A DNA stretch of 64,000 bases. Source: Desulfatibacillum sp. (GTDB lineage Bacteria > Desulfobacterota > Desulfobacteria > Desulfobacterales > Desulfatibacillaceae). The notes under the pieces were generated by a model. That model did not search any database. It was not told where the DNA came from and worked only from the letters and a program-made list of their open reading frames with translations. This document shows, piece after piece, positions 1-64,000 of this stretch; position 1 is the first letter of the stretch; every line of letters starts with the position of its first letter. The stretch lies in contig JAEINP010000024.1 of the NCBI GenBank assembly GCA_016342355.1, positions 1 to 64,000 of the forward strand. Reading direction: 5' to 3'. Made by a program: the position numbers and the translations under genes.

Positions 1-77
1 CCGCCAGGGGGCGTTCCTCCAGGAAGGATGGGAAATCTCTATTTTCCCCTTGACATTACTTATCATGGACGTCCCCC
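1..77 (+). repeat. Dispersed intergenic repeat, copy 1
   Basis: This stretch matches positions 45228-45302 over about 75 bases with roughly a dozen differences. The shared core reads CCTCCAGGAAGG, then TTTTCCCCTTGACATTAC, then ATCATGGA and GTCCCC. Both copies are intergenic and in the same orientation. It may be a mobile-element remnant or a conserved regulatory leader. The window edge truncates our view of the left end. Confidence 0.7.
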
Positions 78-116
78 TAATTCAAATCTACTTTTGTGAA
101 CGCAACTTGGTATCAG
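74..116 (+). repeat. Second dispersed repeat (43 bp), copy 1
   Basis: This 43-bp block starts CCCCTAATTC and ends TTGGTATCAG. It recurs inverted at 27285-27327 with about three mismatches. It sits just upstream of the patatin-like gene and directly follows the other repeat family, so the two may be parts of one longer element. Confidence 0.7.
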
Positions 117-167
117 CTTTTCTTGAGGGCGGATTTGCTGTAAGTATAGGCTTGGGAGGATGAATCA

Positions 168-1286
168 ATGGCTGACAGGAAACAGGCTCATAGGATGGGA
201 ACAGGGGAGGGCATGGCCAGCGACCTTCTCATACTTGCCGGGCGATCCGCCTACAATCATATACGCGAAAACGGGCTGGCTCCGTCGGATATTGCCGCTG
301 TTCTGGGCGCTTCGGGTGCGGCTAAATGGCTGGTGCTTTACGGGCTGGACTCGGCCATTTTCTCCCAGTGGTTTAAGGGCAGGGACAAGCCCCTGACCCT
401 GTTCGGAACCTCCATCGGCGCATGGAAACTGGTTGCCGCAGCCCAGGACGATCCGGCCCGGGCCTTTGACAGGCTCAAGGACGCCTACATAGCCCAAAGT
501 TACAAGGGGCGCCCGTCCGCATCCACGGTTTCCGAGGAATCCGTGCGCGTCATGGGGGTGCTTCTGGATTCTGGAGGCATGGACCAGAACCTGGCCCATC
601 CCTATTGCCGGATCAGCTTTTCGGCGGTCCGGTGCAAAGGATTGATGGGCAGGGAGGATCGCCTTTCCCTTGTGGCGGGCATGGCCCGGGCTTTCGGCCT
701 GAACCTCGTTTCACGGAACTTGCAGCGGCTGGCCTTTGAACGGACCGTGTTCCACCATCCGCGTGAGGCAAAACCGGTCCTGGATTTTTCCGGTCTTCCG
801 GCCCATTCCGTCTCACTCACACCCGAAAACTTCTCCCAAGCCATGCTGGCCACCGGGTCCATTCCCGTGATCATGAACGGAGTGCGCAACATCCCCGGCG
901 CTCCGGCAGGGATCTATCGCGACGGAGGGCTCCTGGATTATCACCCGGCTTTTCCCCTGGCGCCGGACACGGAAGGATTCATCCTGTATCCCCATTTTTT
1001 CCCCCATGTCATCCGGGGTTGGTTCGACAAGAAAATGACCGGACGATGGGCGGGTGCGGAGCTTTTGGACAAGACCATCATCCTGGCCCCGTCCCCGGAA
1101 TTCGTTTCCCGCCTGCCCTTTGGACGCATCCCGGACCGTAAGGATTTCGTGCGTTTTCAGGATAAGGACCATGTGCGCATGCCCGCTTGGAAAGAAGCCG
1201 CCGAGATGAGCAAAAAACTGGGCCGGGATTTCCTGGATCTGACGGAAACGGGGAAAATCAAGGACGCCGTCCGCCTGATTGAATAA
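168..1286 (+). CDS. Patatin-like phospholipase family protein
   Basis: The product is 372 aa. It shows the three patatin landmarks in order: a glycine-rich oxyanion-type segment (GASGAAKW, about residues 49-56), the nucleophile elbow GTSIG (about 85), and the catalytic aspartate motif DGG (about 251). The family hydrolyses acyl esters of phospholipids or neutral lipids with a Ser-Asp dyad. There is no clear signal peptide, so a cytoplasmic or membrane-surface enzyme is likely. The start is set by GGAGG about 8 bases upstream of the ATG; an internal ATG at codon 16 is the alternative. The gene stands alone, convergent with the TetR/membrane-protein pair. Substrate unknown. Confidence 0.85.
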   Translation: MADRKQAHRMGTGEGMASDLLILAGRSAYNHIRENGLAPSDIAAVLGASGAAKWLVLYGLDSAIFSQWFKGRDKPLTLFGTSIGAWKLVAAAQDDPARAFDRLKDAYIAQSYKGRPSASTVSEESVRVMGVLLDSGGMDQNLAHPYCRISFSAVRCKGLMGREDRLSLVAGMARAFGLNLVSRNLQRLAFERTVFHHPREAKPVLDFSGLPAHSVSLTPENFSQAMLATGSIPVIMNGVRNIPGAPAGIYRDGGLLDYHPAFPLAPDTEGFILYPHFFPHVIRGWFDKKMTGRWAGAELLDKTIILAPSPEFVSRLPFGRIPDRKDFVRFQDKDHVRMPAWKEAAEMSKKLGRDFLDLTETGKIKDAVRLIE

Positions 1287-1456
1287 GGGACGCTATGCCC
1301 ATCTTACCTTATAAAAGCCAAAGCCTGGGCGCCAACCTCGGGCCACACCTGCCCGGGTCAATCGCGCATATGGCTCCGGTGGGGAAACTACGAATTTCCG
1401 GCTTTGCCGCCCGCACGGCTTTTCCCCATACAGGCGGCAAGTCCTGTTACCAATAC

Positions 1457-1822
1457 TCACACCCCGGCCCACAAGCAGCCTGCAATGGCGAAAAATACAA
1501 TCCAGGCTACGTGCTTGCCCCGGGTCCAGGCCAGGATCATTACGCCCGTGACCACAAAGGCCGCCACGAACCCATACACGGTCAGGCTGTTGACTGCGGT
1601 TTTCCCCGAAAGATCCCAGACAGCCACAGCCATGCCCCACCACGCCACCGTGGTGATGTGCCAGGCGAATCTAAGAATGTTTTTGGCCAGGGGGGCTTTG
1701 TTGAAAATTTTCATGTTACGGTCCGCCAGGAGCGGCGCGATCAAAAATCGCTCTCCGAGGACCGAATGGGCCAGGCCAATAGCCACCAATAAAATCGCCG
1801 CTGTCATCAATAATGGACTCAT
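1457..1822 (-). CDS. Small four-helix membrane protein
   Basis: The product is 121 aa and almost entirely hydrophobic, with about four predicted transmembrane helices and a short basic loop (LADRNMKIFNK) between the first and second. I do not recognise a named family. The start at 1822 is chosen because GGAGGAG lies directly upstream and the ATG overlaps the stop of the preceding TetR gene by four bases. That overlap means translational coupling and co-transcription with the regulator, so the protein is probably under its control. TetR-coupled small membrane proteins are often transport accessories, but nothing in the sequence proves that here. Confidence 0.75.
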   Translation of the reverse strand: MSPLLMTAAILLVAIGLAHSVLGERFLIAPLLADRNMKIFNKAPLAKNILRFAWHITTVAWWGMAVAVWDLSGKTAVNSLTVYGFVAAFVVTGVMILAWTRGKHVAWIVFFAIAGCLWAGV

Positions 1823-2454
1823 GGTTCTCCTCCGTTTTGTGTTGCATTTTCGGGATTTCTCAACGCCCGCCAGGCTGCGGAGGCGATTTCCCTCTTGACT
1901 GTTTCCAGCGAAGACGAAGACCGGCCCGACACCCACAGTTGGGTGAACTCCTGGCAAGGGCCTATAAGCAGGGTTGCATAAATATCCGGGGGCAGGTCCC
2001 GCAAGGCGCCCGCCTTGATGTGCCGCCTGATGAAGGCCCACAGGGCCGGGTAGGATTCCTTGTTTTGCAGGGTCAGGTCGTTTTCCCCGGTGGCCATGAA
2101 ATCCGCATGGCGCATGAGCACCAGATACCTGGCCCAGGCCGGGTTGGCCTCCACCCAGGAAAAATGGTGCTCCACCACCCGCCGGATTCCTTCTTCGGCT
2201 TCGGGCCCGCCTTCCAGGGCTTCCACTAACCCGTTTTGGAAATCGGCGATTCCCTCCACATAAACCGCTATCGCCAGTTGCTCCTTGTTTTTAAAATGAT
2301 GATACACGCTTCCGTAGGAGGAATGGGCCAGGGTCCGGATTTCCTCCATGGTGGCGTCGGTATAGCCCTTTTCGCTGAAGCATTGCAGGGCCGCGTCGAT
2401 GATCTGCCTTTTTCGATTGGCTGTTTTGGCGTACGGGGCGCGTTTTTGGCTCAC
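1819..2454 (-). CDS. TetR family transcriptional regulator
   Basis: The product is 211 aa. The N-terminal 55 residues form a TetR DNA-binding domain: helix 1 with ALQCFSEKGY, then the helix-turn-helix ending YGSVYHHFKNKEQL. The remainder is a variable ligand-binding and dimerisation domain. The start follows an ideal AAGGAGGAC site. The promoter (TTGACC, 17 bp, TATTAT at 2479-2507) contains the palindrome TTAGAT-N5-ATCTAA overlapping the -10 element, so autorepression is the natural inference. The gene is translationally coupled to the membrane protein downstream. The inducing ligand cannot be predicted. Confidence 0.93.
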   Translation of the reverse strand: MSQKRAPYAKTANRKRQIIDAALQCFSEKGYTDATMEEIRTLAHSSYGSVYHHFKNKEQLAIAVYVEGIADFQNGLVEALEGGPEAEEGIRRVVEHHFSWVEANPAWARYLVLMRHADFMATGENDLTLQNKESYPALWAFIRRHIKAGALRDLPPDIYATLLIGPCQEFTQLWVSGRSSSSLETVKREIASAAWRALRNPENATQNGGEP

Positions 2455-2474
2455 GGCATTGTCCTCCTTTTAAA

Positions 2475-2507
2475 TTAGATAATAAATCTAAATTTAAAAT
2501 CGGTCAA
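2475..2507 (-). promoter_or_regulatory. Promoter with TetR-type operator
   Basis: On the minus strand a -35 box TTGACC (2502-2507) and a -10 box TATTAT (2479-2484) are separated by 17 bp. The perfect palindrome TTAGATAATAAATCTAA (2475-2491) covers the -10 element. It sits directly before the TetR gene, so it is probably that regulator's own operator. Confidence 0.75.
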
Positions 2508-2642
2508 GAATTTCTTTTTGGGACAGCAAGAAAAACCGTCCGGGACAGCGTGATAAATCGTTCAAGGCCTCCAGCAAATCCTCCGCCGTTACAACATCTC
2601 CGCACAGGATTTTCGCGACTGATCAAATGTCTCCTGGAAGAG

Positions 2643-3845
2643 TCATCCGCCATTTTTCGAAGGATTTTTGTTGAGGCAGCATTTTTTGTATTTTTTGCCG
2701 CTTCCGCAGGGGCAGGGATCGTTCCGGGACGTCTTGGCCCACAATGCCTTCTGGTGTGAACGCCGGGCCTCCATGGCTTTTGTCCGAATATCCACGGGAT
2801 GGGCTTCCATATGGTCCCAAAGCATGGTCCAGGCCTGGCACAAGCGGCTCGGCCCGTCCAGCCTAAGGCGGGGGCAGTCAGCCTGGCAAAAATCCCCGTG
2901 ACGGCATTGGCGGCACGGTTTCGGCCATTGGGATTTGGGCCGGGCAAAGGTTTTTCGTTGGGGGGAATTCATCAAGGCCTGAAAGGAATCCTGATGGATG
3001 TTTCCCAGGCGATAGGGTTCGTCCACATAAAAATCGCAAGGATACACGTCGCCGTTATGCTCCACCACCAGGTATGAGTCGCATTCCGGAAGCCAGGTGC
3101 AGGAGGCGCGCACGCCATCCAGGATGTAAAGCAGCAGGTCCTCGAACAGGCGGATGGAGATGCGGCCAAACCCGTTTTCCAGCCATAGGTCGAAAAGACG
3201 GATGTAGAAATTCCCCAGAGCCTCGCCGGAAACCGCCCTGGATGCGGGAAGCCCGGTGTCCGGGTCCAGGTCCATACAGGGGATGAACTGCAGATGGGTA
3301 AAACCCTGGCTCACAAAAAAAGTGTATAGTTCCTCCGGCTGGGACACATTGTCCGCAGTCAAGAGCGTCAGGATGTTAATGGCCACTCCCCGGCGGGCCA
3401 TGATCTCCGCCGCTTTCATGACTGCATCATAAGAGCCTCGCCCCTGCCGATCCTTCCGGTTTTGGTCATGAATGGCCCGGGGTCCGTCCAGGCTTAACCC
3501 CACCAGGATATTACTATCAGCCAGAAACCCGGCCCAATTCGCATCAATCAATAGCCCATTTGTCTGGATGGAAGTCTCCACAGACTGGCCCGGGGCGGCT
3601 ATCCGATTTTGAAACGCCATAACCCGGCGAAAAAAATCCAGCCCCATGAGGGTGGGCTCCCCTCCCTGCCAGCAAAAACCATTATGGGAATGGCCCAGGG
3701 CCAGGGCCTTTTCCAGCATAATCTCGGCGGTGGCTTGGTCCATCATCGGCTTGGCGCCTGGATAGACCTCAGAAGCGCGCCGGTAAAAGCAATAGGTGCA
3801 GTCCAGGTTACAGCGATAGGATGCGGGCTTGATGAGAAGATTCAT
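2643..3845 (-). CDS. Anaerobic sulfatase-maturating enzyme (radical SAM/SPASM) with SEC-C tail
   Basis: The product is 400 aa. The radical SAM motif CNLDCTYC (Cys12, 16, 19) binds the cluster that cleaves S-adenosylmethionine. A C-terminal SPASM region with many cysteines (including CRQC and CQADC) holds auxiliary clusters. The last 30 residues are a SEC-C metal-binding motif (NDPCPCGSGKKYKKCC). anSME enzymes oxidise a sulfatase active-site Cys or Ser to formylglycine without oxygen. A Cys-type sulfatase lies two genes upstream in the same array, so it is the likely client. The SEC-C tail is not part of well-studied anSMEs. The gene is last in the array and starts 27 bases after the preceding stop. 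Confidence 0.88.
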   Translation of the reverse strand: MNLLIKPASYRCNLDCTYCFYRRASEVYPGAKPMMDQATAEIMLEKALALGHSHNGFCWQGGEPTLMGLDFFRRVMAFQNRIAAPGQSVETSIQTNGLLIDANWAGFLADSNILVGLSLDGPRAIHDQNRKDRQGRGSYDAVMKAAEIMARRGVAINILTLLTADNVSQPEELYTFFVSQGFTHLQFIPCMDLDPDTGLPASRAVSGEALGNFYIRLFDLWLENGFGRISIRLFEDLLLYILDGVRASCTWLPECDSYLVVEHNGDVYPCDFYVDEPYRLGNIHQDSFQALMNSPQRKTFARPKSQWPKPCRQCRHGDFCQADCPRLRLDGPSRLCQAWTMLWDHMEAHPVDIRTKAMEARRSHQKALWAKTSRNDPCPCGSGKKYKKCCLNKNPSKNGG

Positions 3846-3872
3846 GGACTTTACGCAACTCCCGTCCGATCA

Positions 3873-4895
3873 TTATTTTTGAAGCGCTACGGGAATTCCT
3901 GATTCACAGGGAGTGCCCGTTGCGCACAATCCGCACCCATAAATGAAAATATGGTAATTCTTATTACAGTATTTGGTGGATGCCGCCACCCGCTGATAGC
4001 ATTTTTCCTTGTCGTGGGCGTCTTTTTCCGTGATCGCGTCCACGGGGCAGCGGCTTTTGCATTTCATGCAAGGGACGCCCTGATACTGGAGGCAATTGGC
4101 GTGGATGTCGTCGGGCCTTTGGCGGTTGGGCTCTAATTTCAAATTCACCACAAAACTGCCGACCCGGTGGGAGCACCCTTTTTCCGTGATCAAAAAGTCG
4201 TGCATGCCAAAGGTTCCGAGCCCGGCCGCATAGGCCATGTGGCGGTGAGACCATGGCGAAGCCCATCCAACGTTTGGATAGCGCTTTTTGTTGAACATGG
4301 GCGTAACATCCGGCGCAATAGCCAGAACCCCTTTGTCCATGAGGTGGGTGATGATTTCGCGTACAAAGGTCTGACTGAAAATCTCCCCCAACAACCGTGT
4401 TTGAGCCCACCGTTCCGAAGTCCAGTCAGTCCTTGCCGCATTATCATCCTTTGTGTTCCGCGTAATGGGCATGACAAAGGAAACCACTGAAAGATCCGAG
4501 GCTTCGGGCGCTGGGACGCCATTGTTCTCAGCTTGCCATTGCATGATTTCCAGGGGCGTAAAATGATGCGGTCCGATAATGTTTTTGTATTCCGCCAGGA
4601 GTGGGTCGTCCCCGCGGATGAAACCCACCAAGGGTTCATCGAATATGCGTTCGCCGAAGAAAGGGTATTCAAAGCTGTTATCCGGGTGATTGGCCAGCTT
4701 GTCCTTGATGGTGTCTACAAACCATTGTTCATCAAGCACAGGATCATTCGGGCTCGGGGAATAGTCCTTGTTTAGAAGGGGCTGTTTGGGAAAGCCCTTG
4801 CCTTTCATCTCTCCGATGGCGCTTTTTATTCCGCCAATGTCGGTTACAAAAGAAAACTTGCGGTATCGGTCTTCCATTTTACGCCGTGCGCCCAT
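3873..4895 (-). CDS. QueG/RdhA-like 4Fe-4S protein
   Basis: The product is 340 aa. Residues 218-250 resemble the cobalamin-binding region of the epoxyqueuosine reductase/reductive dehalogenase superfamily (YAAGLGTFGMHDFLIT). A ferredoxin-like segment follows, with CMKCKSRCP (about 276-284) and further cysteines to the C terminus, including CGLC. QueG acts on tRNA in the cytoplasm; RdhA removes halides at the membrane. This protein lacks a Tat signal and the C-terminal repeats of QueG, so neither role can be assigned. The ATG at 4895 is preferred over the GTG two codons upstream because GGAGG is then correctly spaced. The gene sits between a membrane protein and the sulfatase maturase. Confidence 0.72.
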   Translation of the reverse strand: MGARRKMEDRYRKFSFVTDIGGIKSAIGEMKGKGFPKQPLLNKDYSPSPNDPVLDEQWFVDTIKDKLANHPDNSFEYPFFGERIFDEPLVGFIRGDDPLLAEYKNIIGPHHFTPLEIMQWQAENNGVPAPEASDLSVVSFVMPITRNTKDDNAARTDWTSERWAQTRLLGEIFSQTFVREIITHLMDKGVLAIAPDVTPMFNKKRYPNVGWASPWSHRHMAYAAGLGTFGMHDFLITEKGCSHRVGSFVVNLKLEPNRQRPDDIHANCLQYQGVPCMKCKSRCPVDAITEKDAHDKEKCYQRVAASTKYCNKNYHIFIYGCGLCATGTPCESGIPVALQK

Positions 4896-4922
4896 ATTCA
4901 CCTCCGTGGGTATGAGGAACCA

Positions 4923-5498
4923 TCAAGAAAACAGCGCCTTGTACCCGCTCTGATAAAAGTAGAACCAATTTTGCCCCATTTCCCAAAGAGCAAAAACATA
5001 GAACAACCCCAAGGAAACCAGAACAGCCAAAACAGGCCGGACAACTAGGGCGAGCCCTTCAGTTTTCCTGCGTCGAAAACGGTAGACCGTCTCCCACAGC
5101 CCCATTTGCAAGGCCATAAAAGTCAGAGTCGTTAAAAACAGGGGATTCAGACTATAGTACAACGATTCCCCCAGGCTGAAACAGGCCGAAAAATTAATGG
5201 TTTCCCATATGATCCAGATTACTGGTGTGAGTAGGCTGGCCAGGATGCAAGCCCGTGGCAAGACGCCTCGAAAACGCCCCAGAGGGTAGATTACGGACGG
5301 ACCAAAGGCGATAGCAAGGTTCAGAGTTATTCCAAAATGGAAGGTTGCCGGTTTGTGCAGGGTCAGGGCAAAGTCGGGCCATGGCAGATTATAGAGGATT
5401 TTACTGGCGACCATGACACCCAGGACTGCTGCAGCCGGAAACCATACCGCCCGAAGATTTCGGGATGCTCCCTCTTGAGACATTGGATTCCGGGTCAT
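4923..5498 (-). CDS. Multi-spanning membrane protein of unknown function
   Basis: The product is 191 aa with about five hydrophobic segments: near residues 15-33, 50-66, 82-98, 120-137 and 150-172. The C-terminal stretch is aromatic-rich (NWFYFYQSG). I recognise no family. The ATG overlaps the sulfatase stop by four bases, so the two are translationally coupled. In this context it might anchor or partner the exported sulfatase, but that rests on position alone. Confidence 0.7.
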   Translation of the reverse strand: MTRNPMSQEGASRNLRAVWFPAAAVLGVMVASKILYNLPWPDFALTLHKPATFHFGITLNLAIAFGPSVIYPLGRFRGVLPRACILASLLTPVIWIIWETINFSACFSLGESLYYSLNPLFLTTLTFMALQMGLWETVYRFRRRKTEGLALVVRPVLAVLVSLGLFYVFALWEMGQNWFYFYQSGYKALFS

Positions 5499-6868
5499 AG
5501 TCTTCCCTCCTGCTGCAGGGTGGCGAGCATGCCTTTCAGCCGGGCAAGCTCCTGGGCGTCCAATTGGTCAATCTTGTTTTTCTTTTGTTTGGGATCCGTC
5601 AAGAGATCATAAAATTCCGGCGGCCTACCCCCCTGGTACTCGACATAAATGCTGTCTTTTGTCCGCACCGCATTGATGCCTGGAGTCCGATAGGGAAAGT
5701 CAGGAAAATGCTCATACAGCCAAGCCTCCCTGCCGGGTGTTTGCTTGTTTCGCAAAACCGGCGCCAGGCTTTGCCCTTCCATGGCGGGACCGGGCTTAAG
5801 TCCGGCGATGTCCAGCAGGGTTGGAGCCAGGTCGATATTCAAAGCCATTTGTTCAGCCCGGCGTCCGGGGTCGGAAATGATTCCCGGCGCCCGAACAATA
5901 AATGGAACGCGTATGGATTCCTCGTAGGCCCAGCGCTTGTCGATAAGACGATGTTCGCCCCAAAAAAAGCCGTTGTCCCCGGCGTAGACCACGATGGTAT
6001 TGTCGGCGAGCCCCTGTTTTTCCAAAAAGCCGAGCAATCGCCCAACCTGCCGATCCACAGAGGTAATGACCCGGCAGTAGTTTCGATAATGATACTGGAG
6101 TGGCCCGGTGGTTCCAAGGAATATTCCGCCATTGGTCATAGTGACCCAGGTATCGGCTTCCTCCGCCAAAGGAAGTTTTTCGTCTTCGTACAGATTGATT
6201 AGATCCTCAGGTGGGCGCCAATCATGATGGGCTGCCTTTAACGAAAGGTACAGGCAAAAGGGATTCTTTCGATCCTGCCCGGCATATTCAATGGCCCGGT
6301 CGGTCAATTCCTCGGTAATATATCGCTTCTTGGGGATGGTTTCCTTTTCATTGACGATCAGGGGGCAATCCCAGTATTGGCCTTGGCCCCCCCGGGCCGT
6401 GAAGGTTACGAACTCATCCACGCCACGGAGTTGGGGCAGGCGCCCGGGCATGTGCCACTTGCCCAGAAACGCGGTGTCATATCCTGTCTGTTTGAGCCTT
6501 TCCAGAAAAGTGACACTCTCGTCCCGCCAGGGAGTCAGGTTGTTTTTCACCCCGTGGGTATGGGCGTATTGGCCGGTTAGAAAACTGGCCCGGCTGGGAC
6601 TGCACAACGAGGTGGTGACAAAACCGTTCTCGAAAAGAACCCCTTGGGACGCCAGCCTGTCGATATTGGGGGTTTGTACAAATGGATGCCCGGTACAGCC
6701 CATGAAATCAGCGCGGTGGTCGTCCGTGAGGATGAATACAATATTCGGCGGGCTGCTGCTTTCCCGGGATGCGAAAAGAGGGTTCGGAAAAACGCCTGCA
6801 GCGCCAGCCATGGACGCCGCCGCCATGAGTTTAAGCGCGCCCCGCCGTGTGATCGTATTGTCAGCCAT
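5495..6868 (-). CDS. Tat-exported sulfatase (Cys-type)
   Basis: The product is 457 aa. It starts with a twin-arginine signal (TRRGALKL, residues 7-14, then a hydrophobic run to an A-S-R boundary near 35). The sulfatase fold begins with the metal ligands TDD (48-50). The signature CSPSRASFLTG begins at Cys89, the residue converted to formylglycine. A second block, GKWHMPG, is also present. The enzyme should hydrolyse a sulfate ester in the periplasm. Its maturase is encoded three genes downstream, which fits the Cys-type site under anoxic conditions. Upstream is the beta-propeller gene; downstream the overlapping membrane protein. Substrate not predictable. Confidence 0.93.
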   Translation of the reverse strand: MADNTITRRGALKLMAAASMAGAAGVFPNPLFASRESSSPPNIVFILTDDHRADFMGCTGHPFVQTPNIDRLASQGVLFENGFVTTSLCSPSRASFLTGQYAHTHGVKNNLTPWRDESVTFLERLKQTGYDTAFLGKWHMPGRLPQLRGVDEFVTFTARGGQGQYWDCPLIVNEKETIPKKRYITEELTDRAIEYAGQDRKNPFCLYLSLKAAHHDWRPPEDLINLYEDEKLPLAEEADTWVTMTNGGIFLGTTGPLQYHYRNYCRVITSVDRQVGRLLGFLEKQGLADNTIVVYAGDNGFFWGEHRLIDKRWAYEESIRVPFIVRAPGIISDPGRRAEQMALNIDLAPTLLDIAGLKPGPAMEGQSLAPVLRNKQTPGREAWLYEHFPDFPYRTPGINAVRTKDSIYVEYQGGRPPEFYDLLTDPKQKKNKIDQLDAQELARLKGMLATLQQEGRL

Positions 6869-6909
6869 GGTTTTCCCTCAATTGAACATTATTGCCGACA
6901 TGGTCGGGT

Positions 6910-8445
6910 TTACTCCGAATCAATACGAATTTCCGTCAGCATCCCGTTCGCCGAAGGGTAATAAAAAACACCGTCAAAACCTGGTGTGACAGGCAGGCCC
7001 GACCCCAAGGGGATAGCTCCGCTTTTGGCCAGCTTCTTCCCGGTGTTGGCATCCCTATAAATTACCTTGACAGTCGCCAGCGACGGCAGGTTGGAGTCGT
7101 CAAGCACCAGGGTGCGGTGCTCCTTGGGTCCTGTGAGGGAGGCGAAACTCAGGGAACGCTGGTTCACCTTCCAGGCAATGGAAAAACCTTTTTCCATATC
7201 AAAGTCCAGAGCAGCCAATTTTCCTTCCAGGAAGTCGTAGGTGTAAATCCGGCTGTTCTCCACATCCACGGTGGGCAGGCTCCATTGCAGGGACCCCGGT
7301 AGGAGGCCGTCCTCCTCATAGGGGCTGATGCGGAATACCTTGGTGTCGTCTGCCTGGGTTACAGCCGTGAGGGTGAGCGGTCCCCCGGCAATCTGAAAAT
7401 TGGTCTGCACTATGATAAAATCGCCAAACACGGCTGGCGCGGTGGCTGGTTTCTGGTCATCGTCGCAATAACGGACCGGCCCCCAGTTTTCATCCAGGAC
7501 AATTTTGCCGTTTGCGTACCGGTACCGGAATACATTTTTAAAGCCGGACACATAAATGTAATCCGCACGGTTGAATACACCGTTGCTGATCCGTCCCAGA
7601 ACTGGTTCCCGCACCTCAACGGAAGAAACCACAGCAAGGGATTCCGGGTCCACCACAGCAATGATGGACGGGGTGTCTTTGTCATAATGGAACAAAAGGG
7701 CCACAATGGAATCCTTTTTAGAACCCTCTTTTCTGGTCATGGACTTGGCGATCAGCCTGCCGTCGGACAATATGCTAAACCCGTTGTACACCGTGTCGCC
7801 GGGGACACGTCCGGCGGGGGTGGGCAATTTGACCTTTTTTATGACCTCGCCGGTGGAAGGATCCACCTTGACCATGTGATGCCCCGCCACCGCATATACA
7901 AATCCGTTGCCATGAACCCCGATGGCGCCGGGATAATCCCAGTCGCCATCCTTTTGAGCATTGTGAAATTGCGTGCGCCACAAAACGCGCAAGGTATGGG
8001 GGTCGATTTTCGCCACAAAGGGGCCGGTGGCGCAGTCCGGCCCGTCTTCTTCGCAATCGTCGGTCGGCAGCGAAGTGCCGCCCAAGGCGAACAACTCGTC
8101 CCGGTCCCGCGTCACCACATTGTATATCCCCGGTAGTCCGGCCATGGAGCGGGTGACGATTTTTGGCTTGTCCAGGTTTGCGATCTCCTCCAAAGAACAG
8201 GAAACGGGGAAGGTGTGGGTGCGTTCAGAATTGTAGGCCTCATGGGGCGTGATGGTTTTATACCAGGGTCCAGTGGAAACCCCTGTTTCAAAATCCCTGG
8301 TCCGGGAGCACCGGTCCTGGAGGTGTATTGCTTCCCCCCCGGTCTCGTTGGCGGCCATATTATAGGAGCGGTGAAAATCAAACAGGTAGTAGCCTATGGT
8401 TAAAGCCCCAAGGCACAACAAAAAAACAAAAGCCTTTTTAATCAT
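6910..8445 (-). CDS. Exported beta-propeller-like protein
   Basis: The product is 511 aa with an N-terminal signal anchor (KKAFVFLLCLGALTIGYYLF). The rest resembles repeated beta-propeller blades, with phrases such as GAIGVHGNGFVYAVAG, HHMVKVDPSTGEVIKKV and SRIYTYDFLEGKLAALDF recurring at blade-like spacing. It lacks obvious catalytic motifs. PQQ-type dehydrogenases and YncE-like propellers share this look, but I see no firm cofactor motif. It lies within the array between the MBL-fold protein and the sulfatase, so it probably acts in the periplasm on the same material or as a binding scaffold. Confidence 0.65.
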   Translation of the reverse strand: MIKKAFVFLLCLGALTIGYYLFDFHRSYNMAANETGGEAIHLQDRCSRTRDFETGVSTGPWYKTITPHEAYNSERTHTFPVSCSLEEIANLDKPKIVTRSMAGLPGIYNVVTRDRDELFALGGTSLPTDDCEEDGPDCATGPFVAKIDPHTLRVLWRTQFHNAQKDGDWDYPGAIGVHGNGFVYAVAGHHMVKVDPSTGEVIKKVKLPTPAGRVPGDTVYNGFSILSDGRLIAKSMTRKEGSKKDSIVALLFHYDKDTPSIIAVVDPESLAVVSSVEVREPVLGRISNGVFNRADYIYVSGFKNVFRYRYANGKIVLDENWGPVRYCDDDQKPATAPAVFGDFIIVQTNFQIAGGPLTLTAVTQADDTKVFRISPYEEDGLLPGSLQWSLPTVDVENSRIYTYDFLEGKLAALDFDMEKGFSIAWKVNQRSLSFASLTGPKEHRTLVLDDSNLPSLATVKVIYRDANTGKKLAKSGAIPLGSGLPVTPGFDGVFYYPSANGMLTEIRIDSE

Positions 8446-8479
8446 TTTTCCCCCTCAATAGGCCCGTCTTTTGAACGGA

Positions 8480-9994
8480 CTACCAGAACCACTTCTTAAC
8501 TATTTTATGGTTGTCCGCAGGCAGGCTGAAACCCAGGCCGTCCACCGCTACCATAATTGGGCCGCTATAATGTTTTTTGGCGTCACCCAGAAAAGTTTTG
8601 TCAGCCACAGAAACAGGCAGGGGCGGAAGCGTGTGATACAGCACCAGACGCCGCACTCCGGCTTCCTGCGCGATTCTGGCCGCCTCTTCCGTGAAGGTAT
8701 GATAATCCAATATATCTGTGGAAATGTTCGCCACATTGGTGCGCCCGATTTCCCGGTTCACATTGCTGAGGGCACGAACCATAGTGGGCTGCAGCGCTTC
8801 GTGCAGCAGCAAATCGGCCCCCGCCGCCTGACGGCGTAATGAATCGCACGGCAGGGTATCCCCGCTGATCACCAGGGACCGGCCCTTGTAATCAAAACGG
8901 TATCCCACGGCAGGTTCCACAGGGCGGTGATCCACCACAAACGCAGTTATCTGCAGGCCATCGGCATCGATGACTACCAGTTCCTCCTTTCCCTCAGGAA
9001 AAGAAAAGGGCCTTGCAACCCCTCCCATACCGGAAGGTGGAACAGTTTCCGGCCCATGGTGCGCCACACGGTATTGGGAATCCAGCGAATACGCCAGATT
9101 AAACCCCTGCATAACGGTTTCCACGCCTGGAGGGCCAAATATCTCCAGCGGCTCCCGATTAGCTCCGTTAGCCCAACGCTTGAGTATCAACTCACCCAAA
9201 TCCCCGATGTGGTCCGAATGAAAATGGGTGAGCAATACCCCTTTAAGATCGCCCAACCGCAACTTCATAAGCTCCAGCCTGAGCGTGCTTCCCGGCCCGG
9301 AATCCACAATGTACATGGCCTTTCCCGCAATCACGGCCAAGCAGGGTTGAACTCTTTTTGAGTCAGGCAGCGGCGACCCCGAACCGGCCATTACCACATG
9401 GAGCCCGTCCGGTAAGTCCGCCAGCACATCCTGGGAACTCAATTGCTTTCCAATCACACGAACCAGGGTCATCCCGATTTGCCGTTGCGACGCAAATATG
9501 CCCACGATTGCCACCAAAACAAGAACCAGGCCAACCATGATGGGTTGCCGGAAAATGCTTCGCGCCGTTACCGGCGGATAATTTTGGCCTGCCGGTCCTG
9601 ACGTGAAAAACATGGCCGCAAGCAAAATGCCCAGCATTATAAATTCGGCAATGAGTGCGTCCCCCGCAACCAAAGGCACATCATCCATCAGCACACTGGT
9701 CAATCTTCCCACAATAATCAGGCTGAGGAACACAATGGGAATTAACAATAAGCGGCGGTGAACAGTCACCACGCCCAGCATGCAAAAAAGGCTCATGCCG
9801 AGAAAAAGAGCCCCCATGTCTCCCCTGAGCGCGTTGATGCCCACGGCGCGGGCGGGCTCCATAAAAAAGGCGGTGGCGAACACCTCAGACAACGTCAAAA
9901 AGCCTATGCCAAGGGCGAGAAAATTTAGCCCGACCCATCCACCGAGTATACGCAGCCCCACGTCCAGTTTGCGGCCCGGTTTATTTTGCATCAT
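8480..9994 (-). CDS. Membrane-anchored metallo-beta-lactamase-fold hydrolase
   Basis: The product is 504 aa in two parts. Residues 1-130 contain about four transmembrane helices resembling DUF4345-type membrane proteins, and a fifth helix lies near 155-172. From about residue 205 a metallo-beta-lactamase domain follows: THFHSDHIGD supplies the HxHxDH metal site, with GDTLPCDS and LVLYHTLPP as later metal-ligand blocks. The arrangement is like the RNase Z/arylsulfatase AtsA branch, which cleaves phosphate or sulfate esters. The start overlaps the DJ-1-like stop by four bases. The helix-plus-MBL fusion is unusual. The side of the membrane on which the domain lies is not clear. Confidence 0.8.
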   Translation of the reverse strand: MMQNKPGRKLDVGLRILGGWVGLNFLALGIGFLTLSEVFATAFFMEPARAVGINALRGDMGALFLGMSLFCMLGVVTVHRRLLLIPIVFLSLIIVGRLTSVLMDDVPLVAGDALIAEFIMLGILLAAMFFTSGPAGQNYPPVTARSIFRQPIMVGLVLVLVAIVGIFASQRQIGMTLVRVIGKQLSSQDVLADLPDGLHVVMAGSGSPLPDSKRVQPCLAVIAGKAMYIVDSGPGSTLRLELMKLRLGDLKGVLLTHFHSDHIGDLGELILKRWANGANREPLEIFGPPGVETVMQGFNLAYSLDSQYRVAHHGPETVPPSGMGGVARPFSFPEGKEELVVIDADGLQITAFVVDHRPVEPAVGYRFDYKGRSLVISGDTLPCDSLRRQAAGADLLLHEALQPTMVRALSNVNREIGRTNVANISTDILDYHTFTEEAARIAQEAGVRRLVLYHTLPPLPVSVADKTFLGDAKKHYSGPIMVAVDGLGFSLPADNHKIVKKWFW

Positions 9995-10836
9995 CGTCTG
10001 GCTCCTCCGGCGGCCTCTATCATTTTGTTCGCCACTTCCTCCCCGGCGTTCTGATTTTGCCCTGTGACAATGCGGCCGTCCACGACCGCATTATTGGCGA
10101 ACATGTCGCGAAACGCCGTGCTGCTTTCAAATACTGCTCCGGCCGCCCGTAATTCCCGTTCAGGATGCTGGGGCGTCATGGTGATGCCCAGTTCCTTGAC
10201 CTGCTTGTCGGTCACGGCGGTCAAACGGCGTCCCCTAACCAGAGGATTTCCCTTTTCATCGCGAGCCAGGAGCAGACCCAAGGGACCATGGCAGACCCCG
10301 CCAACCACCTTTCCGGCTCCGTAAGCCCGGGTGATTTTGTCTCCCAGTACTTTTGAAACCCCCAGGTCGTAAGCAGCGCCCCACCCTCCGGCCAGGTAAA
10401 TGATATCGTATTTGGTGAAATCAATGTCATCGATCAGCAGGGAACGCTTTACTTTGTCTTGCAAGACCGAATCGGACAAATACCGAACGTCAGACGGGGA
10501 CTTTATGAACCATTTGAAGGAGATGGGATCGATGGGGATTTCTCCCCCCTGGATGCTGGCGATATCCACCTTCATCCTTCCGTCGGTGAATTCGCAATAA
10601 GGCGCTGTGAGTTCAGACCCGAACACGCCGGTTTTCGCCCCGCCCTCGCCCAGGGTGTCTTGGCTTGTGCAGATAATAAGCGCCCTGCCTTGAGGCAGCA
10701 TATATCTTTGCCCGGTATAGGGGGCATGCAGTCCCATGGCTCTCAAGCCCACAGGAAGCCCAAAACGGACCACAAGGCCAAGAACCAAAATCACAACGAT
10801 AATGGCTGGCAAATGGCGTTTGATGAATGATTTCAA
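9991..10836 (-). CDS. Membrane-anchored DJ-1/PfpI family protein
   Basis: The product is 281 aa. An N-terminal transmembrane segment (AIIVVILVLGLVVRF) is followed by a class I glutamine amidotransferase-like fold with the nucleophile elbow GGVCHGPLG (Cys within the DJ-1/PfpI motif) and a preceding YLAGGWGA. Relatives are chaperones, glyoxalases or proteases of the ThiJ/PfpI group. The TTG at 10836 is preferred because AGGAGA lies seven bases upstream; a longer frame from a TTG at 10869 has no such site. The gene overlaps the MBL gene by four bases, so the two are coupled. Exact activity unknown. Confidence 0.78.
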   Translation of the reverse strand: MKSFIKRHLPAIIVVILVLGLVVRFGLPVGLRAMGLHAPYTGQRYMLPQGRALIICTSQDTLGEGGAKTGVFGSELTAPYCEFTDGRMKVDIASIQGGEIPIDPISFKWFIKSPSDVRYLSDSVLQDKVKRSLLIDDIDFTKYDIIYLAGGWGAAYDLGVSKVLGDKITRAYGAGKVVGGVCHGPLGLLLARDEKGNPLVRGRRLTAVTDKQVKELGITMTPQHPERELRAAGAVFESSTAFRDMFANNAVVDGRIVTGQNQNAGEEVANKMIEAAGGARR

Positions 10837-10874
10837 GGTGATTTCTCCTATTGAATGTCGCTCCGCCAAGTTAC

Positions 10875-11915
10875 TCAGGATGATTCATACAAAGCCCGTT
10901 GCTCCGGGTTTAACGCCGCCATACGTTCTTTGGCCTGTTCCGGGGAAACCGGCTCCAATGATCCGTCAGCGTTCTGGACCACCACACCGCTTTCTTTTAA
11001 CAAACCAAAACGCGCTTTGCGTTCTTCAGGGTCCGGGTGGCAGACCAATTGACAGTTGCCGCAGGTGAGATACATTTTGTGGGGGGACAGGACATGGTAG
11101 TATCCACCCTCCCCGCGGGGCCATTTGCCATAATTGGAAATGGCGTTCATAAGCACCGGCATAAAATCGTCATCGTTTTCCGGTACGGGAAAGCGCCCCG
11201 GCGACCATGTAGACCACGCGCCGGAAGGATGAAGCCCCGTAAAACCGCCGCAAACATATTCACACCGGAGGTAGCTTTTGCGCTTGGAGTAGGAAAAGTC
11301 CTTGCCTCCCAGGGTCACCGTGGCTGTTTCTTCCTTGTCCATAAGCCCGGACAGGCAGGTGGCCATGCAAAGGCGGCATTTGTTGCAGTAATTATCCTCG
11401 GCGGGCAATGGGTCGGTGGGTGCGAAATCGGCCGTGGTGATAACAGCGCCCAAAATGACTCCGGCGCCATGATCCGGGGTGATGACGTTCCCGGATAACC
11501 CAAACCAGCCTATCCCCGCCCTTACCGCCAGATACCGGAGAGAGACATCCGGGGCCATGTCCAGGGCGCCCATGGGAGTGTCGGTGCGATAAAAATTGTT
11601 GGGCATCATGGCGTGAGCTTTATGCCCTTTCATTTCCAAGTAACCGGCCAGATTCAGGGCCACGCCGGCGGCCATGGTGTTGACGTCGAGGTTGTCCCTC
11701 TCATGGGTCATCCGGTCCTTTTTGGACAGATAGCTTTTGATCGCTTGAGGATCCAGGGGCAGGGCAAACACTATGGCCGACTTGGCCCCGTCCAAAACCC
11801 GAGTAAGGTCGGCTGATTCCGGGCCTCCAGCCAGGGTCTCCACAGTAGCCACGCCGACGGAAGACACTCCGGCCAGTCGGGCGCTTTCAAGCATTATTTC
11901 CCGCAAATCGTTCAT
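10875..11915 (-). CDS. RdhA/QueG-like corrinoid-type Fe-S oxidoreductase
   Basis: The product is 346 aa. A region typical of the reductive dehalogenase/epoxyqueuosine reductase superfamily (GIGWFGLSGNVITPDHGAG, about 135-153) precedes two 4Fe-4S motifs. The first is CNKCRLCMATC (about 177-187); the second is CGNCQLVC (about 285-292). Between them is an extra cysteine pair (CEYVC). There is no Tat signal, so a cytoplasmic enzyme is inferred. It is about 100 residues shorter than classic RdhA. It is encoded between the exported phosphoesterase and the DJ-1-like protein, with a second superfamily member later in the array. The ATG with GGAGACG upstream is used. Substrate unknown. Confidence 0.78.
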   Translation of the reverse strand: MNDLREIMLESARLAGVSSVGVATVETLAGGPESADLTRVLDGAKSAIVFALPLDPQAIKSYLSKKDRMTHERDNLDVNTMAAGVALNLAGYLEMKGHKAHAMMPNNFYRTDTPMGALDMAPDVSLRYLAVRAGIGWFGLSGNVITPDHGAGVILGAVITTADFAPTDPLPAEDNYCNKCRLCMATCLSGLMDKEETATVTLGGKDFSYSKRKSYLRCEYVCGGFTGLHPSGAWSTWSPGRFPVPENDDDFMPVLMNAISNYGKWPRGEGGYYHVLSPHKMYLTCGNCQLVCHPDPEERKARFGLLKESGVVVQNADGSLEPVSPEQAKERMAALNPEQRALYESS

Positions 11916-11960
11916 CACCGTCTCCTTTATTTAGAAAATCAAAAATTGGGGGGCCGGAAA

Positions 11961-13757
11961 TCAGGCCGTGGTTATCTCATTTGTTCTGTCACGCCCGATT
12001 GTCGTGCTTTGTAATTCCAGACCCAGCATGGCGGATAGAGTGACCGCAATATCCGCCAGACGATGGTTGTCTTCATAGGCGGGATCGCTGATGGTTTTGC
12101 CCTGAGCAAGGTCAGGCCCTTGCATGGCCATGACCACTCCCTGGGTTTCCGCGGACCCGTGCCCGCCTATCATGGCGCGCCACGGGGCCATGCGATTGGC
12201 TATGAATTCAGGCAGGGCCAGGCCCACATTGGTCAATAGGCCCATGACAGCAGGCAATTGCCAATTTTCTCTGGCCAATACAATAACGTCCGGCCAGTAC
12301 AACTTGCCCGGGGAGTCATTGGGGCCAAAATATTGATGATACAATTCCCCGGGCTCACAAAGGCCTGGTTGTCCGTTTATCATGCCCCGCCAATCCAACA
12401 CGTCCCAGGGCAGTTCCTCCTGACCTGTTTCCGGATTGATTACCCGGTGGGCCATGAGGGCTTCCTTGGCCAGGGCTGCCTTGGCGCGGCGGCGGGCCAG
12501 TTCTCCGGCAAAGGCTATGCCTCCCACACTGCTGCCCATGACAGGGCAGAAGCCCTTGAAATCCAGCTCTTTGCCCTGGATGACACCAGCCTTGGCCAGA
12601 ATTTCAACCAGATTGGTGCTCACGCTCCGGTCATAGGAATCGAAAGCGGATTTTTTAAGAATCTCCCAAACTGTTTCCTTGGCCCGGTGGGTCACGTGGC
12701 CGTGGTCGCTATACAAAACAATGGTGGCGTCCTTGTAGTTGGGCATGCCTTTCAATCCGTCCATTAACCGGCCAAACTGGCGGTCCACATCCCGCATGCC
12801 GTCCAGAACGCCCTCCCTGGCCGCATAGGCATTAAGCCTGCTTATCTCCCTGCCAGCCGGGCCGGAAAATTCATCCGGGTCCCAGGCCGCACCCAGTCCG
12901 TGTTGCAGATCGTCGGCCTGGGCCAAAACCACCACCCCAAAATCAGGCAATTCCTGATTCAGCATTTTCAACGTGGTGTTGACAATCCACATGTCCGGCG
13001 GAAAATGCCCGGAGTTCTTTTCGTAAGCCACCCGGGAGAAATGCTTCTGCTGGTTGGTTTCAAAGTCGGTGGCGGCATCCGGGTCACCCGGGGGATCGTA
13101 AAACCTGTAACCTTTGGGGGGCGGGTCAATGTAGGAAGGAAATGTCGAACCGCCGATGATGGAATCCACGCCTGAACCCGGCGAATTGAAAATGCGGGCC
13201 ACCCATTCCTTGCCGGAAACATAAAAGGTTTTTGCGCCAGGCCATTTGCGCTTCCAGGCGGCGAACAGGGTGTCCAGCTGGCGCCCCTTGTCGTCCCTGG
13301 CCCAGGAAAGGCTGGGAGTTACCAGATTAGGCCGCCCGTCCTCCCGCCAGTCAAAGAGTTGGGTGGAAACGGAATATAGACCGCTTTGGGCGCTGGACCC
13401 TCCCGATAGCACATTGAGATGGTTGGGGTCCGTAACCGCAGGCATGTGGCATCGGGCGTTTTCAAACCAAACACCCTCCTCCAGAAACCGCCGGACATTG
13501 GGCATGAGCCAGTCTCCGCCTTTTCCACCATGCTCCCCGCGGCTATTGAGATACAAATATCTCGGATCCAACGAATCAATGGAGAGAATAATCACCCGGG
13601 GCGATTTGGATGCACTGAATTTCTGCGAAGGATTCGGGCCAAGCTGGAAAACCGCGGACTCCGGCTGCCTCAGGTAACGCCAGCCCCCAAGACCCAAGGC
13701 TGTTCCGCCAACCAGCCCGCCTGCAATGAATTTACGCCTGTTGATCTTTTTGGACAT
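11961..13757 (-). CDS. Tat-exported alkaline phosphatase superfamily phosphoesterase
   Basis: The product is 598 aa. It starts with a twin-arginine signal (NRRKFIAGGLVGG). The catalytic domain opens with RVIILSIDSLD, supplying metal-ligand aspartates, and has a candidate nucleophile threonine in PAVTDPNHL. Later blocks include VLYSDHGHV and GGHGS, the Asp-His and His ligands of the nucleotide pyrophosphatase/phosphodiesterase and phosphonoacetate hydrolase branch. It should act in the periplasm on phosphate mono- or diesters. The start is fixed by AGGAGG upstream; a longer open frame adds 31 non-signal residues and is rejected. First enzyme gene after the TetR gene in the array. Confidence 0.85.
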   Translation of the reverse strand: MSKKINRRKFIAGGLVGGTALGLGGWRYLRQPESAVFQLGPNPSQKFSASKSPRVIILSIDSLDPRYLYLNSRGEHGGKGGDWLMPNVRRFLEEGVWFENARCHMPAVTDPNHLNVLSGGSSAQSGLYSVSTQLFDWREDGRPNLVTPSLSWARDDKGRQLDTLFAAWKRKWPGAKTFYVSGKEWVARIFNSPGSGVDSIIGGSTFPSYIDPPPKGYRFYDPPGDPDAATDFETNQQKHFSRVAYEKNSGHFPPDMWIVNTTLKMLNQELPDFGVVVLAQADDLQHGLGAAWDPDEFSGPAGREISRLNAYAAREGVLDGMRDVDRQFGRLMDGLKGMPNYKDATIVLYSDHGHVTHRAKETVWEILKKSAFDSYDRSVSTNLVEILAKAGVIQGKELDFKGFCPVMGSSVGGIAFAGELARRRAKAALAKEALMAHRVINPETGQEELPWDVLDWRGMINGQPGLCEPGELYHQYFGPNDSPGKLYWPDVIVLARENWQLPAVMGLLTNVGLALPEFIANRMAPWRAMIGGHGSAETQGVVMAMQGPDLAQGKTISDPAYEDNHRLADIAVTLSAMLGLELQSTTIGRDRTNEITTA

Positions 13758-13869
13758 GGGCAGACCTCCTAAGGCAGGTGAATCAAACACATTGGGATGA
13801 TGCAAAGTGATAGGGGGCTTCATGCTCTGAACGCGCCAGGCAGGGCGCAAAGGTTTCCGCTGTGCGCGG

Positions 13870-14451
13870 TTACCAGTCCCCTAAGCGTATCCCCTCACGC
13901 AAATACTTGAACGCCTTGGATAAAGCGCTGGACAACGAGGCGCCCTTGAGCCCGGAACGCGTATAATGCTCCACAATTCCACGAACCAGATCATAAAGAA
14001 ATTCAGGCTCCGCATCCTTACGAATATAGCCTTCCGCCTGGCCCTGACGCATAAATTGCAAAATTTCTGCGGCGGCTGTTTCCAGATGCTTTTGGGCCTT
14101 TTGGCCAAGCAACGGGTACTCCAGGAAGATCTCTGGAAACATTACCCGCGGCCTTTCAGACAAATAAGCAGGACCGTCCTTGACCATGCGGATGGCGGCC
14201 GCCATGTACCCGTCCTCCTCCCGGATGATTGCCTTTAGCATGTGGGTGGTCATGTCAATCTGATCCAGAACAATGGTTTCCACCAGTTGTTCCTTGGACC
14301 CGATAATCTTGTACAGGGTGTTTTTGGCCAGACCGCACTCCTTGGCCAGTTCAGCCGTGCTCCACCGCTTGGGGCCGCGTTGGGCGATGAGTTCTGCGGC
14401 CTTTTGCATGACCATGTCTTGGATCTCGGAATTTTCTGATTTTGTATTCAT
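13870..14451 (-). CDS. TetR family transcriptional regulator
   Basis: The product is 193 aa. The N-terminal domain has the TetR helix-turn-helix (WSTAELAKECGLAKNTLYKI followed by IGSKEQLVE, about residues 30-58). The C-terminal domain is about 130 residues. It is first in the long minus-strand array of sulfatase, phosphoesterase and Fe-S genes. A 7-bp inverted repeat (CAGACCA-N12-TGGTCTG) overlaps its own promoter region, so it probably represses itself and, by read-through across about 110 bases, the array. The ribosome-binding site before the ATG is weak. Confidence 0.92.
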   Translation of the reverse strand: MNTKSENSEIQDMVMQKAAELIAQRGPKRWSTAELAKECGLAKNTLYKIIGSKEQLVETIVLDQIDMTTHMLKAIIREEDGYMAAAIRMVKDGPAYLSERPRVMFPEIFLEYPLLGQKAQKHLETAAAEILQFMRQGQAEGYIRKDAEPEFLYDLVRGIVEHYTRSGLKGASLSSALSKAFKYLREGIRLGDW

Positions 14452-14459
14452 AGTCTATG

Positions 14460-14494
14460 CAGACCAATTTGGCCTATCTGGTCTGTTTTGTCAA
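14460..14494 (-). promoter_or_regulatory. Promoter and TetR-type operator
   Basis: The minus strand has a perfect -35 TTGACA (14489-14494). A weak -10 (CAAATT, 14466-14471) lies 17 bp on. The perfect inverted repeat CAGACCA/TGGTCTG (14460-14466 and 14479-14485, 12-bp gap) covers the spacer and -10. Size and position fit a TetR operator for the gene immediately downstream. Confidence 0.7.
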
Positions 14495-14631
14495 GCAATT
14501 TTCGCCCGCCCCAATGCTGTGGATAAGCTCCTTTAGCAATTTTAGCCACGGTCCATTTGTTTATCGCTCGTTTCGTCACTATTGGCACTGAAGGGCGAGG
14601 TTTCCTGGCCCGGCGGCGCAAGGACCAAGGC

Positions 14632-14888
14632 CCCTGGATTCCCGACAGGGACATTCGGGAATGACAGATTCCCCCCCATCCTGTCCTTCCCCCGCAAGGG
14701 GGGAAGGGACGAAGACTGGAGGGAGAAGGCCTTTGATTGGCGTAATTCAAGGGTTTGGTCCATGATTGTTGGGTTTCGCATTACTCAACCACACCGGCGA
14801 TACTTCGGGTTCGGGGATGTGATCGTGTTGGCGGACAAGGGTTTCGGCGTGGGTAACGAGGGCAACCACAGGGGGATTGCCCCTCCGT
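14632..14888 (+). repeat. Long direct repeat, copy 1
   Basis: This block runs from CCTGGATTCCCGACAG to GGGGGATTGCCCC. It is repeated about 415 bases downstream with a few substitutions and small length changes. It contains a hairpin-like CCCCCGCAAGGGGGG centre and phrases seen in dispersed intergenic repeats (GGGCAACCACAGGGGG). No open frame in it resembles a protein. Confidence 0.85.
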
Positions 14889-15049
14889 GCCACAAGGCGT
14901 TTCATGCCGCTGGGGATTTCAACCATTCGGTTTGCCTTTCATTTTGTTATGTAGCCGCAGGGCTTGCCCTGCCCCGAGGGTTGGGGGACCCAACCCTTCA
15001 AAACCACAGGGCGCAGCAAGCAGTGCCCCTACGACAAAAAGACAAGAAC

Positions 15050-15303
15050 CCTGGATTCCCGACAGAAGCACTCGGGAATGACATTTTTTCCCCCATCCTG
15101 TCCTTCCCCCGCAAGGGGGGAAGGGACGAAGACTGGAGGGAGAAGGCCTTCGATTGGCGTAATTCAAGGGTTTGGTCCATGATTGTTGGGTTTCGCATTA
15201 CTCAACCACACCTACGATACTTCGGGCTCGGGGATGTGATCGTGGTGGTGGACAAGGGTTTCGGCGTGGGTAACGAGGGCAACCACAGGGGGATTGCCCC
15301 TAC
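15050..15303 (+). repeat. Long direct repeat, copy 2
   Basis: Second copy of the 14632-14888 block, starting CCTGGATTCCCGACAG and ending GGGGGATTGCCCC. Differences include a T-rich stretch in place of GATTCCC early on. The 160 bases between the copies are unique. Confidence 0.85.
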
Positions 15304-15318
15304 GCAGACCTACGAACG

Positions 15319-15360
15319 AAAAAAACCCGGCGCTCGGAAGACCTCCAAATCGGGCTTTTT
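15319..15360 (-). terminator. Possible bidirectional terminator after the double-cubane operon
   Basis: A hairpin-forming stretch (CCCG...CGGG with an inner GGA/TCC pairing) is flanked by seven A residues on the left and five T residues on the right. On the minus strand this gives an imperfect stem followed by seven U. It lies about 300 bases after the ATPase stop. The stem is weak. Confidence 0.45.
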
Positions 15361-15664
15361 ACCTTATCGTACTTTACCGGGTATTTCCTTTCCGGGCCTG
15401 GGAGGCTTTTTCGGGTGCGGGGTTGATATCCGGGCAATGGCGCGAAGGGTTATCAATCCCGCCCGTGCTCTCCAATTCACAGCGTATCCCAGGATCAAAA
15501 AGTTCTTTGCGGAGCTTTCTTACAAGAAAGCGACCCGCCGGAGGCCGGTTTTTTTGCAGTTGGTTCAGCTTATCGCCGGAGGTAGGCAGTTCGACAGTTT
15601 GCCGCCGGAGGACTTTTTTTACCGTATTTCTTGTTCGAATGTTTGTCTTGGAGGGCGGTTTGTT

Positions 15665-16471
15665 TCATCCCCGATAGGGACGCCCTGCCGCATGATCGGC
15701 AGACGAAGCAGTCAAGTGGGCTTCCGCTTTGGAGGCTCCGTAAAGAGCGGCGCCCAAAGCGCCGGTCATCTCAGGCTGCTCGGGAACCTGGAGCTTGGTG
15801 GCAAGATCCTGTTCCAGCAACCGGACCATGCAGGGATTGCGTGCTACCCCTCCGGTAAAGACCACCGGGGGATTCAATCCCACCCGTTTCAGCATGGAAA
15901 GGCTGCGGCGGACCACCGAGTGATGGAGGGCCAGGGCAATGTCGTTGGCCTGGCACCCCTTGGCCATGAGTGAAGTGGCTTCGGTTTCGGCGAAAACCGT
16001 GCACATGCTGTTGATGCTCACTCCCGGCTGGCCCGAAAGGGCAAAGGCTCCGAATTCATCCAGGGGCTGGGACAGACCTGAGGCCATGAACTCCAGGAAT
16101 TTTCCCGTGCCCGCGGCGCACCGGTCATTCATTTCAAACCGGGAGATTTTTCCATTGGGAAGCAAGGCCATGGCCTTGCTGTCCTGGCCGCCAATGTCCA
16201 GGATGGTACGGCAATCCGGGAAAAGATGACGCGCCCCGATAGCGTGGGCCTGGATTTCAGTGATTACCGTGGCTTCCACGTTCTGGGCTAGGAGTTTTCG
16301 TCCATAGCCGGTGGCAACCAGGCTGTCCCAGGACAGGCCCTCCATAATTCCGGCGGCCTGCCCCAGGGGATCATATCCGGTATCCGACTTTCTCCATTCC
16401 ACAACCTGGCCCTCGTGGAGCAAAACCAGCTCCATGCTCCGGGAACCAATATCCAGACCTGCAAAAACCAT
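15665..16471 (-). CDS. BcrAD/BadFG-type ATPase (activator of double-cubane reductase)
   Basis: The product is 268 aa of the ASKHA-fold activator family. It has the phosphate-binding loop GLDIGSRSMELV at the N terminus, a second nucleotide motif LDIGGQDSK, and the cluster cysteines in NDRCAAGTG (Cys118) and NSMCTVF (Cys157). In the family one 4Fe-4S cluster is shared between two subunits. ATP hydrolysis drives a single electron at very low potential into a partner reductase. It starts two bases after the stop of that partner, so the pair is coupled. The last 20 residues or so are divergent. Its cognate is the double-cubane protein, as for the E. coli YjiL/YjiM pair. Confidence 0.93.
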   Translation of the reverse strand: MVFAGLDIGSRSMELVLLHEGQVVEWRKSDTGYDPLGQAAGIMEGLSWDSLVATGYGRKLLAQNVEATVITEIQAHAIGARHLFPDCRTILDIGGQDSKAMALLPNGKISRFEMNDRCAAGTGKFLEFMASGLSQPLDEFGAFALSGQPGVSINSMCTVFAETEATSLMAKGCQANDIALALHHSVVRRSLSMLKRVGLNPPVVFTGGVARNPCMVRLLEQDLATKLQVPEQPEMTGALGAALYGASKAEAHLTASSADHAAGRPYRG

Positions 16472-16473
16472 GG

Positions 16474-17751
16474 TTAACCAATCATTTCCACAAAGGCTTC
16501 CACCCTGGTTTTAAGTTGCTGGGCGTCTTCCGGGCTGTAGTCGGTCTCTATCCTGAGATAGGGGATCCCTTCCTTAGCCAATCGGGCGTCCAGGCCCATG
16601 GATTCAATCTGATAGGGCTGGCAAAAATTCAGGGAATAATGGATTACTCCGTCGGCCTTATAATCCCAGGCCATCTGAATGATGTGTTCGGCCCTGTCTT
16701 CGTTGGGCGTGAACACGGCGCAATCGATCTTGAAATACCGGTCCACAATGGCTTCCAGCAGGGAGTCCATGTCCTGGGCCGAGTCGTCCGTGAGGTTGCG
16801 TATTCCCCGCTCTCCCACACAGGATTCCTCGCCCACAATCACTGCCCCGGAGCTTTCCACAATCCAGGGCAATTTCCAGTTGGGCACGGCCATGGGACAG
16901 CCGGTCATAAGAATTCTGGGGGTCTTTGCGGGAAAAACACCCACGTTGTCCGCCACACGTTTTTCCAGTTCGTCACAAAGGGCGTTGACCGACTGGGTGA
17001 ACCTCACAGGGGCGTCGTAAAAGGAAACCTGACTGGCCAGGAGCGCATCCAAACCGGATATGGGCTCTGGGTCCGCCTTGCGAATAGCCGCCAGCCTGTG
17101 GAGCGCCTTCCTCTTTGCGTTGGTAATGGCTATGCCCTGCTTAAGGCTTTCCACGGTAATGGAGTTGCCGGTGAGCTCTTCCATGGCCTTGGCGAACCGG
17201 GCATATTCCGCCTTCAGCATGGCCCGGGCGGAGTCCGACTTGGTCTGGGGAAGGTCCATCACATAGAGATTGGACACAAGTTTGTCCAATTGCTCATAGG
17301 ACTTCTTTTTGCCGTCGCAGGTGTTTTCCCCCACGATCATGTCCGCGGATTCCAGGTAAGGGCATACCTTGCCCAACTTGAACCCGAAAGAAGACTTGAT
17401 GAGTGCGCAAGTGTTCCGGGGCAGGATTCTTTCCACTTCCTCCATGGCGAAATCAGCCCCCGAGCATAAACCAACCAAAGTTGCCCCGGCAGCGCGGACG
17501 ATTTCTTCCGGCACAAAAACGCAATAGGACCCGACAACCTTTTCCCCTTGCTCCCGAGCCTCCAGTATTTCCTTGATTCTCAGGCCATGGACTTCGGACA
17601 TTACAAAGTTGAAATAGTCCATGCCTGCGGGCCGGTCCTTTTGGGATAGAAAAACATCGGTGTATCCTTGCCCCAATACACCCAGGAGTTGATCGTGGGC
17701 AACCAAGTCCATGCCCAAACCTTTCCACATGCCATCATATTCAGAAGCCAT
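16474..17751 (-). CDS. Double-cubane-type 2-hydroxyacyl-CoA dehydratase family reductase
   Basis: The product is 425 aa of the HgdB/BcrBC/FldC-like superfamily, and by overall pattern closest to stand-alone double-cubane cluster proteins (E. coli YjiM type). Candidate cluster cysteines are Cys77 (GSYCVF), Cys115, Cys130 (KVCPYLES), Cys145 (GENTCDGKKK), Cys285 (TGCPMAVP), Cys311 (GEESCVGER) and Cys377 (LNFCQPYQIE). Related proteins carry an [8Fe-9S] double-cubane cluster and, with their ATPase, reduce small unsaturated molecules; the natural substrate is not established. A consensus AAAGGAGAA precedes the ATG. Being in an operon with Hdr/MvhD-like genes is the notable feature. A true acyl-CoA dehydratase would normally have a second subunit, absent here. 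Confidence 0.9.
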   Translation of the reverse strand: MASEYDGMWKGLGMDLVAHDQLLGVLGQGYTDVFLSQKDRPAGMDYFNFVMSEVHGLRIKEILEAREQGEKVVGSYCVFVPEEIVRAAGATLVGLCSGADFAMEEVERILPRNTCALIKSSFGFKLGKVCPYLESADMIVGENTCDGKKKSYEQLDKLVSNLYVMDLPQTKSDSARAMLKAEYARFAKAMEELTGNSITVESLKQGIAITNAKRKALHRLAAIRKADPEPISGLDALLASQVSFYDAPVRFTQSVNALCDELEKRVADNVGVFPAKTPRILMTGCPMAVPNWKLPWIVESSGAVIVGEESCVGERGIRNLTDDSAQDMDSLLEAIVDRYFKIDCAVFTPNEDRAEHIIQMAWDYKADGVIHYSLNFCQPYQIESMGLDARLAKEGIPYLRIETDYSPEDAQQLKTRVEAFVEMIG

Positions 17752-17776
17752 TCTGTTCTCCTTTTAAAATTTGGAA

Positions 17777-18265
17777 TCAGTTTCCTTGTCCGCAAAGACC
17801 GCAAAAAACCTTACGCAATGTTTGTTGGTCAATGGACTCAGGATAAAAATGGTCCTCCTCCATATCCCGGGGAATAGCGGAGCAGGATTGGGACGGGACA
17901 TCCTGGCGGACTTGAATAACGCGCCCGATGGGCAGGTCCTGGTTCAGGGAAAGACCCCGGTTGGTATCGATCCACCGGTCGCATTCGTCATGGCTTCCCA
18001 CGCAAAGCACATAAAAGGATTCCTTGTCCCAGGCGCAAACGGCACGGTATCCGGCGCCCAAGTCGTACTTGACGCATTTGTCGATCCGGGCTTCCCCGTG
18101 CTTGGTCAGGGATCCCAATTGGCCGAAATCCTCAGCACATCCGTTGACCAGGTTGTCAATGATGCCCAGAACCTTATTTGCAGCGCGTGCCCCTGTTTTT
18201 CCGGCCCTGGAAACAGTGCGAACCTGTTTTTCGAACTTCACGTCAAGATATACGTTTTTGATCAT
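17777..18265 (-). CDS. Hypothetical protein with RelE/ParE-like segment
   Basis: The product is about 162 aa. The N-terminal part starts IKNVYLDVKFEKQV. The middle reads like a RelE/ParE-fold toxin core: YDLGAGYRAVCAWDKESFYV, followed by LCVGSHDECDRW. The C-terminal third is variable. No antitoxin gene is adjacent. It sits inside the Hdr/double-cubane operon, 26 bases before the reductase gene and 67 bases after the truncated HdrA stop. A TTG five codons upstream (18280) is an alternative start; neither start has a strong ribosome-binding site. It could be a stand-alone RelE-superfamily protein or the remains of an inserted toxin gene. Confidence 0.6.
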   Translation of the reverse strand: MIKNVYLDVKFEKQVRTVSRAGKTGARAANKVLGIIDNLVNGCAEDFGQLGSLTKHGEARIDKCVKYDLGAGYRAVCAWDKESFYVLCVGSHDECDRWIDTNRGLSLNQDLPIGRVIQVRQDVPSQSCSAIPRDMEEDHFYPESIDQQTLRKVFCGLCGQGN

Positions 18266-18331
18266 GACTCCGGCGCTCAAGTGTCCCCAGGGCAGCCCTG
18301 ATTCCAGGACCGCCCCGGGATTTCTTTGTTC

Positions 18332-18715
18332 CTAATTGGTTATATTGGTTACCGGGCAGGCATCCACACAGGCCCGGCAGCCTGTACAATCTTCCAGCTT
18401 GATGCTCCTGGCCTTGTTCTTCACAAGAACCTTGAAAGAGCCTTCCTTGCCTTCCACCCGTTCGATCTGGGAATAGGTCACCAGTTCAATGTTGGGGTGC
18501 CGCGCGGTTTCCACCAGGTAAGGCGCCAGGATGCACATGGAACAGTCAATGGTGGGAAAGGTCTTGTCCAATTGGGACATGATCCCGCCAATAGCCGGCT
18601 CCTTTTCCAGCAGATACACATAATAACCGGAGTCCGCCAAATCCAGGGCGGCCTTAACTCCGGCCACGCCTCCGCCAACCACCAGGGTGGCCCCAATCGT
18701 GTTTTGATTCTGCAT
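18332..18715 (-). CDS. Truncated HdrA-like flavin/Fe-S protein (N-terminal part)
   Basis: The product is 127 aa. It has the FAD-binding VVGGGVAG motif (12-19), the HdrA-type IDCSMCILAPYL block (Cys58, Cys61) and one ferredoxin motif CTGCRACVDACP (110-121), ending six residues later. Full HdrA proteins have several hundred more residues carrying the rest of the FAD domain and further clusters. The following DNA shows no continuation in any frame, so this is a real truncation and not a simple frameshift. Its ribosome-binding site (AAGGA) and tight spacing after the MvhD-like gene are intact. Either the short form still works as a linker, or it is a decaying remnant. Confidence 0.8.
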   Translation of the reverse strand: MQNQNTIGATLVVGGGVAGVKAALDLADSGYYVYLLEKEPAIGGIMSQLDKTFPTIDCSMCILAPYLVETARHPNIELVTYSQIERVEGKEGSFKVLVKNKARSIKLEDCTGCRACVDACPVTNITN

Positions 18716-18739
18716 GTTCAGTCCTTGCGGCTGTGCCGC

Positions 18740-19195
18740 CTACCTTAACTCATTGGGCATTTCCTGCAGGTTATTCACGCTTTGCTTGAGAAAACGCTCG
18801 GTGGGGCCCAAGGCCTTGACCGATTCTATAACCTCCAACGCCACCCTCTGGAACTTGGTGGACTCTGCCGAGGAAATCCAGGAAAAATGCAGCCGGTCCC
18901 CTTCTATGCCCATGTGCTCCAGCAGATTTTTAAACAGGGCGAACTTACGGCGGGCGTAAAAATTACCCTCAATGTAATGGCAGTCCCCGGGATGACAGCC
19001 GGACACCCACACACCGTCCGCGCCATGGCGGAAAGCCGCCAGGATGAATTTGGGGCTGATTCTGCCGCTGCAGGGCACGCGGATTACCCGGAAATTCGCC
19101 GGATACTGCAGACGGCTGACACCAGCAAGGTCCGCCGCGCCATAGGTGCACCAGTTGCAGAAAAAAGCCGCTATTTTGGGTTCCCATTCAGACAT
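18740..19195 (-). CDS. MvhD/FrhD-type iron-sulfur subunit
   Basis: The product is 151 aa and matches the methyl-viologen-reducing hydrogenase delta subunit pattern: FFCNWCTYGAADLAG (Cys13, Cys16), RVPCSGRISP (Cys42) and SGCHPGDCHY (Cys67, Cys72). These cysteines bind a [2Fe-2S] cluster that passes electrons between a donor and HdrA. It starts 15 bases after the HdrD-like stop, with GAGGAG upstream, and the HdrA fragment follows. In benzoyl-CoA reductase class II (Bam) and methanogen Hdr complexes these three proteins work together. The domain is complete. Confidence 0.93.
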   Translation of the reverse strand: MSEWEPKIAAFFCNWCTYGAADLAGVSRLQYPANFRVIRVPCSGRISPKFILAAFRHGADGVWVSGCHPGDCHYIEGNFYARRKFALFKNLLEHMGIEGDRLHFSWISSAESTKFQRVALEVIESVKALGPTERFLKQSVNNLQEMPNELR

Positions 19196-19210
19196 GTTGC
19201 GTCTCCTCGG

Positions 19211-20545
19211 TTATTTTTTTGCAAAGGGATCAGGGGTTCCAGGTTCTCCGGGCAGCCATACTTCCTTCAAATCGTCTCCCAGGTATTCACGCTCGTTTTC
19301 ACCCAAAATTCCCAGGGACAAGGCGACAAGCGTCCACAGGTGGAGCGTGTGGTAATCGGCTTCATGGTGCTCAGCCAAGTCATGGATCTGGGCGTGGCAG
19401 TTGTGGCAAGGGGTCACCACATAATCGGCCCCGGTCGCCATAATCTGGTCAAACTTGATCTGTCCGTACGCCCTTCTGGCGTCCGTGAAACCGGACTGAA
19501 GAAATCCGCCGCCGCCGCCGCAGCAAAAGTTGTTGGACTTGTTGGGGGTCATGTCCACAAAGTTCTCTTCGCCAACAACAGCCTTGACCACAAAACGCAG
19601 ATCATCGGCCAATTCGTCCTTGAAGCTCTTACGGATCTGGTTGCAGGGGTCCTGTACCGTGAATCTGATTTTAAGATCCTTATTCCAATCGGAATTGACT
19701 TTGAGTTTTCCCTCGCGGATCCACTTGGCGTAGTACCTGACCATGGGAGCGATTTCCAGGTCCGTCTCAATACCGTACTTCTGCTGGCCTTTCCAAATGC
19801 TGAAGGTTGAGTGGCCGCACTCGGTGTTCAGATACACCTTGGCCCCCAGATCCTTGGCGGAATCCAGGCTCATCTTGGCGATCTTTTTCCAGTTTTCGTC
19901 ATCTGCCAGGAACATGCAGTAGTTCTCGCCACCCCAGCCCGTGGTGGAATAGGTCCAATCCACGCCTGCCAGATGCAAAATCTTCCACAAGGGAATCATT
20001 TCGTCGGGCTCGGTCACGGGCTCGCGGGAATTCTGGGAAACAAAAAATTCGGCGCCCTGCTTGTCCACAGGCGCTTCCAGGTTTTCCCAGCCGGGCTGGG
20101 TTTCCCGTACTTCCTCCACCACGTCTTCCACCACAAACTGGAAATCGTCCGGAGCCGCGCCCATGGCGCTACAGGAGGAGTTACGCAGGGCCATGTCACA
20201 GCTTCCCAAGATGCCCTTGGGACGGTCTTCACGAGGCGTGAGCTTGCGGGCTTCAAACACCAGGCCGGAAATATCTATGTTCATGGGGCACACATAGGTG
20301 CACCGCTGGCACATGGAGCACATCCACACCCAGTTGGTTTTTGCGATTTCCTCATCCAGGCCGAGAGCAGCCATGCGCAGGAATTTACGGGGGTCCATGC
20401 CCTCCAAACCAGCAGCAGGGCATCCGGAAGCACAGGCTCCACAGGTCAGGCATAAATTAAGGTTTCCACCTTGAGGCAGGATTTCCATTACCTTATTGAT
20501 GAAAGCGCTTTTTTTTCTTTTTCCAATAACAATAGGCGATTCCAC
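19211..20545 (-). CDS. HdrD-like Fe-S protein (ferredoxin plus CCG domains)
   Basis: The product is 444 aa. The N-terminal HdrC-like part has two 4Fe-4S motifs, CLTCGACASGCP (32-43) and CSMCQRCTYVCP (76-87). The C-terminal HdrB-like part has one complete CCG motif: Cys301, Cys341-Cys342 followed by a glycine run, then PCHNCH (Cys380, Cys383). The first CCG repeat expected in HdrD is degenerate (only NYC and TEC remain). Relatives include HdrD and BamD and pass electrons to disulfides or partner complexes. The start is GTG, with AGGAG six bases upstream. First gene of the operon, with its own promoter. Confidence 0.9.
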   Translation of the reverse strand: MESPIVIGKRKKSAFINKVMEILPQGGNLNLCLTCGACASGCPAAGLEGMDPRKFLRMAALGLDEEIAKTNWVWMCSMCQRCTYVCPMNIDISGLVFEARKLTPREDRPKGILGSCDMALRNSSCSAMGAAPDDFQFVVEDVVEEVRETQPGWENLEAPVDKQGAEFFVSQNSREPVTEPDEMIPLWKILHLAGVDWTYSTTGWGGENYCMFLADDENWKKIAKMSLDSAKDLGAKVYLNTECGHSTFSIWKGQQKYGIETDLEIAPMVRYYAKWIREGKLKVNSDWNKDLKIRFTVQDPCNQIRKSFKDELADDLRFVVKAVVGEENFVDMTPNKSNNFCCGGGGGFLQSGFTDARRAYGQIKFDQIMATGADYVVTPCHNCHAQIHDLAEHHEADYHTLHLWTLVALSLGILGENEREYLGDDLKEVWLPGEPGTPDPFAKK

Positions 20546-20593
20546 AGTATTCTCCTTATGGATAGAGTCTTAGGATACAAAATCGTAAGGAAG

Positions 20594-20620
20594 ATTATAT
20601 AGATAGGATTAATCAGTCAA
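20594..20620 (-). promoter_or_regulatory. Promoter of the Hdr/double-cubane operon
   Basis: On the minus strand TTGACT (20615-20620) is followed after 15 bp by a perfect TATAAT (20594-20599). Start of transcription would be near 20587, giving a leader of about 40 bases to the GTG of the HdrD-like gene. The spacer is shorter than ideal. The surrounding A+T-rich stretch contrasts with the genes on both sides. Confidence 0.6.
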
Positions 20621-20709
20621 ATTGAAAATATCAATATATTCGACCGATTTTATTCTGTTGGTCTATTTGAGGAATAGATTGTGGGAATATCAGCGGGTTG
20701 CAGGTCGGA

Positions 20710-21264
20710 TCAAACGCCGGAACAGGAAGAAATTATTCGGGAAAGAATGCTTTTCTCCCGGAGGATTTCGGCGACGGAGGCTGGAACCAGATGTTTCCAG
20801 GGAGAGTTGACTGCCATGGCATGGCGCACCTGGGTGGAGGTGATGCCCTTTTGGTCCGCAGGACGACGCCACAGGATATCCACAGTGAGTCCGTGCTCCT
20901 GAAACATAGCCAGTTTGCGCTCTCCCCAGGCATCGTAAATGGTGAGGAAAAAGGTGGCGTCCAGGGGCAGGTAATTGGCCCAGAGTTCCGGCAAGTTGAC
21001 GGGAAAGGGAACCACGGAAAAAGCGCCCGGCGGCAGGCCTTCTTCCATTAAGGCTGCGCTCACCATGCAGTAGCGTTCCCAGTAGGTGAGAGGGTTTGAG
21101 GCAGGCGCGCTTCTGGCAGGATCGGCGCCATCTTCCCGTGTGAGGCCCGGGTCCGGGTTGGTTATGCCCACCACAAGGTGGGAGCATTTTTTCGCTCCAG
21201 CCAGGATGTACTTCATGTGGTCATTGTGCAGGATTTGGAATCTTCCGTGTACCACTCCGGTCAT
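20710..21264 (-). CDS. Nucleotidyltransferase of the NadM/cytidylyltransferase fold
   Basis: The product is 184 aa. The start VHGRFQILHNDHMKYI contains the HxxH nucleotide-binding motif of the adenylyl/cytidylyl-transferase superfamily. The second conserved block is ITSTQVRHAM (the ISSTxxR motif). Archaeal-type NadM (nicotinamide-nucleotide adenylyltransferase) is similar in size and motifs, so NAD synthesis is possible. GGGAGA precedes the ATG. It follows the phosphoglycerate-mutase-like gene by 44 bases and is likely co-transcribed with it. Substrate assignment is uncertain. Confidence 0.8.
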   Translation of the reverse strand: MTGVVHGRFQILHNDHMKYILAGAKKCSHLVVGITNPDPGLTREDGADPARSAPASNPLTYWERYCMVSAALMEEGLPPGAFSVVPFPVNLPELWANYLPLDATFFLTIYDAWGERKLAMFQEHGLTVDILWRRPADQKGITSTQVRHAMAVNSPWKHLVPASVAEILREKSILSRIISSCSGV

Positions 21265-21308
21265 ATATGTCTCCCACTTAGCCTTTGGTTCTGTGGCAGA
21301 AAAAGGCC

Positions 21309-22622
21309 CTATTTCAAAATGGTAAAAGATTCCCGGTTCCCCGGCCAGTAGGGCTGGTCTTCCGGGGTATCCATGATGCCCTGGAGTTTGGACATCTCCA
21401 GGTTGTCAAGGATGGTCAACAGGCATTCCTTGCCGCGCAATTGACCCAAGGCGCCCCGGGCGCAGGCGATTTCGCTGAAAGCCCGCACATGGTCCAGCCG
21501 CACGCCCTGGCCGTGTAATGCCAGAGGCACGGTCTCCCCGGAATGGATCAGGGGGCCGGAGGATGGGGTGGAATGATCCGAGGTGACAACAAGAAGTATA
21601 TCCGGGTCATCCAGGTGGCCTGCCAATGCCTGCTCCAGGCCCTTGTCCAGGGCTTCGATAGCCCGCATTTTCAGGTTGGGGTCTTTTTTGTGGGCCGCCT
21701 CGTCCAGGACTTTGGTATGCACATGGATCAGCCCGTATTGGCCGGATTTTTCCAGGGCGATGCCCACCCTCCGGGCCAGGTCGTCGCCGGGTTGGTCCGT
21801 GTCGCTGTCCTTAATCACGTCCATGTCCAAAAAACGGGCTAGGCCGTGATACACGGCCCCGGACGATATGCTCAATCCGCGAATTCCCCACCGGTGATGG
21901 AAAGGCTCCACACCGGAATATGCCCCGGCCCTTTGGGTGACCACGGCGTTGGCAGGGGATTCCCCCCTGGCGCAGCGGTTTTTATTCACAGGATGGTCAT
22001 CCAATTTCAGATGGGCGAAACGCAGGTAAGCGTACAAGGCCTTGGCGGTTTTCCTGGCCTTGGGATCATGGGCCTGGGACGCCCAGGGCCGAACAGCGCA
22101 CAAGGGGCCGCCGGGCATCATGGTGTCGCTATCCGTAATAAACCGGGAGACCGGCCCTCCGGCAACCAGAATACCGTCCACACCCCTGGTTTGATGAAAC
22201 CGGAACCAAATCCCATCAGCCCGCCAGTTCTCCACGGCCCGAATGAGTTCGGCGGCCTCTTCGGGACTGGCGTCCGGCCTTTTTTCCTCCAGAATCAACG
22301 CGCCATGGTGCACACTCACATACGAAAGATGGGCCAACAAGGCCACTTCCCCCGGGTGCATATCCAAACCCCAGCCCAGGCCTTCCAAAAAGCCACGGCC
22401 AGGAAACTCTTCCGGCTGGTACCCGAACATGGCGAAATGGGCGTTCTCGCTGGGCAAAGCCTGTCCCTGAAGGGCTGCATGAAAGGCCCCGCAGGACCCT
22501 TGGGCGGCAATCCGGTCCAAAAAAGGCGTGTGAGCTGCCTCCAAGGGAGTGCCATTACCCAAAAAAGAATAGGACCGGTCGCCCAGACCGTCCAGTAATA
22601 TGAGGATGCATGTCTTAGCCAT
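21309..22622 (-). CDS. Cofactor-independent phosphoglycerate mutase-like metalloenzyme
   Basis: The product is 437 aa in the alkaline phosphatase superfamily. It begins CILILLDGLGDR (first metal-ligand aspartate) and continues TPLEAAHTPFLDRIA, the usual opening of apgM-type phosphoglycerate mutases. The C-terminal half has LVVTSDHSTPSSGPLIHSGE, which supplies Asp, His and Ser ligands. apgM interconverts 2- and 3-phosphoglycerate; related proteins have other substrates. ATG at 22622 is preferred to the TTG two codons upstream. The following nucleotidyltransferase is co-oriented. Confidence 0.82.
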   Translation of the reverse strand: MAKTCILILLDGLGDRSYSFLGNGTPLEAAHTPFLDRIAAQGSCGAFHAALQGQALPSENAHFAMFGYQPEEFPGRGFLEGLGWGLDMHPGEVALLAHLSYVSVHHGALILEEKRPDASPEEAAELIRAVENWRADGIWFRFHQTRGVDGILVAGGPVSRFITDSDTMMPGGPLCAVRPWASQAHDPKARKTAKALYAYLRFAHLKLDDHPVNKNRCARGESPANAVVTQRAGAYSGVEPFHHRWGIRGLSISSGAVYHGLARFLDMDVIKDSDTDQPGDDLARRVGIALEKSGQYGLIHVHTKVLDEAAHKKDPNLKMRAIEALDKGLEQALAGHLDDPDILLVVTSDHSTPSSGPLIHSGETVPLALHGQGVRLDHVRAFSEIACARGALGQLRGKECLLTILDNLEMSKLQGIMDTPEDQPYWPGNRESFTILK

Positions 22623-22746
22623 GGTCAATCATAGCACGGTCCTGGAGTGGCGTTCAACGCTATTCATTGCCCGGGCCTATTGTCATGGCCGGAAAGATAG
22701 AAATTATCAATTTGATCTATATATAAACTATTACTATATTAATAGC

Positions 22747-23382
22747 ATGATTATGGACCTTCATGTACATACCACGGTTTCCCCGTGCAGCAACCTTACC
22801 ATGGACGAAATCCTGGCCAATGCCCGATATTTGGGCCTGGACGGGGTGTGTGTTACAGATCATTATCGGGCCGGGGAATTATCGTCGAAAGGCGACTTTG
22901 TGTGCAACGGCCTAGTGGTCATTGTGGGAACGGAATACGCCACTCCTCAGGGCGATTTGTTATTATTCGGGCCGCATCTTGATTTTCCCGACAATTTGTC
23001 TGCCCCGGAGGTCTTGTCCAGGGTGGAGGCCCAGGGCGGCGCCGGTGTGCTAGCCCATCCTTTTCGTAAAAAAAGGCCGGGGGCTGAGGAATTGGTATCC
23101 CGGGGATTGGTCACCGCAGTGGAAGAGATCAACGGCAGGAATACCCCGGAGGAAAACCTGAGGGTTGCTGGCTGGCTTGCCAAATATCCTCTCCACACCG
23201 TGGCTGGCAGCGACGCCCATTCCCTGGAGGAATTGGGCCGGGTGGCGACCTACTTTTCCAGGCCCGTCCATGGATGGAAGGACTTGGCAGCGGCCCTAAA
23301 GGCCGGAGACATGATTCCCCAAATCAGCGCAAAGTTGCCTCCAATTTTGCATCAAACCAACAATCAGTTGAACTGCGCCTGA
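22747..23382 (+). CDS. PHP-domain metal-dependent phosphoesterase
   Basis: The product is 211 aa. It starts MDLHVHTTVSPCSN, the first PHP metal-binding motif (HxH), and continues with VTDHYRAGEL, GTEYATPQGDLLLFG, LAHPFRKKR and AGSDAHSLEELG, the other PHP blocks. PHP enzymes use three metal ions to hydrolyse phosphate esters; small stand-alone members act on nucleotide or sugar phosphates. ATG at 22747 or 22753 is the likely start; neither has a clear ribosome-binding site, and longer in-frame sequence upstream is not PHP-like. Divergent from the phosphoglycerate mutase-like gene. Confidence 0.85.
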   Translation: MIMDLHVHTTVSPCSNLTMDEILANARYLGLDGVCVTDHYRAGELSSKGDFVCNGLVVIVGTEYATPQGDLLLFGPHLDFPDNLSAPEVLSRVEAQGGAGVLAHPFRKKRPGAEELVSRGLVTAVEEINGRNTPEENLRVAGWLAKYPLHTVAGSDAHSLEELGRVATYFSRPVHGWKDLAAALKAGDMIPQISAKLPPILHQTNNQLNCA

Positions 23383-23450
23383 CCCTGGTTTACAATCCTT
23401 CCTTATAGATTCGTTTTTCCTATTCCCTCAAAGACAGGCCAGGACACTTT

Positions 23451-24338
23451 ATGCCCTTATCCTTCGAGCCCATTCGTTTGGACCAACAAGAACGGTATCG
23501 CGTTTTTCTGAAACAATGCCCCGGACCCGGTTCGGAATACAGTTTTATTAACCTGTTCGCGTGGCAGGAGGCCCATGGTCTGGAATGGGCCTGGACCGAT
23601 ACCCTGGTGTGGATTCGCCAGACCATACCCACCACGGTGTATTGGGCGCCCATGGGAGACTGGCAGGCTATAAACTGGCGCAAAGCATTGGATAGCCTGG
23701 AAGCCCCCTCCCCTTTTTCAAGGGCGCCGGAACAACTTGCCATGGTGTGGAAAAACAGCGCGGAAATCAATATGCAGTTGGAAGAGGACCGGGACCAGTG
23801 GGACTATTTGTATTCCGTGCCTGAGTTGGCGGCCCTTGGCGGCAAAAAATATCACTCCAAGAAAAATCACCTGAACCGCTTTTTAAAAACCTATGCATCC
23901 CGCTACGTAGCCATGGATGCTTCCAACGCCAGGGAGGCTTCAAGGCTTCAGGAATCCTGGTGCCAATGGCGGGATTGCGAGTCCCAGGAGTCCCTGGCCA
24001 ATGAAAACCAGGGGATATTTAAGGTGTTGGAGCATTGGGAATCGTTTCCCAACATCCTGGGCGGCCTTCTGTTCGTGGGGGACGATCTGGCCGCCTACAC
24101 CATTGGCGAAGCCTTTACGCCTGATATGCTGCTCATTCATTTTGAAAAAGGATCTCCCGATTACAACGGCTCCTACCAGGCCATCAATCAGCAGTTTCTG
24201 GAAAACGAGGGCGGAAACCATCCCCTGGTGAACCGGGAGCAGGACACGGGCGACGAGGGCATGCGCAAGGCCAAGATGTCTTATAATCCGGTGGATTTTG
24301 TGCGGAAATATTCGGGACATTTCGTTGGTCTGAAATAA
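23451..24338 (+). CDS. DUF2156 / phosphatidylglycerol lysyltransferase-like protein
   Basis: The product is 295 aa. It resembles the C-terminal acyltransferase-like (GNAT-related) domain of lysyl-phosphatidylglycerol synthase (DUF2156): LKQCPGPGSEYSFINLFAW near the N terminus, LGGKKYHSKKNHLNRF (about 130-145), and the C-terminal INQQFLENEGGNHPLVNRE and KAKMSYNP blocks. No membrane segments are present, so it lacks the flippase part of MprF and is probably soluble. Substrate may be an aminoacyl-tRNA or acyl donor. It is followed by a strong bidirectional terminator. Confidence 0.8.
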   Translation: MPLSFEPIRLDQQERYRVFLKQCPGPGSEYSFINLFAWQEAHGLEWAWTDTLVWIRQTIPTTVYWAPMGDWQAINWRKALDSLEAPSPFSRAPEQLAMVWKNSAEINMQLEEDRDQWDYLYSVPELAALGGKKYHSKKNHLNRFLKTYASRYVAMDASNAREASRLQESWCQWRDCESQESLANENQGIFKVLEHWESFPNILGGLLFVGDDLAAYTIGEAFTPDMLLIHFEKGSPDYNGSYQAINQQFLENEGGNHPLVNREQDTGDEGMRKAKMSYNPVDFVRKYSGHFVGLK

Positions 24339-24375
24339 AAAACGGGCCGCAGATTTCACGGCCCGGCTTTTTTTG
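24336..24375. terminator. Bidirectional intrinsic terminator
   Basis: A perfect 7-bp stem (CGGGCCG 24343-24349 with CGGCCCG 24359-24365) is preceded by an A run and followed by seven T. It serves the convergent DUF2156 gene (plus) and EF-G gene (minus). Confidence 0.92.
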
Positions 24376-24388
24376 AAATTATTTCCTG

Positions 24389-26422
24389 TTAGGCCTTATC
24401 GAAATGGGAGAACTTCATGGTGAATGTGCCCCGTCCCTGGGTGGCGGACCGGAGGTCCGTGGAATAGCCGAACATCTTGGACAAGGGAGCTACGGCCTTG
24501 ATGATTCCCACGCCGATTGACGACTCTATGGCCTCGATTTTGCCGCCCCGGGAGTTGATGTCCCCAATCACCTCGCCGGTATTGGCTTCCGGGGCGATGA
24601 TTTCCAGGTCCAGGATGGGTTCCAGGAGCGAACATTCCCCGGCCAAAAGGGCTTCGTTAACGGCCATGGAAGCTGCCACCCGAAAGGCCAGTTCTGTTCC
24701 CGCCCCTTCCCGATATTCACCGCCCACCAGGGTGGCGCCCACGTCCAAAACCGGATAACCCATGACCACGCCGCTCCCAAAGGCTTCCATAACGCCTTTT
24801 TCCACCAATGGGATGAGATGCTCCGGGATGGCCGAAACTGAAGGGGCCACGCGAAAGGTGTTGCCCGCGCCTCTGGACAAAGGCTCCAGGCGGATGTCCA
24901 CCCGGGCGAAATGGTTTGCCCCCGCCACTTCCCGGTCAAAAATCCCGATACCCGTGGCCTTTTTGCCAATGGTTTCCCGATAGACCACCTGGGGCTTGCC
25001 CACGTTGACCTGGGTATTGAATTCCCGCTGCATGCGGCTGACCAGGATTTCCAGGTGCAGCTCGCCCATACCTGAGATAATGGTCTGGCCGGTTTCCTCG
25101 TCTTCCCTGACTTTGAAGGTAGGGTCTTCGGCCATGAGCTTTTCCAGGACTGAGGCCAGCTTATCCTGATCGCTGTGGGTCTTAGGCTCCACGGCAATGG
25201 ATATAACCGGCTCGTAGGTCTCTATCCGCTCCAGCATCACGGGTTTTTCCATAGTGCACAGGGTGTCGCCTGTGGAGGAATCCTTCATTCCGACTATGCC
25301 GACAATGTTTCCCGCCCCTGCCTGTTCTATGCGTTCCCGCTTGTTGGCGTGAATGGCCAGAATGCGGGTGGGTTTTTCTTTGCGGCCCAAAGTGGGGTTG
25401 TACACGTCCTGCCCGGCAATCAGCTTGCCGCTGTAAATGCGGGCGAAGCAGAGTTTTCTTCCCTCGGGCATGGATACCTTAAAGATAAGCGCGGCCAGGG
25501 GGTCCTTTTCCGAAGTCCCGCAAATGATTTCCTCTTTGGTTTCAGGATGAACCCCTTTGGCCGGAGGAACTTCTTTGGGACTGGGCAGATAGGCCACAAT
25601 GGCGTCCAGCAAGGGCTGGACTCCCAGGTTCCGCAGTGCAGAGCCGCACAGAACCGGCACCGCGCCGGACTCGATGGTCGCCTTTCTGATGGCCTGGATC
25701 AGCATATCCCGGGGAACCTCCCCTCCTTCCAGGTATATTTCCATGAGTTCATCGTCGAACTCGGCCACGTCTTCCACGAGCTTTTCCAGGTATTCCCGGG
25801 CCTCGTCAGCCAAGTCGTCGCTGATAGGCCCACGCTGAAAGCTGGAGCCCTGGCTATTGTCGTCCCAGGTGATCTGCTCCATGTCCAGTAGGTCTATAAC
25901 TCCCTTGAACGTGTCTTCTGCGCCCACGGGAATCTGGAGCAAAATGGGTTTTGCGCCCAGGTTTTCCTTCAGTTCCTTTACCGTGCCGAAAAAATCAGCC
26001 CCGATACGGTCCATTTTATTGACAAAGGCTATCTTGGGAACATGGTATTTGTCCGCCTGACGCCAAACGGTTTCGGACTGGGGTTGGACCCCGCCCACGG
26101 CGCAAAACACGCCAATGGCCCCGTCCAGCACCCGGAGGGAACGTTCCACCTCGATGGTAAAATCCACATGTCCAGGAGTATCGATCACATGAATTTCATG
26201 GTCTTTCCAGTGGCAGGTGGTGACCGCCGAGGTAATGGTGATGCCCCGTTCCTGTTCATCGGTCATCCAGTCCATGACAGCCTCGCCGTCGTGGACCTCC
26301 CCGAGCTTGTGGGAGCGTCCCGTGTAGAACAGGATGCGTTCCGTCACGGTGGTTTTTCCAGCGTCAATATGGGCGATAATGCCGATATTGCGCATTTTGC
26401 TTATGGCTATTTTATTACTCAT
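24389..26422 (-). CDS. Elongation factor G (probable second paralogue)
   Basis: The product is 677 aa, full length for EF-G. The GTPase domain shows AHIDAGKTT (P-loop), DEQERGITI (switch I/G2), DTPGHVDFT (G3) and NKMDR (G4). Domains II-V follow, ending in the EF-G C-terminal region [19 protein letters not shown] drives translocation and, with RRF, ribosome recycling. It is not in an rpsL-rpsG-tuf cluster but after a GerMN-domain gene, whose stop it overlaps by four bases. That suggests it is an extra EF-G (EF-G2 type) and not the main str-operon copy. I see no substitution that would disable GTP hydrolysis. Confidence 0.93.
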
Positions 26423-26976
26423 CGTATGATCGTCATGTCCGCGCCAAATGGATAGGTCAAATCCACATGGCCGCCAAGGGTTTCAGCTTCATTTCCGTTT
26501 ATCAGGATCTTTACGGAGGAAATATCCTGAACATTCAGGCACAGGGTGTTGACCAGGGCGAAAACGGTCATGTATTCCGCCTCGGCGCTACCGGGCAGTC
26601 CCCGGAATATTTCCTGAGAAAAATCAACATAGCACAGCCCGTCCCTAACATAAACGGCCAAAAGCCGCGAATCTTTTGGGATGCACCGTATCCCGGAACC
26701 CCGTGGGCCGTCCAGGAGTTCCTCAATCAGGGTTTTGGCAAAAAGGGCCGGAGTCAGGCGGTTTTCCACCACCCTTTCTTCCGCCGAAAGAAAATACCCT
26801 TTGGGATTGATGAAATACAGGTGGGCGACGGTATTTTCCCCTTCCAAAATTCTATCCTCCGGAAAGGTTGATCCCTGGTTTTCCGGGCCAGCAAGGGGCT
26901 TTCCCGGGAAAGAAACCGCACCCAGGGCCAGCATAATTCCCAGGGCCGCTACCGTCTTTATCCACCGCAGTTGCAT
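26419..26976 (-). CDS. Secreted GerMN-domain protein
   Basis: The product is 185 aa. A signal peptide (residues 1-29, hydrophobic [14 protein letters not shown]) is followed by a GerMN domain: [13 protein letters not shown], then [28 protein letters not shown] and [11 protein letters not shown]. No lipobox cysteine is present. GerMN proteins bind peptidoglycan-associated partners in spore formers and appear as envelope proteins in Gram-negatives; the role here is unknown. It is first in a two-gene unit with EF-G and is preceded by a TTGACT-like promoter flanked by a perfect inverted repeat. Confidence 0.82.
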
Positions 26977-27059
26977 GGGATTTCCCTATTAATTCAGGTC
27001 AGTCATTCCAGGCGGCATCCGTCCGGACCCTTGCCCGAATGGTTTGTGATTTCTATGTT

Positions 27060-27088
27060 ACCTGCCCCGCAAAGTCAAGGGGGCAGGT
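27060..27088 (-). promoter_or_regulatory. Perfect inverted repeat spanning a -35 element
   Basis: ACCTGCCCC and GGGGCAGGT form perfect 9-bp arms, 11 bases apart. On the minus strand TTGACT lies in the loop and TAGAAA follows 17 bp later, so the repeat straddles the likely promoter of the GerMN/EF-G unit. It may be an operator or, on either strand, a terminator-like hairpin without a T tract. Confidence 0.5.
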
Positions 27089-27284
27089 GAACAGACCTGG
27101 TAACAGCCAACAAAACCTGAGCAATGCCTGTCCGACCCATATTTGGGGTTTTATGTGTAAAAGATAATACTCCAATTCCCGGGAACAAGGCGGGCTTGAT
27201 ATTAAAGTTTCATGCAGGGATATCATTTGATCCCAGCTTGTTAAGGATTATGTCACGGTGTTTGAATTTTTGGCGCGGGCTGGA

Positions 27285-27327
27285 CTGATACCAAATTGCG
27301 TTCACAAAAGTAGATACGAATTAGGGG
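27285..27327 (-). repeat. Second dispersed repeat (43 bp), copy 2
   Basis: Inverted copy of the 74-116 block, with about three mismatches; reads CCCCTAATTC to TTGGTATCAG on the minus strand. It lies 30 bases before the ATPase gene scar. Confidence 0.7.
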
Positions 27328-27356
27328 AAAGCCTTTATGAAAATGACAGGCTAACC

Positions 27357-27471
27357 ATGGTTTTTGCAGGTCCGGAGATTGGTTTCCGAACAACCGGAGA
27401 TGACAGGCGCTTGGGGAGCCGCCATCTATGGGGCCTCCAAAGCGGAAGCCCACTTGACCGCTTCCAGATAG
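27357..27471 (+). pseudogene. Deletion scar of a BcrAD/BadFG-type ATPase gene
   Basis: The plus strand starts with a near-copy of the ATPase gene start (ATG then codons for VFAGPEIG; compare MVFAGLDIG of the gene at 15665-16471). It then jumps, out of frame, to the C-terminal coding sequence: SEQPEMTGAWGAAIYGASKA and EAHLTAS, ending TAG at 27471. This matches the C terminus of the intact gene (PEQPEMTGALGAALYGASKA) almost residue for residue. About 220 internal codons are missing. The last 46 bases overlap, on the other strand, the 3' end of the EAL-HDOD gene. Confidence 0.85.
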
Positions 27472-28640
27472 CTGGCAGGGACGTATTGTTCAGGAACCTG
27501 GAGTTCCCGAGCCAACTTGTGCACCATATCCCACTGCCCCCTTTCGTAATTGCAAACCAGGTCAAGGAATACAGCCACGCCGCCTGTCCCCTTGATTAAG
27601 GCATCTGTAATTCTGGTATCCAGGGGGAGTTTTTGCAGGCAGTTTTCCATGGTGTCATCCAGTAAGGCGTCTATGTACGAAAACAGCCCTAATGTGAACA
27701 AATCGGCGCCCAATTTATTATTGCCGGAGGAGTACTGCCCCAGGAGGTCGCAGAATCTGGCGCGTATGGCTGAGGCGCGCACCAGTTCCTCGGGTTTGTC
27801 CGAACCCAGCTGGTTCATGATTAACAGAGATGCAAACCGCCTGATGGCGTCCAGGCCCAAAAGGCTGCACGCATGGCCGATGGAAGAAATCTTCTGCATC
27901 GTGGCAAAATAGGCGGAATTGATATAACGCAGCAATTTGTACGAGATCCCGGCGTCCCTTGATATGAGCAACTCCAATTCATTTAGGGACAAATTGGGAT
28001 TGCTCATCTTTGCCATGATGGCGAGCAAATTGATTTTCAGGGGAGGGATGCCCATGGATTGCATGATGGCTGGTTTGGAAAAAAAATACCCCTGAAAGTA
28101 TTCAAAACCCATTTCAAGGTATTTTTTAAACTCCTCGTGAGTTTCCACCTTTTCAGCCAAAAGGCGGACAGGATAACAAGATACCTTGGCCATCATCCTT
28201 TCCAATTCCGCCCCGGACATGGCGCGGACATCAAACTTGACGATGTTCGCAATTTCCAGCAACGGATACCATTCCGGCGTCAGAACAAAATCATCCAGGG
28301 CGAATCGCACCCCTTTGTGGGCCATGTCTCTGCATGCGTCAACCAGTTCAGGTGTCGGATTGACGTGTTCAAGGATTTCCACAACCAACCGTGTGTGAGG
28401 CAGGTGAAGGGGAACTTTTTGCACAAGCATGTTTTCGGGGAAATTGACAAAGGCCCTGGAGTTTCCCGCCAGGTTTTCCAGGCCTACTGTGAGGAAGCTG
28501 TCCGATAACAACCGGTTGGTGGCTGTTTCTTGATCCATGTCAGGAAAAAAATTTTCCATGCTGGTGCGAAACAGAAGTTCGTACCCGAACACTCTTTGTT
28601 TCCTGTCCAGAATGGGTTGCCTGGCCACGTATGCTTTCAT
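27426..28640 (-). CDS. EAL-HDOD signalling protein (YuxH type)
   Basis: The product is 404 aa. Residues 1-195 are an EAL-like domain opening YVARQPILDRKQRVFGYELL, with RFALDDFVL and LLAEKVETHEEF as later blocks. The catalytic EAL glutamates are replaced, so c-di-GMP hydrolysis is unlikely. Residues 200-395 are an HDOD domain (ISRDAGISYKLLRYINSAYF). Such proteins transmit signals in motility and stress control. The last 15 codons are read antisense through the ATPase scar (EAVKWASALEAP is complementary to its 3' end), so the C terminus may have been extended by that sequence. The CheD-HDOD gene lies immediately upstream. Confidence 0.9.
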   Translation of the reverse strand: MKAYVARQPILDRKQRVFGYELLFRTSMENFFPDMDQETATNRLLSDSFLTVGLENLAGNSRAFVNFPENMLVQKVPLHLPHTRLVVEILEHVNPTPELVDACRDMAHKGVRFALDDFVLTPEWYPLLEIANIVKFDVRAMSGAELERMMAKVSCYPVRLLAEKVETHEEFKKYLEMGFEYFQGYFFSKPAIMQSMGIPPLKINLLAIMAKMSNPNLSLNELELLISRDAGISYKLLRYINSAYFATMQKISSIGHACSLLGLDAIRRFASLLIMNQLGSDKPEELVRASAIRARFCDLLGQYSSGNNKLGADLFTLGLFSYIDALLDDTMENCLQKLPLDTRITDALIKGTGGVAVFLDLVCNYERGQWDMVHKLARELQVPEQYVPASYLEAVKWASALEAP

Positions 28641-28682
28641 GCGAAAATCCCTTTTTACCCGGGTTCCAACGAAGAAAAAATC

Positions 28683-30050
28683 TTATCTTTCAGCCATTAG
28701 GGCGCCCGGCCCCAATGACAGATTAGCAGGGACAAGTTCGGCCATTTTCGGAATCATGTGGGGTCCCAGCCCCAGAGTCTTCATGGCAGGCCCCAACTCT
28801 TTGGTGCACATATTTTCCAACTCCAGGCCTGTGTTGAAACGGGACATTAACACTTCAGCCACACAAACCAGGCTGGCCATTACTTTTCCCTTTTTTGCTT
28901 CCATGGGGTTATGGTGATAACAAATGGCGGCCTGTAGCACGTTTGGTAGTTCCCAGGCTTCGGCAAGGCGCCTGCCCGCTTCCGTATGCGTTATCCCGAG
29001 CAAGTCCTGTTCCGCTTCGATAAGGGTTTTATCCTCAACCTGAGTGCGGCGATAAAAAAGCGGAAAAGCCTGGCAAACATACTGATCCAGGGCAGCCCTT
29101 CCAATATCGTGCAACAAGCCAGCCGTGTAAGCCACTTCCGGGGGCGCCACTTTGAGTTTTTTTGCAAGACTCTCACACAAGCGGGCCATGCCCACCGCAT
29201 GGTGGAACAAGCCGCCTTTGCAAAGGGAGTAGCCGTCACGATTGTGGGTGGAATAGAAGATTTCCACATAAGCGGAAACCGCTATCTGGAGCAGGGTTTT
29301 GTCTCCCAACACCAGGATGGCCTCGTCAATGGACCGTACTTTTCGCCCCAGACCGATAAACGCGGAATTGCACAGATTCAAAACCTTGGCGGCAATAACC
29401 TGGTCCTGCCGGATTTCCCGGGCAAGATCCTTCAGGTCGGACTGTTCATCCTGAATCATACGCGTTATTTTTAAAGCAATTTGGGGAATAGGGCGAACAT
29501 GACTGATTAACCCGCTCAATTCCTGGTCAGTTGGTTTTTCCAGTTTCGTCTCGGAAAAGGGCACCAGATCCTCAGGCGGGATGATTTCCGGTTCCATTGT
29601 GCTTAAATCCAGACGCAAATTGCAGGTAAAATACCCGCCTGTTTCAGAGCGGATTATGGGGATTCCTTCGAGGCTTAGGATTTGAAAGACCTTGTCTGCC
29701 GTGCGGCCGCCCACATCCAGTTCAAGATCAAGATTGGAAAGAGGGCTGACCAGGGCGCCACCGGCGACACAGGCTTCCATGCGTTTTCGGGAGGCGCCGT
29801 GCGCTTCAAGATCTGCAATAAACAAGGGAAGACCAGTACTGGCATAGCGCTCCTTGGGCCAAGCTTCCGAGTTCCCTGTAGGTTCGGCCAGAAGCAGGTG
29901 GCATATCCCTCCAATGCCTGCTTCCGCATCCCTAATTGCAACCCCAACACAAGTCCCCAAAACCGCTTGTAAAGCGGCTTTTCGCTTACCGCTGACTGTG
30001 TAGCATCCGGAATCCACGTACTCCGTGTTCAGAAACATATATTTACTCAT
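28683..30050 (-). CDS. CheD-HDOD fusion protein
   Basis: The product is 455 aa. Residues 1-160 are a CheD chemoreceptor deamidase domain: LGTCVGVAI with Cys34, GGICHLLL with His51, and a later GGALVSPLSNLDLELDVGGR block. Residues 185-450 are an HDOD domain (PQIALKITRMIQDEQSDLK, then LCNSAFIGLG and TAGLLHDIGRAAL). CheD deamidates receptor glutamines and binds CheC; HDOD domains occur in signalling proteins, usually as adaptors. Their fusion is unusual. The EAL-HDOD gene follows by 42 bases. No che genes are in the window. Confidence 0.88.
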   Translation of the reverse strand: MSKYMFLNTEYVDSGCYTVSGKRKAALQAVLGTCVGVAIRDAEAGIGGICHLLLAEPTGNSEAWPKERYASTGLPLFIADLEAHGASRKRMEACVAGGALVSPLSNLDLELDVGGRTADKVFQILSLEGIPIIRSETGGYFTCNLRLDLSTMEPEIIPPEDLVPFSETKLEKPTDQELSGLISHVRPIPQIALKITRMIQDEQSDLKDLAREIRQDQVIAAKVLNLCNSAFIGLGRKVRSIDEAILVLGDKTLLQIAVSAYVEIFYSTHNRDGYSLCKGGLFHHAVGMARLCESLAKKLKVAPPEVAYTAGLLHDIGRAALDQYVCQAFPLFYRRTQVEDKTLIEAEQDLLGITHTEAGRRLAEAWELPNVLQAAICYHHNPMEAKKGKVMASLVCVAEVLMSRFNTGLELENMCTKELGPAMKTLGLGPHMIPKMAELVPANLSLGPGALMAER

Positions 30051-30310
30051 TGTCCTTAGCCCTCACATTTTTTTAAGAGAGAATTCGGGTAATCCTAATC
30101 TCCTTGATATTTGGACAACATGCATTGATGCAAAAAACAGTCCATGTTGGCTGAAAATTTTTGAACCGGGGAATATAGTTTTCGACCCGGCGACAGAAAG
30201 GCATTCCTTGCTGTTAATGGGCTTATGAGAAAGATGAAACAAGCATTCGACGGGCTGATTTGTTCTGTATGAAGGGAGTTTCCGATAGCGAGACAGGAGA
30301 ATTGTCAAAA

Positions 30311-32437
30311 TTATGTCGAGGAAGCAATCTTTTTCCAATTGAACAACCAGGAAAGAATTTTCAGGCCAAGGACACATGCCAACACCCCCTGGATGCCGAG
30401 CCTTGGCAACATAACAAGACCCATGACCAGAGTGCCGCAGGAAGCGCCTGCCAGATCCGCCCAATAAAGATTGCCGGTAGTCTCTGTGCTCGAACCGGGG
30501 TAAAGCCGGGAGGCCGCCGCAAACTGCGCCCCTACAAACCATCCTGCAGCAATGATCAGGCAGGGAAGAACCCCGTACCCGAGAAGATACAACTGCCAGG
30601 AGCCGGAAGCATGGACACAGGCAGGACCACAGGCCAGGGCCAGCAAAGCCACCACCACCAACCCGGTTTCCCCTGCCTGGTATTGATTTATGGCTCGGGA
30701 TTTTCCTGATAGGAGTAGATATCCACCCCCGGCTGCGCCCACCAGGAAAAGGGTTATAAAGAGGCAAAGAATGGTGTACGCATAGCCATAAACCACCTGG
30801 AACAGCAGAACCAGGGCGAGTTCGATGCCCATACCCGCAAAACCCGATGTCAAAATAGTAAACCGTACACGGCTCCCAAACCCTGCCACAGCGGAAAGCC
30901 CAAGGACCACCGCCAACACCCCCCAAAACAGCCATTGGGAACTCTTGGACTTGGTCATCCACAAATCCAGCATATGGCCAAAGGCCCATGGGCTAAGATC
31001 CTGATTAACCTTGGCCTTTTCACCCTCCAGGAGCCCTGCCAGATTTTCCATTCGAAAGGGGTCTGTCATGGTCGCCAGGTCAAATCCTACAAGCTGACGC
31101 GTGGATATATTACGGTCCGCCAACTGTGCGGCGATATCCAGGAGGGGAAGGGAATCCGAGGCCAGGAAAAAATGGGTAGGACCAGGGAATACGGTCACAT
31201 GGGGAAAGACCGCGCTCACCGCTTGAAACACCGTCCGGTTCAGTGCCAGGCCTCCCTCTTCCAGATAGTTGTCAGCCCCTGCCAGGGTAAAAAAAAGGAC
31301 GCCGCCGGGTTGCAGGGCGTTTTTGGCTTCGGAAAAAAACTCCCGGGTATAGAAACGGTTAATTTGGGCGTTTTCCGGGTCGGGCAGGTCAATGATAATC
31401 ACATTGTACTCCTGCCTGGCCTGCTTGATGAACAACCGGCCATCCCCGATGTGGGGGATGACTTCCGGATGTTTCAGGCTGGAAAAAAGCCGGGAGTCCA
31501 GGTCAAGTATGGCTTTGTCCAATTCCACATAGTCGACCAGGGTTGGGGCGTGTTTGATAATTTCTTCAATGGAGCCAAATACCCCGCCTGCAACCAGCAA
31601 AACCCGGGCGCCAGGTTTGACCTGACACATGGCCGGGTGCACAAGAGCTTCCACCCCCGCCTGGTCCGACGAAAAAAGAAGGATTCCGTCCTGCCATACA
31701 TTGTATTGGGAACCGGTTTGGGTGATGGCAAGCTGACAAAAGGGGCTGTTTTTCCACACGATGATTTCCTGGCCGGGCAAACGCCATGTCCGGGAAATCG
31801 GAGATAAAACAAAGGAAAACCCAATGATGAGGGCAATGCACACACTGCAAAGCATGGAAAAGGCAGGGTAGGTTTTTCGTCCCATAACCCGGGCCGCAAT
31901 TGCATGAAGGAGCCCGAAAAAGGCCAATGTCTGCCAATGGGAGAAAAAATGAACAAAAACCAGGGAAAAAACCAAGCCCCCGGCGATGTCGCCCACAGTG
32001 TCTACAACATACACCCTGGCTGTGCCGCCCTGGTTTTCTTCCAGTTTCCCTGCCAGGGGGATCATGGCTCCGCTTACCAGCACGTAGGGAATGATGATCA
32101 GAGTCCCATACACCGTAGAGGCGGAAAGGCCCAGCATTTGCCCCCGAACCCATAGCAAGGGAAGCGCCCGGATAGCAATCATTTGACATAAAGGCAAAAG
32201 CGCCAGGACAAGATGCCCGGCAAAAATCCATTTTAAAGGATTTTGGGTTCCCTTAGCCAAGCCAGACATGACCTTGCTCCCCAGGCCTCCGGCCAAAAGC
32301 CAGATTCCCAGGGCCACGCCCACCACCAATTCGTTACCCCCGAAGGTAGACATGAATTCGCGTATCACTACAAGCTGGGTGGCGACAGAGGAACTGCCCA
32401 CAGTCAGCAGACATATGTGAAATCGGGTGAGTCTCAT
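30311..32437 (-). CDS. Membrane protein with central spermidine-synthase-like domain
   Basis: The product is 708 aa. About seven hydrophobic helices (residues 1-215) precede a Rossmann-type spermidine-synthase/methyltransferase-like domain: ARVLLVAGGVFGSIEEII, VDYVELDKAILDL, IIIDLPDPENAQINRFYT. About six more helices (residues 510-700) complete it. The family (fused MFS/SpeE-like) is widespread, with no settled function; the SpeE-like part has the propylamine-transfer fold but lacks proven activity. It lies 145 bases downstream of the HPr-domain gene and may be read-through from it. Confidence 0.82.
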   Translation of the reverse strand: MRLTRFHICLLTVGSSSVATQLVVIREFMSTFGGNELVVGVALGIWLLAGGLGSKVMSGLAKGTQNPLKWIFAGHLVLALLPLCQMIAIRALPLLWVRGQMLGLSASTVYGTLIIIPYVLVSGAMIPLAGKLEENQGGTARVYVVDTVGDIAGGLVFSLVFVHFFSHWQTLAFFGLLHAIAARVMGRKTYPAFSMLCSVCIALIIGFSFVLSPISRTWRLPGQEIIVWKNSPFCQLAITQTGSQYNVWQDGILLFSSDQAGVEALVHPAMCQVKPGARVLLVAGGVFGSIEEIIKHAPTLVDYVELDKAILDLDSRLFSSLKHPEVIPHIGDGRLFIKQARQEYNVIIIDLPDPENAQINRFYTREFFSEAKNALQPGGVLFFTLAGADNYLEEGGLALNRTVFQAVSAVFPHVTVFPGPTHFFLASDSLPLLDIAAQLADRNISTRQLVGFDLATMTDPFRMENLAGLLEGEKAKVNQDLSPWAFGHMLDLWMTKSKSSQWLFWGVLAVVLGLSAVAGFGSRVRFTILTSGFAGMGIELALVLLFQVVYGYAYTILCLFITLFLVGAAGGGYLLLSGKSRAINQYQAGETGLVVVALLALACGPACVHASGSWQLYLLGYGVLPCLIIAAGWFVGAQFAAASRLYPGSSTETTGNLYWADLAGASCGTLVMGLVMLPRLGIQGVLACVLGLKILSWLFNWKKIASST

Positions 32438-32582
32438 AAAAGGTTACGCCCGTTTCTTGGAAGGGGAGCAGGGAGATAAACAGGCGCAGTTCCGGCGCAC
32501 ACCAAAGCGGGGTTCGGCAGGCCCGATGGTGTGGTCCAAAAGCACAATCAAACAGGAAAGGCAGACGCCTGCACCTGCCCGT

Positions 32583-33890
32583 TTATTTAAGATAGCTGAG
32601 TTCTTTGGGCAAATCCACCCCCTTGCCCATGGAGTCCTCGCCATAGTTGACGCTGGCAAGGATGGCCAGATCGTGCAAAGCCCGGACATCACCGGAAAAC
32701 ATCACTTCATCCACGTTTTCCTTTTTGATTTTGCCACCGGCCCATTGCATGTCCAGCACGCTGCTTGCGTCAAATTTATCCCCGTTGACGACCATCTCCA
32801 CTTGGCCGCCATAGTGTTGTACGACCTTTGCGACCATCAGGGATGGCCGGGAGTGGAATCCTAATTTTTGAGGCACACCCACTGTAATGGAATCCCGCAG
32901 CATGTTTTCGTTCAGGACTTCCTGGGCCAGATTCATACCCTGGGTCAGGAATTCACAGACAAAAAACAAACCATAATTTACAGTGACCTCCAGGAGTTCA
33001 TCGCCGTCCACCAATTCCAAAAGCCGGTCGCTCACCTGTTTGTAAACATTTTTAAAGCCCGCGTCCAAAAGGTGCCTTTCATAATAATGGAGCAAGCCGC
33101 CCGTGAGTTCCAAAAGGTGCAGGACAATGGAGAAATAACTGCGAAAACGCTTGAGTTTGCGATTGCCAAAGCGGTAACCTCCATGGATTACATAGGAGTC
33201 AAACTCGCTTTGCAGGTTGTGGACCACCATTTCGTATTTACGAATTTGGACCTCGTTGGCCTTGTCGGGAACCAACTCCTTTATTTGCTCTATGGTTAAG
33301 GGCTCGTAAAAGGTCAGGTGATCAAAGGTGTTGCCAATTTTTAGGAACTCGCTTGCCAGGCCGACAATGCTATCTTTTTTCTGCTGCTTTTCCGCATCGT
33401 CAATGTCGGATTCCAGAATTTCATCCGTTGACACCCGGGGAAAATCAGACGGGGTAAACATGTCGTCCGGAACAGGAATATTCAAACGCCGTGCCTCTTC
33501 CAGGATGGCCGGGGCCAGTCTTTGCAAGGCCTTGGTAAGGAGCGCCAGGGCCCTTTCCCCTTGTTCATCGAAGCCTTTGGGAGATTTCAGCTCATAAAAG
33601 GGCATGCGGTTGAATATATGCTTCTGGGAATAAGCAGCTCGGGAAAGATGCCTTACGGTTGCGCTTAATTCTCTGTAATAATACCAGTTTCTATTGTTTT
33701 TAGCGCCATGGAAATCCAGCAGGTCCTCCAGCAGTTGGGAGGAGGAAATCAAAACGGAATAGAGCCTTTTGGTAAAGGTATCCCTGCCCGGCTCCACCTG
33801 GATGACATATTTACAGCACTTGAGATAATCGGCTGAAAAAAGCGCAACTTTTTCCTGAAAGGTAAGCTCCTTGGGCATGGTGTCCGTCAT
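32583..33890 (-). CDS. Large protein with C-terminal HPr domain
   Basis: The product is 435 aa. The N-terminal 345 residues are mostly helical, with no family I recognise. The C-terminal 85 residues are HPr-like: VGVPQKLGFHSRPSLMVAKV contains the phospho-acceptor His, and DASSVLDM has the regulatory-serine position intact. It starts two bases after the SufB/D stop, so it is probably co-translated with the Fe-S assembly pair. The window also encodes PTS enzyme I and a small HPr at 53-55 kb; phosphorylation of this domain by them is possible. Function unknown; a sensor linking phosphotransfer to Fe-S assembly is an attractive guess only. Confidence 0.8.
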   Translation of the reverse strand: MTDTMPKELTFQEKVALFSADYLKCCKYVIQVEPGRDTFTKRLYSVLISSSQLLEDLLDFHGAKNNRNWYYYRELSATVRHLSRAAYSQKHIFNRMPFYELKSPKGFDEQGERALALLTKALQRLAPAILEEARRLNIPVPDDMFTPSDFPRVSTDEILESDIDDAEKQQKKDSIVGLASEFLKIGNTFDHLTFYEPLTIEQIKELVPDKANEVQIRKYEMVVHNLQSEFDSYVIHGGYRFGNRKLKRFRSYFSIVLHLLELTGGLLHYYERHLLDAGFKNVYKQVSDRLLELVDGDELLEVTVNYGLFFVCEFLTQGMNLAQEVLNENMLRDSITVGVPQKLGFHSRPSLMVAKVVQHYGGQVEMVVNGDKFDASSVLDMQWAGGKIKKENVDEVMFSGDVRALHDLAILASVNYGEDSMGKGVDLPKELSYLK

Positions 33891-33892
33891 GA

Positions 33893-35065
33893 TCAGAACA
33901 TGTCCTTCTCGGTTTCGCTAATAACTTTGTCGAGCCGTTGTTTCAGGCTGGGAGGCAGGCCTTCAATATCCACGTTTAAGAAGCCCCGGACAATGGTGGA
34001 GACTGCCTCCTCCTCCGTAAGCCCCCTGGCCATGAGGTATTCGATTTCCCGGTTGTCAATTTTTCCCACAGCAGCTTCGTGGGACATTTCCACGCCAGGC
34101 ACATGGGCTTCCAACTCGGGAATGGCCAGCATGAGGCCGTCCTTGAGGATAAGCCCGTTGCATTCCAGGTGGGCCTTGACATCCGGAACCATGCCCACCA
34201 GTCTTCCTCTGGCTATGATATCTCCTCCAAAGGTGATGGCCCTGGAGATGATTTCCGCCCTGGTTTCCGGCGCTTCCAGGATCACGTTGGATCCCACGTC
34301 CAGGGTGCAGCCTTTGTCAGCCACCAGAATACTGTTGAACCGGGCCACCGCCCCTTTTCCCCTGAGATGGGTTGTGGGGGACATCTGGAGGGACCCCACA
34401 GGGCGCAGGGAAATGTAATTGGATATGAGAACCCCCCCTTCCTCCACATATCCCACGGTCCTGGGCCGGACGTTCACTTCCTTGCCCCAGTCGTGGATCA
34501 TGGTGAAAGAGAGAACCGCGCCCTTTTTGACATAAAACTCGGTGATACCCACATGGAGCCCGGAAATCAGATGAGGCGAGGTGGCGCACCCATTGATGAT
34601 GGAGAGCTGGGAGCCTTCCTCGGCAATGACCAGGTTGTGGACATTTTGAGCAAAGTTTTCCTTTTCAATATACAGGCACGACTGGACCGGCGCCTGGATG
34701 ATCTGCCCGGGATGGCTCCGAATGAAATACCCTTCGCTGGGCTGTTCATGGGCCCAGGAGGTGAACTCGTCTTTGTCCGGGTCCACACCCTGCCAGAGGT
34801 AGGAGGACAGGTCGAATTTTTCCCTGGCCTGGGAAATGGACAGTACGTCCACCCCTTTTTGGGCTGTTTTACAATGCACCACGGACTGGTCTTTGACGAT
34901 AAAGGTTCCTGAACGAAAGTTCTCCGAAGTGTCCACCCCCACGCTCAGGAACTGGTCCACGTCCACGGGATTGATAGCCCGCAGTTCCGAAAGGTAGTCA
35001 TGGCTGGTCTGGCCGGTCTGGTAATCTGCAAGACGAGGCGTCTTTTTAACGTTGTCGTTTGTCAT
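33893..35065 (-). CDS. SufB/SufD-like Fe-S assembly scaffold
   Basis: The product is 390 aa of the SufBD beta-helix family. Typical blocks include SYLWQGVDPDKDEFTSWAHE, VHNLVIAEEGSQLSIINGCA, LSFTMIHDWGKEVNVRPRTV and the C-terminal GKIDNREIEYLMARGLTEEE. SufB or SufD with SufC builds Fe-S clusters in the cytoplasm. Only one SufBD protein is encoded with SufC here, as in minimal Suf systems. The ATG overlaps the sufC stop by four bases, which fixes the start over the longer frame at 35083. Separate sufS/sufU or sufE are not seen nearby. Confidence 0.93.
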   Translation of the reverse strand: MTNDNVKKTPRLADYQTGQTSHDYLSELRAINPVDVDQFLSVGVDTSENFRSGTFIVKDQSVVHCKTAQKGVDVLSISQAREKFDLSSYLWQGVDPDKDEFTSWAHEQPSEGYFIRSHPGQIIQAPVQSCLYIEKENFAQNVHNLVIAEEGSQLSIINGCATSPHLISGLHVGITEFYVKKGAVLSFTMIHDWGKEVNVRPRTVGYVEEGGVLISNYISLRPVGSLQMSPTTHLRGKGAVARFNSILVADKGCTLDVGSNVILEAPETRAEIISRAITFGGDIIARGRLVGMVPDVKAHLECNGLILKDGLMLAIPELEAHVPGVEMSHEAAVGKIDNREIEYLMARGLTEEEAVSTIVRGFLNVDIEGLPPSLKQRLDKVISETEKDMF

Positions 35066-35811
35066 TGAGGGCACCCCACGCATTCGGCATAACCGTATTC
35101 ACGGATCCACTTGAGGATTTCCCTGGCGTTCTGGCTGCACCGGAGTACGCCTTCATACAGGACCTGGCCCCTGTCCGCGGTGATATAGTCCAGGATGTAT
35201 CCGGTATGGGTAATGACCAGACAGGATTTTTTCTCCCTTTTGGACGGAAGGCTGCATGCAGGATTTTTCACGCCGCGGTGCAGCAGACGGTTGATGGCGT
35301 CTCCCACCACAGCCATGTTTTCCAGATCCACCCCGCTTTCCGGTTCGTCCAGGAGCAGCAGGTCCGGTTCCTGGGCCTGAAGTTGGAGAAGCTCGGAGCG
35401 TTTGATTTCTCCGCCGGACAAATTTTCGTTCACGTCCCGTTCCAGAAAATCCGTAAAGGCAAGGTGTTTTGCAAGGGCATCCACGTCTGTTTCGGGATTT
35501 TTCCTGCAAATTTCCACCAGGGTGCGGGTTTTCAAACCATGGATGGTGGGAGGCCTTTGAAACAGGACGCCAATACCCAGTTCCGCCCGTTCATTGATGG
35601 GCATGTAGGTTATGTCCTGGCCTTTGAAAGTAATTTTGCCATGGGTGACCGTATAACCGGAAAAACCCATCATGGTCATCATGAGTGTGGTTTTGCCCGA
35701 CCCGTTGGGTCCAAAAAGAACATGGGTTTCCCCTGCCGGAATTTCCATATTGACGTTTTTCAGGATGGGTTTGGATCCCACCTCAACGCCCAATTCTTCA
35801 ATGAGCAACAT
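35062..35811 (-). CDS. sufC: SufC-like ABC ATPase
   Basis: The product is 249 aa. It has Walker A GPNGSGKTT, the signature NLSGGEIKRSEL, and Walker B DLLLLDEPESGVDL with the SufC-typical extension. SufC hydrolyses ATP to drive SufB/D scaffold assembly of Fe-S clusters. A short insertion near KNPACSLPSKREKKSC is unlike standard SufC. It is first in a unit with the SufBD-like gene, which it overlaps by four bases. Confidence 0.94.
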   Translation of the reverse strand: MLLIEELGVEVGSKPILKNVNMEIPAGETHVLFGPNGSGKTTLMMTMMGFSGYTVTHGKITFKGQDITYMPINERAELGIGVLFQRPPTIHGLKTRTLVEICRKNPETDVDALAKHLAFTDFLERDVNENLSGGEIKRSELLQLQAQEPDLLLLDEPESGVDLENMAVVGDAINRLLHRGVKNPACSLPSKREKKSCLVITHTGYILDYITADRGQVLYEGVLRCSQNAREILKWIREYGYAECVGCPQ

Positions 35812-35893
35812 AGCATTGGTCCTGATGAAGGTTTCTCATTTTATGGAATCTCCCCGGAAGGAGATCCCGGTTGGCCCTCTCGGGCAAGGGATA

Positions 35894-36294
35894 GCGGGTC
35901 AAAGGAGTCCGTAAGCCGAATTCTGTTCCCGGGCCGGGTTACCCCGGGCCGGGCGGCGGCCATTCATCTCTGGGCGGCGGTTACCCGACGCCTCTTGCAA
36001 CCTACCCGAGGGCTAACAGCGGGCCACTGCATGAAGCCCCCCTATTTGGTCTTGCACCGGGTGGGGTTTACCCAGCTTTCCCGGTCACCCGGGAAACTGG
36101 TGCGCTCTTACCGCACCATTTCACCCTTACCGGGCAGGCCCGTCCTAAGACGAAAACCTGCCAGGCGGTATACTTTCTGTTGCACTTGCCTTCGCGTTGC
36201 CACGACTCCGCGTTACGGAGCACCCTGCCCTATGGTGTTCGGACTTTCCTCCGGGTGGTGAAACCCGGCGGCCGCCTGGCCTCCTTTGGCCCGC
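35894..36294 (-). ncRNA. rnpB: RNase P RNA component (bacterial type A)
   Basis: The minus strand holds the conserved 5' element GGAGGAAAGTCCGAACACC and the 3' element CAGAATTCGGCTTACGGACT. The ends pair perfectly as helix P1: GCGGG and AAAGGAG near 36281-36294 pair with CTCCTTT and CCCGC at 35894-35907. Length is about 400 nt, normal for the class. RNase P trims tRNA 5' ends. The 5' end coincides with the stop codon of the zinc-ribbon gene, so its promoter must lie inside that gene, or it is processed from the mRNA. Confidence 0.95.
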
Positions 36295-37007
36295 TACTCC
36301 TCAATAATTCTCCAGTATAATATTCTTTCACAATGGGGGCAAAATAACATCCGGTCCCCAATCTGCAATTCGTTGTAAGTTTGGGGCGGGATACCCATGT
36401 GGCAAGCCTTGCAGACCCCATTTTCCACGGCAGCCATGGCCACGGAGTTCCTGCTGCGCAAAATCAGGTTGTAGCGTGACAAGATTTCCGGCTGGACGGT
36501 TTCACTAACCTTTTTGCGGGAATTCTCGTAAGATTTGATTTTTTTCGCCACCTCCGTGGTCCGGGCAGCCACCTCGGCCTGTTCATCCTGAACAGCGGTT
36601 TCCACGGCCTTCCGCTCTTCCTTCAGACCTGCCAGGATTTTTTCCGTCTCTTCGGTCTGGGTCATGATTTCCATGACTTGTTCTTCCATATCGGAAATCC
36701 GTTTGCTCCCGTCGTCGATTTCCCGCAACAGGGCTTTATATTCCCGATTGCTCTTTATGGATGAAAGGCGTTCCCGGCTCCTTTCGGCAAGGGCCTTGGC
36801 TCCTTCGATTTCCCCCTCAAGTTCCCTCTGCCTTTTTTGCACGGCCCGCAATTCTTCCTGTTGGATGCTGATCTTCTCGGCCAATTCCTCCAAATCGCTG
36901 TTTAAAGCGGTCAATTTCTTTTGACCTTTTTCAAGCTCGATCTGCACCTTGTTGGCCTGGTCGTCAATATCCTGTAGCTGAACCAGTGCTTGAATTTGTT
37001 CTTTCAC
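36294..37007 (-). CDS. Coiled-coil protein with C4 zinc ribbon
   Basis: The product is 237 aa. Residues 1-170 are a continuous coiled coil with heptads rich in Glu, Lys and Leu (EKGQKKLTALNSDLEEL and similar). Near the C terminus a zinc ribbon of the DUF164/zf-RING type reads CKACHMGIPPQ and later CPHCERILY. Family members bind nucleic acid or other proteins; the role is unknown. The start is a GTG at 37007 with GGAGGAGTT directly upstream; a longer frame overlaps the Nif3-like gene. It lies 17 bases after that gene and abuts RNase P RNA. Confidence 0.9.
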   Translation of the reverse strand: MKEQIQALVQLQDIDDQANKVQIELEKGQKKLTALNSDLEELAEKISIQQEELRAVQKRQRELEGEIEGAKALAERSRERLSSIKSNREYKALLREIDDGSKRISDMEEQVMEIMTQTEETEKILAGLKEERKAVETAVQDEQAEVAARTTEVAKKIKSYENSRKKVSETVQPEILSRYNLILRSRNSVAMAAVENGVCKACHMGIPPQTYNELQIGDRMLFCPHCERILYWRIIEE

Positions 37008-37024
37008 AACTCCTCCGTTAAAAG

Positions 37025-37828
37025 TCAATAAATGGCAAAAGGGTCTTGTTCCAAACTGCAGGGTTCTGTCGAAACATCCAGACCCTGAGCTGTACATTGT
37101 TCCTGTAACAAAAGGGCCATAGCCTCCACCATCAGGTGTTCAGAGGCGAAATGGCCCACATCTATACATGCAAGTCCGGCATCTTCCACGCTTCTTGCGT
37201 GGTGGTATCCCATGTCCCCGGTCACATAAACCTGGGCTCCGGAAACAAAAAACTCCGGAAGCAGTGAAGAGCCGCTTCCGGAGCATAGGGCGATGGTGGC
37301 TACCTGGAGATCCTTGGGTCCTACCGCCCGGACCCAGGTGAGGCCCAGGCATTTCTTGACCCGGGTGATGAAGCTCTCCAGGGTGCAGGATTCCGGCAGT
37401 TGGGCCAGCCGTCCCAGGCCTGGTTGATCCCCTGTTCCCGGGGCCAGGTCTCGGGCCGGTGTCAGGCCCAGACGCCAGGCGAGAATGTCGTTCACTCCGC
37501 CTCGGGCTTTGTCCAGATTGGTATGAGCGGAATAAAGGGCCAGATTGTTCTTTACTGCCAGGGCAATGATTTGGCCCAGAGGGGTGGATAGGTCCAGCCT
37601 GGAAAGGGGACGAATAAACAGGGGATGATGGGTGATGAGCAGGTCCACATTGTTTTTGCAGGCTTCTTCCACCACCAGGGGGAGGGGATCCAGTGCGACC
37701 CAGATCTTGCGGACCGGAGAATCCATGCGCCCTAGCGCTAAACCCGTATTGTCCCAAGTCTCGGCAAGTGCCGGAGGCGCAGCCTTTTCAACAATATTTA
37801 CGATGTCCCTTACCCGGGTTTGTGCCAT
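37025..37828 (-). CDS. Nif3-like dinuclear metal centre protein
   Basis: The product is 267 aa. It starts TRVRDIVNIVEKAAPPALAE and continues TWDNTGLALG, the opening of the NIF3/YbgI family. Metal-binding blocks are ITHHPLFI, YSAHTNLDKARGGVND, and the C-terminal DVGHFASEH. YbgI-type proteins form toroidal hexamers with two metal ions; GTP cyclohydrolase-like roles have been proposed but function is unsettled. GGAGAGG lies upstream of the chosen ATG. The neighbours (tRNA, rpoD, dnaG upstream; zinc-ribbon protein and RNase P downstream) are the common arrangement in this phylum. Confidence 0.92.
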   Translation of the reverse strand: MAQTRVRDIVNIVEKAAPPALAETWDNTGLALGRMDSPVRKIWVALDPLPLVVEEACKNNVDLLITHHPLFIRPLSRLDLSTPLGQIIALAVKNNLALYSAHTNLDKARGGVNDILAWRLGLTPARDLAPGTGDQPGLGRLAQLPESCTLESFITRVKKCLGLTWVRAVGPKDLQVATIALCSGSGSSLLPEFFVSGAQVYVTGDMGYHHARSVEDAGLACIDVGHFASEHLMVEAMALLLQEQCTAQGLDVSTEPCSLEQDPFAIY

Positions 37829-38019
37829 GCGTCGCCTCTCCGGTTCGTTAAATGAAAAGAGGCGCGGTCTTTTTTCTCCGCGCCCCTTTAGTCCTGGAGG
37901 GTAGTGTTTCATACTCCCCTGTCCAGTATTTTACAATTTTGTTTAGCAATTTCCTTTTCCCCTGCAAACCATATTCCGCAGTTGCCTGGCAGCCGGATTA
38001 TCGGCTATTTTTATCATGA

Positions 38020-38092
38020 TGGGCCCACCTGGGTTCGAACCAGGGACCTACCGGTTATGAGCCGGTGGCTCTTCCAGCTGAGCTATGGGCCC
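38020..38092 (-). tRNA. tRNA with CAU anticodon (Met or Ile2)
   Basis: A complete cloverleaf: acceptor stem GGGCCCA/TGGGCCC, D arm AGCTC...GAGC, anticodon stem ACCGG/CCGGT with loop CTCATAA (anticodon CAT), T arm CCTGGTTCGAACCCAGG, discriminator A. The 3' CCA is not encoded. CAU anticodons serve elongator Met, or Ile2 when the C is modified to lysidine; these cannot be told apart from sequence alone. Initiator Met is unlikely, as the first acceptor pair is intact. Confidence 0.95.
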
Positions 38093-38144
38093 ATACCCAA
38101 AGCAACCTGGGCATAAAACACCACAATGGAGATGATGTCAAGCC

Positions 38145-39926
38145 TTAGAGATCAATAAAACTCTTAAGTTTTTGACTTCTAGAGGGATGACGCAACTTGC
38201 GCAAGGCTTTGGCCTCAATTTGCCGGATACGTTCCCGGGTGACCGAAAAGTCCTTGCCCACTTCCTCCAGGGTATGATCCGCCTTTTCTCCTATGCCGAA
38301 ACGCATGCGAAGAACCTTCTCCTCCCTGGGAGTAAGGGTGGCCAAGACCTTCCTGGTCTGCTCCGCCAGGTTAAGGCTAATAGCAGCTTCCGAGGGAAGC
38401 ATAAACTTTTTGTCTTCAATAAAATCGCCCAAATGGCTGTCCTCCTCCTCGCCAATGGGAGTCTCCAGACTGATGGGCTCCTTGGCGATCTTGAGAACCC
38501 GGCGGACCTTTTCCAACGGAAATTCCATTTTTTGTGCGATTTCCTCGGGAGTGGGCTCTCTGCCTAATTCCTGAACCAGGTAACGGGAGGTCCGGATAAG
38601 CTTATTGATGGTCTCTATCATATGCACCGGTATGCGGATGGTCCTGGCCTGGTCGGCAATTGCCCTGGTGATGGCCTGGCGAATCCACCATGTGGCGTAT
38701 GTGGAAAACTTGTAACCTCGGCGGTACTCAAACTTATCCACCGCTTTCATCAAGCCTATGTTGCCTTCCTGTATCAGGTCAAGAAATTGCAGGCCCCGGT
38801 TGGTGTATTTTTTTGCAATGCTGACCACCAGCCGCAAATTGGCGCGAATGAGTTCGGCTTTGGCTTCCTTGGCTTTGCCCCTGCCCGTATTGATGCAGGC
38901 ACGGACCCTTTTCAGGGCCAAGCTGTTTGCCTTGAGCTCCAGTTCCCTGCACCGGATAGTGCTCTGAATCTCCACCACCTGACCATAATACACCTTGAGC
39001 TGGCCTTCCCCCAGGTCACAATACTCCTTAACCCAGGAGCAAAACTCCTCCTTACTGGTACAATTGTTCCTGAGGTCGGACACGGCCACTCCCAGGTTTT
39101 GGGCGCAACAATTCAGGCCTTCGTGCTGGGCTTCAAACCAGTCGATTTGACCATAGATTTTTTCCTCGATCTGGCTAACCACCTGATGTTCCAAGCGCCA
39201 ATCCTTAAGGAGGGCGAAAATGCGCCTGTTCCTGCGGTTGACACTCCGGCGCACTCTACGGCGTTCTTCCGGGTCCAGGGAAGGGCCGTTCCCAAAAAGT
39301 TTTTCCCTGAATTCCATGTTTTCCTGGTGAATAGCGGCAATGCTGTCCAGAATCTCCGAAATCCGGGCTATCTGGGTGGATTCCTCCACAAAAACCTCGC
39401 CTTCATCCACGTCCCGCAGGACATCCTTCAGACGAACCACTCCCACGGCCATCTCATCTTTGATCCCCACCAGATGTTCCACACCTATGGTGGTTTCCAA
39501 AAGGGCCTTTAAAACTTCCTGCTCTCCCTCTTCTATCTTTTTGGCGATTTCAATTTCCCCGTCTCGAGACAGGAGGGAGACCATGCCCATTTCCCTCAAA
39601 TACAGTTTGACCGGGTCTGATGAGCCGCCTGCATCCAGAAGTTCGGGTTTGGGGATCTCGGTATCCGAATCCTTGGAATCATCGTCCAGCTTGGAAGAAT
39701 CGCAGACTGTAATTTTCTTTCCGTCCAGGATTTCAATATCCATCTCATCGAACATCATGAGGGTATCGTCTATCTGATCCGAGGACACCATGTCTTCCGG
39801 GAGGGCTTCGTTTAACTCATCATAGGTTAAATACCCCTGCTTTTTGCCTTTTGTGATAAGCTCCTGCAGTCCGGTCTGCTCTTGCTTTTTTTTCTCGGAC
39901 TTGGCCTTCCCTTTTGCCTTTGCCAT
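38145..39926 (-). CDS. rpoD: Primary sigma factor RpoD (sigma-70)
   Basis: The product is 593 aa. Region 1.1 is short; region 2 carries [20 protein letters not shown] and [20 protein letters not shown]; region 4 carries [16 protein letters not shown] and [15 protein letters not shown]. The region between 1.2 and 2.1 is long, as usual for housekeeping sigma factors. It directs RNA polymerase to standard promoters such as the TTGACA-TATAAT types seen in this window. It follows dnaG by 17 bases, with GGAGCGATTCTCC at the start: the classic macromolecular-synthesis pair, here without rpsU. Confidence 0.97.
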
Positions 39927-39943
39927 GGAGAATCGCTCCTTTG

Positions 39944-41740
39944 CTAATATTTGACACCAGCCCTGAGGCTTTTGGCCTTTGCTTTTAACAATTCGTTCTT
40001 TTCCATCAGAAGACGGAGAGCCAAGTCGTGCTGCCCTCCTGTCTCTGCCTGTTGGATCTTGCGATCCAGCTCAGCACCGTTTCTTCTGGTAATACTCTGT
40101 TCAAACTGATCAATCACCGCCAGACAACCGGTCATTTCCGTGGGTTCGTCATGGGCCAGGATCCGCGCCAAAAGGCTTCGGTCTTCCTGTTCCACGGCCA
40201 AGCCCATAAGACCGTTGCCAGAGGGGTTGCCCCCGGCCTGGACGTATTCCATAATCCGTAGGCTAAGAGCCCGCACCCTGGCGCTGGAAAAATATTTGAG
40301 CAACCGCTTTTCCGCCACACTGGGGATGCATTCCGGGCAGTGGACCATCATATGAAGAATGGTCATTTCCATCCGCTCCGGCGCCGGCTCCACAGGTTTC
40401 GCCGATACCTCATAGGGGCTGCCTGGCAGTCTTTTGGGTCGGGTTTTGGCTGCTTCCCGCACCGCGTCAAGCACTGCCACTTCGTCAACGCCCAGTCGTT
40501 CAGCCATTTGCTTAATGTACAGGGACCGGGTGACACTGTCCGAGACAGCCGCCACCTGTTCCTTTATGTCCGCAACAACCTTGGCTTTGCCATCAATGGA
40601 AAGCCCGTGCCGGGCAATAGCCGATTCCATGAGAAACGGAATCATATCTAGGCTATTATCGGCGGCTTCCAGAAATTCTTGAGCACCGGAGGCGCGAACA
40701 AAAGAGTCCGGATCGTGCCCTGTGGGCAGAACCAGCACCTTGGCCCGGACCTTTTCAGATTCAAAAAGGGGCAGGCTTTTGCGGGCGGCATTTATGCCCG
40801 CCGTGTCCGAATCAAAGACCAAAACCACTTTTTTTGCGTAACCCTTGATTACCCGGACATGCTCGGGAGAAAGAGCCGTCCCGCAAGTGGCCACAGCATT
40901 GCAAATGCCTGCGGCATACAGGGCCAGGACATCAAAATAGCCTTCCACCATGAAGGCGACACCGGTTTTCCGGCATTCCTGGCGAGCCTGATACAAGCCG
41001 TAAAGCATCCTTTTTTTGTCATAGATAGGGGTTTGGGGGGAGTTGAGATATTTGGGCAAGGCATCATCCATGACCCGCCCCCCGAAACCTGCAATCCTTC
41101 CGCTGATATCCTGGATGGGGAAAATAATGCGGTTGCGAAAACGGTCATACACATTTCCGCCCCCTTCCTTTTGAACCAAAAGCCCGGCCTTTTCAGCTCG
41201 GGACGGAGGAACGCCCTGTTGTTGCAGATAGGTGGAAAGCCCTTTCCATTCATCGGGAGCGTAGCCCACCATAAAGGTTTCCAGCACATGTTGAGGCATT
41301 TCCCGTTTTTTCAGGTATTGCCTGGCCAGGGAAGCCTGGGGCGCCAAAAGGCTTTGCACAAAAAAATCTCTGGCAACCTCATTGGCCGAAAACAGGGAGT
41401 CCCGTTCGCCTATGCGGCGCTTTTGCTCAGGCGTCATTTCCCGGGGCGCCAGTTCGATTCCTGCCCGGGCAGCCAGGGTAGCCAGGGCCTCGGGAAAGGT
41501 GAGGTTGTTCTGGTGCATGATAAAGTCAAAAACATCCCCGCCTTCGCTACACCCAAAGCAATGGTAGAACTGCCGGTCCGGATTCACGGAAAATGAGGGG
41601 GTTTTTTCTGCATGGAAAGGACATAAGCCTACAAAATTATTACCGGCTTTTTTCAAAACCATGTAATCTGAAATCACGTCCACAATATTGACGGAATTCC
41701 GTACACGGGAGATCTGGTCGTCAGGAGCAAAACGAGCCAA
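39944..41740 (-). CDS. dnaG: DNA primase
   Basis: The product is 598 aa. The N-terminal zinc-binding domain reads [16 protein letters not shown] then FYHCFGC (a CHC2 finger). The TOPRIM domain has [13 protein letters not shown], the GTALSPEH block and VFDSDTAG. The C-terminal helicase-interaction part is divergent. DnaG makes RNA primers at the replication fork. A TTG start at 41740 is chosen because AAGGATG lies just upstream and the protein then begins ARFAPDDQI; the longer ATG frame at 41797 adds 19 unlike residues. Co-transcribed with rpoD. Promoter proposed near 41995-42023. Confidence 0.96.
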
Positions 41741-42047
41741 AATGCATCCTTTCAAGGGAACCACTGGCAGGAACTGCATGTGGTTCGTAACCAACAAAAT
41801 AGCCAGGGGCTATAAAATACGCAAGGCCCGCGTCTCGGGGCGCAACAGTAGCTGAAGCGTCCGGTTAAGACGTGAGCCCGTCCGGGAATTGGCCCTTTGG
41901 CGGGCCAGCCTATTTTGTGTGGCAGTAATCAAAAAACTTTGAGCCCCCCTGGCAAAAAGCTAACGCCACAAAACCCAATCATCAACCAACAAAAGTTAGT
42001 GATGACCGGGTTATCTGTCAAGACAATTTTATTTTTTTCTAAAAAAA
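41741..42047 (-). promoter_or_regulatory. Promoter and structured leader of dnaG-rpoD
   Basis: On the minus strand TTGACA (42015-42020) and, 17 bp later, TAACTT (41992-41997) form a likely promoter. An imperfect inverted repeat (AACCC..TCATCA / TGATGA..GGGTT, 41972-42012) overlaps it. The leader to dnaG is about 240 bases, G+C-rich, and contains a perfect hairpin TGGCCC-TTTGGC-GGGCCA near 41887-41906. No known RNA class is recognised and no reading frame is apparent. Confidence 0.5.
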
Positions 42048-42072
42048 AGGCCCGCACGGTTCGGCTGAGCCT
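42041..42072 (-). terminator. Intrinsic terminator after hisA
   Basis: The minus strand has AGGCTC pairing with GGGCCT (one G-U pair), then eight T (42041-42048). It lies just past the hisA stop. Confidence 0.7.
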
Positions 42073-42081
42073 ATGGATTGA

Positions 42082-42834
42082 CTAAAAAGGGTTGAATCCG
42101 GGTTCCACGCCTTCCATTGCCACAGCCACGGCCTGGGCCAGGTCCAGGGTCTCCACATACAGGGCTCTGCCCGTAATGACTCCCACGACCCCTGAGGAGG
42201 CCAGGGTTTTGACAGCGACAATATCCTTTAGGGTGGACACGCCGCCCGAAGCCACCACGGGAATCGTTGTGGCCTCTGCAAAAGCCCGTGTTTGTTCGAT
42301 ATTGGGGCCTGTCTGCATGCCGTCCCGGTGAATATCGGTAAAATTGATGGCAGCCACGCCTGCGTCTTCAAAGGATTTGGCCAGGTCCGCAGCCGTAACC
42401 GAAGTGGTTTCGGTCCAGCCTTCCACGGCAACCATGCCTTCCTTGGCGTCAATGCCCACAATGATCTTGCCAGGAAAACGTTTGCAGGCGTCCTTGACCA
42501 TAGCAGGATTGCGAATGGCTTCGGTGCCTATGATCACATTGGAAATCCCCAGGGACAAATAGATCTCCATGGTGGCTATGTCGCGGATTCCTCCGCCCAC
42601 CTGGACCGGCGCCTTGACGGTTTCCAGAATTTTTTTGATGGCATCCAGATTCTTAGGAGTTTTTTCAAAAGCCCCGTCCAAATCCACCACATGGATGCGG
42701 GCTGCGCCCATTCCTTCCCATTTGGCTGCCATGGCGGCGGGGTCATCGGAATATATGGTCTGGGCATCTGCCCGTCCCTGGCTCAGGCGAACGCATTTGC
42801 CCTGACGGATATCAACAGCAGGTATGACTATCAT
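42082..42834 (-). CDS. hisA: ProFAR isomerase HisA
   Basis: The product is 250 aa, normal for HisA. It starts IVIPAVDIRQGKCVRLSQG (catalytic Asp8) and includes QVGGGIRDIAT, IGTEAIRNPA, and the second half VEGWTETT, TDIHRDGMQTGPN and ASGGVSTLKDI, the phosphate-binding loops of the half-barrel repeats. It isomerises the N'-formimino sugar-phosphate in histidine synthesis. Its ATG overlaps the preceding lipoprotein stop by four bases. Confidence 0.96.
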   Translation of the reverse strand: MIVIPAVDIRQGKCVRLSQGRADAQTIYSDDPAAMAAKWEGMGAARIHVVDLDGAFEKTPKNLDAIKKILETVKAPVQVGGGIRDIATMEIYLSLGISNVIIGTEAIRNPAMVKDACKRFPGKIIVGIDAKEGMVAVEGWTETTSVTAADLAKSFEDAGVAAINFTDIHRDGMQTGPNIEQTRAFAEATTIPVVASGGVSTLKDIVAVKTLASSGVVGVITGRALYVETLDLAQAVAVAMEGVEPGFNPF

Positions 42835-43529
42835 GGTTTGGGAAATGTCTCCAAGGCTTTGTCCAGGCCGGCTGTCGCCAGTTTCTGCGCCGTGACCCAG
42901 GCTCCGCCTCTTTTTACGAATTTGTTAAAATCCAATAAGTTGTCAGAAAGGGCCTTTTGGGTTTCGTCATAACGGCCCGACCAAATTATATTCTTTTCAG
43001 AAACCTTCAGCAAGTGCACGTCAAAGGCCACCGAGGCTGGCGAGTCCACGGAAAAGGATTTGCCTACCCGGTCGCGAAAGCGGTACACATGCCCGGCAAT
43101 CACACCATCCACGCCCAGTTTCCTGCCCACCTCGCAAACCATGTCCCTGGAAAGGATGCCGGTATTCCGGCTGTTCATGACCTCTGCCAAAGCGCCTTGA
43201 GCGTCTTCAAAGGGAACCGGCACAAAGGTTGTCTGCTCTCCCAAAAAAACCATCATCTTCTGGGTCATGAAATCGCAGGAATCCTCAGCCACGGGGCCTG
43301 TTACAAAGGCTTGGCCGGAAATGGGAGAACGGACTCCCTCATCCAGTCCGTAAAGGCCTGCCATATCCACAAAGGGAAGCACCAATACAGTTCGGATTCC
43401 CTCAGAGCTGACAGAGGGTGGGGGAGGAGAGGATGCGCAACCGGCCCATAGTAGAACCAACATAGATAAAAGAGCAATCCGCACCACGGCATCTGGCCTT
43501 TTCCGGCCCTTTTTTCCCAGAGCTGGCAT
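42831..43529 (-). CDS. Lipoprotein within the his gene pair
   Basis: The product is 232 aa. The signal peptide ends in a lipobox (LLWAGC, Cys31), so a membrane-anchored lipoprotein is predicted. The mature part has TVLVLPFVDM and GVDGVIAGHVYRFRDRVG, and VAFDVHLLKVSEKNIIWSGR. That order resembles GNA1162/CsgG-like and DUF799-type lipoproteins, which assemble at the outer membrane; none is assigned firmly. It starts two bases after hisB and overlaps hisA by four bases, so it is translated with the histidine genes, although no link to histidine synthesis is known. Confidence 0.82.
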   Translation of the reverse strand: MPALGKKGRKRPDAVVRIALLSMLVLLWAGCASSPPPPSVSSEGIRTVLVLPFVDMAGLYGLDEGVRSPISGQAFVTGPVAEDSCDFMTQKMMVFLGEQTTFVPVPFEDAQGALAEVMNSRNTGILSRDMVCEVGRKLGVDGVIAGHVYRFRDRVGKSFSVDSPASVAFDVHLLKVSEKNIIWSGRYDETQKALSDNLLDFNKFVKRGGAWVTAQKLATAGLDKALETFPKP

Positions 43530-43531
43530 AT

Positions 43532-44134
43532 TTACAAAACCCCTTTGGTTGAAGGTATCCCCTGGACGTCGGGATCTATGGAAGCAGCCTGGCACAGAGC
43601 TCTTCCCCATGCCTTGAACACCGCCTCGATCATATGGTGGTCGTTGTCGCCGTATGGAACCTGAATGTGACAGGTGACACAGGCCTTGTTTACAAATGCA
43701 CGGAAAAACTCCTGGGGAAGCTGGGTGTCAAACTCCCTTATGGACGGCCCCACAAAGGGTACATTGAAAACCAGAAAAGGCCTGCCGGAAAGGTCTATGG
43801 ACACCTGGGCCAGAGCCTCATCCATGGGCACTGTGAAAAAGCCATAACGCCTGATACCCCGGCCCTCCCCCAATGCCTGCCTGAACACTTCTCCCAGAAC
43901 CAGCCCCACGTCTTCCACCGTGTGGTGCAGGTCCACCTCAAGGTCTCCCTTGGCCTTGACCTCCAGGTCAAAACGGCCATGGTGGGCGAATAAGGTAAGC
44001 ATGTGGTCAAAAAAGCCTATGCCCGTTTCCACCTGGGCGGCGCCTGTTCCGTCAAGGTTCAGGGTGATCGCCACCTGGGTTTCCCGGGTGGTGCGGTTAA
44101 GCGAACCTGTGCGATTTTCCTGTTTGGTTTTCAT
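43532..44134 (-). CDS. hisB: Imidazoleglycerol-phosphate dehydratase HisB
   Basis: The product is 200 aa. Motifs are GIGFFDHMLTLFAHHGRFDL, DLHHTVEDVGLVLGE, and the second-half DNDHHMIEAVFKAWGRAL, the histidine-rich Mn-binding repeats of monofunctional HisB. It dehydrates imidazoleglycerol phosphate. The start at 44134 (MKTKQENR) has GGGGAG upstream. The lipoprotein gene follows by two bases, then hisA. The rest of the his pathway is not in the window. Confidence 0.96.
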   Translation of the reverse strand: MKTKQENRTGSLNRTTRETQVAITLNLDGTGAAQVETGIGFFDHMLTLFAHHGRFDLEVKAKGDLEVDLHHTVEDVGLVLGEVFRQALGEGRGIRRYGFFTVPMDEALAQVSIDLSGRPFLVFNVPFVGPSIREFDTQLPQEFFRAFVNKACVTCHIQVPYGDNDHHMIEAVFKAWGRALCQAASIDPDVQGIPSTKGVL

Positions 44135-44423
44135 GACAATCTCCCCATTGCAGCGATTATTATATGGATCGAAGCCATAAGTCAATAAGGCGGCGCAATT
44201 CCTGGTACACTTATCCGGGATAATATGATTTTTCCTTGAAAAACAGGCCAGGGTTTAATAACATACCAAACGGATGTTTTCAGTTCTGCCGGGAGGGCAA
44301 GTCAGGCGCCATGGGGGGGCCGCTTCCGATCCAACTACCCTGAACCATGCACACTCCAATCGAGAGCATAGGTATTCCCTTGCCCGCGTCCGGCGTAATT
44401 ACCTTTAATTTTAGGAGATTCCA

Positions 44424-45092
44424 ATGAAAAAAATTCTGGTTTTGACCGGTGTGCTTATAATGTTGGCCGCTGGAGTATCCACTGTCTACGCGGAACAGGG
44501 ATTTGGAGTCTACATGGGCGCAGGGGGCTCCTACGCGTTTGAAATCCTGGATGTGGACCAATATAATGGGTATTATGTGGACGAGTACGGAGTATCCCCG
44601 GACTTTGACAGCACCTACGGCTTTTACGCCCTAGTGGGAGCACGCATTCCCATCCCCGAGAAATTCCGCGTCGCCAGGATGTTTTGCTTTGAAATCGAAG
44701 GAAATTACATGCCCGGTTTTGATTGGTCCGGCAAATCCCAACTCTCCAAGCATAAGGGCGCAAGCATTGAAATGGAACTGGACGTGACCACCATAACCGG
44801 AGCCATCAAATTCGATCCGAAAATCGGTGACATGGATATTTTCAGGCCTTATTTGCTTGTGGGGGGAGGGTTGATGATCGGCGAAATAAACACCACGGCA
44901 TCGTTCAAGGGCCGGTCAGCATCAGGCGGCAATACCGAGTACGACCCTTGCGCCAAGGTGGGCCTGGGCTTTGACTATTATCTCACGGAATCCCTGTCCG
45001 TGAATATGGAAGGCACCTATGTGACCGGATTCCACGACCTGGACGAGGTCCGGTATTTCAACACATCCCTGGGTCTGGCTCTTCATATGTAA
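44424..45092 (+). CDS. Outer-membrane beta-barrel protein
   Basis: The product is 222 aa. The signal peptide is residues 1-23 (VSTVYA cleavage region), then alternating beta-strand sequence with aromatic ends. GVYMGAGGSYAFEI opens the barrel and VRYFNTSLGLALHM is the last strand ending in an aromatic-poor M. This is the pattern of small 8-stranded Opa/OmpW-like barrels. AGGAGA precedes the ATG. It stands alone and is transcribed towards an unusual stem-loop. Function (porin, adhesin or binding) unknown. Confidence 0.85.
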   Translation: MKKILVLTGVLIMLAAGVSTVYAEQGFGVYMGAGGSYAFEILDVDQYNGYYVDEYGVSPDFDSTYGFYALVGARIPIPEKFRVARMFCFEIEGNYMPGFDWSGKSQLSKHKGASIEMELDVTTITGAIKFDPKIGDMDIFRPYLLVGGGLMIGEINTTASFKGRSASGGNTEYDPCAKVGLGFDYYLTESLSVNMEGTYVTGFHDLDEVRYFNTSLGLALHM

Positions 45093-45101
45093 ATTCCCAA
45101 A

Positions 45102-45132
45102 GCCCCGGCCTATTACTGTAATCGGCCGGGGC
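45102..45132 (+). terminator. Stem-loop after the barrel gene
   Basis: GCCCCGGCC pairs perfectly with GGCCGGGGC across a 13-base loop, just beyond the barrel stop. No T tract follows, so termination would be Rho-assisted or this is an RNA-stability hairpin. Confidence 0.5.
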
Positions 45133-45227
45133 CGATTCCGGTCTTCCGCTTTTCCAGCAAGACCCGGGACAGCAAATGGACGCCTGGGTATGGGAAACCA
45201 TTGACCCCGGGCAAAAATCCCAAAAAC

Positions 45228-45302
45228 CCGCCGGGGGTACTCCTCCAGGAAGGACCTAAAATCTCCATTTTCCCCTTGACATTACCTATCATGGATGTCC
45301 CC
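45228..45302 (+). repeat. Dispersed intergenic repeat, copy 2
   Basis: Matches positions 1-77, same orientation. Shared anchors are CCTCCAGGAAGG, TTTTCCCCTTGACATTAC and ATCATGGA. It is inside the intergenic space between convergent genes, so a promoter role for a known gene is unlikely. Confidence 0.7.
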
Positions 45303-45415
45303 GGAATTCCGCATATTCTTTTTTTTCGGCCTTGCTTTCCAAAAGGCGAGGCAACCCACAGGGTGACCGGCGCGACTATGGCCCCTGGACCGGATGTCCG
45401 GGGGCCAACACAGCA

Positions 45416-45727
45416 TCATTTGACCCGCATGTCATTCCTTACCGACTTTACCCCCTTGACACCCTCTGCGACCTGGACCGCCTTGTTTATGTCGGCCTGG
45501 GAATTGACAAAGCCGCTCAGTTGAACGACGCCCTTGAAGGTTTCGATGTTGATCTCCAATACCTTCAGGGTTGGTTCGTTGAAAATTGCGGCTTTGACCT
45601 TTGTGGTGATAACACTGTCATCTACGTATTCTCCGGTTCCCTCCCTGCTTGAGGTAGATGCGCAGCCTATGGAAAGAATCAAGAACATAGCGATAAGAAT
45701 CGCAGAAAAACCTTTTACGTGGTTCAT
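45416..45727 (-). CDS. BON-domain lipoprotein
   Basis: The product is 103 aa. A lipobox (ILSIGC, Cys22) ends the signal; the mature part is one BON domain: DDSVITTKVKAAIFNEPTLK, then GVVQLSGFVNSQADINKAVQ and GVKSVRNDMRVK. BON domains bind membranes and are found in OsmY-like envelope stress proteins. AAGGAGG precedes the chosen ATG; the longer frame adds 34 residues without a signal. First of several small envelope genes on this strand. Confidence 0.9.
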   Translation of the reverse strand: MNHVKGFSAILIAMFLILSIGCASTSSREGTGEYVDDSVITTKVKAAIFNEPTLKVLEINIETFKGVVQLSGFVNSQADINKAVQVAEGVKGVKSVRNDMRVK

Positions 45728-45858
45728 TTGAATTTCCTCCTTCTTCAAGTTGTTGAAATCATGACTTCCAATATCCGGATCTTCGAATGCATCAGTATTC
45801 GCATTCGTTCGTTGTCCGTTCCCATCCATTCTGCATATGGTTGCTTGGGAATTATTTC

Positions 45859-46302
45859 CTACCCGATGTTGCCGTGTTGCTCCAGGTCATCCAATACCTG
45901 TCCAATACGGTCGGGCGTTTCAGCGTCCAGAGGCTTCATGGTGGCGTTTTTGACTTCAATGGACAGCCCTGTTTGCTCATGGACAATTCGTTCCAGGGTC
46001 GCATTGTCCAAATCCTTTGGGTCGGCCATAACCACTCTGACATTTTCATCGTCCAGAGCCGCACGCCCACCCGGCAAATAAATGGCGCCGGAACTGAAGT
46101 CTACAGCGAAGGCAATGACGCCGGGGATGATAAACAGCAGCAAACATAAACCATCCATGACTACCACGCCGGCATCCACCCGTCCTCCTGCCTGTCCCCG
46201 GCGCTCGGGATAAACAATAAATCCGCACGCGGCCGTCTGTACCAGAAAGAGCACCAGGACTAGAAGACCTATGGTTTTTTTCCAACTTCTCTTTTTTTGC
46301 AT
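45859..46302 (-). CDS. Lipoprotein with hydrophobic centre, unknown family
   Basis: The product is 147 aa. Signal with lipobox-like TAAC (Cys26), then GFIVYPERRGQAGGRVDAGV, a hydrophobic segment LLLFIIPGVIAFAVDFSSGA, and IYLPGG. The last 60 residues are acidic and soluble (NVRVVMADPKDLDNATLE). Proteins of this build occur in proteobacterial envelope gene sets, but I cannot name a role. It lies between the BON lipoprotein and the small Lmo0937-like gene in a co-oriented row. Confidence 0.75.
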   Translation of the reverse strand: MQKKRSWKKTIGLLVLVLFLVQTAACGFIVYPERRGQAGGRVDAGVVVMDGLCLLLFIIPGVIAFAVDFSSGAIYLPGGRAALDDENVRVVMADPKDLDNATLERIVHEQTGLSIEVKNATMKPLDAETPDRIGQVLDDLEQHGNIG

Positions 46303-46364
46303 TGAAATGGCTCCTTTCTCGTCTCACGCAATGTTGCATGACGTGAATTGGGTTGAGTTGCTTT

Positions 46365-46514
46365 TTAGAACGGCTTCCGCCCTTGAATAACCCTAAGCAG
46401 CACCACGATAATGGCGACTACCACTAGCACATGAATAAGTCCGCCAGCCGTGACGTGGGTTGTAATCCCCAAAAGCCACAGGATTAGCAATACTGCGACA
46501 ACGGTCCATAACAT
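46365..46514 (-). CDS. Small Lmo0937-type membrane protein, copy 1
   Basis: The product is 49 aa (MLWTVVAVLLILWLLGITTH then a second helix), two transmembrane helices, ending VIQGRKPF. It matches the small Lmo0937-family pattern. GGGAGG precedes the ATG; the longer frame is not supported. A near-identical 49-aa sister lies at 48739-48888 in the same island. Confidence 0.85.
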   Translation of the reverse strand: MLWTVVAVLLILWLLGITTHVTAGGLIHVLVVVAIIVVLLRVIQGRKPF

Positions 46515-46609
46515 TTGGTTTTTCCTCCCTAATCGCTTCGGTCTATTGTCGGTTGGGGACATGTGCTCCGGAATTTTGGTTTACTCGATGGTCATGGGGC
46601 TTTGAGTCC

Positions 46610-47182
46610 TTATTTCCCGTGTCCCTTCCCTTTACCGCCATGGCCTTTCCCTTGGTTTCCTTGCTCCTGGACCTGGGGTTGTTGCCCATGCTCTTGCTGC
46701 TGGAAATTCGACTCTTCAACTCCCCAGTTCTTGTTTTTTTTCCAATGCTTGTCCTTTTTCCAACCGTGCCAGTTTTGTTGCACCTGTTGGTGGGGAATGC
46801 GTTCGTATTGCCAGCGGCGGCCTTTCCAGTCATGGTTCTTGTAGTGTTGCCTCCACTCCTTTGGCACCTCGTTATAAAATACCGGGACTCCGGAAAAATG
46901 AGCCCAATCCCTGTCGTGGCTCTGTGAGCGATACCAATTACCTTTCCATGGACGCCACCACCAGCCGTCATAGAAGAAAATGTCCTCTTGTACGTCCGGC
47001 ACAACATAAACATAGGTCTCAGGCAGCACCACCATCTCGGGAGGAGCGGAAAATTGGATGAGAGGAGGCAGGTTAATCCCCACCTGGACGTTCATCTCCG
47101 CACCTGCTGGAAGGATCAGAATGCTTAACCATAAAGCAGTGATCCCGAATAGCGCCAATCTCCCCAATTGTTTCGCTTTCAT
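46610..47182 (-). CDS. Secreted Trp/His/Lys/Gln-rich protein
   Basis: The product is 190 aa. A signal peptide (LALFGITALWLSILILPAGA) is followed by a part with FFYDGWWWRPWKGNWYRS and HFSGVPVFYNEV, then a tail rich in His, Lys, Gln and Gly (about residues 130-190). The aromatic block resembles small periplasmic proteins of the YXWXW type. The tail suggests metal or polyanion binding. GGAGAAA precedes the ATG. It lies between DUF3185 and Lmo0937-like genes. Function unknown. Confidence 0.72.
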   Translation of the reverse strand: MKAKQLGRLALFGITALWLSILILPAGAEMNVQVGINLPPLIQFSAPPEMVVLPETYVYVVPDVQEDIFFYDGWWWRPWKGNWYRSQSHDRDWAHFSGVPVFYNEVPKEWRQHYKNHDWKGRRWQYERIPHQQVQQNWHGWKKDKHWKKNKNWGVEESNFQQQEHGQQPQVQEQGNQGKGHGGKGKGHGK

Positions 47183-47216
47183 GGAGTTTCTCCTTTTCCT
47201 GTTAGCGCACTCATGG

Positions 47217-47444
47217 TCATCTGTTTTTCCCACCGAGCGGAACCACAAGGAGCAACGCACCGGCAACGATCGCTCCTATGCCGGCCCAGACCGGGATGTT
47301 GACTGTTTCCCGATCCTTGACCGATAGCTCAATCGATCCGAGCTTGGCCGTATGTGTCTCCTTGGTGTACTGAAAACCGCCATACGCCAAGCCCAGGATG
47401 CCTGCCGCGATTAGAACCATTGCCACCATCTTTGTTGTGTTCAT
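47217..47444 (-). CDS. DUF3185-type small membrane protein
   Basis: The product is 75 aa with two helices (KMVAMVLIAAGILGLAYGGF and PVWAGIGAIVAGALLLVVPL) separated by a beta-like connector TKLGSIELSVKDRET-like stretch. Pattern matches DUF3185. It overlaps the OmpA-like stop by four bases and so is coupled to it. Role unknown; found with envelope stress genes. Confidence 0.85.
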   Translation of the reverse strand: MNTTKMVAMVLIAAGILGLAYGGFQYTKETHTAKLGSIELSVKDRETVNIPVWAGIGAIVAGALLLVVPLGGKNR

Positions 47445-48395
47445 TTTGTTCCTTCTTTCACGATGATTGTAAACAGGACTCTCATGTTGGACTTGGCGGC
47501 CTTTGACTCAAGGTCCTTAGGAAACGGCTCATACGTGGCCGGCATCCTCTCGCCATATCCGATTCTCGTAAGCCTTTCAGGGGCAATGCCTCCTTCAACG
47601 AGAGCATCCCGGACCGTGGTCGCCCTTCTTTCGCTCAGTTTCTGATTGTATTCCTCGGAACCGCTGGCGGAGGTATAGCCCGCAACCAGGATATTCATAT
47701 CCGGGTTGGCTTTCAGGGTACGGATGTTTTCGGCCAGAACCTCTTTCCCCTGCGGGGTGAGGGCCGATTTATTGAATTCGAAATGCGTGTCCGTAAACTC
47801 GACCAGAACCACTTTTGGCGTCGGTTCAGAAATCGGCGCAGGCACAGGTGCTGGCGCCGGCGCCGGTACATGTACCGGTACAGTCTCTACGATGCGAGGG
47901 GGCGGGGCAGCGGCTGCCGCCATCTTTTTTGCGCCGCCGAACAGGATGGTCAGGCCGGCCGTATATTCCAGATTATTGTCGAGGTCGTCGGACTCGTAAT
48001 ATAAATCGTGCCGGACGTCAGCCCGCAGGGCCACATTTTTTGAGGCAAAATACTTGAACCCTACGCCATAGTCGAACATCCCCCGATTGTCGTCATCGTA
48101 GCCCGACGGTCCGTCCACGCGCTTGCCCCCTATACCAACGGCGACAAACGGCACAAATTTGCTTTTCGGCATGAAATGATACAGGCCCTCTAACCCGTAT
48201 CGATACACGTCAACGTCCTGGCCGTCGTAACTGTGTGCGTTGCTTTCAGCGGGGACGTAGCCTAAAAGGCCCTCTATTCCCCAGTGCTCGGTAAAATTGT
48301 AACCGCCGCGCAGTCCAAAGTACCAGTCGTTGTCCAGGCACTCAGGACAATCAAACACGTAACCGCCAATAAACGGCGACAGGGTTAACCGCGCC
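47441..48395 (-). pseudogene. OmpA-like barrel/peptidoglycan-binding protein lacking its start
   Basis: The frame carries, from about 48395 down, a beta-barrel (LSPFIGGYVFDCPECLDNDW onward), a Pro/Ala linker (VPAPAPAPVPAPISEP), and a complete OmpA C-terminal domain (FEFNKSALTPQGKEVLAE, NILVAGYTSASGSEEYNQKL, RRATTVRDALVEGG). There is no signal peptide or start codon in frame: further upstream the frame is just the shadow of a lipoprotein gene. The junction with that gene is at TLSPFIGG, one base out of frame. Either a start was lost by deletion or a +1 shift joins the two. Confidence 0.75.
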
Positions 48396-48647
48396 CAAAA
48401 CCGGCGTGATCCCGTCTTCCAATGTAAAGGTGGCGGCGGTGATCGTGGCCGGGCGCATGGCCTCGTTGAGGGTTGCGGTGACGACCGTGTTGATCGCCAC
48501 CTCAACGGCAAGATTGGCAGGGCTGACAAAATTCACCTTGGGACGTTCCCAATCAACCCACTCATCATCGTCGCACGAGCAACCGATCATGAAAACAGAC
48601 AGGAACGCTGCCATCAGCCAAATCACATAGTTTTTTGATTGTTTCAT
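48351..48647 (-). CDS. Truncated lipoprotein with SbsA/Big_5 Ig-like start
   Basis: The product is 98 aa. Signal with lipobox (FMIGC, Cys23), then WERPKVNFVSPANLAVEVAI and NTVVTATLNEAMRPATIT, the opening of a Big_5/SbsA-like Ig domain. After GAVNP the frame runs into barrel-coding DNA and stops within ten codons. So it looks like the 5' part of a larger lipoprotein fused by deletion to the OmpA-like gene. AGGAGAAAC precedes the ATG. Possibly non-functional. Confidence 0.72.
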   Translation of the reverse strand: MKQSKNYVIWLMAAFLSVFMIGCSCDDDEWVDWERPKVNFVSPANLAVEVAINTVVTATLNEAMRPATITAATFTLEDGITPVLGAVNPVAVYWRLRV

Positions 48648-48738
48648 TTGTGTTTCTCCTATTGGCAGAGAGCGTGACCTTTGGGTCCCATGAGTCGCTC
48701 TTTGAGTTTCGTGTTGCATCAGGCAATCGCCTTCTGCT

Positions 48739-48888
48739 TCAAAGCAGTCGGCGGCCCTGGATGACCCGGACGAGGACCACGACCACTGCAATTACAAAGA
48801 GGATGTGAATAAACCCTCCCATCGTGTAAGAAGTAATCAACCCGAGCATCCACATAACGATGAGAATGATTGCGAGTGTCCACAACAT
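48739..48888 (-). CDS. Small Lmo0937-type membrane protein, copy 2
   Basis: The product is 49 aa: MLWTLAIILIVMWMLGLITS, then a second helix ending VVLVRVIQGRRLL. Too short for most gene finders. AAAGGAGAAG precedes the ATG. Closely similar to the copy at 46365-46514 (same length, MLWT start, VIQGR end), pointing to duplication within the island. Confidence 0.85.
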   Translation of the reverse strand: MLWTLAIILIVMWMLGLITSYTMGGFIHILFVIAVVVVLVRVIQGRRLL

Positions 48889-48972
48889 ATGCTTCTCCTT
48901 TCCGGCCTATCGTGACGGTGCCCGCGGGCGGGCGAATCGTGCTCCGCCCGCGGGCTTACCGTTCGTCCTGAA

Positions 48973-49167
48973 CTATTTCATGTGAATCTTGTCGAGCTTC
49001 GCCTTGATCGCTTCCTTGGTGTCGCCGAATTTCTTCTGGATGACGCCGTAGAGCTTGTCCTCGGAGCCTTCCGCCTTCAAAAAATCGTCGTCCGTGAGGT
49101 CTCCCCAGGCTTGTTTGGCCCTTCCCTTAATCTGTTCCCACGCGCCTTTCACTTGATCCTTGTTCAT
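48973..49167 (-). CDS. CsbD family stress protein
   Basis: The product is 64 aa: NKDQVKGAWEQIKGRAKQAW at the start and DKLYGVIQKKFGDTKEAIKA later, the CsbD fold. CsbD proteins are small general-stress proteins, cytoplasmic, with unknown biochemistry. AAGGAGAATCAC precedes the ATG. Located at the head of the small envelope/stress island. Confidence 0.95.
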   Translation of the reverse strand: MNKDQVKGAWEQIKGRAKQAWGDLTDDDFLKAEGSEDKLYGVIQKKFGDTKEAIKAKLDKIHMK

Positions 49168-49196
49168 GTGATTCTCCTTCGACTGGCTGTTTTTAT

Positions 49197-49487
49197 TTAT
49201 TTCGCGTTCCGTACAAGAACCTCATAATCAGTGATCCGAATCATCCATTTCCCCGGCTGGTCCTCTCGGATGAATCCCTTGACCGCAACGAGCGCCCGAA
49301 TATGATTGAAGAGTTCATCTCCCTTGGCATCCCGTTCAATCGAAAGATCCAACTCCTCGTTGGTGGACAACAGGATCGAAATTGTGTTGAAAAGCGCATC
49401 CAGTTCATCGGACACAACGATCCCTTTAAGCGATACCTCCGCGCCCCTTGATCCTGCCTCCAATATCTGCTGTCTTTTCTCTTTCAC
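49197..49487 (-). CDS. Hypothetical protein
   Basis: The product is 96 aa, soluble and charged, without signal or helices long enough for a membrane. It includes LDALFNTISILLSTNEELDL and GKWMIRITDYEVLVR. I recognise no family. The start would be a GTG, with only a weak upstream GGAAAAA. It lies 29 bases before csbD, so co-transcription is likely. Confidence 0.55.
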   Translation of the reverse strand: MKEKRQQILEAGSRGAEVSLKGIVVSDELDALFNTISILLSTNEELDLSIERDAKGDELFNHIRALVAVKGFIREDQPGKWMIRITDYEVLVRNAK

Positions 49488-49853
49488 CGCATTTTTCCGT
49501 TACCTTGACAATTGTCGGTCACAGAGAATGGTGTTATGCGAGCAGAGTTCCCCCTGCTCCCTGGATCTAAGGCAATGATATAATCACTACTCACAGACCA
49601 TGCCAACAAAGTAAGTATCTTATATTATTAGATTATATTTTTTTAAGGCCTTTGTGTGGAAATTGGATTTCCGATATCGGCATGAATTGATGTGTTGAGA
49701 GGGGGCAAAAAAGGACAAAGCAGGATGCCGCCGCATAGTCTTCCTGATGAGAGAACATACCGGAAATGAAGGATAATTTTTTCAACTTGGTGTGGAGAAA
49801 TCAGGAGGGGGACTACATCGGCATTGGAATTGCCGGAAAAGAGTTTTTGGAAA
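49488..49853. other. Intergenic interval upstream of the stress island
   Basis: No credible gene is seen. A GACAATTGTC palindrome lies near 49507-49516. I looked for a sigma-54 (GG-N10-GC) promoter for the downstream row and did not find a convincing one; the nearest (TTGGCATGG near 49601-49609 on the minus strand) lacks the GC box. Confidence 0.5.
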
Positions 49854-51299
49854 TCAGATTTCCGATTTTTCCTTGTCAATCTTCTGGTCGGAGGTTTTGT
49901 ATTCGTTTTTCTCGATTTTATATTTGGTCAACAGGTTATGCATCTGGCGTACGCCCAATCCAGCGGCCAGAGACGCGACATCAATTTTTCCTTTGTATTC
50001 GGCCAATAGTTGCTTGAGGTATTGGCGTTCTACGCTCTCAACCGCTTCCTGCCGTACTTCAGCCAAAGGCAGCGCGGTGTTAAGGTGGACCTGGGCCGTG
50101 CTGCCCCCGGAAAAAAGCTCGGAGGGAAAGCTCTCCGGAGTGAGCTCCCGGGATTGCTCAACGATATGGGCCCGCTCGATTAGGTTCTCCAATTCGCGGA
50201 CATTCCCTGGCCAGGAGTATCTTAGCAAGGCATTCATGACGCTGGGATGAACCGAAAGAATCTTCTTGTTGATGTTGCGCAGATTACAGTTTGCCAGGAA
50301 CTCCTGCACCAGCATGGGAATGTCTTCGGTCCTTTCCCGGAGCGGCGGGACCTCGATGGGAAAAACATTTAGACGGTAATAGAGGTCTTCCCGGAAACGC
50401 TTCTTTTTTATCGCGGCTTGCAGATCCGCGTTGGAAGCCGCGATGATCCGCACATCCGCCTTGATGGACGTCTCCCCGCCAACGCGGGAAAAGATTTTCT
50501 CCTGCAGGACCTGCAAGAATTTGATCTGGACGGATTGGGAGATGGTCCCAATCTCGTCGAGGAAGAGGGTTCCGCCCTTGGCGATTTCGAACTTGCCCAG
50601 TTTTTTCATGATCGCGCCGGTAAAGGAGCCTTTCTCATGGCCGAACAGTTCGCTCTCGATCAGGGTGTCTGGAATGGCGCCGCAATGCACGCTGATAAAT
50701 TGCTTGTCGCTCCGGCTGCTGTGGCGGTGGATGAGCCTGGCCATGACCCCCTTGCCCGTTCCCGTCTCCCCGGTCAACAATATGGTGGTCAGGGTCGGGG
50801 CCACTGATTGGGCTTGGTTGAGGACTATTTGCATCGCCGGGCTGAGGGAGTGAACGATGGCGTTGGAATCGGCTTTCCAGAATTGTTCGCGGAGGTACTC
50901 CAACTCCGAATGCGTCCTGACGGCCTTCGCGACGTTCTCCATGACCAGGCGCACCTCTTCCCGATTGATCGGGGAGGTGAGGTAATCGTTGGCGCCGCCC
51001 TTCACCGCATGGACCAGCTCACGGATGTTATTCTGGGGCGACAACACTACGATCGGGGTCAGGGGAAAGGCTTGCCATAAGGGTTGGAATGCCTGTGTGT
51101 AATCAACGATGAAGTTTGACGGGCAAGAATGAGACAAAATCGTTAAATCAATGAAAATAATGGAAATCTGCCTCTCGATGAACTTTGCCAGGACCGCTTC
51201 CCGATCTCCCGCGGTCTCATAGATATACTCCTCACCCAAGCATTGCTTGAGGGCAGAAGCCATCTCATCATTTTTTGTAACTATGAGGATACTATCCAT
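49854..51299 (-). CDS. NtrC-type sigma-54-dependent response regulator
   Basis: The product is 481 aa. Residues 1-125 are a receiver domain with a candidate phospho-acceptor Asp51 (IIFIDLT), but the acidic pocket is incomplete. The AAA+ domain has Walker A GETGTGKG, the sigma-54 contact GSFTGA, Walker B GGTLFLDEIG and FREDLYYRLNVFPIEVPPLR. The C-terminal Fis-like helix-turn-helix is VASLAAGLGVRQMHNLLTKY. It activates sigma-54 promoters. No kinase gene is adjacent. It heads the island and may control it. Confidence 0.93.
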   Translation of the reverse strand: MDSILIVTKNDEMASALKQCLGEEYIYETAGDREAVLAKFIERQISIIFIDLTILSHSCPSNFIVDYTQAFQPLWQAFPLTPIVVLSPQNNIRELVHAVKGGANDYLTSPINREEVRLVMENVAKAVRTHSELEYLREQFWKADSNAIVHSLSPAMQIVLNQAQSVAPTLTTILLTGETGTGKGVMARLIHRHSSRSDKQFISVHCGAIPDTLIESELFGHEKGSFTGAIMKKLGKFEIAKGGTLFLDEIGTISQSVQIKFLQVLQEKIFSRVGGETSIKADVRIIAASNADLQAAIKKKRFREDLYYRLNVFPIEVPPLRERTEDIPMLVQEFLANCNLRNINKKILSVHPSVMNALLRYSWPGNVRELENLIERAHIVEQSRELTPESFPSELFSGGSTAQVHLNTALPLAEVRQEAVESVERQYLKQLLAEYKGKIDVASLAAGLGVRQMHNLLTKYKIEKNEYKTSDQKIDKEKSEI

Positions 51300-51903
51300 A
51301 AGCGATCATGATCCCAGAGGGTTATCCCACGACATATCGCCCAAAATCCGAATCCGCCTTACCCCGGGTTCGAAGCCGTGAAAAGGACGTGAAACCGATC
51401 AAAACCCACCGGTGCGCCCTTTCAATCCCATTTTTGATTCTTTTTCAAATTCTTATAGATACTCCTCTTTGTGAGATTTTTCAATTTTTTTGCACATTCA
51501 CTAACGAAAAGTATGGTCTTGATGCCGCTTGAAAGTGGACATTAGGTTTGAAGTGGCCGGGAATGACCGGGAATGACCGGGAATGGCCGGGATTTGGTGG
51601 GAAGGATTAGGGTTGGCGCGGGGATTTCGCGTTTTTGGGTGGGAAAAAGGACATGTGGGTAGAAATTGTTTTGGTTTGAAATATTCACCCATTGTCCGTT
51701 TTTGGGCACCTGGTTTGTAGTATGCCCTTTGCCGCCATGCCACTGTTTAAGGGTTCTATAAAAAGTATTTAAACCTTATTATATAAGGAAGGATTATCCG
51801 TGGTCCCACCGGGCCATAGCCCCCTCCGCTTATACAAATCAGTCCATGCCGTTCCAAACCAAAGCGATTGTTTTGCGAAGTGGCCCTGGAGAAGATGCGG
51901 GTG

Positions 51904-51970
51904 GCGGGTGACCCGGGCAGCGTCCTTTGCTACCTGGGTCTGGAGGACAGTTTTTTTAGGCAGGGTTTTG
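51904..51970 (+). repeat. Terminator-like repeat, copy A
   Basis: Has ACCCGGG and CCTGGGT arms, then GTC-TGGAG-GAC and seven T. About 70% identical to the copy at 52171-52240, with a 19-base perfect block CGTCCTTTGCTACCTGGGT. Confidence 0.7.
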
Positions 51971-52088
51971 TTTGCAACCTGCATAATGAAATGCCCGGCA
52001 AAGGAAGGATAATACATAGGGTTGGTAATGGTCCCGTGGGTATCACCGGTGTTAACATGGAGTCAGGGCGAACCCACTGTGCGTTGCA

Positions 52089-52115
52089 CACAGGCAGGAT
52101 ACGGCTCTGCCTGTG
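52089..52115. other. Perfect stem-loop
   Basis: CACAGGCAG pairs with CTGCCTGTG over a 9-base loop. ACAGGCAG-like units recur twice in the next 60 bases (CACAGGCAGCACAGGCAGCC). Confidence 0.6.
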
Positions 52116-52170
52116 CCACCCAAAACAAAGGGCAACGGCACAGGCAGCACAGGCAGCCCTGAAAATCAGT

Positions 52171-52240
52171 AGGGTGGCCCAGGGAGCGTCCTTTGCTACC
52201 TGGGTGCTTTAGCACAGTTTTTTTAAGGCGGGACGTTTTG
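52171..52240 (+). repeat. Terminator-like repeat, copy B
   Basis: CCCAGG and CCTGGG arms, then a perfect GTGC-TTTA-GCAC hairpin and seven T. Same order of parts as copy A, 267 bases upstream. Confidence 0.7.
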
Positions 52241-52297
52241 CGGGAGCAGGAAGATGCCTTCTTCTGCGTCCTGAAATAATACGGATTTCACCCGCAC

Positions 52298-52328
52298 GCC
52301 GGGAATCGGGTTTTTCCCGAACCCCGGC
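52298..52328. other. Strong stem-loop in non-coding interval
   Basis: GCCGGG-AA-TCGGG pairs with CCCGA-AC-CCCGGC around a TTTTT loop: 11 pairs with one internal loop. No T tract follows. Confidence 0.55.
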
Positions 52329-52482
52329 ATTGGGCAGGATCTTTGACATTCGAATATTTAAATACGGTGAAATAAAACAGTTGGGGACGGGGCCGTGTGG
52401 TAGCGCGCGCCCGCACATTTTTTCCTCTGGACCGTGGCAGATAGGCGGCCGGGATTGTCCGCAAAAAGCCTGATCTTAAAAA

Positions 52483-52962
52483 TCAATAATCCCCTCTGCC
52501 TTTGTCTTTTTTGATGCGGTCCATTTCCCTTTCGCCTTCGCGCCTTTTGATGTCGTGCCGCTTGTCATAGTTTTTCTTGCCCCGGGCCAGGGCCAGGGTG
52601 ACCTTGGCCTTGCCCTTGGAAAAATAGACTTCCAGGGGAATGAGCGAAAAGCCCTTTTCCTGGATTTTTCCCGTAAGGCGTTTGATTTCATGGGCGTGCA
52701 TGAGGAGCTTGCGGACCCTCAGGGGCTCGTGGTTGTTGAAATAGGCAAAGGGATACTCGCCGATATGGAACTGGTGGAGGTACATCTCTCCGTTCCGTAC
52801 ACGGGCGTAGGCGTCCTTTAGGTTGGCCCGGCCAATCCTCAGGGACTTGACTTCGGTCCCGGTCAGGACCATGCCCGCCTCAAAGCGGTCGTCAATATGG
52901 TAATCGTGCCGCGCCTTGCGGTTTTGGCAAACTAACTTGGTATGTTCAGGCCTGTTGGACAT
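52483..52962 (-). CDS. smpB: SsrA-binding protein SmpB
   Basis: The product is 159 aa. It has KLVCQNRKARHDYHIDDRFE, GMVLTGTEVKSLR, RANLKDAYARVRNGEMYL, and the C-terminal basic tail with KKNYDKRHDIKRREGERE, the typical SmpB blocks. It brings tmRNA to stalled ribosomes. The ATG is five bases beyond the enzyme I stop (GGGGAATAATGCC upstream), so it is the last gene of that unit. No tmRNA is seen in the window. Confidence 0.96.
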   Translation of the reverse strand: MSNRPEHTKLVCQNRKARHDYHIDDRFEAGMVLTGTEVKSLRIGRANLKDAYARVRNGEMYLHQFHIGEYPFAYFNNHEPLRVRKLLMHAHEIKRLTGKIQEKGFSLIPLEVYFSKGKAKVTLALARGKKNYDKRHDIKRREGEREMDRIKKDKGRGDY

Positions 52963-52966
52963 GGCA

Positions 52967-54787
52967 TTATTCCCCGTGATTGTTGGATGTTTGTTCCTGT
53001 TGTTCCTGATTGTCGCCCGACAGGAATAGGGGGTGCTGGAATACCAGGTCACCGTATGCGCCTTGAATCAGGTCCGCAATTTCGTCGGCTGTGGGGAGCT
53101 TCAAGGCTTCCTCCAGCAGGAGGCGGCACTGGCCGTGATCCAGGGTCCGGATGACGCTTTTCACCACGGGCACAGCCTGGGGGTTCATGGAAAACTCGTC
53201 AAAGTCCATGCCCATGAGCAGGGGGATGTTCAGGGGGTCAGCCGCCATTTCCCCGCACATGGCCATGCGGATTCCCCCTTCTTTGGCGATTTCGGAAACC
53301 CGCTTCACCATGCGCAAAACCGCCGGATGCAGGGGCTGAAACAAATGGGCCACGTTTTTATTGCCCCGGTCCACCGCCAGGGAGTACTGGATCAGGTCGT
53401 TGGTGCCGATGCTGAAAAAATCCACATGGGGCGCGAACATGTCCGCGATTATGGCGGCGGAGGGAATCTCTATCATGATGCCGGTTTCCACATCCTTGCC
53501 GTATTCAATGCCCTGGCTGTCCAGGTTCTTGCGGACTTCCCTCACGATTTGATTGACCGCAATGATTTCCTCCACGCTGGAGATCATGGGGAATAACAGG
53601 CGTATCTTGCCGTGGGACGCAGCCCGCAGGATGGCCCGCAACTGGGTCCGGAGAATCCCGGGATGGCGCATGCAAAAGCGGATGGCCCGCTGGCCCAGGG
53701 CCGGATTGTCCTCATGGGGGGCCATCAGGCCCTTGGCGACCTTTTCTCCGGCCACGTCCAGGGTCCGTATGGTGACCGGCTTGCCTTCCATCAGGTCCAC
53801 GGCGTCCTTGTAGTTTTCGTACAATTCCTCTTCCGTGGGCAGGTTTCTCCGGTTCATATACAAAAACTCGGTCCGGTACAGGCCGATGCCGTCAGCGCCC
53901 TTGTCCTTGACCGAAACCACCTCTTCCAACAGTTCGATATTGGCGCTCACGTCCGTGGTCCTGCCGTCCAGGGAGGTGGCGGGTTGGTGGCTGTTCTTGG
54001 AAATCTGTGTCAGGTGATTTTCATACCGGGCCTGGGCTTCGGAATACTCCACCAACGTGCTTTCGTCCGGATGGACCACCACCAGTCCGGCGATGCCGTC
54101 CACAATGATCACGTCTTCCGTGCGAATTTGGGTCGTGGCGTTTCCCAGGCCCAAAACCGCGGGAAGCTGGAGGTTGCGGGCTACAATTCCCGTATGGGAG
54201 GTGCGGCCTCCCCGGTCCGTGACAAAACCCTGGACCCACTCCACCCGAATCTGGCTGGCCTCGGCAGGGGACAAATCAGGCGCAACCAGAATCACCCGCT
54301 TATGGATGGTGTCAATGCCCTTGTCCTCGTCGCCCACCAGATTGCGCATGACGCGCTCCGCCACATGGTAGATGTCGCTGGAACGGTCCCGGATGTACTC
54401 ATCTTCAATTTTATTGAAATTATGGGTCAGCCGGTCCACAGTGATTTTCAAAGCCCATTCCGCGTTGACCCGTTTCTTTTTGATGGTGTCCATGGTGAAG
54501 GTGAAAAACATCTTGTCTCTTAATACGGCAAGATGGGACTCCAGAATAAAGGCCTGCTGGGCCGAGTCCTCCTGCATTTTCTTTATAAGGAAAGAAATTT
54601 CCTTCTCGGCTTTTTTAACCGCCTTGCGCATCCGGCTGCACTCGTCCGTAATGTCTCCCCTCTCCACTGCGTATTTTCGCACCACTTCCTTGGAATTGGT
54701 GCCCACAAGATAAGCCAGACCTATGCAAATGCCAGGAGCGGCGGGGATTCCTTGGAGCGTGATTTGTCTTTTTTCAGATTTTGGCAT
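52967..54787 (-). CDS. ptsI: PTS enzyme I (PEP-protein phosphotransferase)
   Basis: The product is 606 aa. Residues 1-150 form the HPr-binding part; the phospho-histidine is His198 in DRGGRTSHTGIVAR. The C-terminal PEP-binding barrel has GIGLYRTEFLYMNR, IGTNDLIQYSLAVDRGN and RMAMCGEMAADP (catalytic Cys). It passes phosphate from PEP to HPr. The small HPr gene is just upstream; no sugar EII is in the window, so a regulatory PTS role is favoured. smpB follows. Confidence 0.95.
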   Translation of the reverse strand: MPKSEKRQITLQGIPAAPGICIGLAYLVGTNSKEVVRKYAVERGDITDECSRMRKAVKKAEKEISFLIKKMQEDSAQQAFILESHLAVLRDKMFFTFTMDTIKKKRVNAEWALKITVDRLTHNFNKIEDEYIRDRSSDIYHVAERVMRNLVGDEDKGIDTIHKRVILVAPDLSPAEASQIRVEWVQGFVTDRGGRTSHTGIVARNLQLPAVLGLGNATTQIRTEDVIIVDGIAGLVVVHPDESTLVEYSEAQARYENHLTQISKNSHQPATSLDGRTTDVSANIELLEEVVSVKDKGADGIGLYRTEFLYMNRRNLPTEEELYENYKDAVDLMEGKPVTIRTLDVAGEKVAKGLMAPHEDNPALGQRAIRFCMRHPGILRTQLRAILRAASHGKIRLLFPMISSVEEIIAVNQIVREVRKNLDSQGIEYGKDVETGIMIEIPSAAIIADMFAPHVDFFSIGTNDLIQYSLAVDRGNKNVAHLFQPLHPAVLRMVKRVSEIAKEGGIRMAMCGEMAADPLNIPLLMGMDFDEFSMNPQAVPVVKSVIRTLDHGQCRLLLEEALKLPTADEIADLIQGAYGDLVFQHPLFLSGDNQEQQEQTSNNHGE

Positions 54788-54867
54788 GGCTGATTTTTAT
54801 ATTGTTTGATTTTTATCGGCCCGGGGAGGTTTTACTGCAACAGAGTCGGGCCATGGGCTCTGCCAAC

Positions 54868-55140
54868 CTAATCTTCTCCGAATCCGTCCTGGACCAGGGC
54901 GGCCAGCTCGTCCAGGATATCCTGATCCACGGTTTCCTGGATGGCAATGGAAATTTCCATGCCCTGGGCGGCGTGGGGGGCCAACATGAGCATATCCAGG
55001 ATGTCTGTGGCGTCGGCGGTGTTTCCGTTGGCGCTTAAAAAAACGGGCCCTTTGGCCTTGGATGCGGTTTTGGCCACAAGGGCCGCGCACCGGGCATGGA
55101 GTCCCAGTTCATTTTGGATAGTCAGCTTGATTTCCTGCAT
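54868..55140 (-). CDS. HPr phosphocarrier protein with Asp at position 46
   Basis: The product is 90 aa. His15 in ELGLHARCAALV is the enzyme I target. At position 46, the usual HPr kinase serine, the sequence reads DATDILDM, so the residue is Asp. That is a natural mimic of the seryl-phosphate form. The residue after Arg17 is Cys instead of Pro. It carries phosphate between enzyme I and acceptors. It lies 80 bases upstream of ptsI on the same strand. The other HPr-like domain in the window (32583-33890) keeps Ser at this position. Confidence 0.9.
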   Translation of the reverse strand: MQEIKLTIQNELGLHARCAALVAKTASKAKGPVFLSANGNTADATDILDMLMLAPHAAQGMEISIAIQETVDQDILDELAALVQDGFGED

Positions 55141-55484
55141 AGATCCTGCGTCCGCCTGTTCCGCCCCTGATTAATCGGCATTCAAAACATTATAAATTAA
55201 CACCGATCCCGCCCCTTGTCAAACCGGAAGACACATGCAAAAACCGCCGGGAGTAGCGGCTCCAGCATACTTCCTGATAAGGAACGATTATCCATAGACT
55301 GTGCGTCAATCGGGCTTGATATCCATGGGGGTAATCGGAAGCATTGGGTTTGCGCTTGATATCTTTTTGTCGTGTGATAATGCGGCCTCCGCAAATTGGC
55401 ATAATATTCGAAGCGAGTCCCCACGACAAAAAAGCAGATCCTTTATATTTTGTCGCCGATAGGATTGCATTGTTTTTGGTTCAA
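55141..55484. other. Intergenic interval between HPr and membrane gene
   Basis: No gene is seen. On the minus strand TTGACA (55217-55222) lies upstream of HPr, with TAATTT 17 bp on and TATAAT a few bases beyond, a plausible HPr/enzyme I promoter. The rest has nothing recognisable. Confidence 0.5.
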
Positions 55485-56189
55485 CTACCCCGGCGCCTTA
55501 TCCCGGCCAAAAACAGGCAAAGCAGTGGCCAGCAGCCACACAATATTGCCCGAAACCCCCCAGGCCATGGGTAGGGACAAGGGCATGCCAATGCTTTTTA
55601 AAACCGGGCGGGTGTAATACCAGACATCGTGCTGCACGCATACATACTCCCCAAAAAAGCCTCCGGCAGCCACGGCCACGAACAGCCAGATATTGATGGG
55701 TTTGCGTGAGAAAGCCACCACAATCAGGAAAAAGCCCAGGAGAATCCAGGCGATCATGTTTTTGAGGTAAAAGGAGGTAAAGGCCACATAAGCCAGGATG
55801 ACCGCACCCCAAAACACCAACAGACCAACCCGCAGGGCCTTGGGGCATTTGTCCAAAAGCTCCAGGATATACGTGGACACTTCCCACAGGTTGATGACCA
55901 GCATGGGCCAGATAAAGGGAATCCACATGGGCAGGTTAAAGGCCGTGGGATACTTGTACACCCACAGATTGGACCGGCAGCAGAGGTATTCCCCCAGAGT
56001 GCCCAACAAAATGGCGTACAAGGCCAGGGAGAATTTGAAGCGGCTGGGCCGATACGCCACAGTAACGAAGAACAAAGCCCCGGAAGTCAGGGCTAAAGCC
56101 GCGTTGTGGGGAAACAGCCAGCAGATGAAAAACAGGGAAACCACTGGAATGGAAAACGGAACCACAAAACGGCCTATAAAGTCTCGCAA
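55485..56189 (-). CDS. Membrane protein with an internal duplication
   Basis: The product is 234 aa with about seven transmembrane helices. Two halves resemble each other: GTLGEYLCCRSNLWVYKYPT with NLPMWIPFIW in the first, and GFFGEYVCVQHDVWYYTRPV with GMPLSLPMAW in the second. I recognise no family; carotenoid-biosynthesis-type and DUF2878-like membrane proteins have similar size. It lies downstream of the pyrK-like gene by 69 bases. Confidence 0.75.
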   Translation of the reverse strand: MRDFIGRFVVPFSIPVVSLFFICWLFPHNAALALTSGALFFVTVAYRPSRFKFSLALYAILLGTLGEYLCCRSNLWVYKYPTAFNLPMWIPFIWPMLVINLWEVSTYILELLDKCPKALRVGLLVFWGAVILAYVAFTSFYLKNMIAWILLGFFLIVVAFSRKPINIWLFVAVAAGGFFGEYVCVQHDVWYYTRPVLKSIGMPLSLPMAWGVSGNIVWLLATALPVFGRDKAPG

Positions 56190-56257
56190 ATCCCCCCTCC
56201 TTCCAATAATAAATGCCCATCAATGCCGCTCAATAAAGATCTTGCGCCGCCCTCAAT

Positions 56258-57058
56258 CTAACTCCACAACAGTCTGGCGTCCAGCACCGGTCCGTCCATA
56301 CATGCATGCAGATGCTTGGCCTGGTCCTCCCTCTTAGGCAGGGCGCAACCCAAACAGGCCCCCATACCGCAGGCCATGGAGGCTTCCACCGAGACTTGGC
56401 ATAAGACATCCCGCTCCCTGGCCATGGTTGCCACGGCCTTGAGCATGGGCATGGGGCCGCAGGTGAATATCTGCCGTAACGCGTCCCCATCCAGCGCCCT
56501 ATCCAGGAGAGTGGTGACAAATCCCTTGGCGCCCAGGCTGCCATCCTCTGTTGCAACCTGCACTTCCAGGCCGATTTCCTCAAAAATTTCCTGACATTGC
56601 ACATCCTTGGCGGATCTTGCGCCAAGCAAAACCTTGCAGGACGCTGGCCCGAATTCCTGGGCCAGATACCGGGCCAGAAAGACCATGGGCGCCACGCCAA
56701 TGCCCCCGGCTACCAGCAGGCATTCCCGGGTGTCAGTTTCCAACGAAAAACCCTTGCCCAAAGGCCCCAGAACCTGCACGGTGTCGCCGGGTTTTTTGCG
56801 GGATAAAATTTCCGTGCCCTCGCCCACTTTGACGTATAAAACAACCAGAATCCAGTTGCCGTCCGGTCCTTCCTTCACATCATGGACGCAAAAAGGCCTG
56901 CGTAACAGGGGCTGGAGCGACGCCCCGGGGCTTACCATGACAAACTGACCGGGCGCCGAGGCGCAGGCAATATCGTTGGCCGCCAGTTCCATGCGGAAAT
57001 ATCCTGGCCGGACTTCCCTGTTTTCCAGAACGGAAGCGGTGGTTTCAAATAGTTTCAA
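56258..57058 (-). CDS. Dihydroorotate dehydrogenase electron-transfer subunit-like (PyrK)
   Basis: The product is 266 aa. The FAD part has LLRRPFCVHDV and the NAD part LLVAGGIGVAPMVFLARYL. The C-terminal 2Fe-2S cluster motif is CGMGACLGCALP with a last Cys in HLHACMDGPVLD. PyrK passes electrons from PyrD to NAD. No pyrD gene is adjacent; the next genes are a laccase-domain gene upstream and a membrane protein downstream, so it may serve another dehydrogenase. Confidence 0.9.
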   Translation of the reverse strand: MKLFETTASVLENREVRPGYFRMELAANDIACASAPGQFVMVSPGASLQPLLRRPFCVHDVKEGPDGNWILVVLYVKVGEGTEILSRKKPGDTVQVLGPLGKGFSLETDTRECLLVAGGIGVAPMVFLARYLAQEFGPASCKVLLGARSAKDVQCQEIFEEIGLEVQVATEDGSLGAKGFVTTLLDRALDGDALRQIFTCGPMPMLKAVATMARERDVLCQVSVEASMACGMGACLGCALPKREDQAKHLHACMDGPVLDARLLWS

Positions 57059-57116
57059 GGCGTTTCTCCCTTTTGATATGGTGCCCGAATCTTAACAGAA
57101 CCAGGGATTGAAGTCA

Positions 57117-57893
57117 TCATCCTTTTAACCCGATAACCGCAGCGAATCGACCGGCGGCGCGGTTCGCCCTGTACGAGAAAAAATCCCCGGACAGACATTT
57201 GGTGCAAATTCCCGCGCAGGAAATATTCTTTTCAGCCAGACCAGCCGCCGTTAACTGATCGCGTGTGATGGCCCAAAAATCAAAATGATCCTTGTCGTCT
57301 TTATAAGGCCAAAACTCTTCCGGGATCTCTCTTTGATAATGGACGAATTCGGCGCAGCAAGGACCCAATGACGGCCCAATGCCCGCCACAATCCTGCCCG
57401 GATCAGATCCGAAAACCTTGCCCATGGCCTCCACCGCAGCTCCGGCGATATTCTGCAAACTTCCCCGCCAGCCGCTATGCACCGCCCCAACCACCCGGTT
57501 TTCCGGGTCATATAATAAAATGGGTTGGCAGTCAGCCACGGCAACCGCGCAAAACACGCCGGGCAGGTTGGTTACAATGGCGTCGGCTTCCAATCCGGTT
57601 TGCCACAGGGTGTCTTTGCCCTGATCCATGCTGGAGTCCAGCACGGCGATTTTTTTTCCGTGCACCTGCCGGACAAAGGCCAGACGCCGGGCGTTCATGG
57701 CCCGAGCCATGATAATCCGGTTTTCCCGGACGTTTTCAGGTAAGTCGCCCACGGCGGCGCCAACGTTCAGGGAAGCCAGATCCCCATGGCTCACGCCCCC
57801 GTGGCGGGTAAACACGCCGTGATCGATTTCTTCAAACCGGTTCAAGGCCGGAAAGCACAGTAAACGGGTGGAATCCTTACCAGGAATCAGCAT
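57117..57893 (-). CDS. Laccase-domain protein (PgeF/YfiH family)
   Basis: The product is 258 aa. Motifs are GVFTRHGGVSHGDLASLN, VRQVHGKKIAVL, VAVADCQPILLYDP, AVHSGWRGSLQNIAG and GIGPSLGPCCAEF, the His/Cys metal site of the family. PgeF removes wrong peptidoglycan-derived dipeptides; related proteins act on purine nucleosides. The start at 57893 overlaps the region just after the rfaE2 stop. Confidence 0.92.
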   Translation of the reverse strand: MLIPGKDSTRLLCFPALNRFEEIDHGVFTRHGGVSHGDLASLNVGAAVGDLPENVRENRIIMARAMNARRLAFVRQVHGKKIAVLDSSMDQGKDTLWQTGLEADAIVTNLPGVFCAVAVADCQPILLYDPENRVVGAVHSGWRGSLQNIAGAAVEAMGKVFGSDPGRIVAGIGPSLGPCCAEFVHYQREIPEEFWPYKDDKDHFDFWAITRDQLTAAGLAEKNISCAGICTKCLSGDFFSYRANRAAGRFAAVIGLKG

Positions 57894-57897
57894 GATA

Positions 57898-58374
57898 TCA
57901 ACCCCGCTCCAACACCCGTTGGATGATGTTGGTGGTGGACGCGCCCTGAGCCAATTCCACCCGCACAACTTTGCCGCCCGCCGCCTTGACTTCCTTTGCA
58001 CCAATGATCTGGTCCTCGGGCCAGTCCGCGCCCTTGACCATCACCTGGGGCATGACGGCCTTGATCAGGTTCAGGGGATCGGGCTCGTCAAAGATAGCGA
58101 CAAAATCCACGGATTCCAGGGCAGCCAACACCTCGGCCCGCTCCTCCTCAGGAACAATGGGCCGTTTGGGTCCCTTGATTTCCCGGACCGACCTGTCCGA
58201 GTTCAGGCCCACCGCCAGCAGATCGCCATGGCGTTTGGCCTCGGCCAGATACCGCACATGGCCCACATGGAGGATGTCAAAGCATCCGTTGGTGAAAACC
58301 ACGGTCTTGCCTTGGGCTTTGGCGTCATCCACAGCCCGGGCCAGTTCATCCTGCGTCAATATTTTCGAGATCAT
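57898..58374 (-). CDS. rfaE2: D-glycero-beta-D-manno-heptose 1-phosphate adenylyltransferase
   Basis: The product is 158 aa. It contains TNGCFDILHVGHVRYLAEAK, the HxGH nucleotidyltransferase motif, and the RfaE-type VEIIxxxxRPIVPEEERAE-like segment (GPKRPIVPEEERAEVLAALE). It makes ADP-heptose for LPS core. It is the stand-alone domain (not fused to the kinase). It overlaps the nitrilase-family stop region by 29 bases and is followed by the laccase-domain gene. Supports a Gram-negative envelope. Confidence 0.94.
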   Translation of the reverse strand: MISKILTQDELARAVDDAKAQGKTVVFTNGCFDILHVGHVRYLAEAKRHGDLLAVGLNSDRSVREIKGPKRPIVPEEERAEVLAALESVDFVAIFDEPDPLNLIKAVMPQVMVKGADWPEDQIIGAKEVKAAGGKVVRVELAQGASTTNIIQRVLERG

Positions 58375-59146
58375 ACGCCTCCGGACTTCTATGTTCCAGA
58401 CAGGGAATCCGTTTGCGGAAATCCTGCACCTCGTTCAAATTCAGGGTCGCCGTGGCCAAAGATTCCCCGCTTCCTGCGCGGGTCAGTATCTCGCCCCAGG
58501 GGGAAATAATGGCGGAGTGGCCTCCGTACATCAAATCCGGGTCCTGGCCGCACCGATTGCAGGCCAATACAAAAACCTGGTTCTCCACAGCCCGGGCTTG
58601 CAACAGCACATCCCAGTGGGCAATCCGGACCTCGGGCCATTGGGCCGAAACCAGCAGCAAGGTGGCTCCGGCAAGCACCAAGGCCCTGCTTTGCTCGGGA
58701 AACCGCAAATCATAACAGGTGAGCAGCCCGGCCTTGCCCCAGGGCGTATCCACCATGACGGATTGCTTGCCCGGCGCGAATACTCCCTCTCCCGCCGGAA
58801 TAAAACGATGCACTTTCCGGTACCCGGCCCGTACTTTTCCCAGGGTGTCGATGAAATAATGGGTGTTGTATATCCCCTCGGGAGCCATTTCCGGCAGGGC
58901 GCCCGAAATGGCCAGGCCCAGTTCCCAGGCCAGATCGCTCAACCGCTCCAGGATCTGGGGTGTGTCCAGGGCATGGCTCTCCAGGCCTGTATAGTCAAAT
59001 CCGCACGACCACATTTCCGGCAGCAAGGCCAGCTTCACCCCACGGGAAGCCAGTTCCCGCAAGGATTGCTCCCCATGATCCAGGTTGTTTGCAGGATCGC
59101 CCAGCTTCACATCAAATTGTATCAGCCCTGCTTTAAGTTGAGACAC
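58346..59146 (-). CDS. Nitrilase-superfamily carbon-nitrogen hydrolase
   Basis: The product is 266 aa. The catalytic Glu-Lys-Cys triad is in LALLPEMWSCG, YRKVHRF and LLTCYDLRFPE. The ending YDLRFPEQSR type fits omega-amidase/Nit2-like and related branches. It hydrolyses an amide or nitrile; substrate unclear. It starts 21 bases after the comF stop and overlaps rfaE2 at its 3' end. Confidence 0.9.
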   Translation of the reverse strand: MSQLKAGLIQFDVKLGDPANNLDHGEQSLRELASRGVKLALLPEMWSCGFDYTGLESHALDTPQILERLSDLAWELGLAISGALPEMAPEGIYNTHYFIDTLGKVRAGYRKVHRFIPAGEGVFAPGKQSVMVDTPWGKAGLLTCYDLRFPEQSRALVLAGATLLLVSAQWPEVRIAHWDVLLQARAVENQVFVLACNRCGQDPDLMYGGHSAIISPWGEILTRAGSGESLATATLNLNEVQDFRKRIPCLEHRSPEAYDLENIDAG

Positions 59147-59167
59147 GCATTATCCCCTTGTTTCCGG

Positions 59168-59926
59168 CTATCGCACCACCACGGCCAAGGTCAGAACATC
59201 CACATTTTCAGCCCCGGCCTTCAAGAGCACCTTGGCGCATTCATTGGCCGTGGCGCCCGTGGTGAACACGTCGTCTATGAGCAGAACCCTTTTATCACGG
59301 ATCAGCTCCGGTTGCGTCACCGAAAAAGCACCCCGGATATTCCTGGCCCGTTCCCTTGCTTTCAGTCCGGCCTGGGACCGGGTCATGCGTACCCGGCTTA
59401 ACACGCAATCCGCAACCGGCGGCAAGGTTCCGTTCCCGTTTCTCCAGTTTCTTACCAGAACCAGGGACTGGTTAAAACCCCTTTGCCGCAGCCTTTTTGC
59501 ATGGAGCGGCACGGGCACGGCGATGTCCGCGCCGCCAGGACCGAAATGATCCAGGTATGCCTGTTCCAACATTTTTCCCATGGGCTTTGCCAGGGAGGTT
59601 TTCCGGTTGTACTTGAGGCGATGGATGGATGTGCGCAAGGGACCGTCATACACCCCGGCGGCCCTGGCCCTCCCAAAACGGTTTTTCTTTTCCAGGCATC
59701 CCCCGCACACATGGTCCGGCCCTTCGGGCGAGACAAAAGGCATACCGCATTGCAGACACAATGGCGAGGCCACTGGTTCAAAGTCCTCACAACAATCAGG
59801 GCATAAAAAGGGCAGGGTAGGGGAGGGCAGGGCCTTGGGAATGATGTCCCCGCAGGCCGCGCACTTTCCCGGGTATAGGGCGTCCAGGATGGCGTTCTTC
59901 CAAATTTTGGCGGCTTGAATAAACAT
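59168..59926 (-). CDS. ComF family phosphoribosyltransferase-like protein
   Basis: The product is 252 aa. An N-terminal zinc-binding part has CAACGDIIP and CLQCGMPF, then VCGGCLEKK. The C-terminal phosphoribosyltransferase loop reads RVLLIDDVFTTGATANECA. ComF proteins act in DNA uptake in competent bacteria; here the role is unproven. It lies between the isoprenylcysteine-methyltransferase-like gene and the nitrilase-family gene. Confidence 0.93.
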   Translation of the reverse strand: MFIQAAKIWKNAILDALYPGKCAACGDIIPKALPSPTLPFLCPDCCEDFEPVASPLCLQCGMPFVSPEGPDHVCGGCLEKKNRFGRARAAGVYDGPLRTSIHRLKYNRKTSLAKPMGKMLEQAYLDHFGPGGADIAVPVPLHAKRLRQRGFNQSLVLVRNWRNGNGTLPPVADCVLSRVRMTRSQAGLKARERARNIRGAFSVTQPELIRDKRVLLIDDVFTTGATANECAKVLLKAGAENVDVLTLAVVVR

Positions 59927-59955
59927 GGCTCCCGGCTAATGATGGAATTTCCGTA

Positions 59956-60603
59956 TTACCAGACAAAGGGAATCAACCGCTTTTTTCCTTCGCAGAAATC
60001 GACGTATCCATCCAGTGGGGAAAGGGCGGCCTCCTCCACTCCAATCCGGGACACAATACTGGCAATCAGCAAGACCAAAAAGAACAGGCCCGGCAGGTTT
60101 CCAAAAAACATCACCACGCCCACATGGGCAAGGATCATTCCCGAATACGCCGGATGACGCACAAACCGGTACGGGCCGCTTTGGATAATCCGGTGTTCCC
60201 CCTGTATGCGAACTCTATGGGAGTAAAAGGAGCCCAATTCCCGGACCGCCCATTGGCGAAAAAACACCCCGGCAACAAAGAGCAGTGGCCCAAAAATTAT
60301 TCGAATGTCCATTCCGCTCCACAAGGAGCTGAACCCCAAAGCCGACAGAATCACCCCGCCCTGGGATAAGGCGTACCATTCCAGGGAGCCTTTGTCCTGC
60401 TCGGTCCTGCCGGCCTTTTTATCGCGCAAGGATATGCGGGTTTCGCGGACGAGCCATGCCACATACCCGGCTGCCATGAGCAACCCCGCCGCCAGGGGAG
60501 GCCCGTTCCATTGCCTGAATTTTAAGATGGAAAAAATGCATATGCCCAGGATCAACATTCCGGACATGAGAATGGGAAACAGGCCTTGCAGGTCCTTTGG
60601 CAT
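59956..60603 (-). CDS. Isoprenylcysteine carboxyl methyltransferase-like membrane protein
   Basis: The product is 215 aa with about six helices. The ICMT/PEMT catalytic block is GPYRFVRHPAYSGMIL and FEGKKRLIPF near the end. Such bacterial proteins methylate small molecules or lipids with SAM at the membrane. Follows the hybrid kinase by 33 bases; function unknown here. Confidence 0.88.
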   Translation of the reverse strand: MPKDLQGLFPILMSGMLILGICIFSILKFRQWNGPPLAAGLLMAAGYVAWLVRETRISLRDKKAGRTEQDKGSLEWYALSQGGVILSALGFSSLWSGMDIRIIFGPLLFVAGVFFRQWAVRELGSFYSHRVRIQGEHRIIQSGPYRFVRHPAYSGMILAHVGVVMFFGNLPGLFFLVLLIASIVSRIGVEEAALSPLDGYVDFCEGKKRLIPFVW

Positions 60604-60636
60604 TGTATGCTCCCAGGCCGGGCAGGTATGTGTCTG

Positions 60637-62739
60637 TTATTGATCCAGGGCTTGGCGAAGGGCCAGGGCCAGATCCCTGATCACGATGGGCTTGTTCATG
60701 GTAATCGAGATGCCCGCATTGGCTATGAGGGCGCCGGTGGTTCTTTCGCTGAAGCCGGTGCATAAAACAATAGGCAGTTCGGGCCTGATTTCCTTGCATT
60801 TTTGGGATAGCTGAATACCCGTGAATCCGGGCATGGTGAGGTCCGTGACCAGCACATCATAGGCGTAGGGGGCTTTTTTAAACAAGGCCAGGGCCTCGGG
60901 GGCGCTGGTCACGCATGTGGCCTCATACCCAAGCCTCTCCAGCATGCTTTCAATCATGGTAACCATCATTTCCTCATCGTCCACCACAAGCACCCGCTCG
61001 GTTCCATGGGGAATCTTGTCCAAGGGAACTATTTCAATCTCAGGCGCCGGAGACAGCATGACCGGCAACAACACATGGAAGGCCGCTCCCTTGCCAAGTT
61101 CGGAATATACCTTGACCGCCCCGTTTACGCTGGAAACTATCCCATGCACAACTGAAAGACCCAGGCCCGTTCCTTCCTCCTTGGCCTTGGTGGTGAAATA
61201 GGGTTCAAAAATCCTTTCCACGGTTTCCTTGTCCATGCCTTTGCCTGTGTCGCTGACGGACAGACGCAGATGTGTGCCTTCCTTAAGGGACGGAAACAAG
61301 GCAAGATCCGGGGAACTCACCTCCATCTCCCGCAGGCTGATATCCAGGGTACCCCCGGCTTCCTGCATGGCATGGTAGGAATTGGTGCAAAGGTTCATGA
61401 TGATCTGGTGAATCTGGGTAGGATCGGCCAGTACTGGCCCGCATTTATCGTCGATCATCTGGGTGATGGTGATGGTGGACGGAAAAGAGGACCGCAACAG
61501 CTTGATGGATTCCTTGATAATGCTCTGGATGCGAACCGGCCCCAACTCATATTCCGCTCCCCGGCTGAACGTGAGGATCTGCTTCACCAGATCCCGGGCC
61601 CGGTAACTTGCCTTGAGAATGGCTTCCAAACTGTCATGGGGCCGCTGTTCGCTGATGGCCTCGTCCAACTCCATTTCCGCATACCCGATGATGGGCGCGA
61701 GAATGTTGTTGAAATCATGGGCTATGCCCCCGGCCAGGGTTCCCATGGCTTCCATTTTTTGGGATTGGCGCAGGCGCAACTCCAGGGCTTTGTTTCTCTC
61801 CCTGCCCCGTTTTCCACGCAGGTGGTTCCATAAGGCCTGGGCGAACAGGGACAACTGCCGCACGTCGGAATCATCATAGGGCTCCGCCTTGTTGGCCACT
61901 CCTACAATGGCAATCATGGCGCCCCGGTCAAATATGGGGACGCTCATATGCCTGCTAATGGGAATGTGGCCTTCGGGATACCCCTTGCGCATGGGATGAT
62001 TGGGATAATCGTTGTGAATCTGGGGAATCCCGGTCCTGATGCAGTCCGCCCATAAACCGGCATCCTTCAGGGTGCACATCCGGTTGATCGGAGTTTTACA
62101 CCTTTTGCGCACTTCCTCGGACCAGGTGAAAAGCTCCAGTTGAGCCTGATCCTCCCGGACAAAATGAAAGTACCCGCCCTCGCTCTCGGTCAGACGCACC
62201 GCGTCTTCCAGTACCTTTTGGATGATTTCCGTCTCTGTAAAATCATCCAGGTCGGATAGGGTAAGCAAGGATTCCAGACGGGCCTCATCCAGCATGAGTT
62301 TCCGCTCCGAAGCCCTTCTGCGGGATATATCTGTCAGATAACCCAAAAAACACTTGGCGCCACCGGGCGCCCTGTCCCGCACTGCGGAAAAAGAAGCCTC
62401 TAACAATACGCCGGATTTGCTTAAAAACTCCAATTCCACATCATAAACAAAACCCGAGGATTGCAATTCGGGAATGATCTGATCCCTGGCATAAGCAAGG
62501 GATTCCGGACTCAGGAAATCCAGTATGGAGCGCCCAAGGACCTCTTGTCGGAAAAAGCCCAGTTTAATCAGCCAATAATCATTCGCGCCAATGATGTACC
62601 CATGGCAATCCATGGCATGCATCATGACCGGCGTTTTATTATAAAGCGTTTCAAATACGGCATCCATATCCCGTGAATGGCCGACTATCTCCGGTATTCC
62701 AGGATGGGATGGGGCTATGTAGTCCCTGACCCGCTTCAT
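60637..62739 (-). CDS. Hybrid sensor histidine kinase (PAS-GAF-HisKA-HATPase-REC)
   Basis: The product is 700 aa. A PAS domain (about residues 25-140, [16 protein letters not shown]) is followed by a GAF-like domain (about 160-310), the HisKA motif with His341 in [19 protein letters not shown], the HATPase N box and G boxes ([22 protein letters not shown]), and a C-terminal receiver (LVVDDEEMM, with [10 protein letters not shown], Asp about 633). No transmembrane segment, so the sensor is cytoplasmic. No partner regulator gene is adjacent; phosphotransfer may end at another protein. Ligand unknown. Confidence 0.93.
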
Positions 62740-63107
62740 TGTATCAAAGTCCTCGGTTTAATTATTTCTGCTTATTCGGCTGGTTAGCTCAAGGCCCCGG
62801 CCTTCCCCTTTCGGATGCAGGAAGGTTTTCACAACTACTGCACCCTTTACTTGTAATAAGAATTTCTTTTTTTTTCAAGGGAGTTATTCGAAAACGGATG
62901 TGAGGCCGGTCACACAGAAAATTACAAAACAGGCAGGAGGACTATTCCTTTTCCGTGACCGGTAATCGGAATATTCCAGTAAAAAATATAAACTATATAC
63001 CATAAGAATAAGAATTTATTGTGTAGGATATCATTTGATAAAAATAATGCAATAATCGGAATAAAAAAACCGGGAAACCGGCTTTCACCCGTTCCCCGGC
63101 CCATATT
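62740..63107. other. Intergenic interval between icd and the kinase gene
   Basis: No gene is seen in the 368 bases. It is A+T-rich, contains the icd terminator at its right end, and presumably the kinase promoter. Nothing else is recognised. Confidence 0.5.
63063..63099 (-). terminator. Intrinsic terminator after icd
   Basis: CCGGGAAA (63070-63077) pairs with TTCCCCGG (63092-63099), with one G-U pair, and is followed on the minus strand by seven T. It ends the isocitrate dehydrogenase transcript. Confidence 0.85.
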
Positions 63108-64000
63108 TTATGCCAGATTATCCGCAACAGCCTGAGCGAATTCCGAGCATTTCACCTGGGTGGCCCCGGGCATTTGCCGCGCCAGGTCATAGGTGACCCT
63201 TCCCTGGCCTATGGTTTTGGCCAGAGCCGTTTGCAGCGCATCCGCAGCCTTGTCCCAAGTAAGATAGGCCAGCAGCATGGCTCCTGAAAGAATCAGGGAG
63301 CCGGGGTTCACCTTGTCCAGGTTGGCGTACTTGGGCGCCGTGCCATGGGTAGCCTCGAACACCGCGCATCCATCGCCAATATTGGCCCCGGGCGCCATGC
63401 CCAACCCGCCCACCTGGGCCGCCAGGGCGTCGGAAATGTAGTCTCCGTTCAGGTTGGGGGTGGCGATGACGTCAAATTCCTCGGGCCGCAATAACACCTG
63501 CTGGAACAGCATGTCCGCAATGCGGTCCTTGATCACCACCTTGCCCTCTGGCCTTTTGCCGTCAAAATCATCCCACAGTTCCTTTTCGGTAATGGTCTGG
63601 TCCCCGAAACGCTCCTTGGCCACTTCATAACCCCAGGTGGCGAAAGCGCCTTCCGTGAACTTCATGATGTTGCCTTTGTGCATGAGGGTAACAGAAGCCC
63701 GGTCATTGGCTATGGCGTACTCTATAGCCATGGCCACCAGCCTTTTGGTGTTCTTGGGGCTTATGGGCTTGATGCCAATGCCCGCCTTTTCCGGAACCTT
63801 GGCCCCGAATTCCTTTTCCAAAAAGGCCGCCAGCTTGTCAGCTTCCTCTGAGCCCGACTGGAATTCAATGCCCGCATACAGATCCTCGGTGTTTTCCCTG
63901 AAAATGATCATGTCCACCTTTTCAGGCTCCTTGACCGGACTGGGCATGGGAGAAATATACCGGGTGGGGCGCACGCAGGCGTACAGGTCCAGCAACTGGC
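63108..64000 (-). CDS. icd: Isocitrate dehydrogenase, NADP type (partial)
   Basis: The visible 297 or so codons cover the middle and end of the enzyme; the 5' end lies beyond the window. Motifs are [63 protein letters not shown] and [20 protein letters not shown], the substrate- and NADP-binding blocks. It converts isocitrate to 2-oxoglutarate, in the TCA cycle or for 2-oxoglutarate supply. Ends with the terminator just downstream. Confidence 0.95.

Follow-up and report, generated by a model that had tools for sequence, protein, structure and literature searches.

A decayed ATPase gene next to an EAL-HDOD gene in Desulfatibacillum, probable original seat of a double-cubane ATPase displaced by inversion

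Introduction

The window analysed here, a stretch of 64,000 nucleotides from a Desulfatibacillum draft genome of 142 contigs, contains at 27357-27471 the two ends of an ATPase gene, the intact form of which lies about 11 kb away. Did the window once hold a second double-cubane system, as the first-pass annotation suggested, or is the fossil the trace of something else? To answer, the site was compared with the intact locus, with the rest of the genome and with G001, the sole other genome of the genus compared (hereafter the congener).

The intact ATPase (15665-16471, minus strand) is assigned to the acyl-CoA dehydratase activase family (TIGR00241, 204 bits). Its partner, the reductase at 16474-17751 on the same strand, scores 478 bits with NF040772, and is classed by this score, above the curated cutoff of 350, in the double-cubane-cluster family; the congener reductase reaches 482 bits. 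Upstream of the pair lies an HdrA-like protein of 127 aa (18332-18715, minus strand), which covers only positions 141-256 of the 777 of the HdrA2 model and has a ferredoxin-like CxxCxxCxxxCP end. The short form recurs in the congener with about 92% conservation, and is therefore not the product of an accidental truncation. MvhD-like and HdrC/HmcF-like proteins come after it (with 18740-19195, minus strand, in the window; the region as a whole corresponds to L032 12955-13821 in the congener).

Results

A repeat scan of the window gave two inverted, ungapped matches between the fossil and the intact locus, with about 85% identity in both: 27324-27388 against 16440-16504 (55/65), and 27381-27464 against 15705-15788 (71/84). 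In 300 shuffles of the fossil region, the maxima were 34/65 and 40/84. When the site was searched by BLAST against the whole genome, E-values of 1e-13 and 6e-20 were obtained for the first and second block respectively. Both ends of the gene therefore align significantly with 15665-16471, well past a few codons, and the initial reading was correct in seeing here a double-cubane ATPase gene in decay, of which the two ends are left.

The site reads as follows on the plus strand. It begins with the last 10 codons of a decayed reductase gene copy, stop codon TAA included (27324-27354, matching the reverse complement of 16474-16504), in which the changes relative to the intact reductase are mostly amino-acid altering. 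The match to the ATPase locus thus starts 33 bp before the fossil ATPase start, inside the reductase 3′ end, and no reductase sequence was found at the fossil beyond these last 10 codons. Next come the first 11 codons of the ATPase (27357-27388, beginning MVFAGPEIGF, matching the reverse complement of 16440-16471), and then its last 28 codons with the original stop TAG at 27469-27471 (27385-27471, corresponding to the 71/84 block). In the ATPase frame, this 3′ piece translates as SEQPEMTGAWGAAIYGASKAEAHLTASR followed by the stop, its last residues being GASKAEAHLTASR, and the intact gene has PEQPEMTGALGAALYGASKAEAHLTAS there. The TAG stands at the same place as the stop of the intact ATPase of the congener.

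The assembly is a draft and the junction at 27327 falls inside a repeated element, two circumstances in which an artefact could arise. That the fossil is an artefact or a chance similarity is nevertheless hardly credible: the E-values speak against chance, the two copies differ by 15%, unlike the product of a misassembly, and around the junction (27260-27345) the longest exact match to any compared copy of the repeat is 20 bp.

The two gene ends are joined out of frame with about 220 codons missing, as had been described, and the codon counts of the first-pass annotation are correct; 659 bp are absent, and as this number cannot be divided by three, the frame was lost. The two match blocks overlap by 8 bases, GGTTTCCG at 27381-27388 of the plus strand, and in the intact gene GGTTCCCG occurs at each corresponding end, at a distance of 659 bp. 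Both limits of the deletion coincide exactly with this 8-bp direct repeat, of which one copy was retained. Given that the intact gene region contains 13 repeat pairs of at least 8 bp, such a coincidence is not unique in kind; the junction nonetheless lies exactly on one of these pairs. The possibility that the fossil contains a functional RNA or a terminator was rejected, with no Rfam match, no terminator-like site, and a minus-strand fold only mildly better than that of shuffled sequences (z −2.2).

An intact gene with Pfam EAL and HDOD domains (27426-28640, minus strand) overlaps the fossil convergently by its last 46 bp (27426-27471). This overlap had been noticed in the first-pass annotation, which proposed that the decay sequence now codes the C terminus of the EAL-HDOD protein. 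Comparison with the congener does not support that proposal. There, the EAL-HDOD gene (L032 9132-10346, plus strand) is tail to tail with an intact ATPase gene (10301-11074, minus strand), and the two share the same 46 bp (10301-10346). The EAL-HDOD protein ends with YLEAVEWARALEAP in the congener and with YLEAVKWASALEAP in the window, and in homologues at 34-48% identity the protein stops at a similar length, where residues of a related kind are found, for instance YLDAVGWADSYHGI and YLEACNWSNALTS. Being conserved in the congener and in distant homologues, the terminus was not born of decay, and its coding role is older than the decay. Consistent with this, the fossil has 13 changes of its own in the 97 bases that lie outside the EAL-HDOD coding part, and none in the 36 bases within it (Fisher P = 0.02, with small numbers). 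Within the limits of these small numbers, the comparison supports the view that the fossil drifted except where it codes the EAL-HDOD end, which would have been kept by selection.

In the congener, the reductase gene follows immediately after the ATPase gene (L032 11077-12354, minus strand). The intact ATPase/reductase pair that one could look for at the syntenic site therefore exists, at the very place of the fossil. Family- and order-level relatives also carry the pair, and at the 5 loci read the EAL-HDOD gene was not beside it; among distant EAL-HDOD relatives examined as outgroups, none had an ATPase pair nearby. With one congener for comparison, the ancestral gene order is read from the fossil itself and from that genome.

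Is the fossil then the remnant of a second system? A paralogous ATPase that stood at 27.3 kb and decayed would account for the presence of a decayed gene and an intact one in the same window, and about ten more distant activase relatives do exist in this genome. However, there is exactly one close pair in the congener, located at the fossil site: its closest ATPase, next to the EAL-HDOD gene, is 83% identical and the following one 46%, and for the reductase the values are 88% and 38%. In the genome under study, the ATPase search returned the gene itself (100%) and then a relative at 43%, the fossil excepted; plasmid records contained distant ATPase relatives only, at about 41% for the best. 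The 43% relative, on contig C28, is flanked by two full copies of the mobile element described below (G000:C28:103257-103413 and 105692-105849). Once the differences were polarised with the congener, 20 sites were found common to the fossil and the intact copy, against 5 common to the fossil and the congener. Barring gene conversion, this places the duplication after the split from the congener, and on sequence comparison the fossil and the intact copy are taken as sisters that diverged after that split.

The 3′ end of the intact gene points the same way. The ATPase ends with TASK in the congener and with TASR in the fossil, each followed by the stop, whereas the intact window gene ends with TASSADHAAGRPYRG. 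Without its own last codon and stop, the intact gene reads on into foreign sequence, its last 12 residues (SADHAAGRPYRG, 15665-15704) being new sequence from beyond a breakpoint at 15705. The native 3′ end, lost from the intact copy, is retained by the fossil, which indicates that it is the intact copy that moved. Together with the sister relation, the single close pair of the congener and the absence of further reductase sequence at the fossil, this makes a second system very improbable, and that part of the first reading is abandoned. We conclude that the fossil probably marks where the only close double-cubane ATPase gene of this genome originally stood, before an inversion of about 11 kb.

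The inversion itself was seen in a tblastx map. Window positions 15677-27093 are colinear with a block of the congener, as far as a Germane-domain gene, while positions 27382-37780 are colinear with the EAL-HDOD flank of the congener, in reverse. It follows that the block (15705-27093, corresponding to contig C3, 25.3-38.3 kb, of the congener) is inverted relative to the EAL-HDOD flank, with the fossil where the congener has its intact gene. The segment 15705-16504, of which the congener has a single close copy, recurs at 27324-27471 in inverted orientation, its middle lost.

Next to the fossil stands a 43-bp repeat, which the first-pass annotation had noted. It is not specific to the ATPase system. 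When its copies were aligned, they had a common outer boundary and most of them ran on into an element of about 152 bp, bordered by the TIR TACCAAGTTGC/GCAATTTGGTA and by 3-bp TNA target duplications. Within the IS5 family, one branch typically has such TNA targets. The end is present in about 25 copies in the genome, and there are at least 11 full elements. The 43-bp repeat is therefore the end of a dispersed MITE, without genes, with TIR, a target duplication and many copies, and that it lies near the ATPase copy is a coincidence. The copy at the fossil (27289-27327, plus strand) is preceded by one TGA copy of the target duplication (27286-27288) and keeps only the outer 39 bases or so of the 152, being cut at the start of the reductase remnant, where the gene fossil begins. 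This indicates that the break went through the MITE. A search with the full element gave some forty whole or partial matches in this genome, whereas in the congener all matches were weak and partial; since the MITE is, in essence, specific to this genome, the cut within it belongs to this lineage.

An inversion by homologous recombination between the 43-bp copies at 74-116 and 27285-27327 was considered and rejected, as these are ends of a dispersed MITE and no MITE sequence was found at the other junction. The copy at 74-116 is directly joined to a 77-bp repeat, at 7-83, which is found again with 84% identity at 45233-45309.

The other junction is not a simple reciprocal product. Beyond 15705, a repeat-rich region is found together with genes that are scattered over several contigs of the congener, the sequence adjacent to the Germane gene in the congener is on small contigs (C93 and C105) in this genome, and the remainder of the MITE was not found at 15705. 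Further rearrangement probably followed. The intergenic stretch at 14512-15560 is rich in repeats. A 262-bp unit stands there in direct repeat (14626-14887 and 15043-15304, 94%), and both this genome and the congener contain numerous scattered partial copies.

We propose the following sequence of events. In the ancestor, as comparison with the congener shows, the ATPase gene was tail to tail with the EAL-HDOD gene, with the 46-bp overlap. In the present lineage, the block that runs from the ATPase gene as far as the Germane-domain gene would then have been inverted. One break would have fallen at the ATPase 3′ end (15705), another close to the reductase 3′ end (the equivalent of 16504) and a third inside a MITE beyond the Germane gene. 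The 800 bp or so between the first two breaks would have been kept on both sides, as in DNA duplication associated with inversion, so that one ATPase copy was carried intact 11 kb away and the second remained attached to the EAL-HDOD gene. The sequence of the moved copy shows that it exchanged its last codon and stop for the 12 foreign residues. From the redundant copy left behind, as its junction shows, slippage or annealing between the two 8-bp repeats removed 659 bp; the copy has since drifted, except in the EAL-HDOD-coding bases, apparently kept by selection.

An alternative order of events leads to the same final layout. The ATPase end might first have been duplicated, inverted, at the far end of the block, after which homologous recombination flipped the block and the copy on the EAL-HDOD side decayed. 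Inverted repeats of about 800 bp, as the layout implies, would be good substrates for such recombination. However, this route needs two events where a single one with staggered or duplicated ends is enough, and the congener shows no trace of an ATPase copy at that end of the block; we regard it as rather improbable. An inversion duplicating its breakpoint, followed by internal deletion of the copy at the EAL-HDOD gene, is in our opinion the likely course of the ATPase relocation as a whole, and we hold it with good confidence.

Discussion

The rearrangement described here is of a known and ordinary kind, but unusually legible: almost all steps of a gene relocation are visible in the sequence, from the original seat to the inverted block, the exchanged 3′ end, the microhomology deletion and the selection on an overlapping gene. 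Its lesson is that a breakpoint duplicate is easily mistaken for a lost second system. Knowledge of double-cubane enzymes is left unchanged by the fossil. More tentatively, the convergent overlap with a living gene may have preserved only the EAL-HDOD-coding bases of the duplicate, and the new tail of the ATPase is possibly kept by selection.

Three known systems invite comparison. By score, the intact pair (15665-17751) belongs with the double-cubane-cluster anaerobic reductases and their activases (NF040772 and TIGR00241), from which the window ATPase differs by the extra 12-residue tail created by the rearrangement. The loss of the middle corresponds to deletion between short direct repeats, by replication slippage or microhomology end joining, with 659 bp removed between the GGTTCCCG copies and one copy left; the fossil differs from such deletions in nothing, and is ordinary in kind. 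Finally, there is DNA duplication associated with inversion, a process known from Helicobacter pylori (Furuta et al. 2011, as cited in PMC8963470 and PMC4671568) and also reported in Thermus tengchongensis (PMC8963470). The present case shares with it an inverted block and a segment, found once in the relative, that stands in inverted orientation at either end of the block, one copy being destroyed or altered. It differs in that the duplicate later lost its middle through an 8-bp repeat, and in that the second junction was remodelled. Because of this remodelling we call the event DDAI-like, a label that is likely rather than proven.
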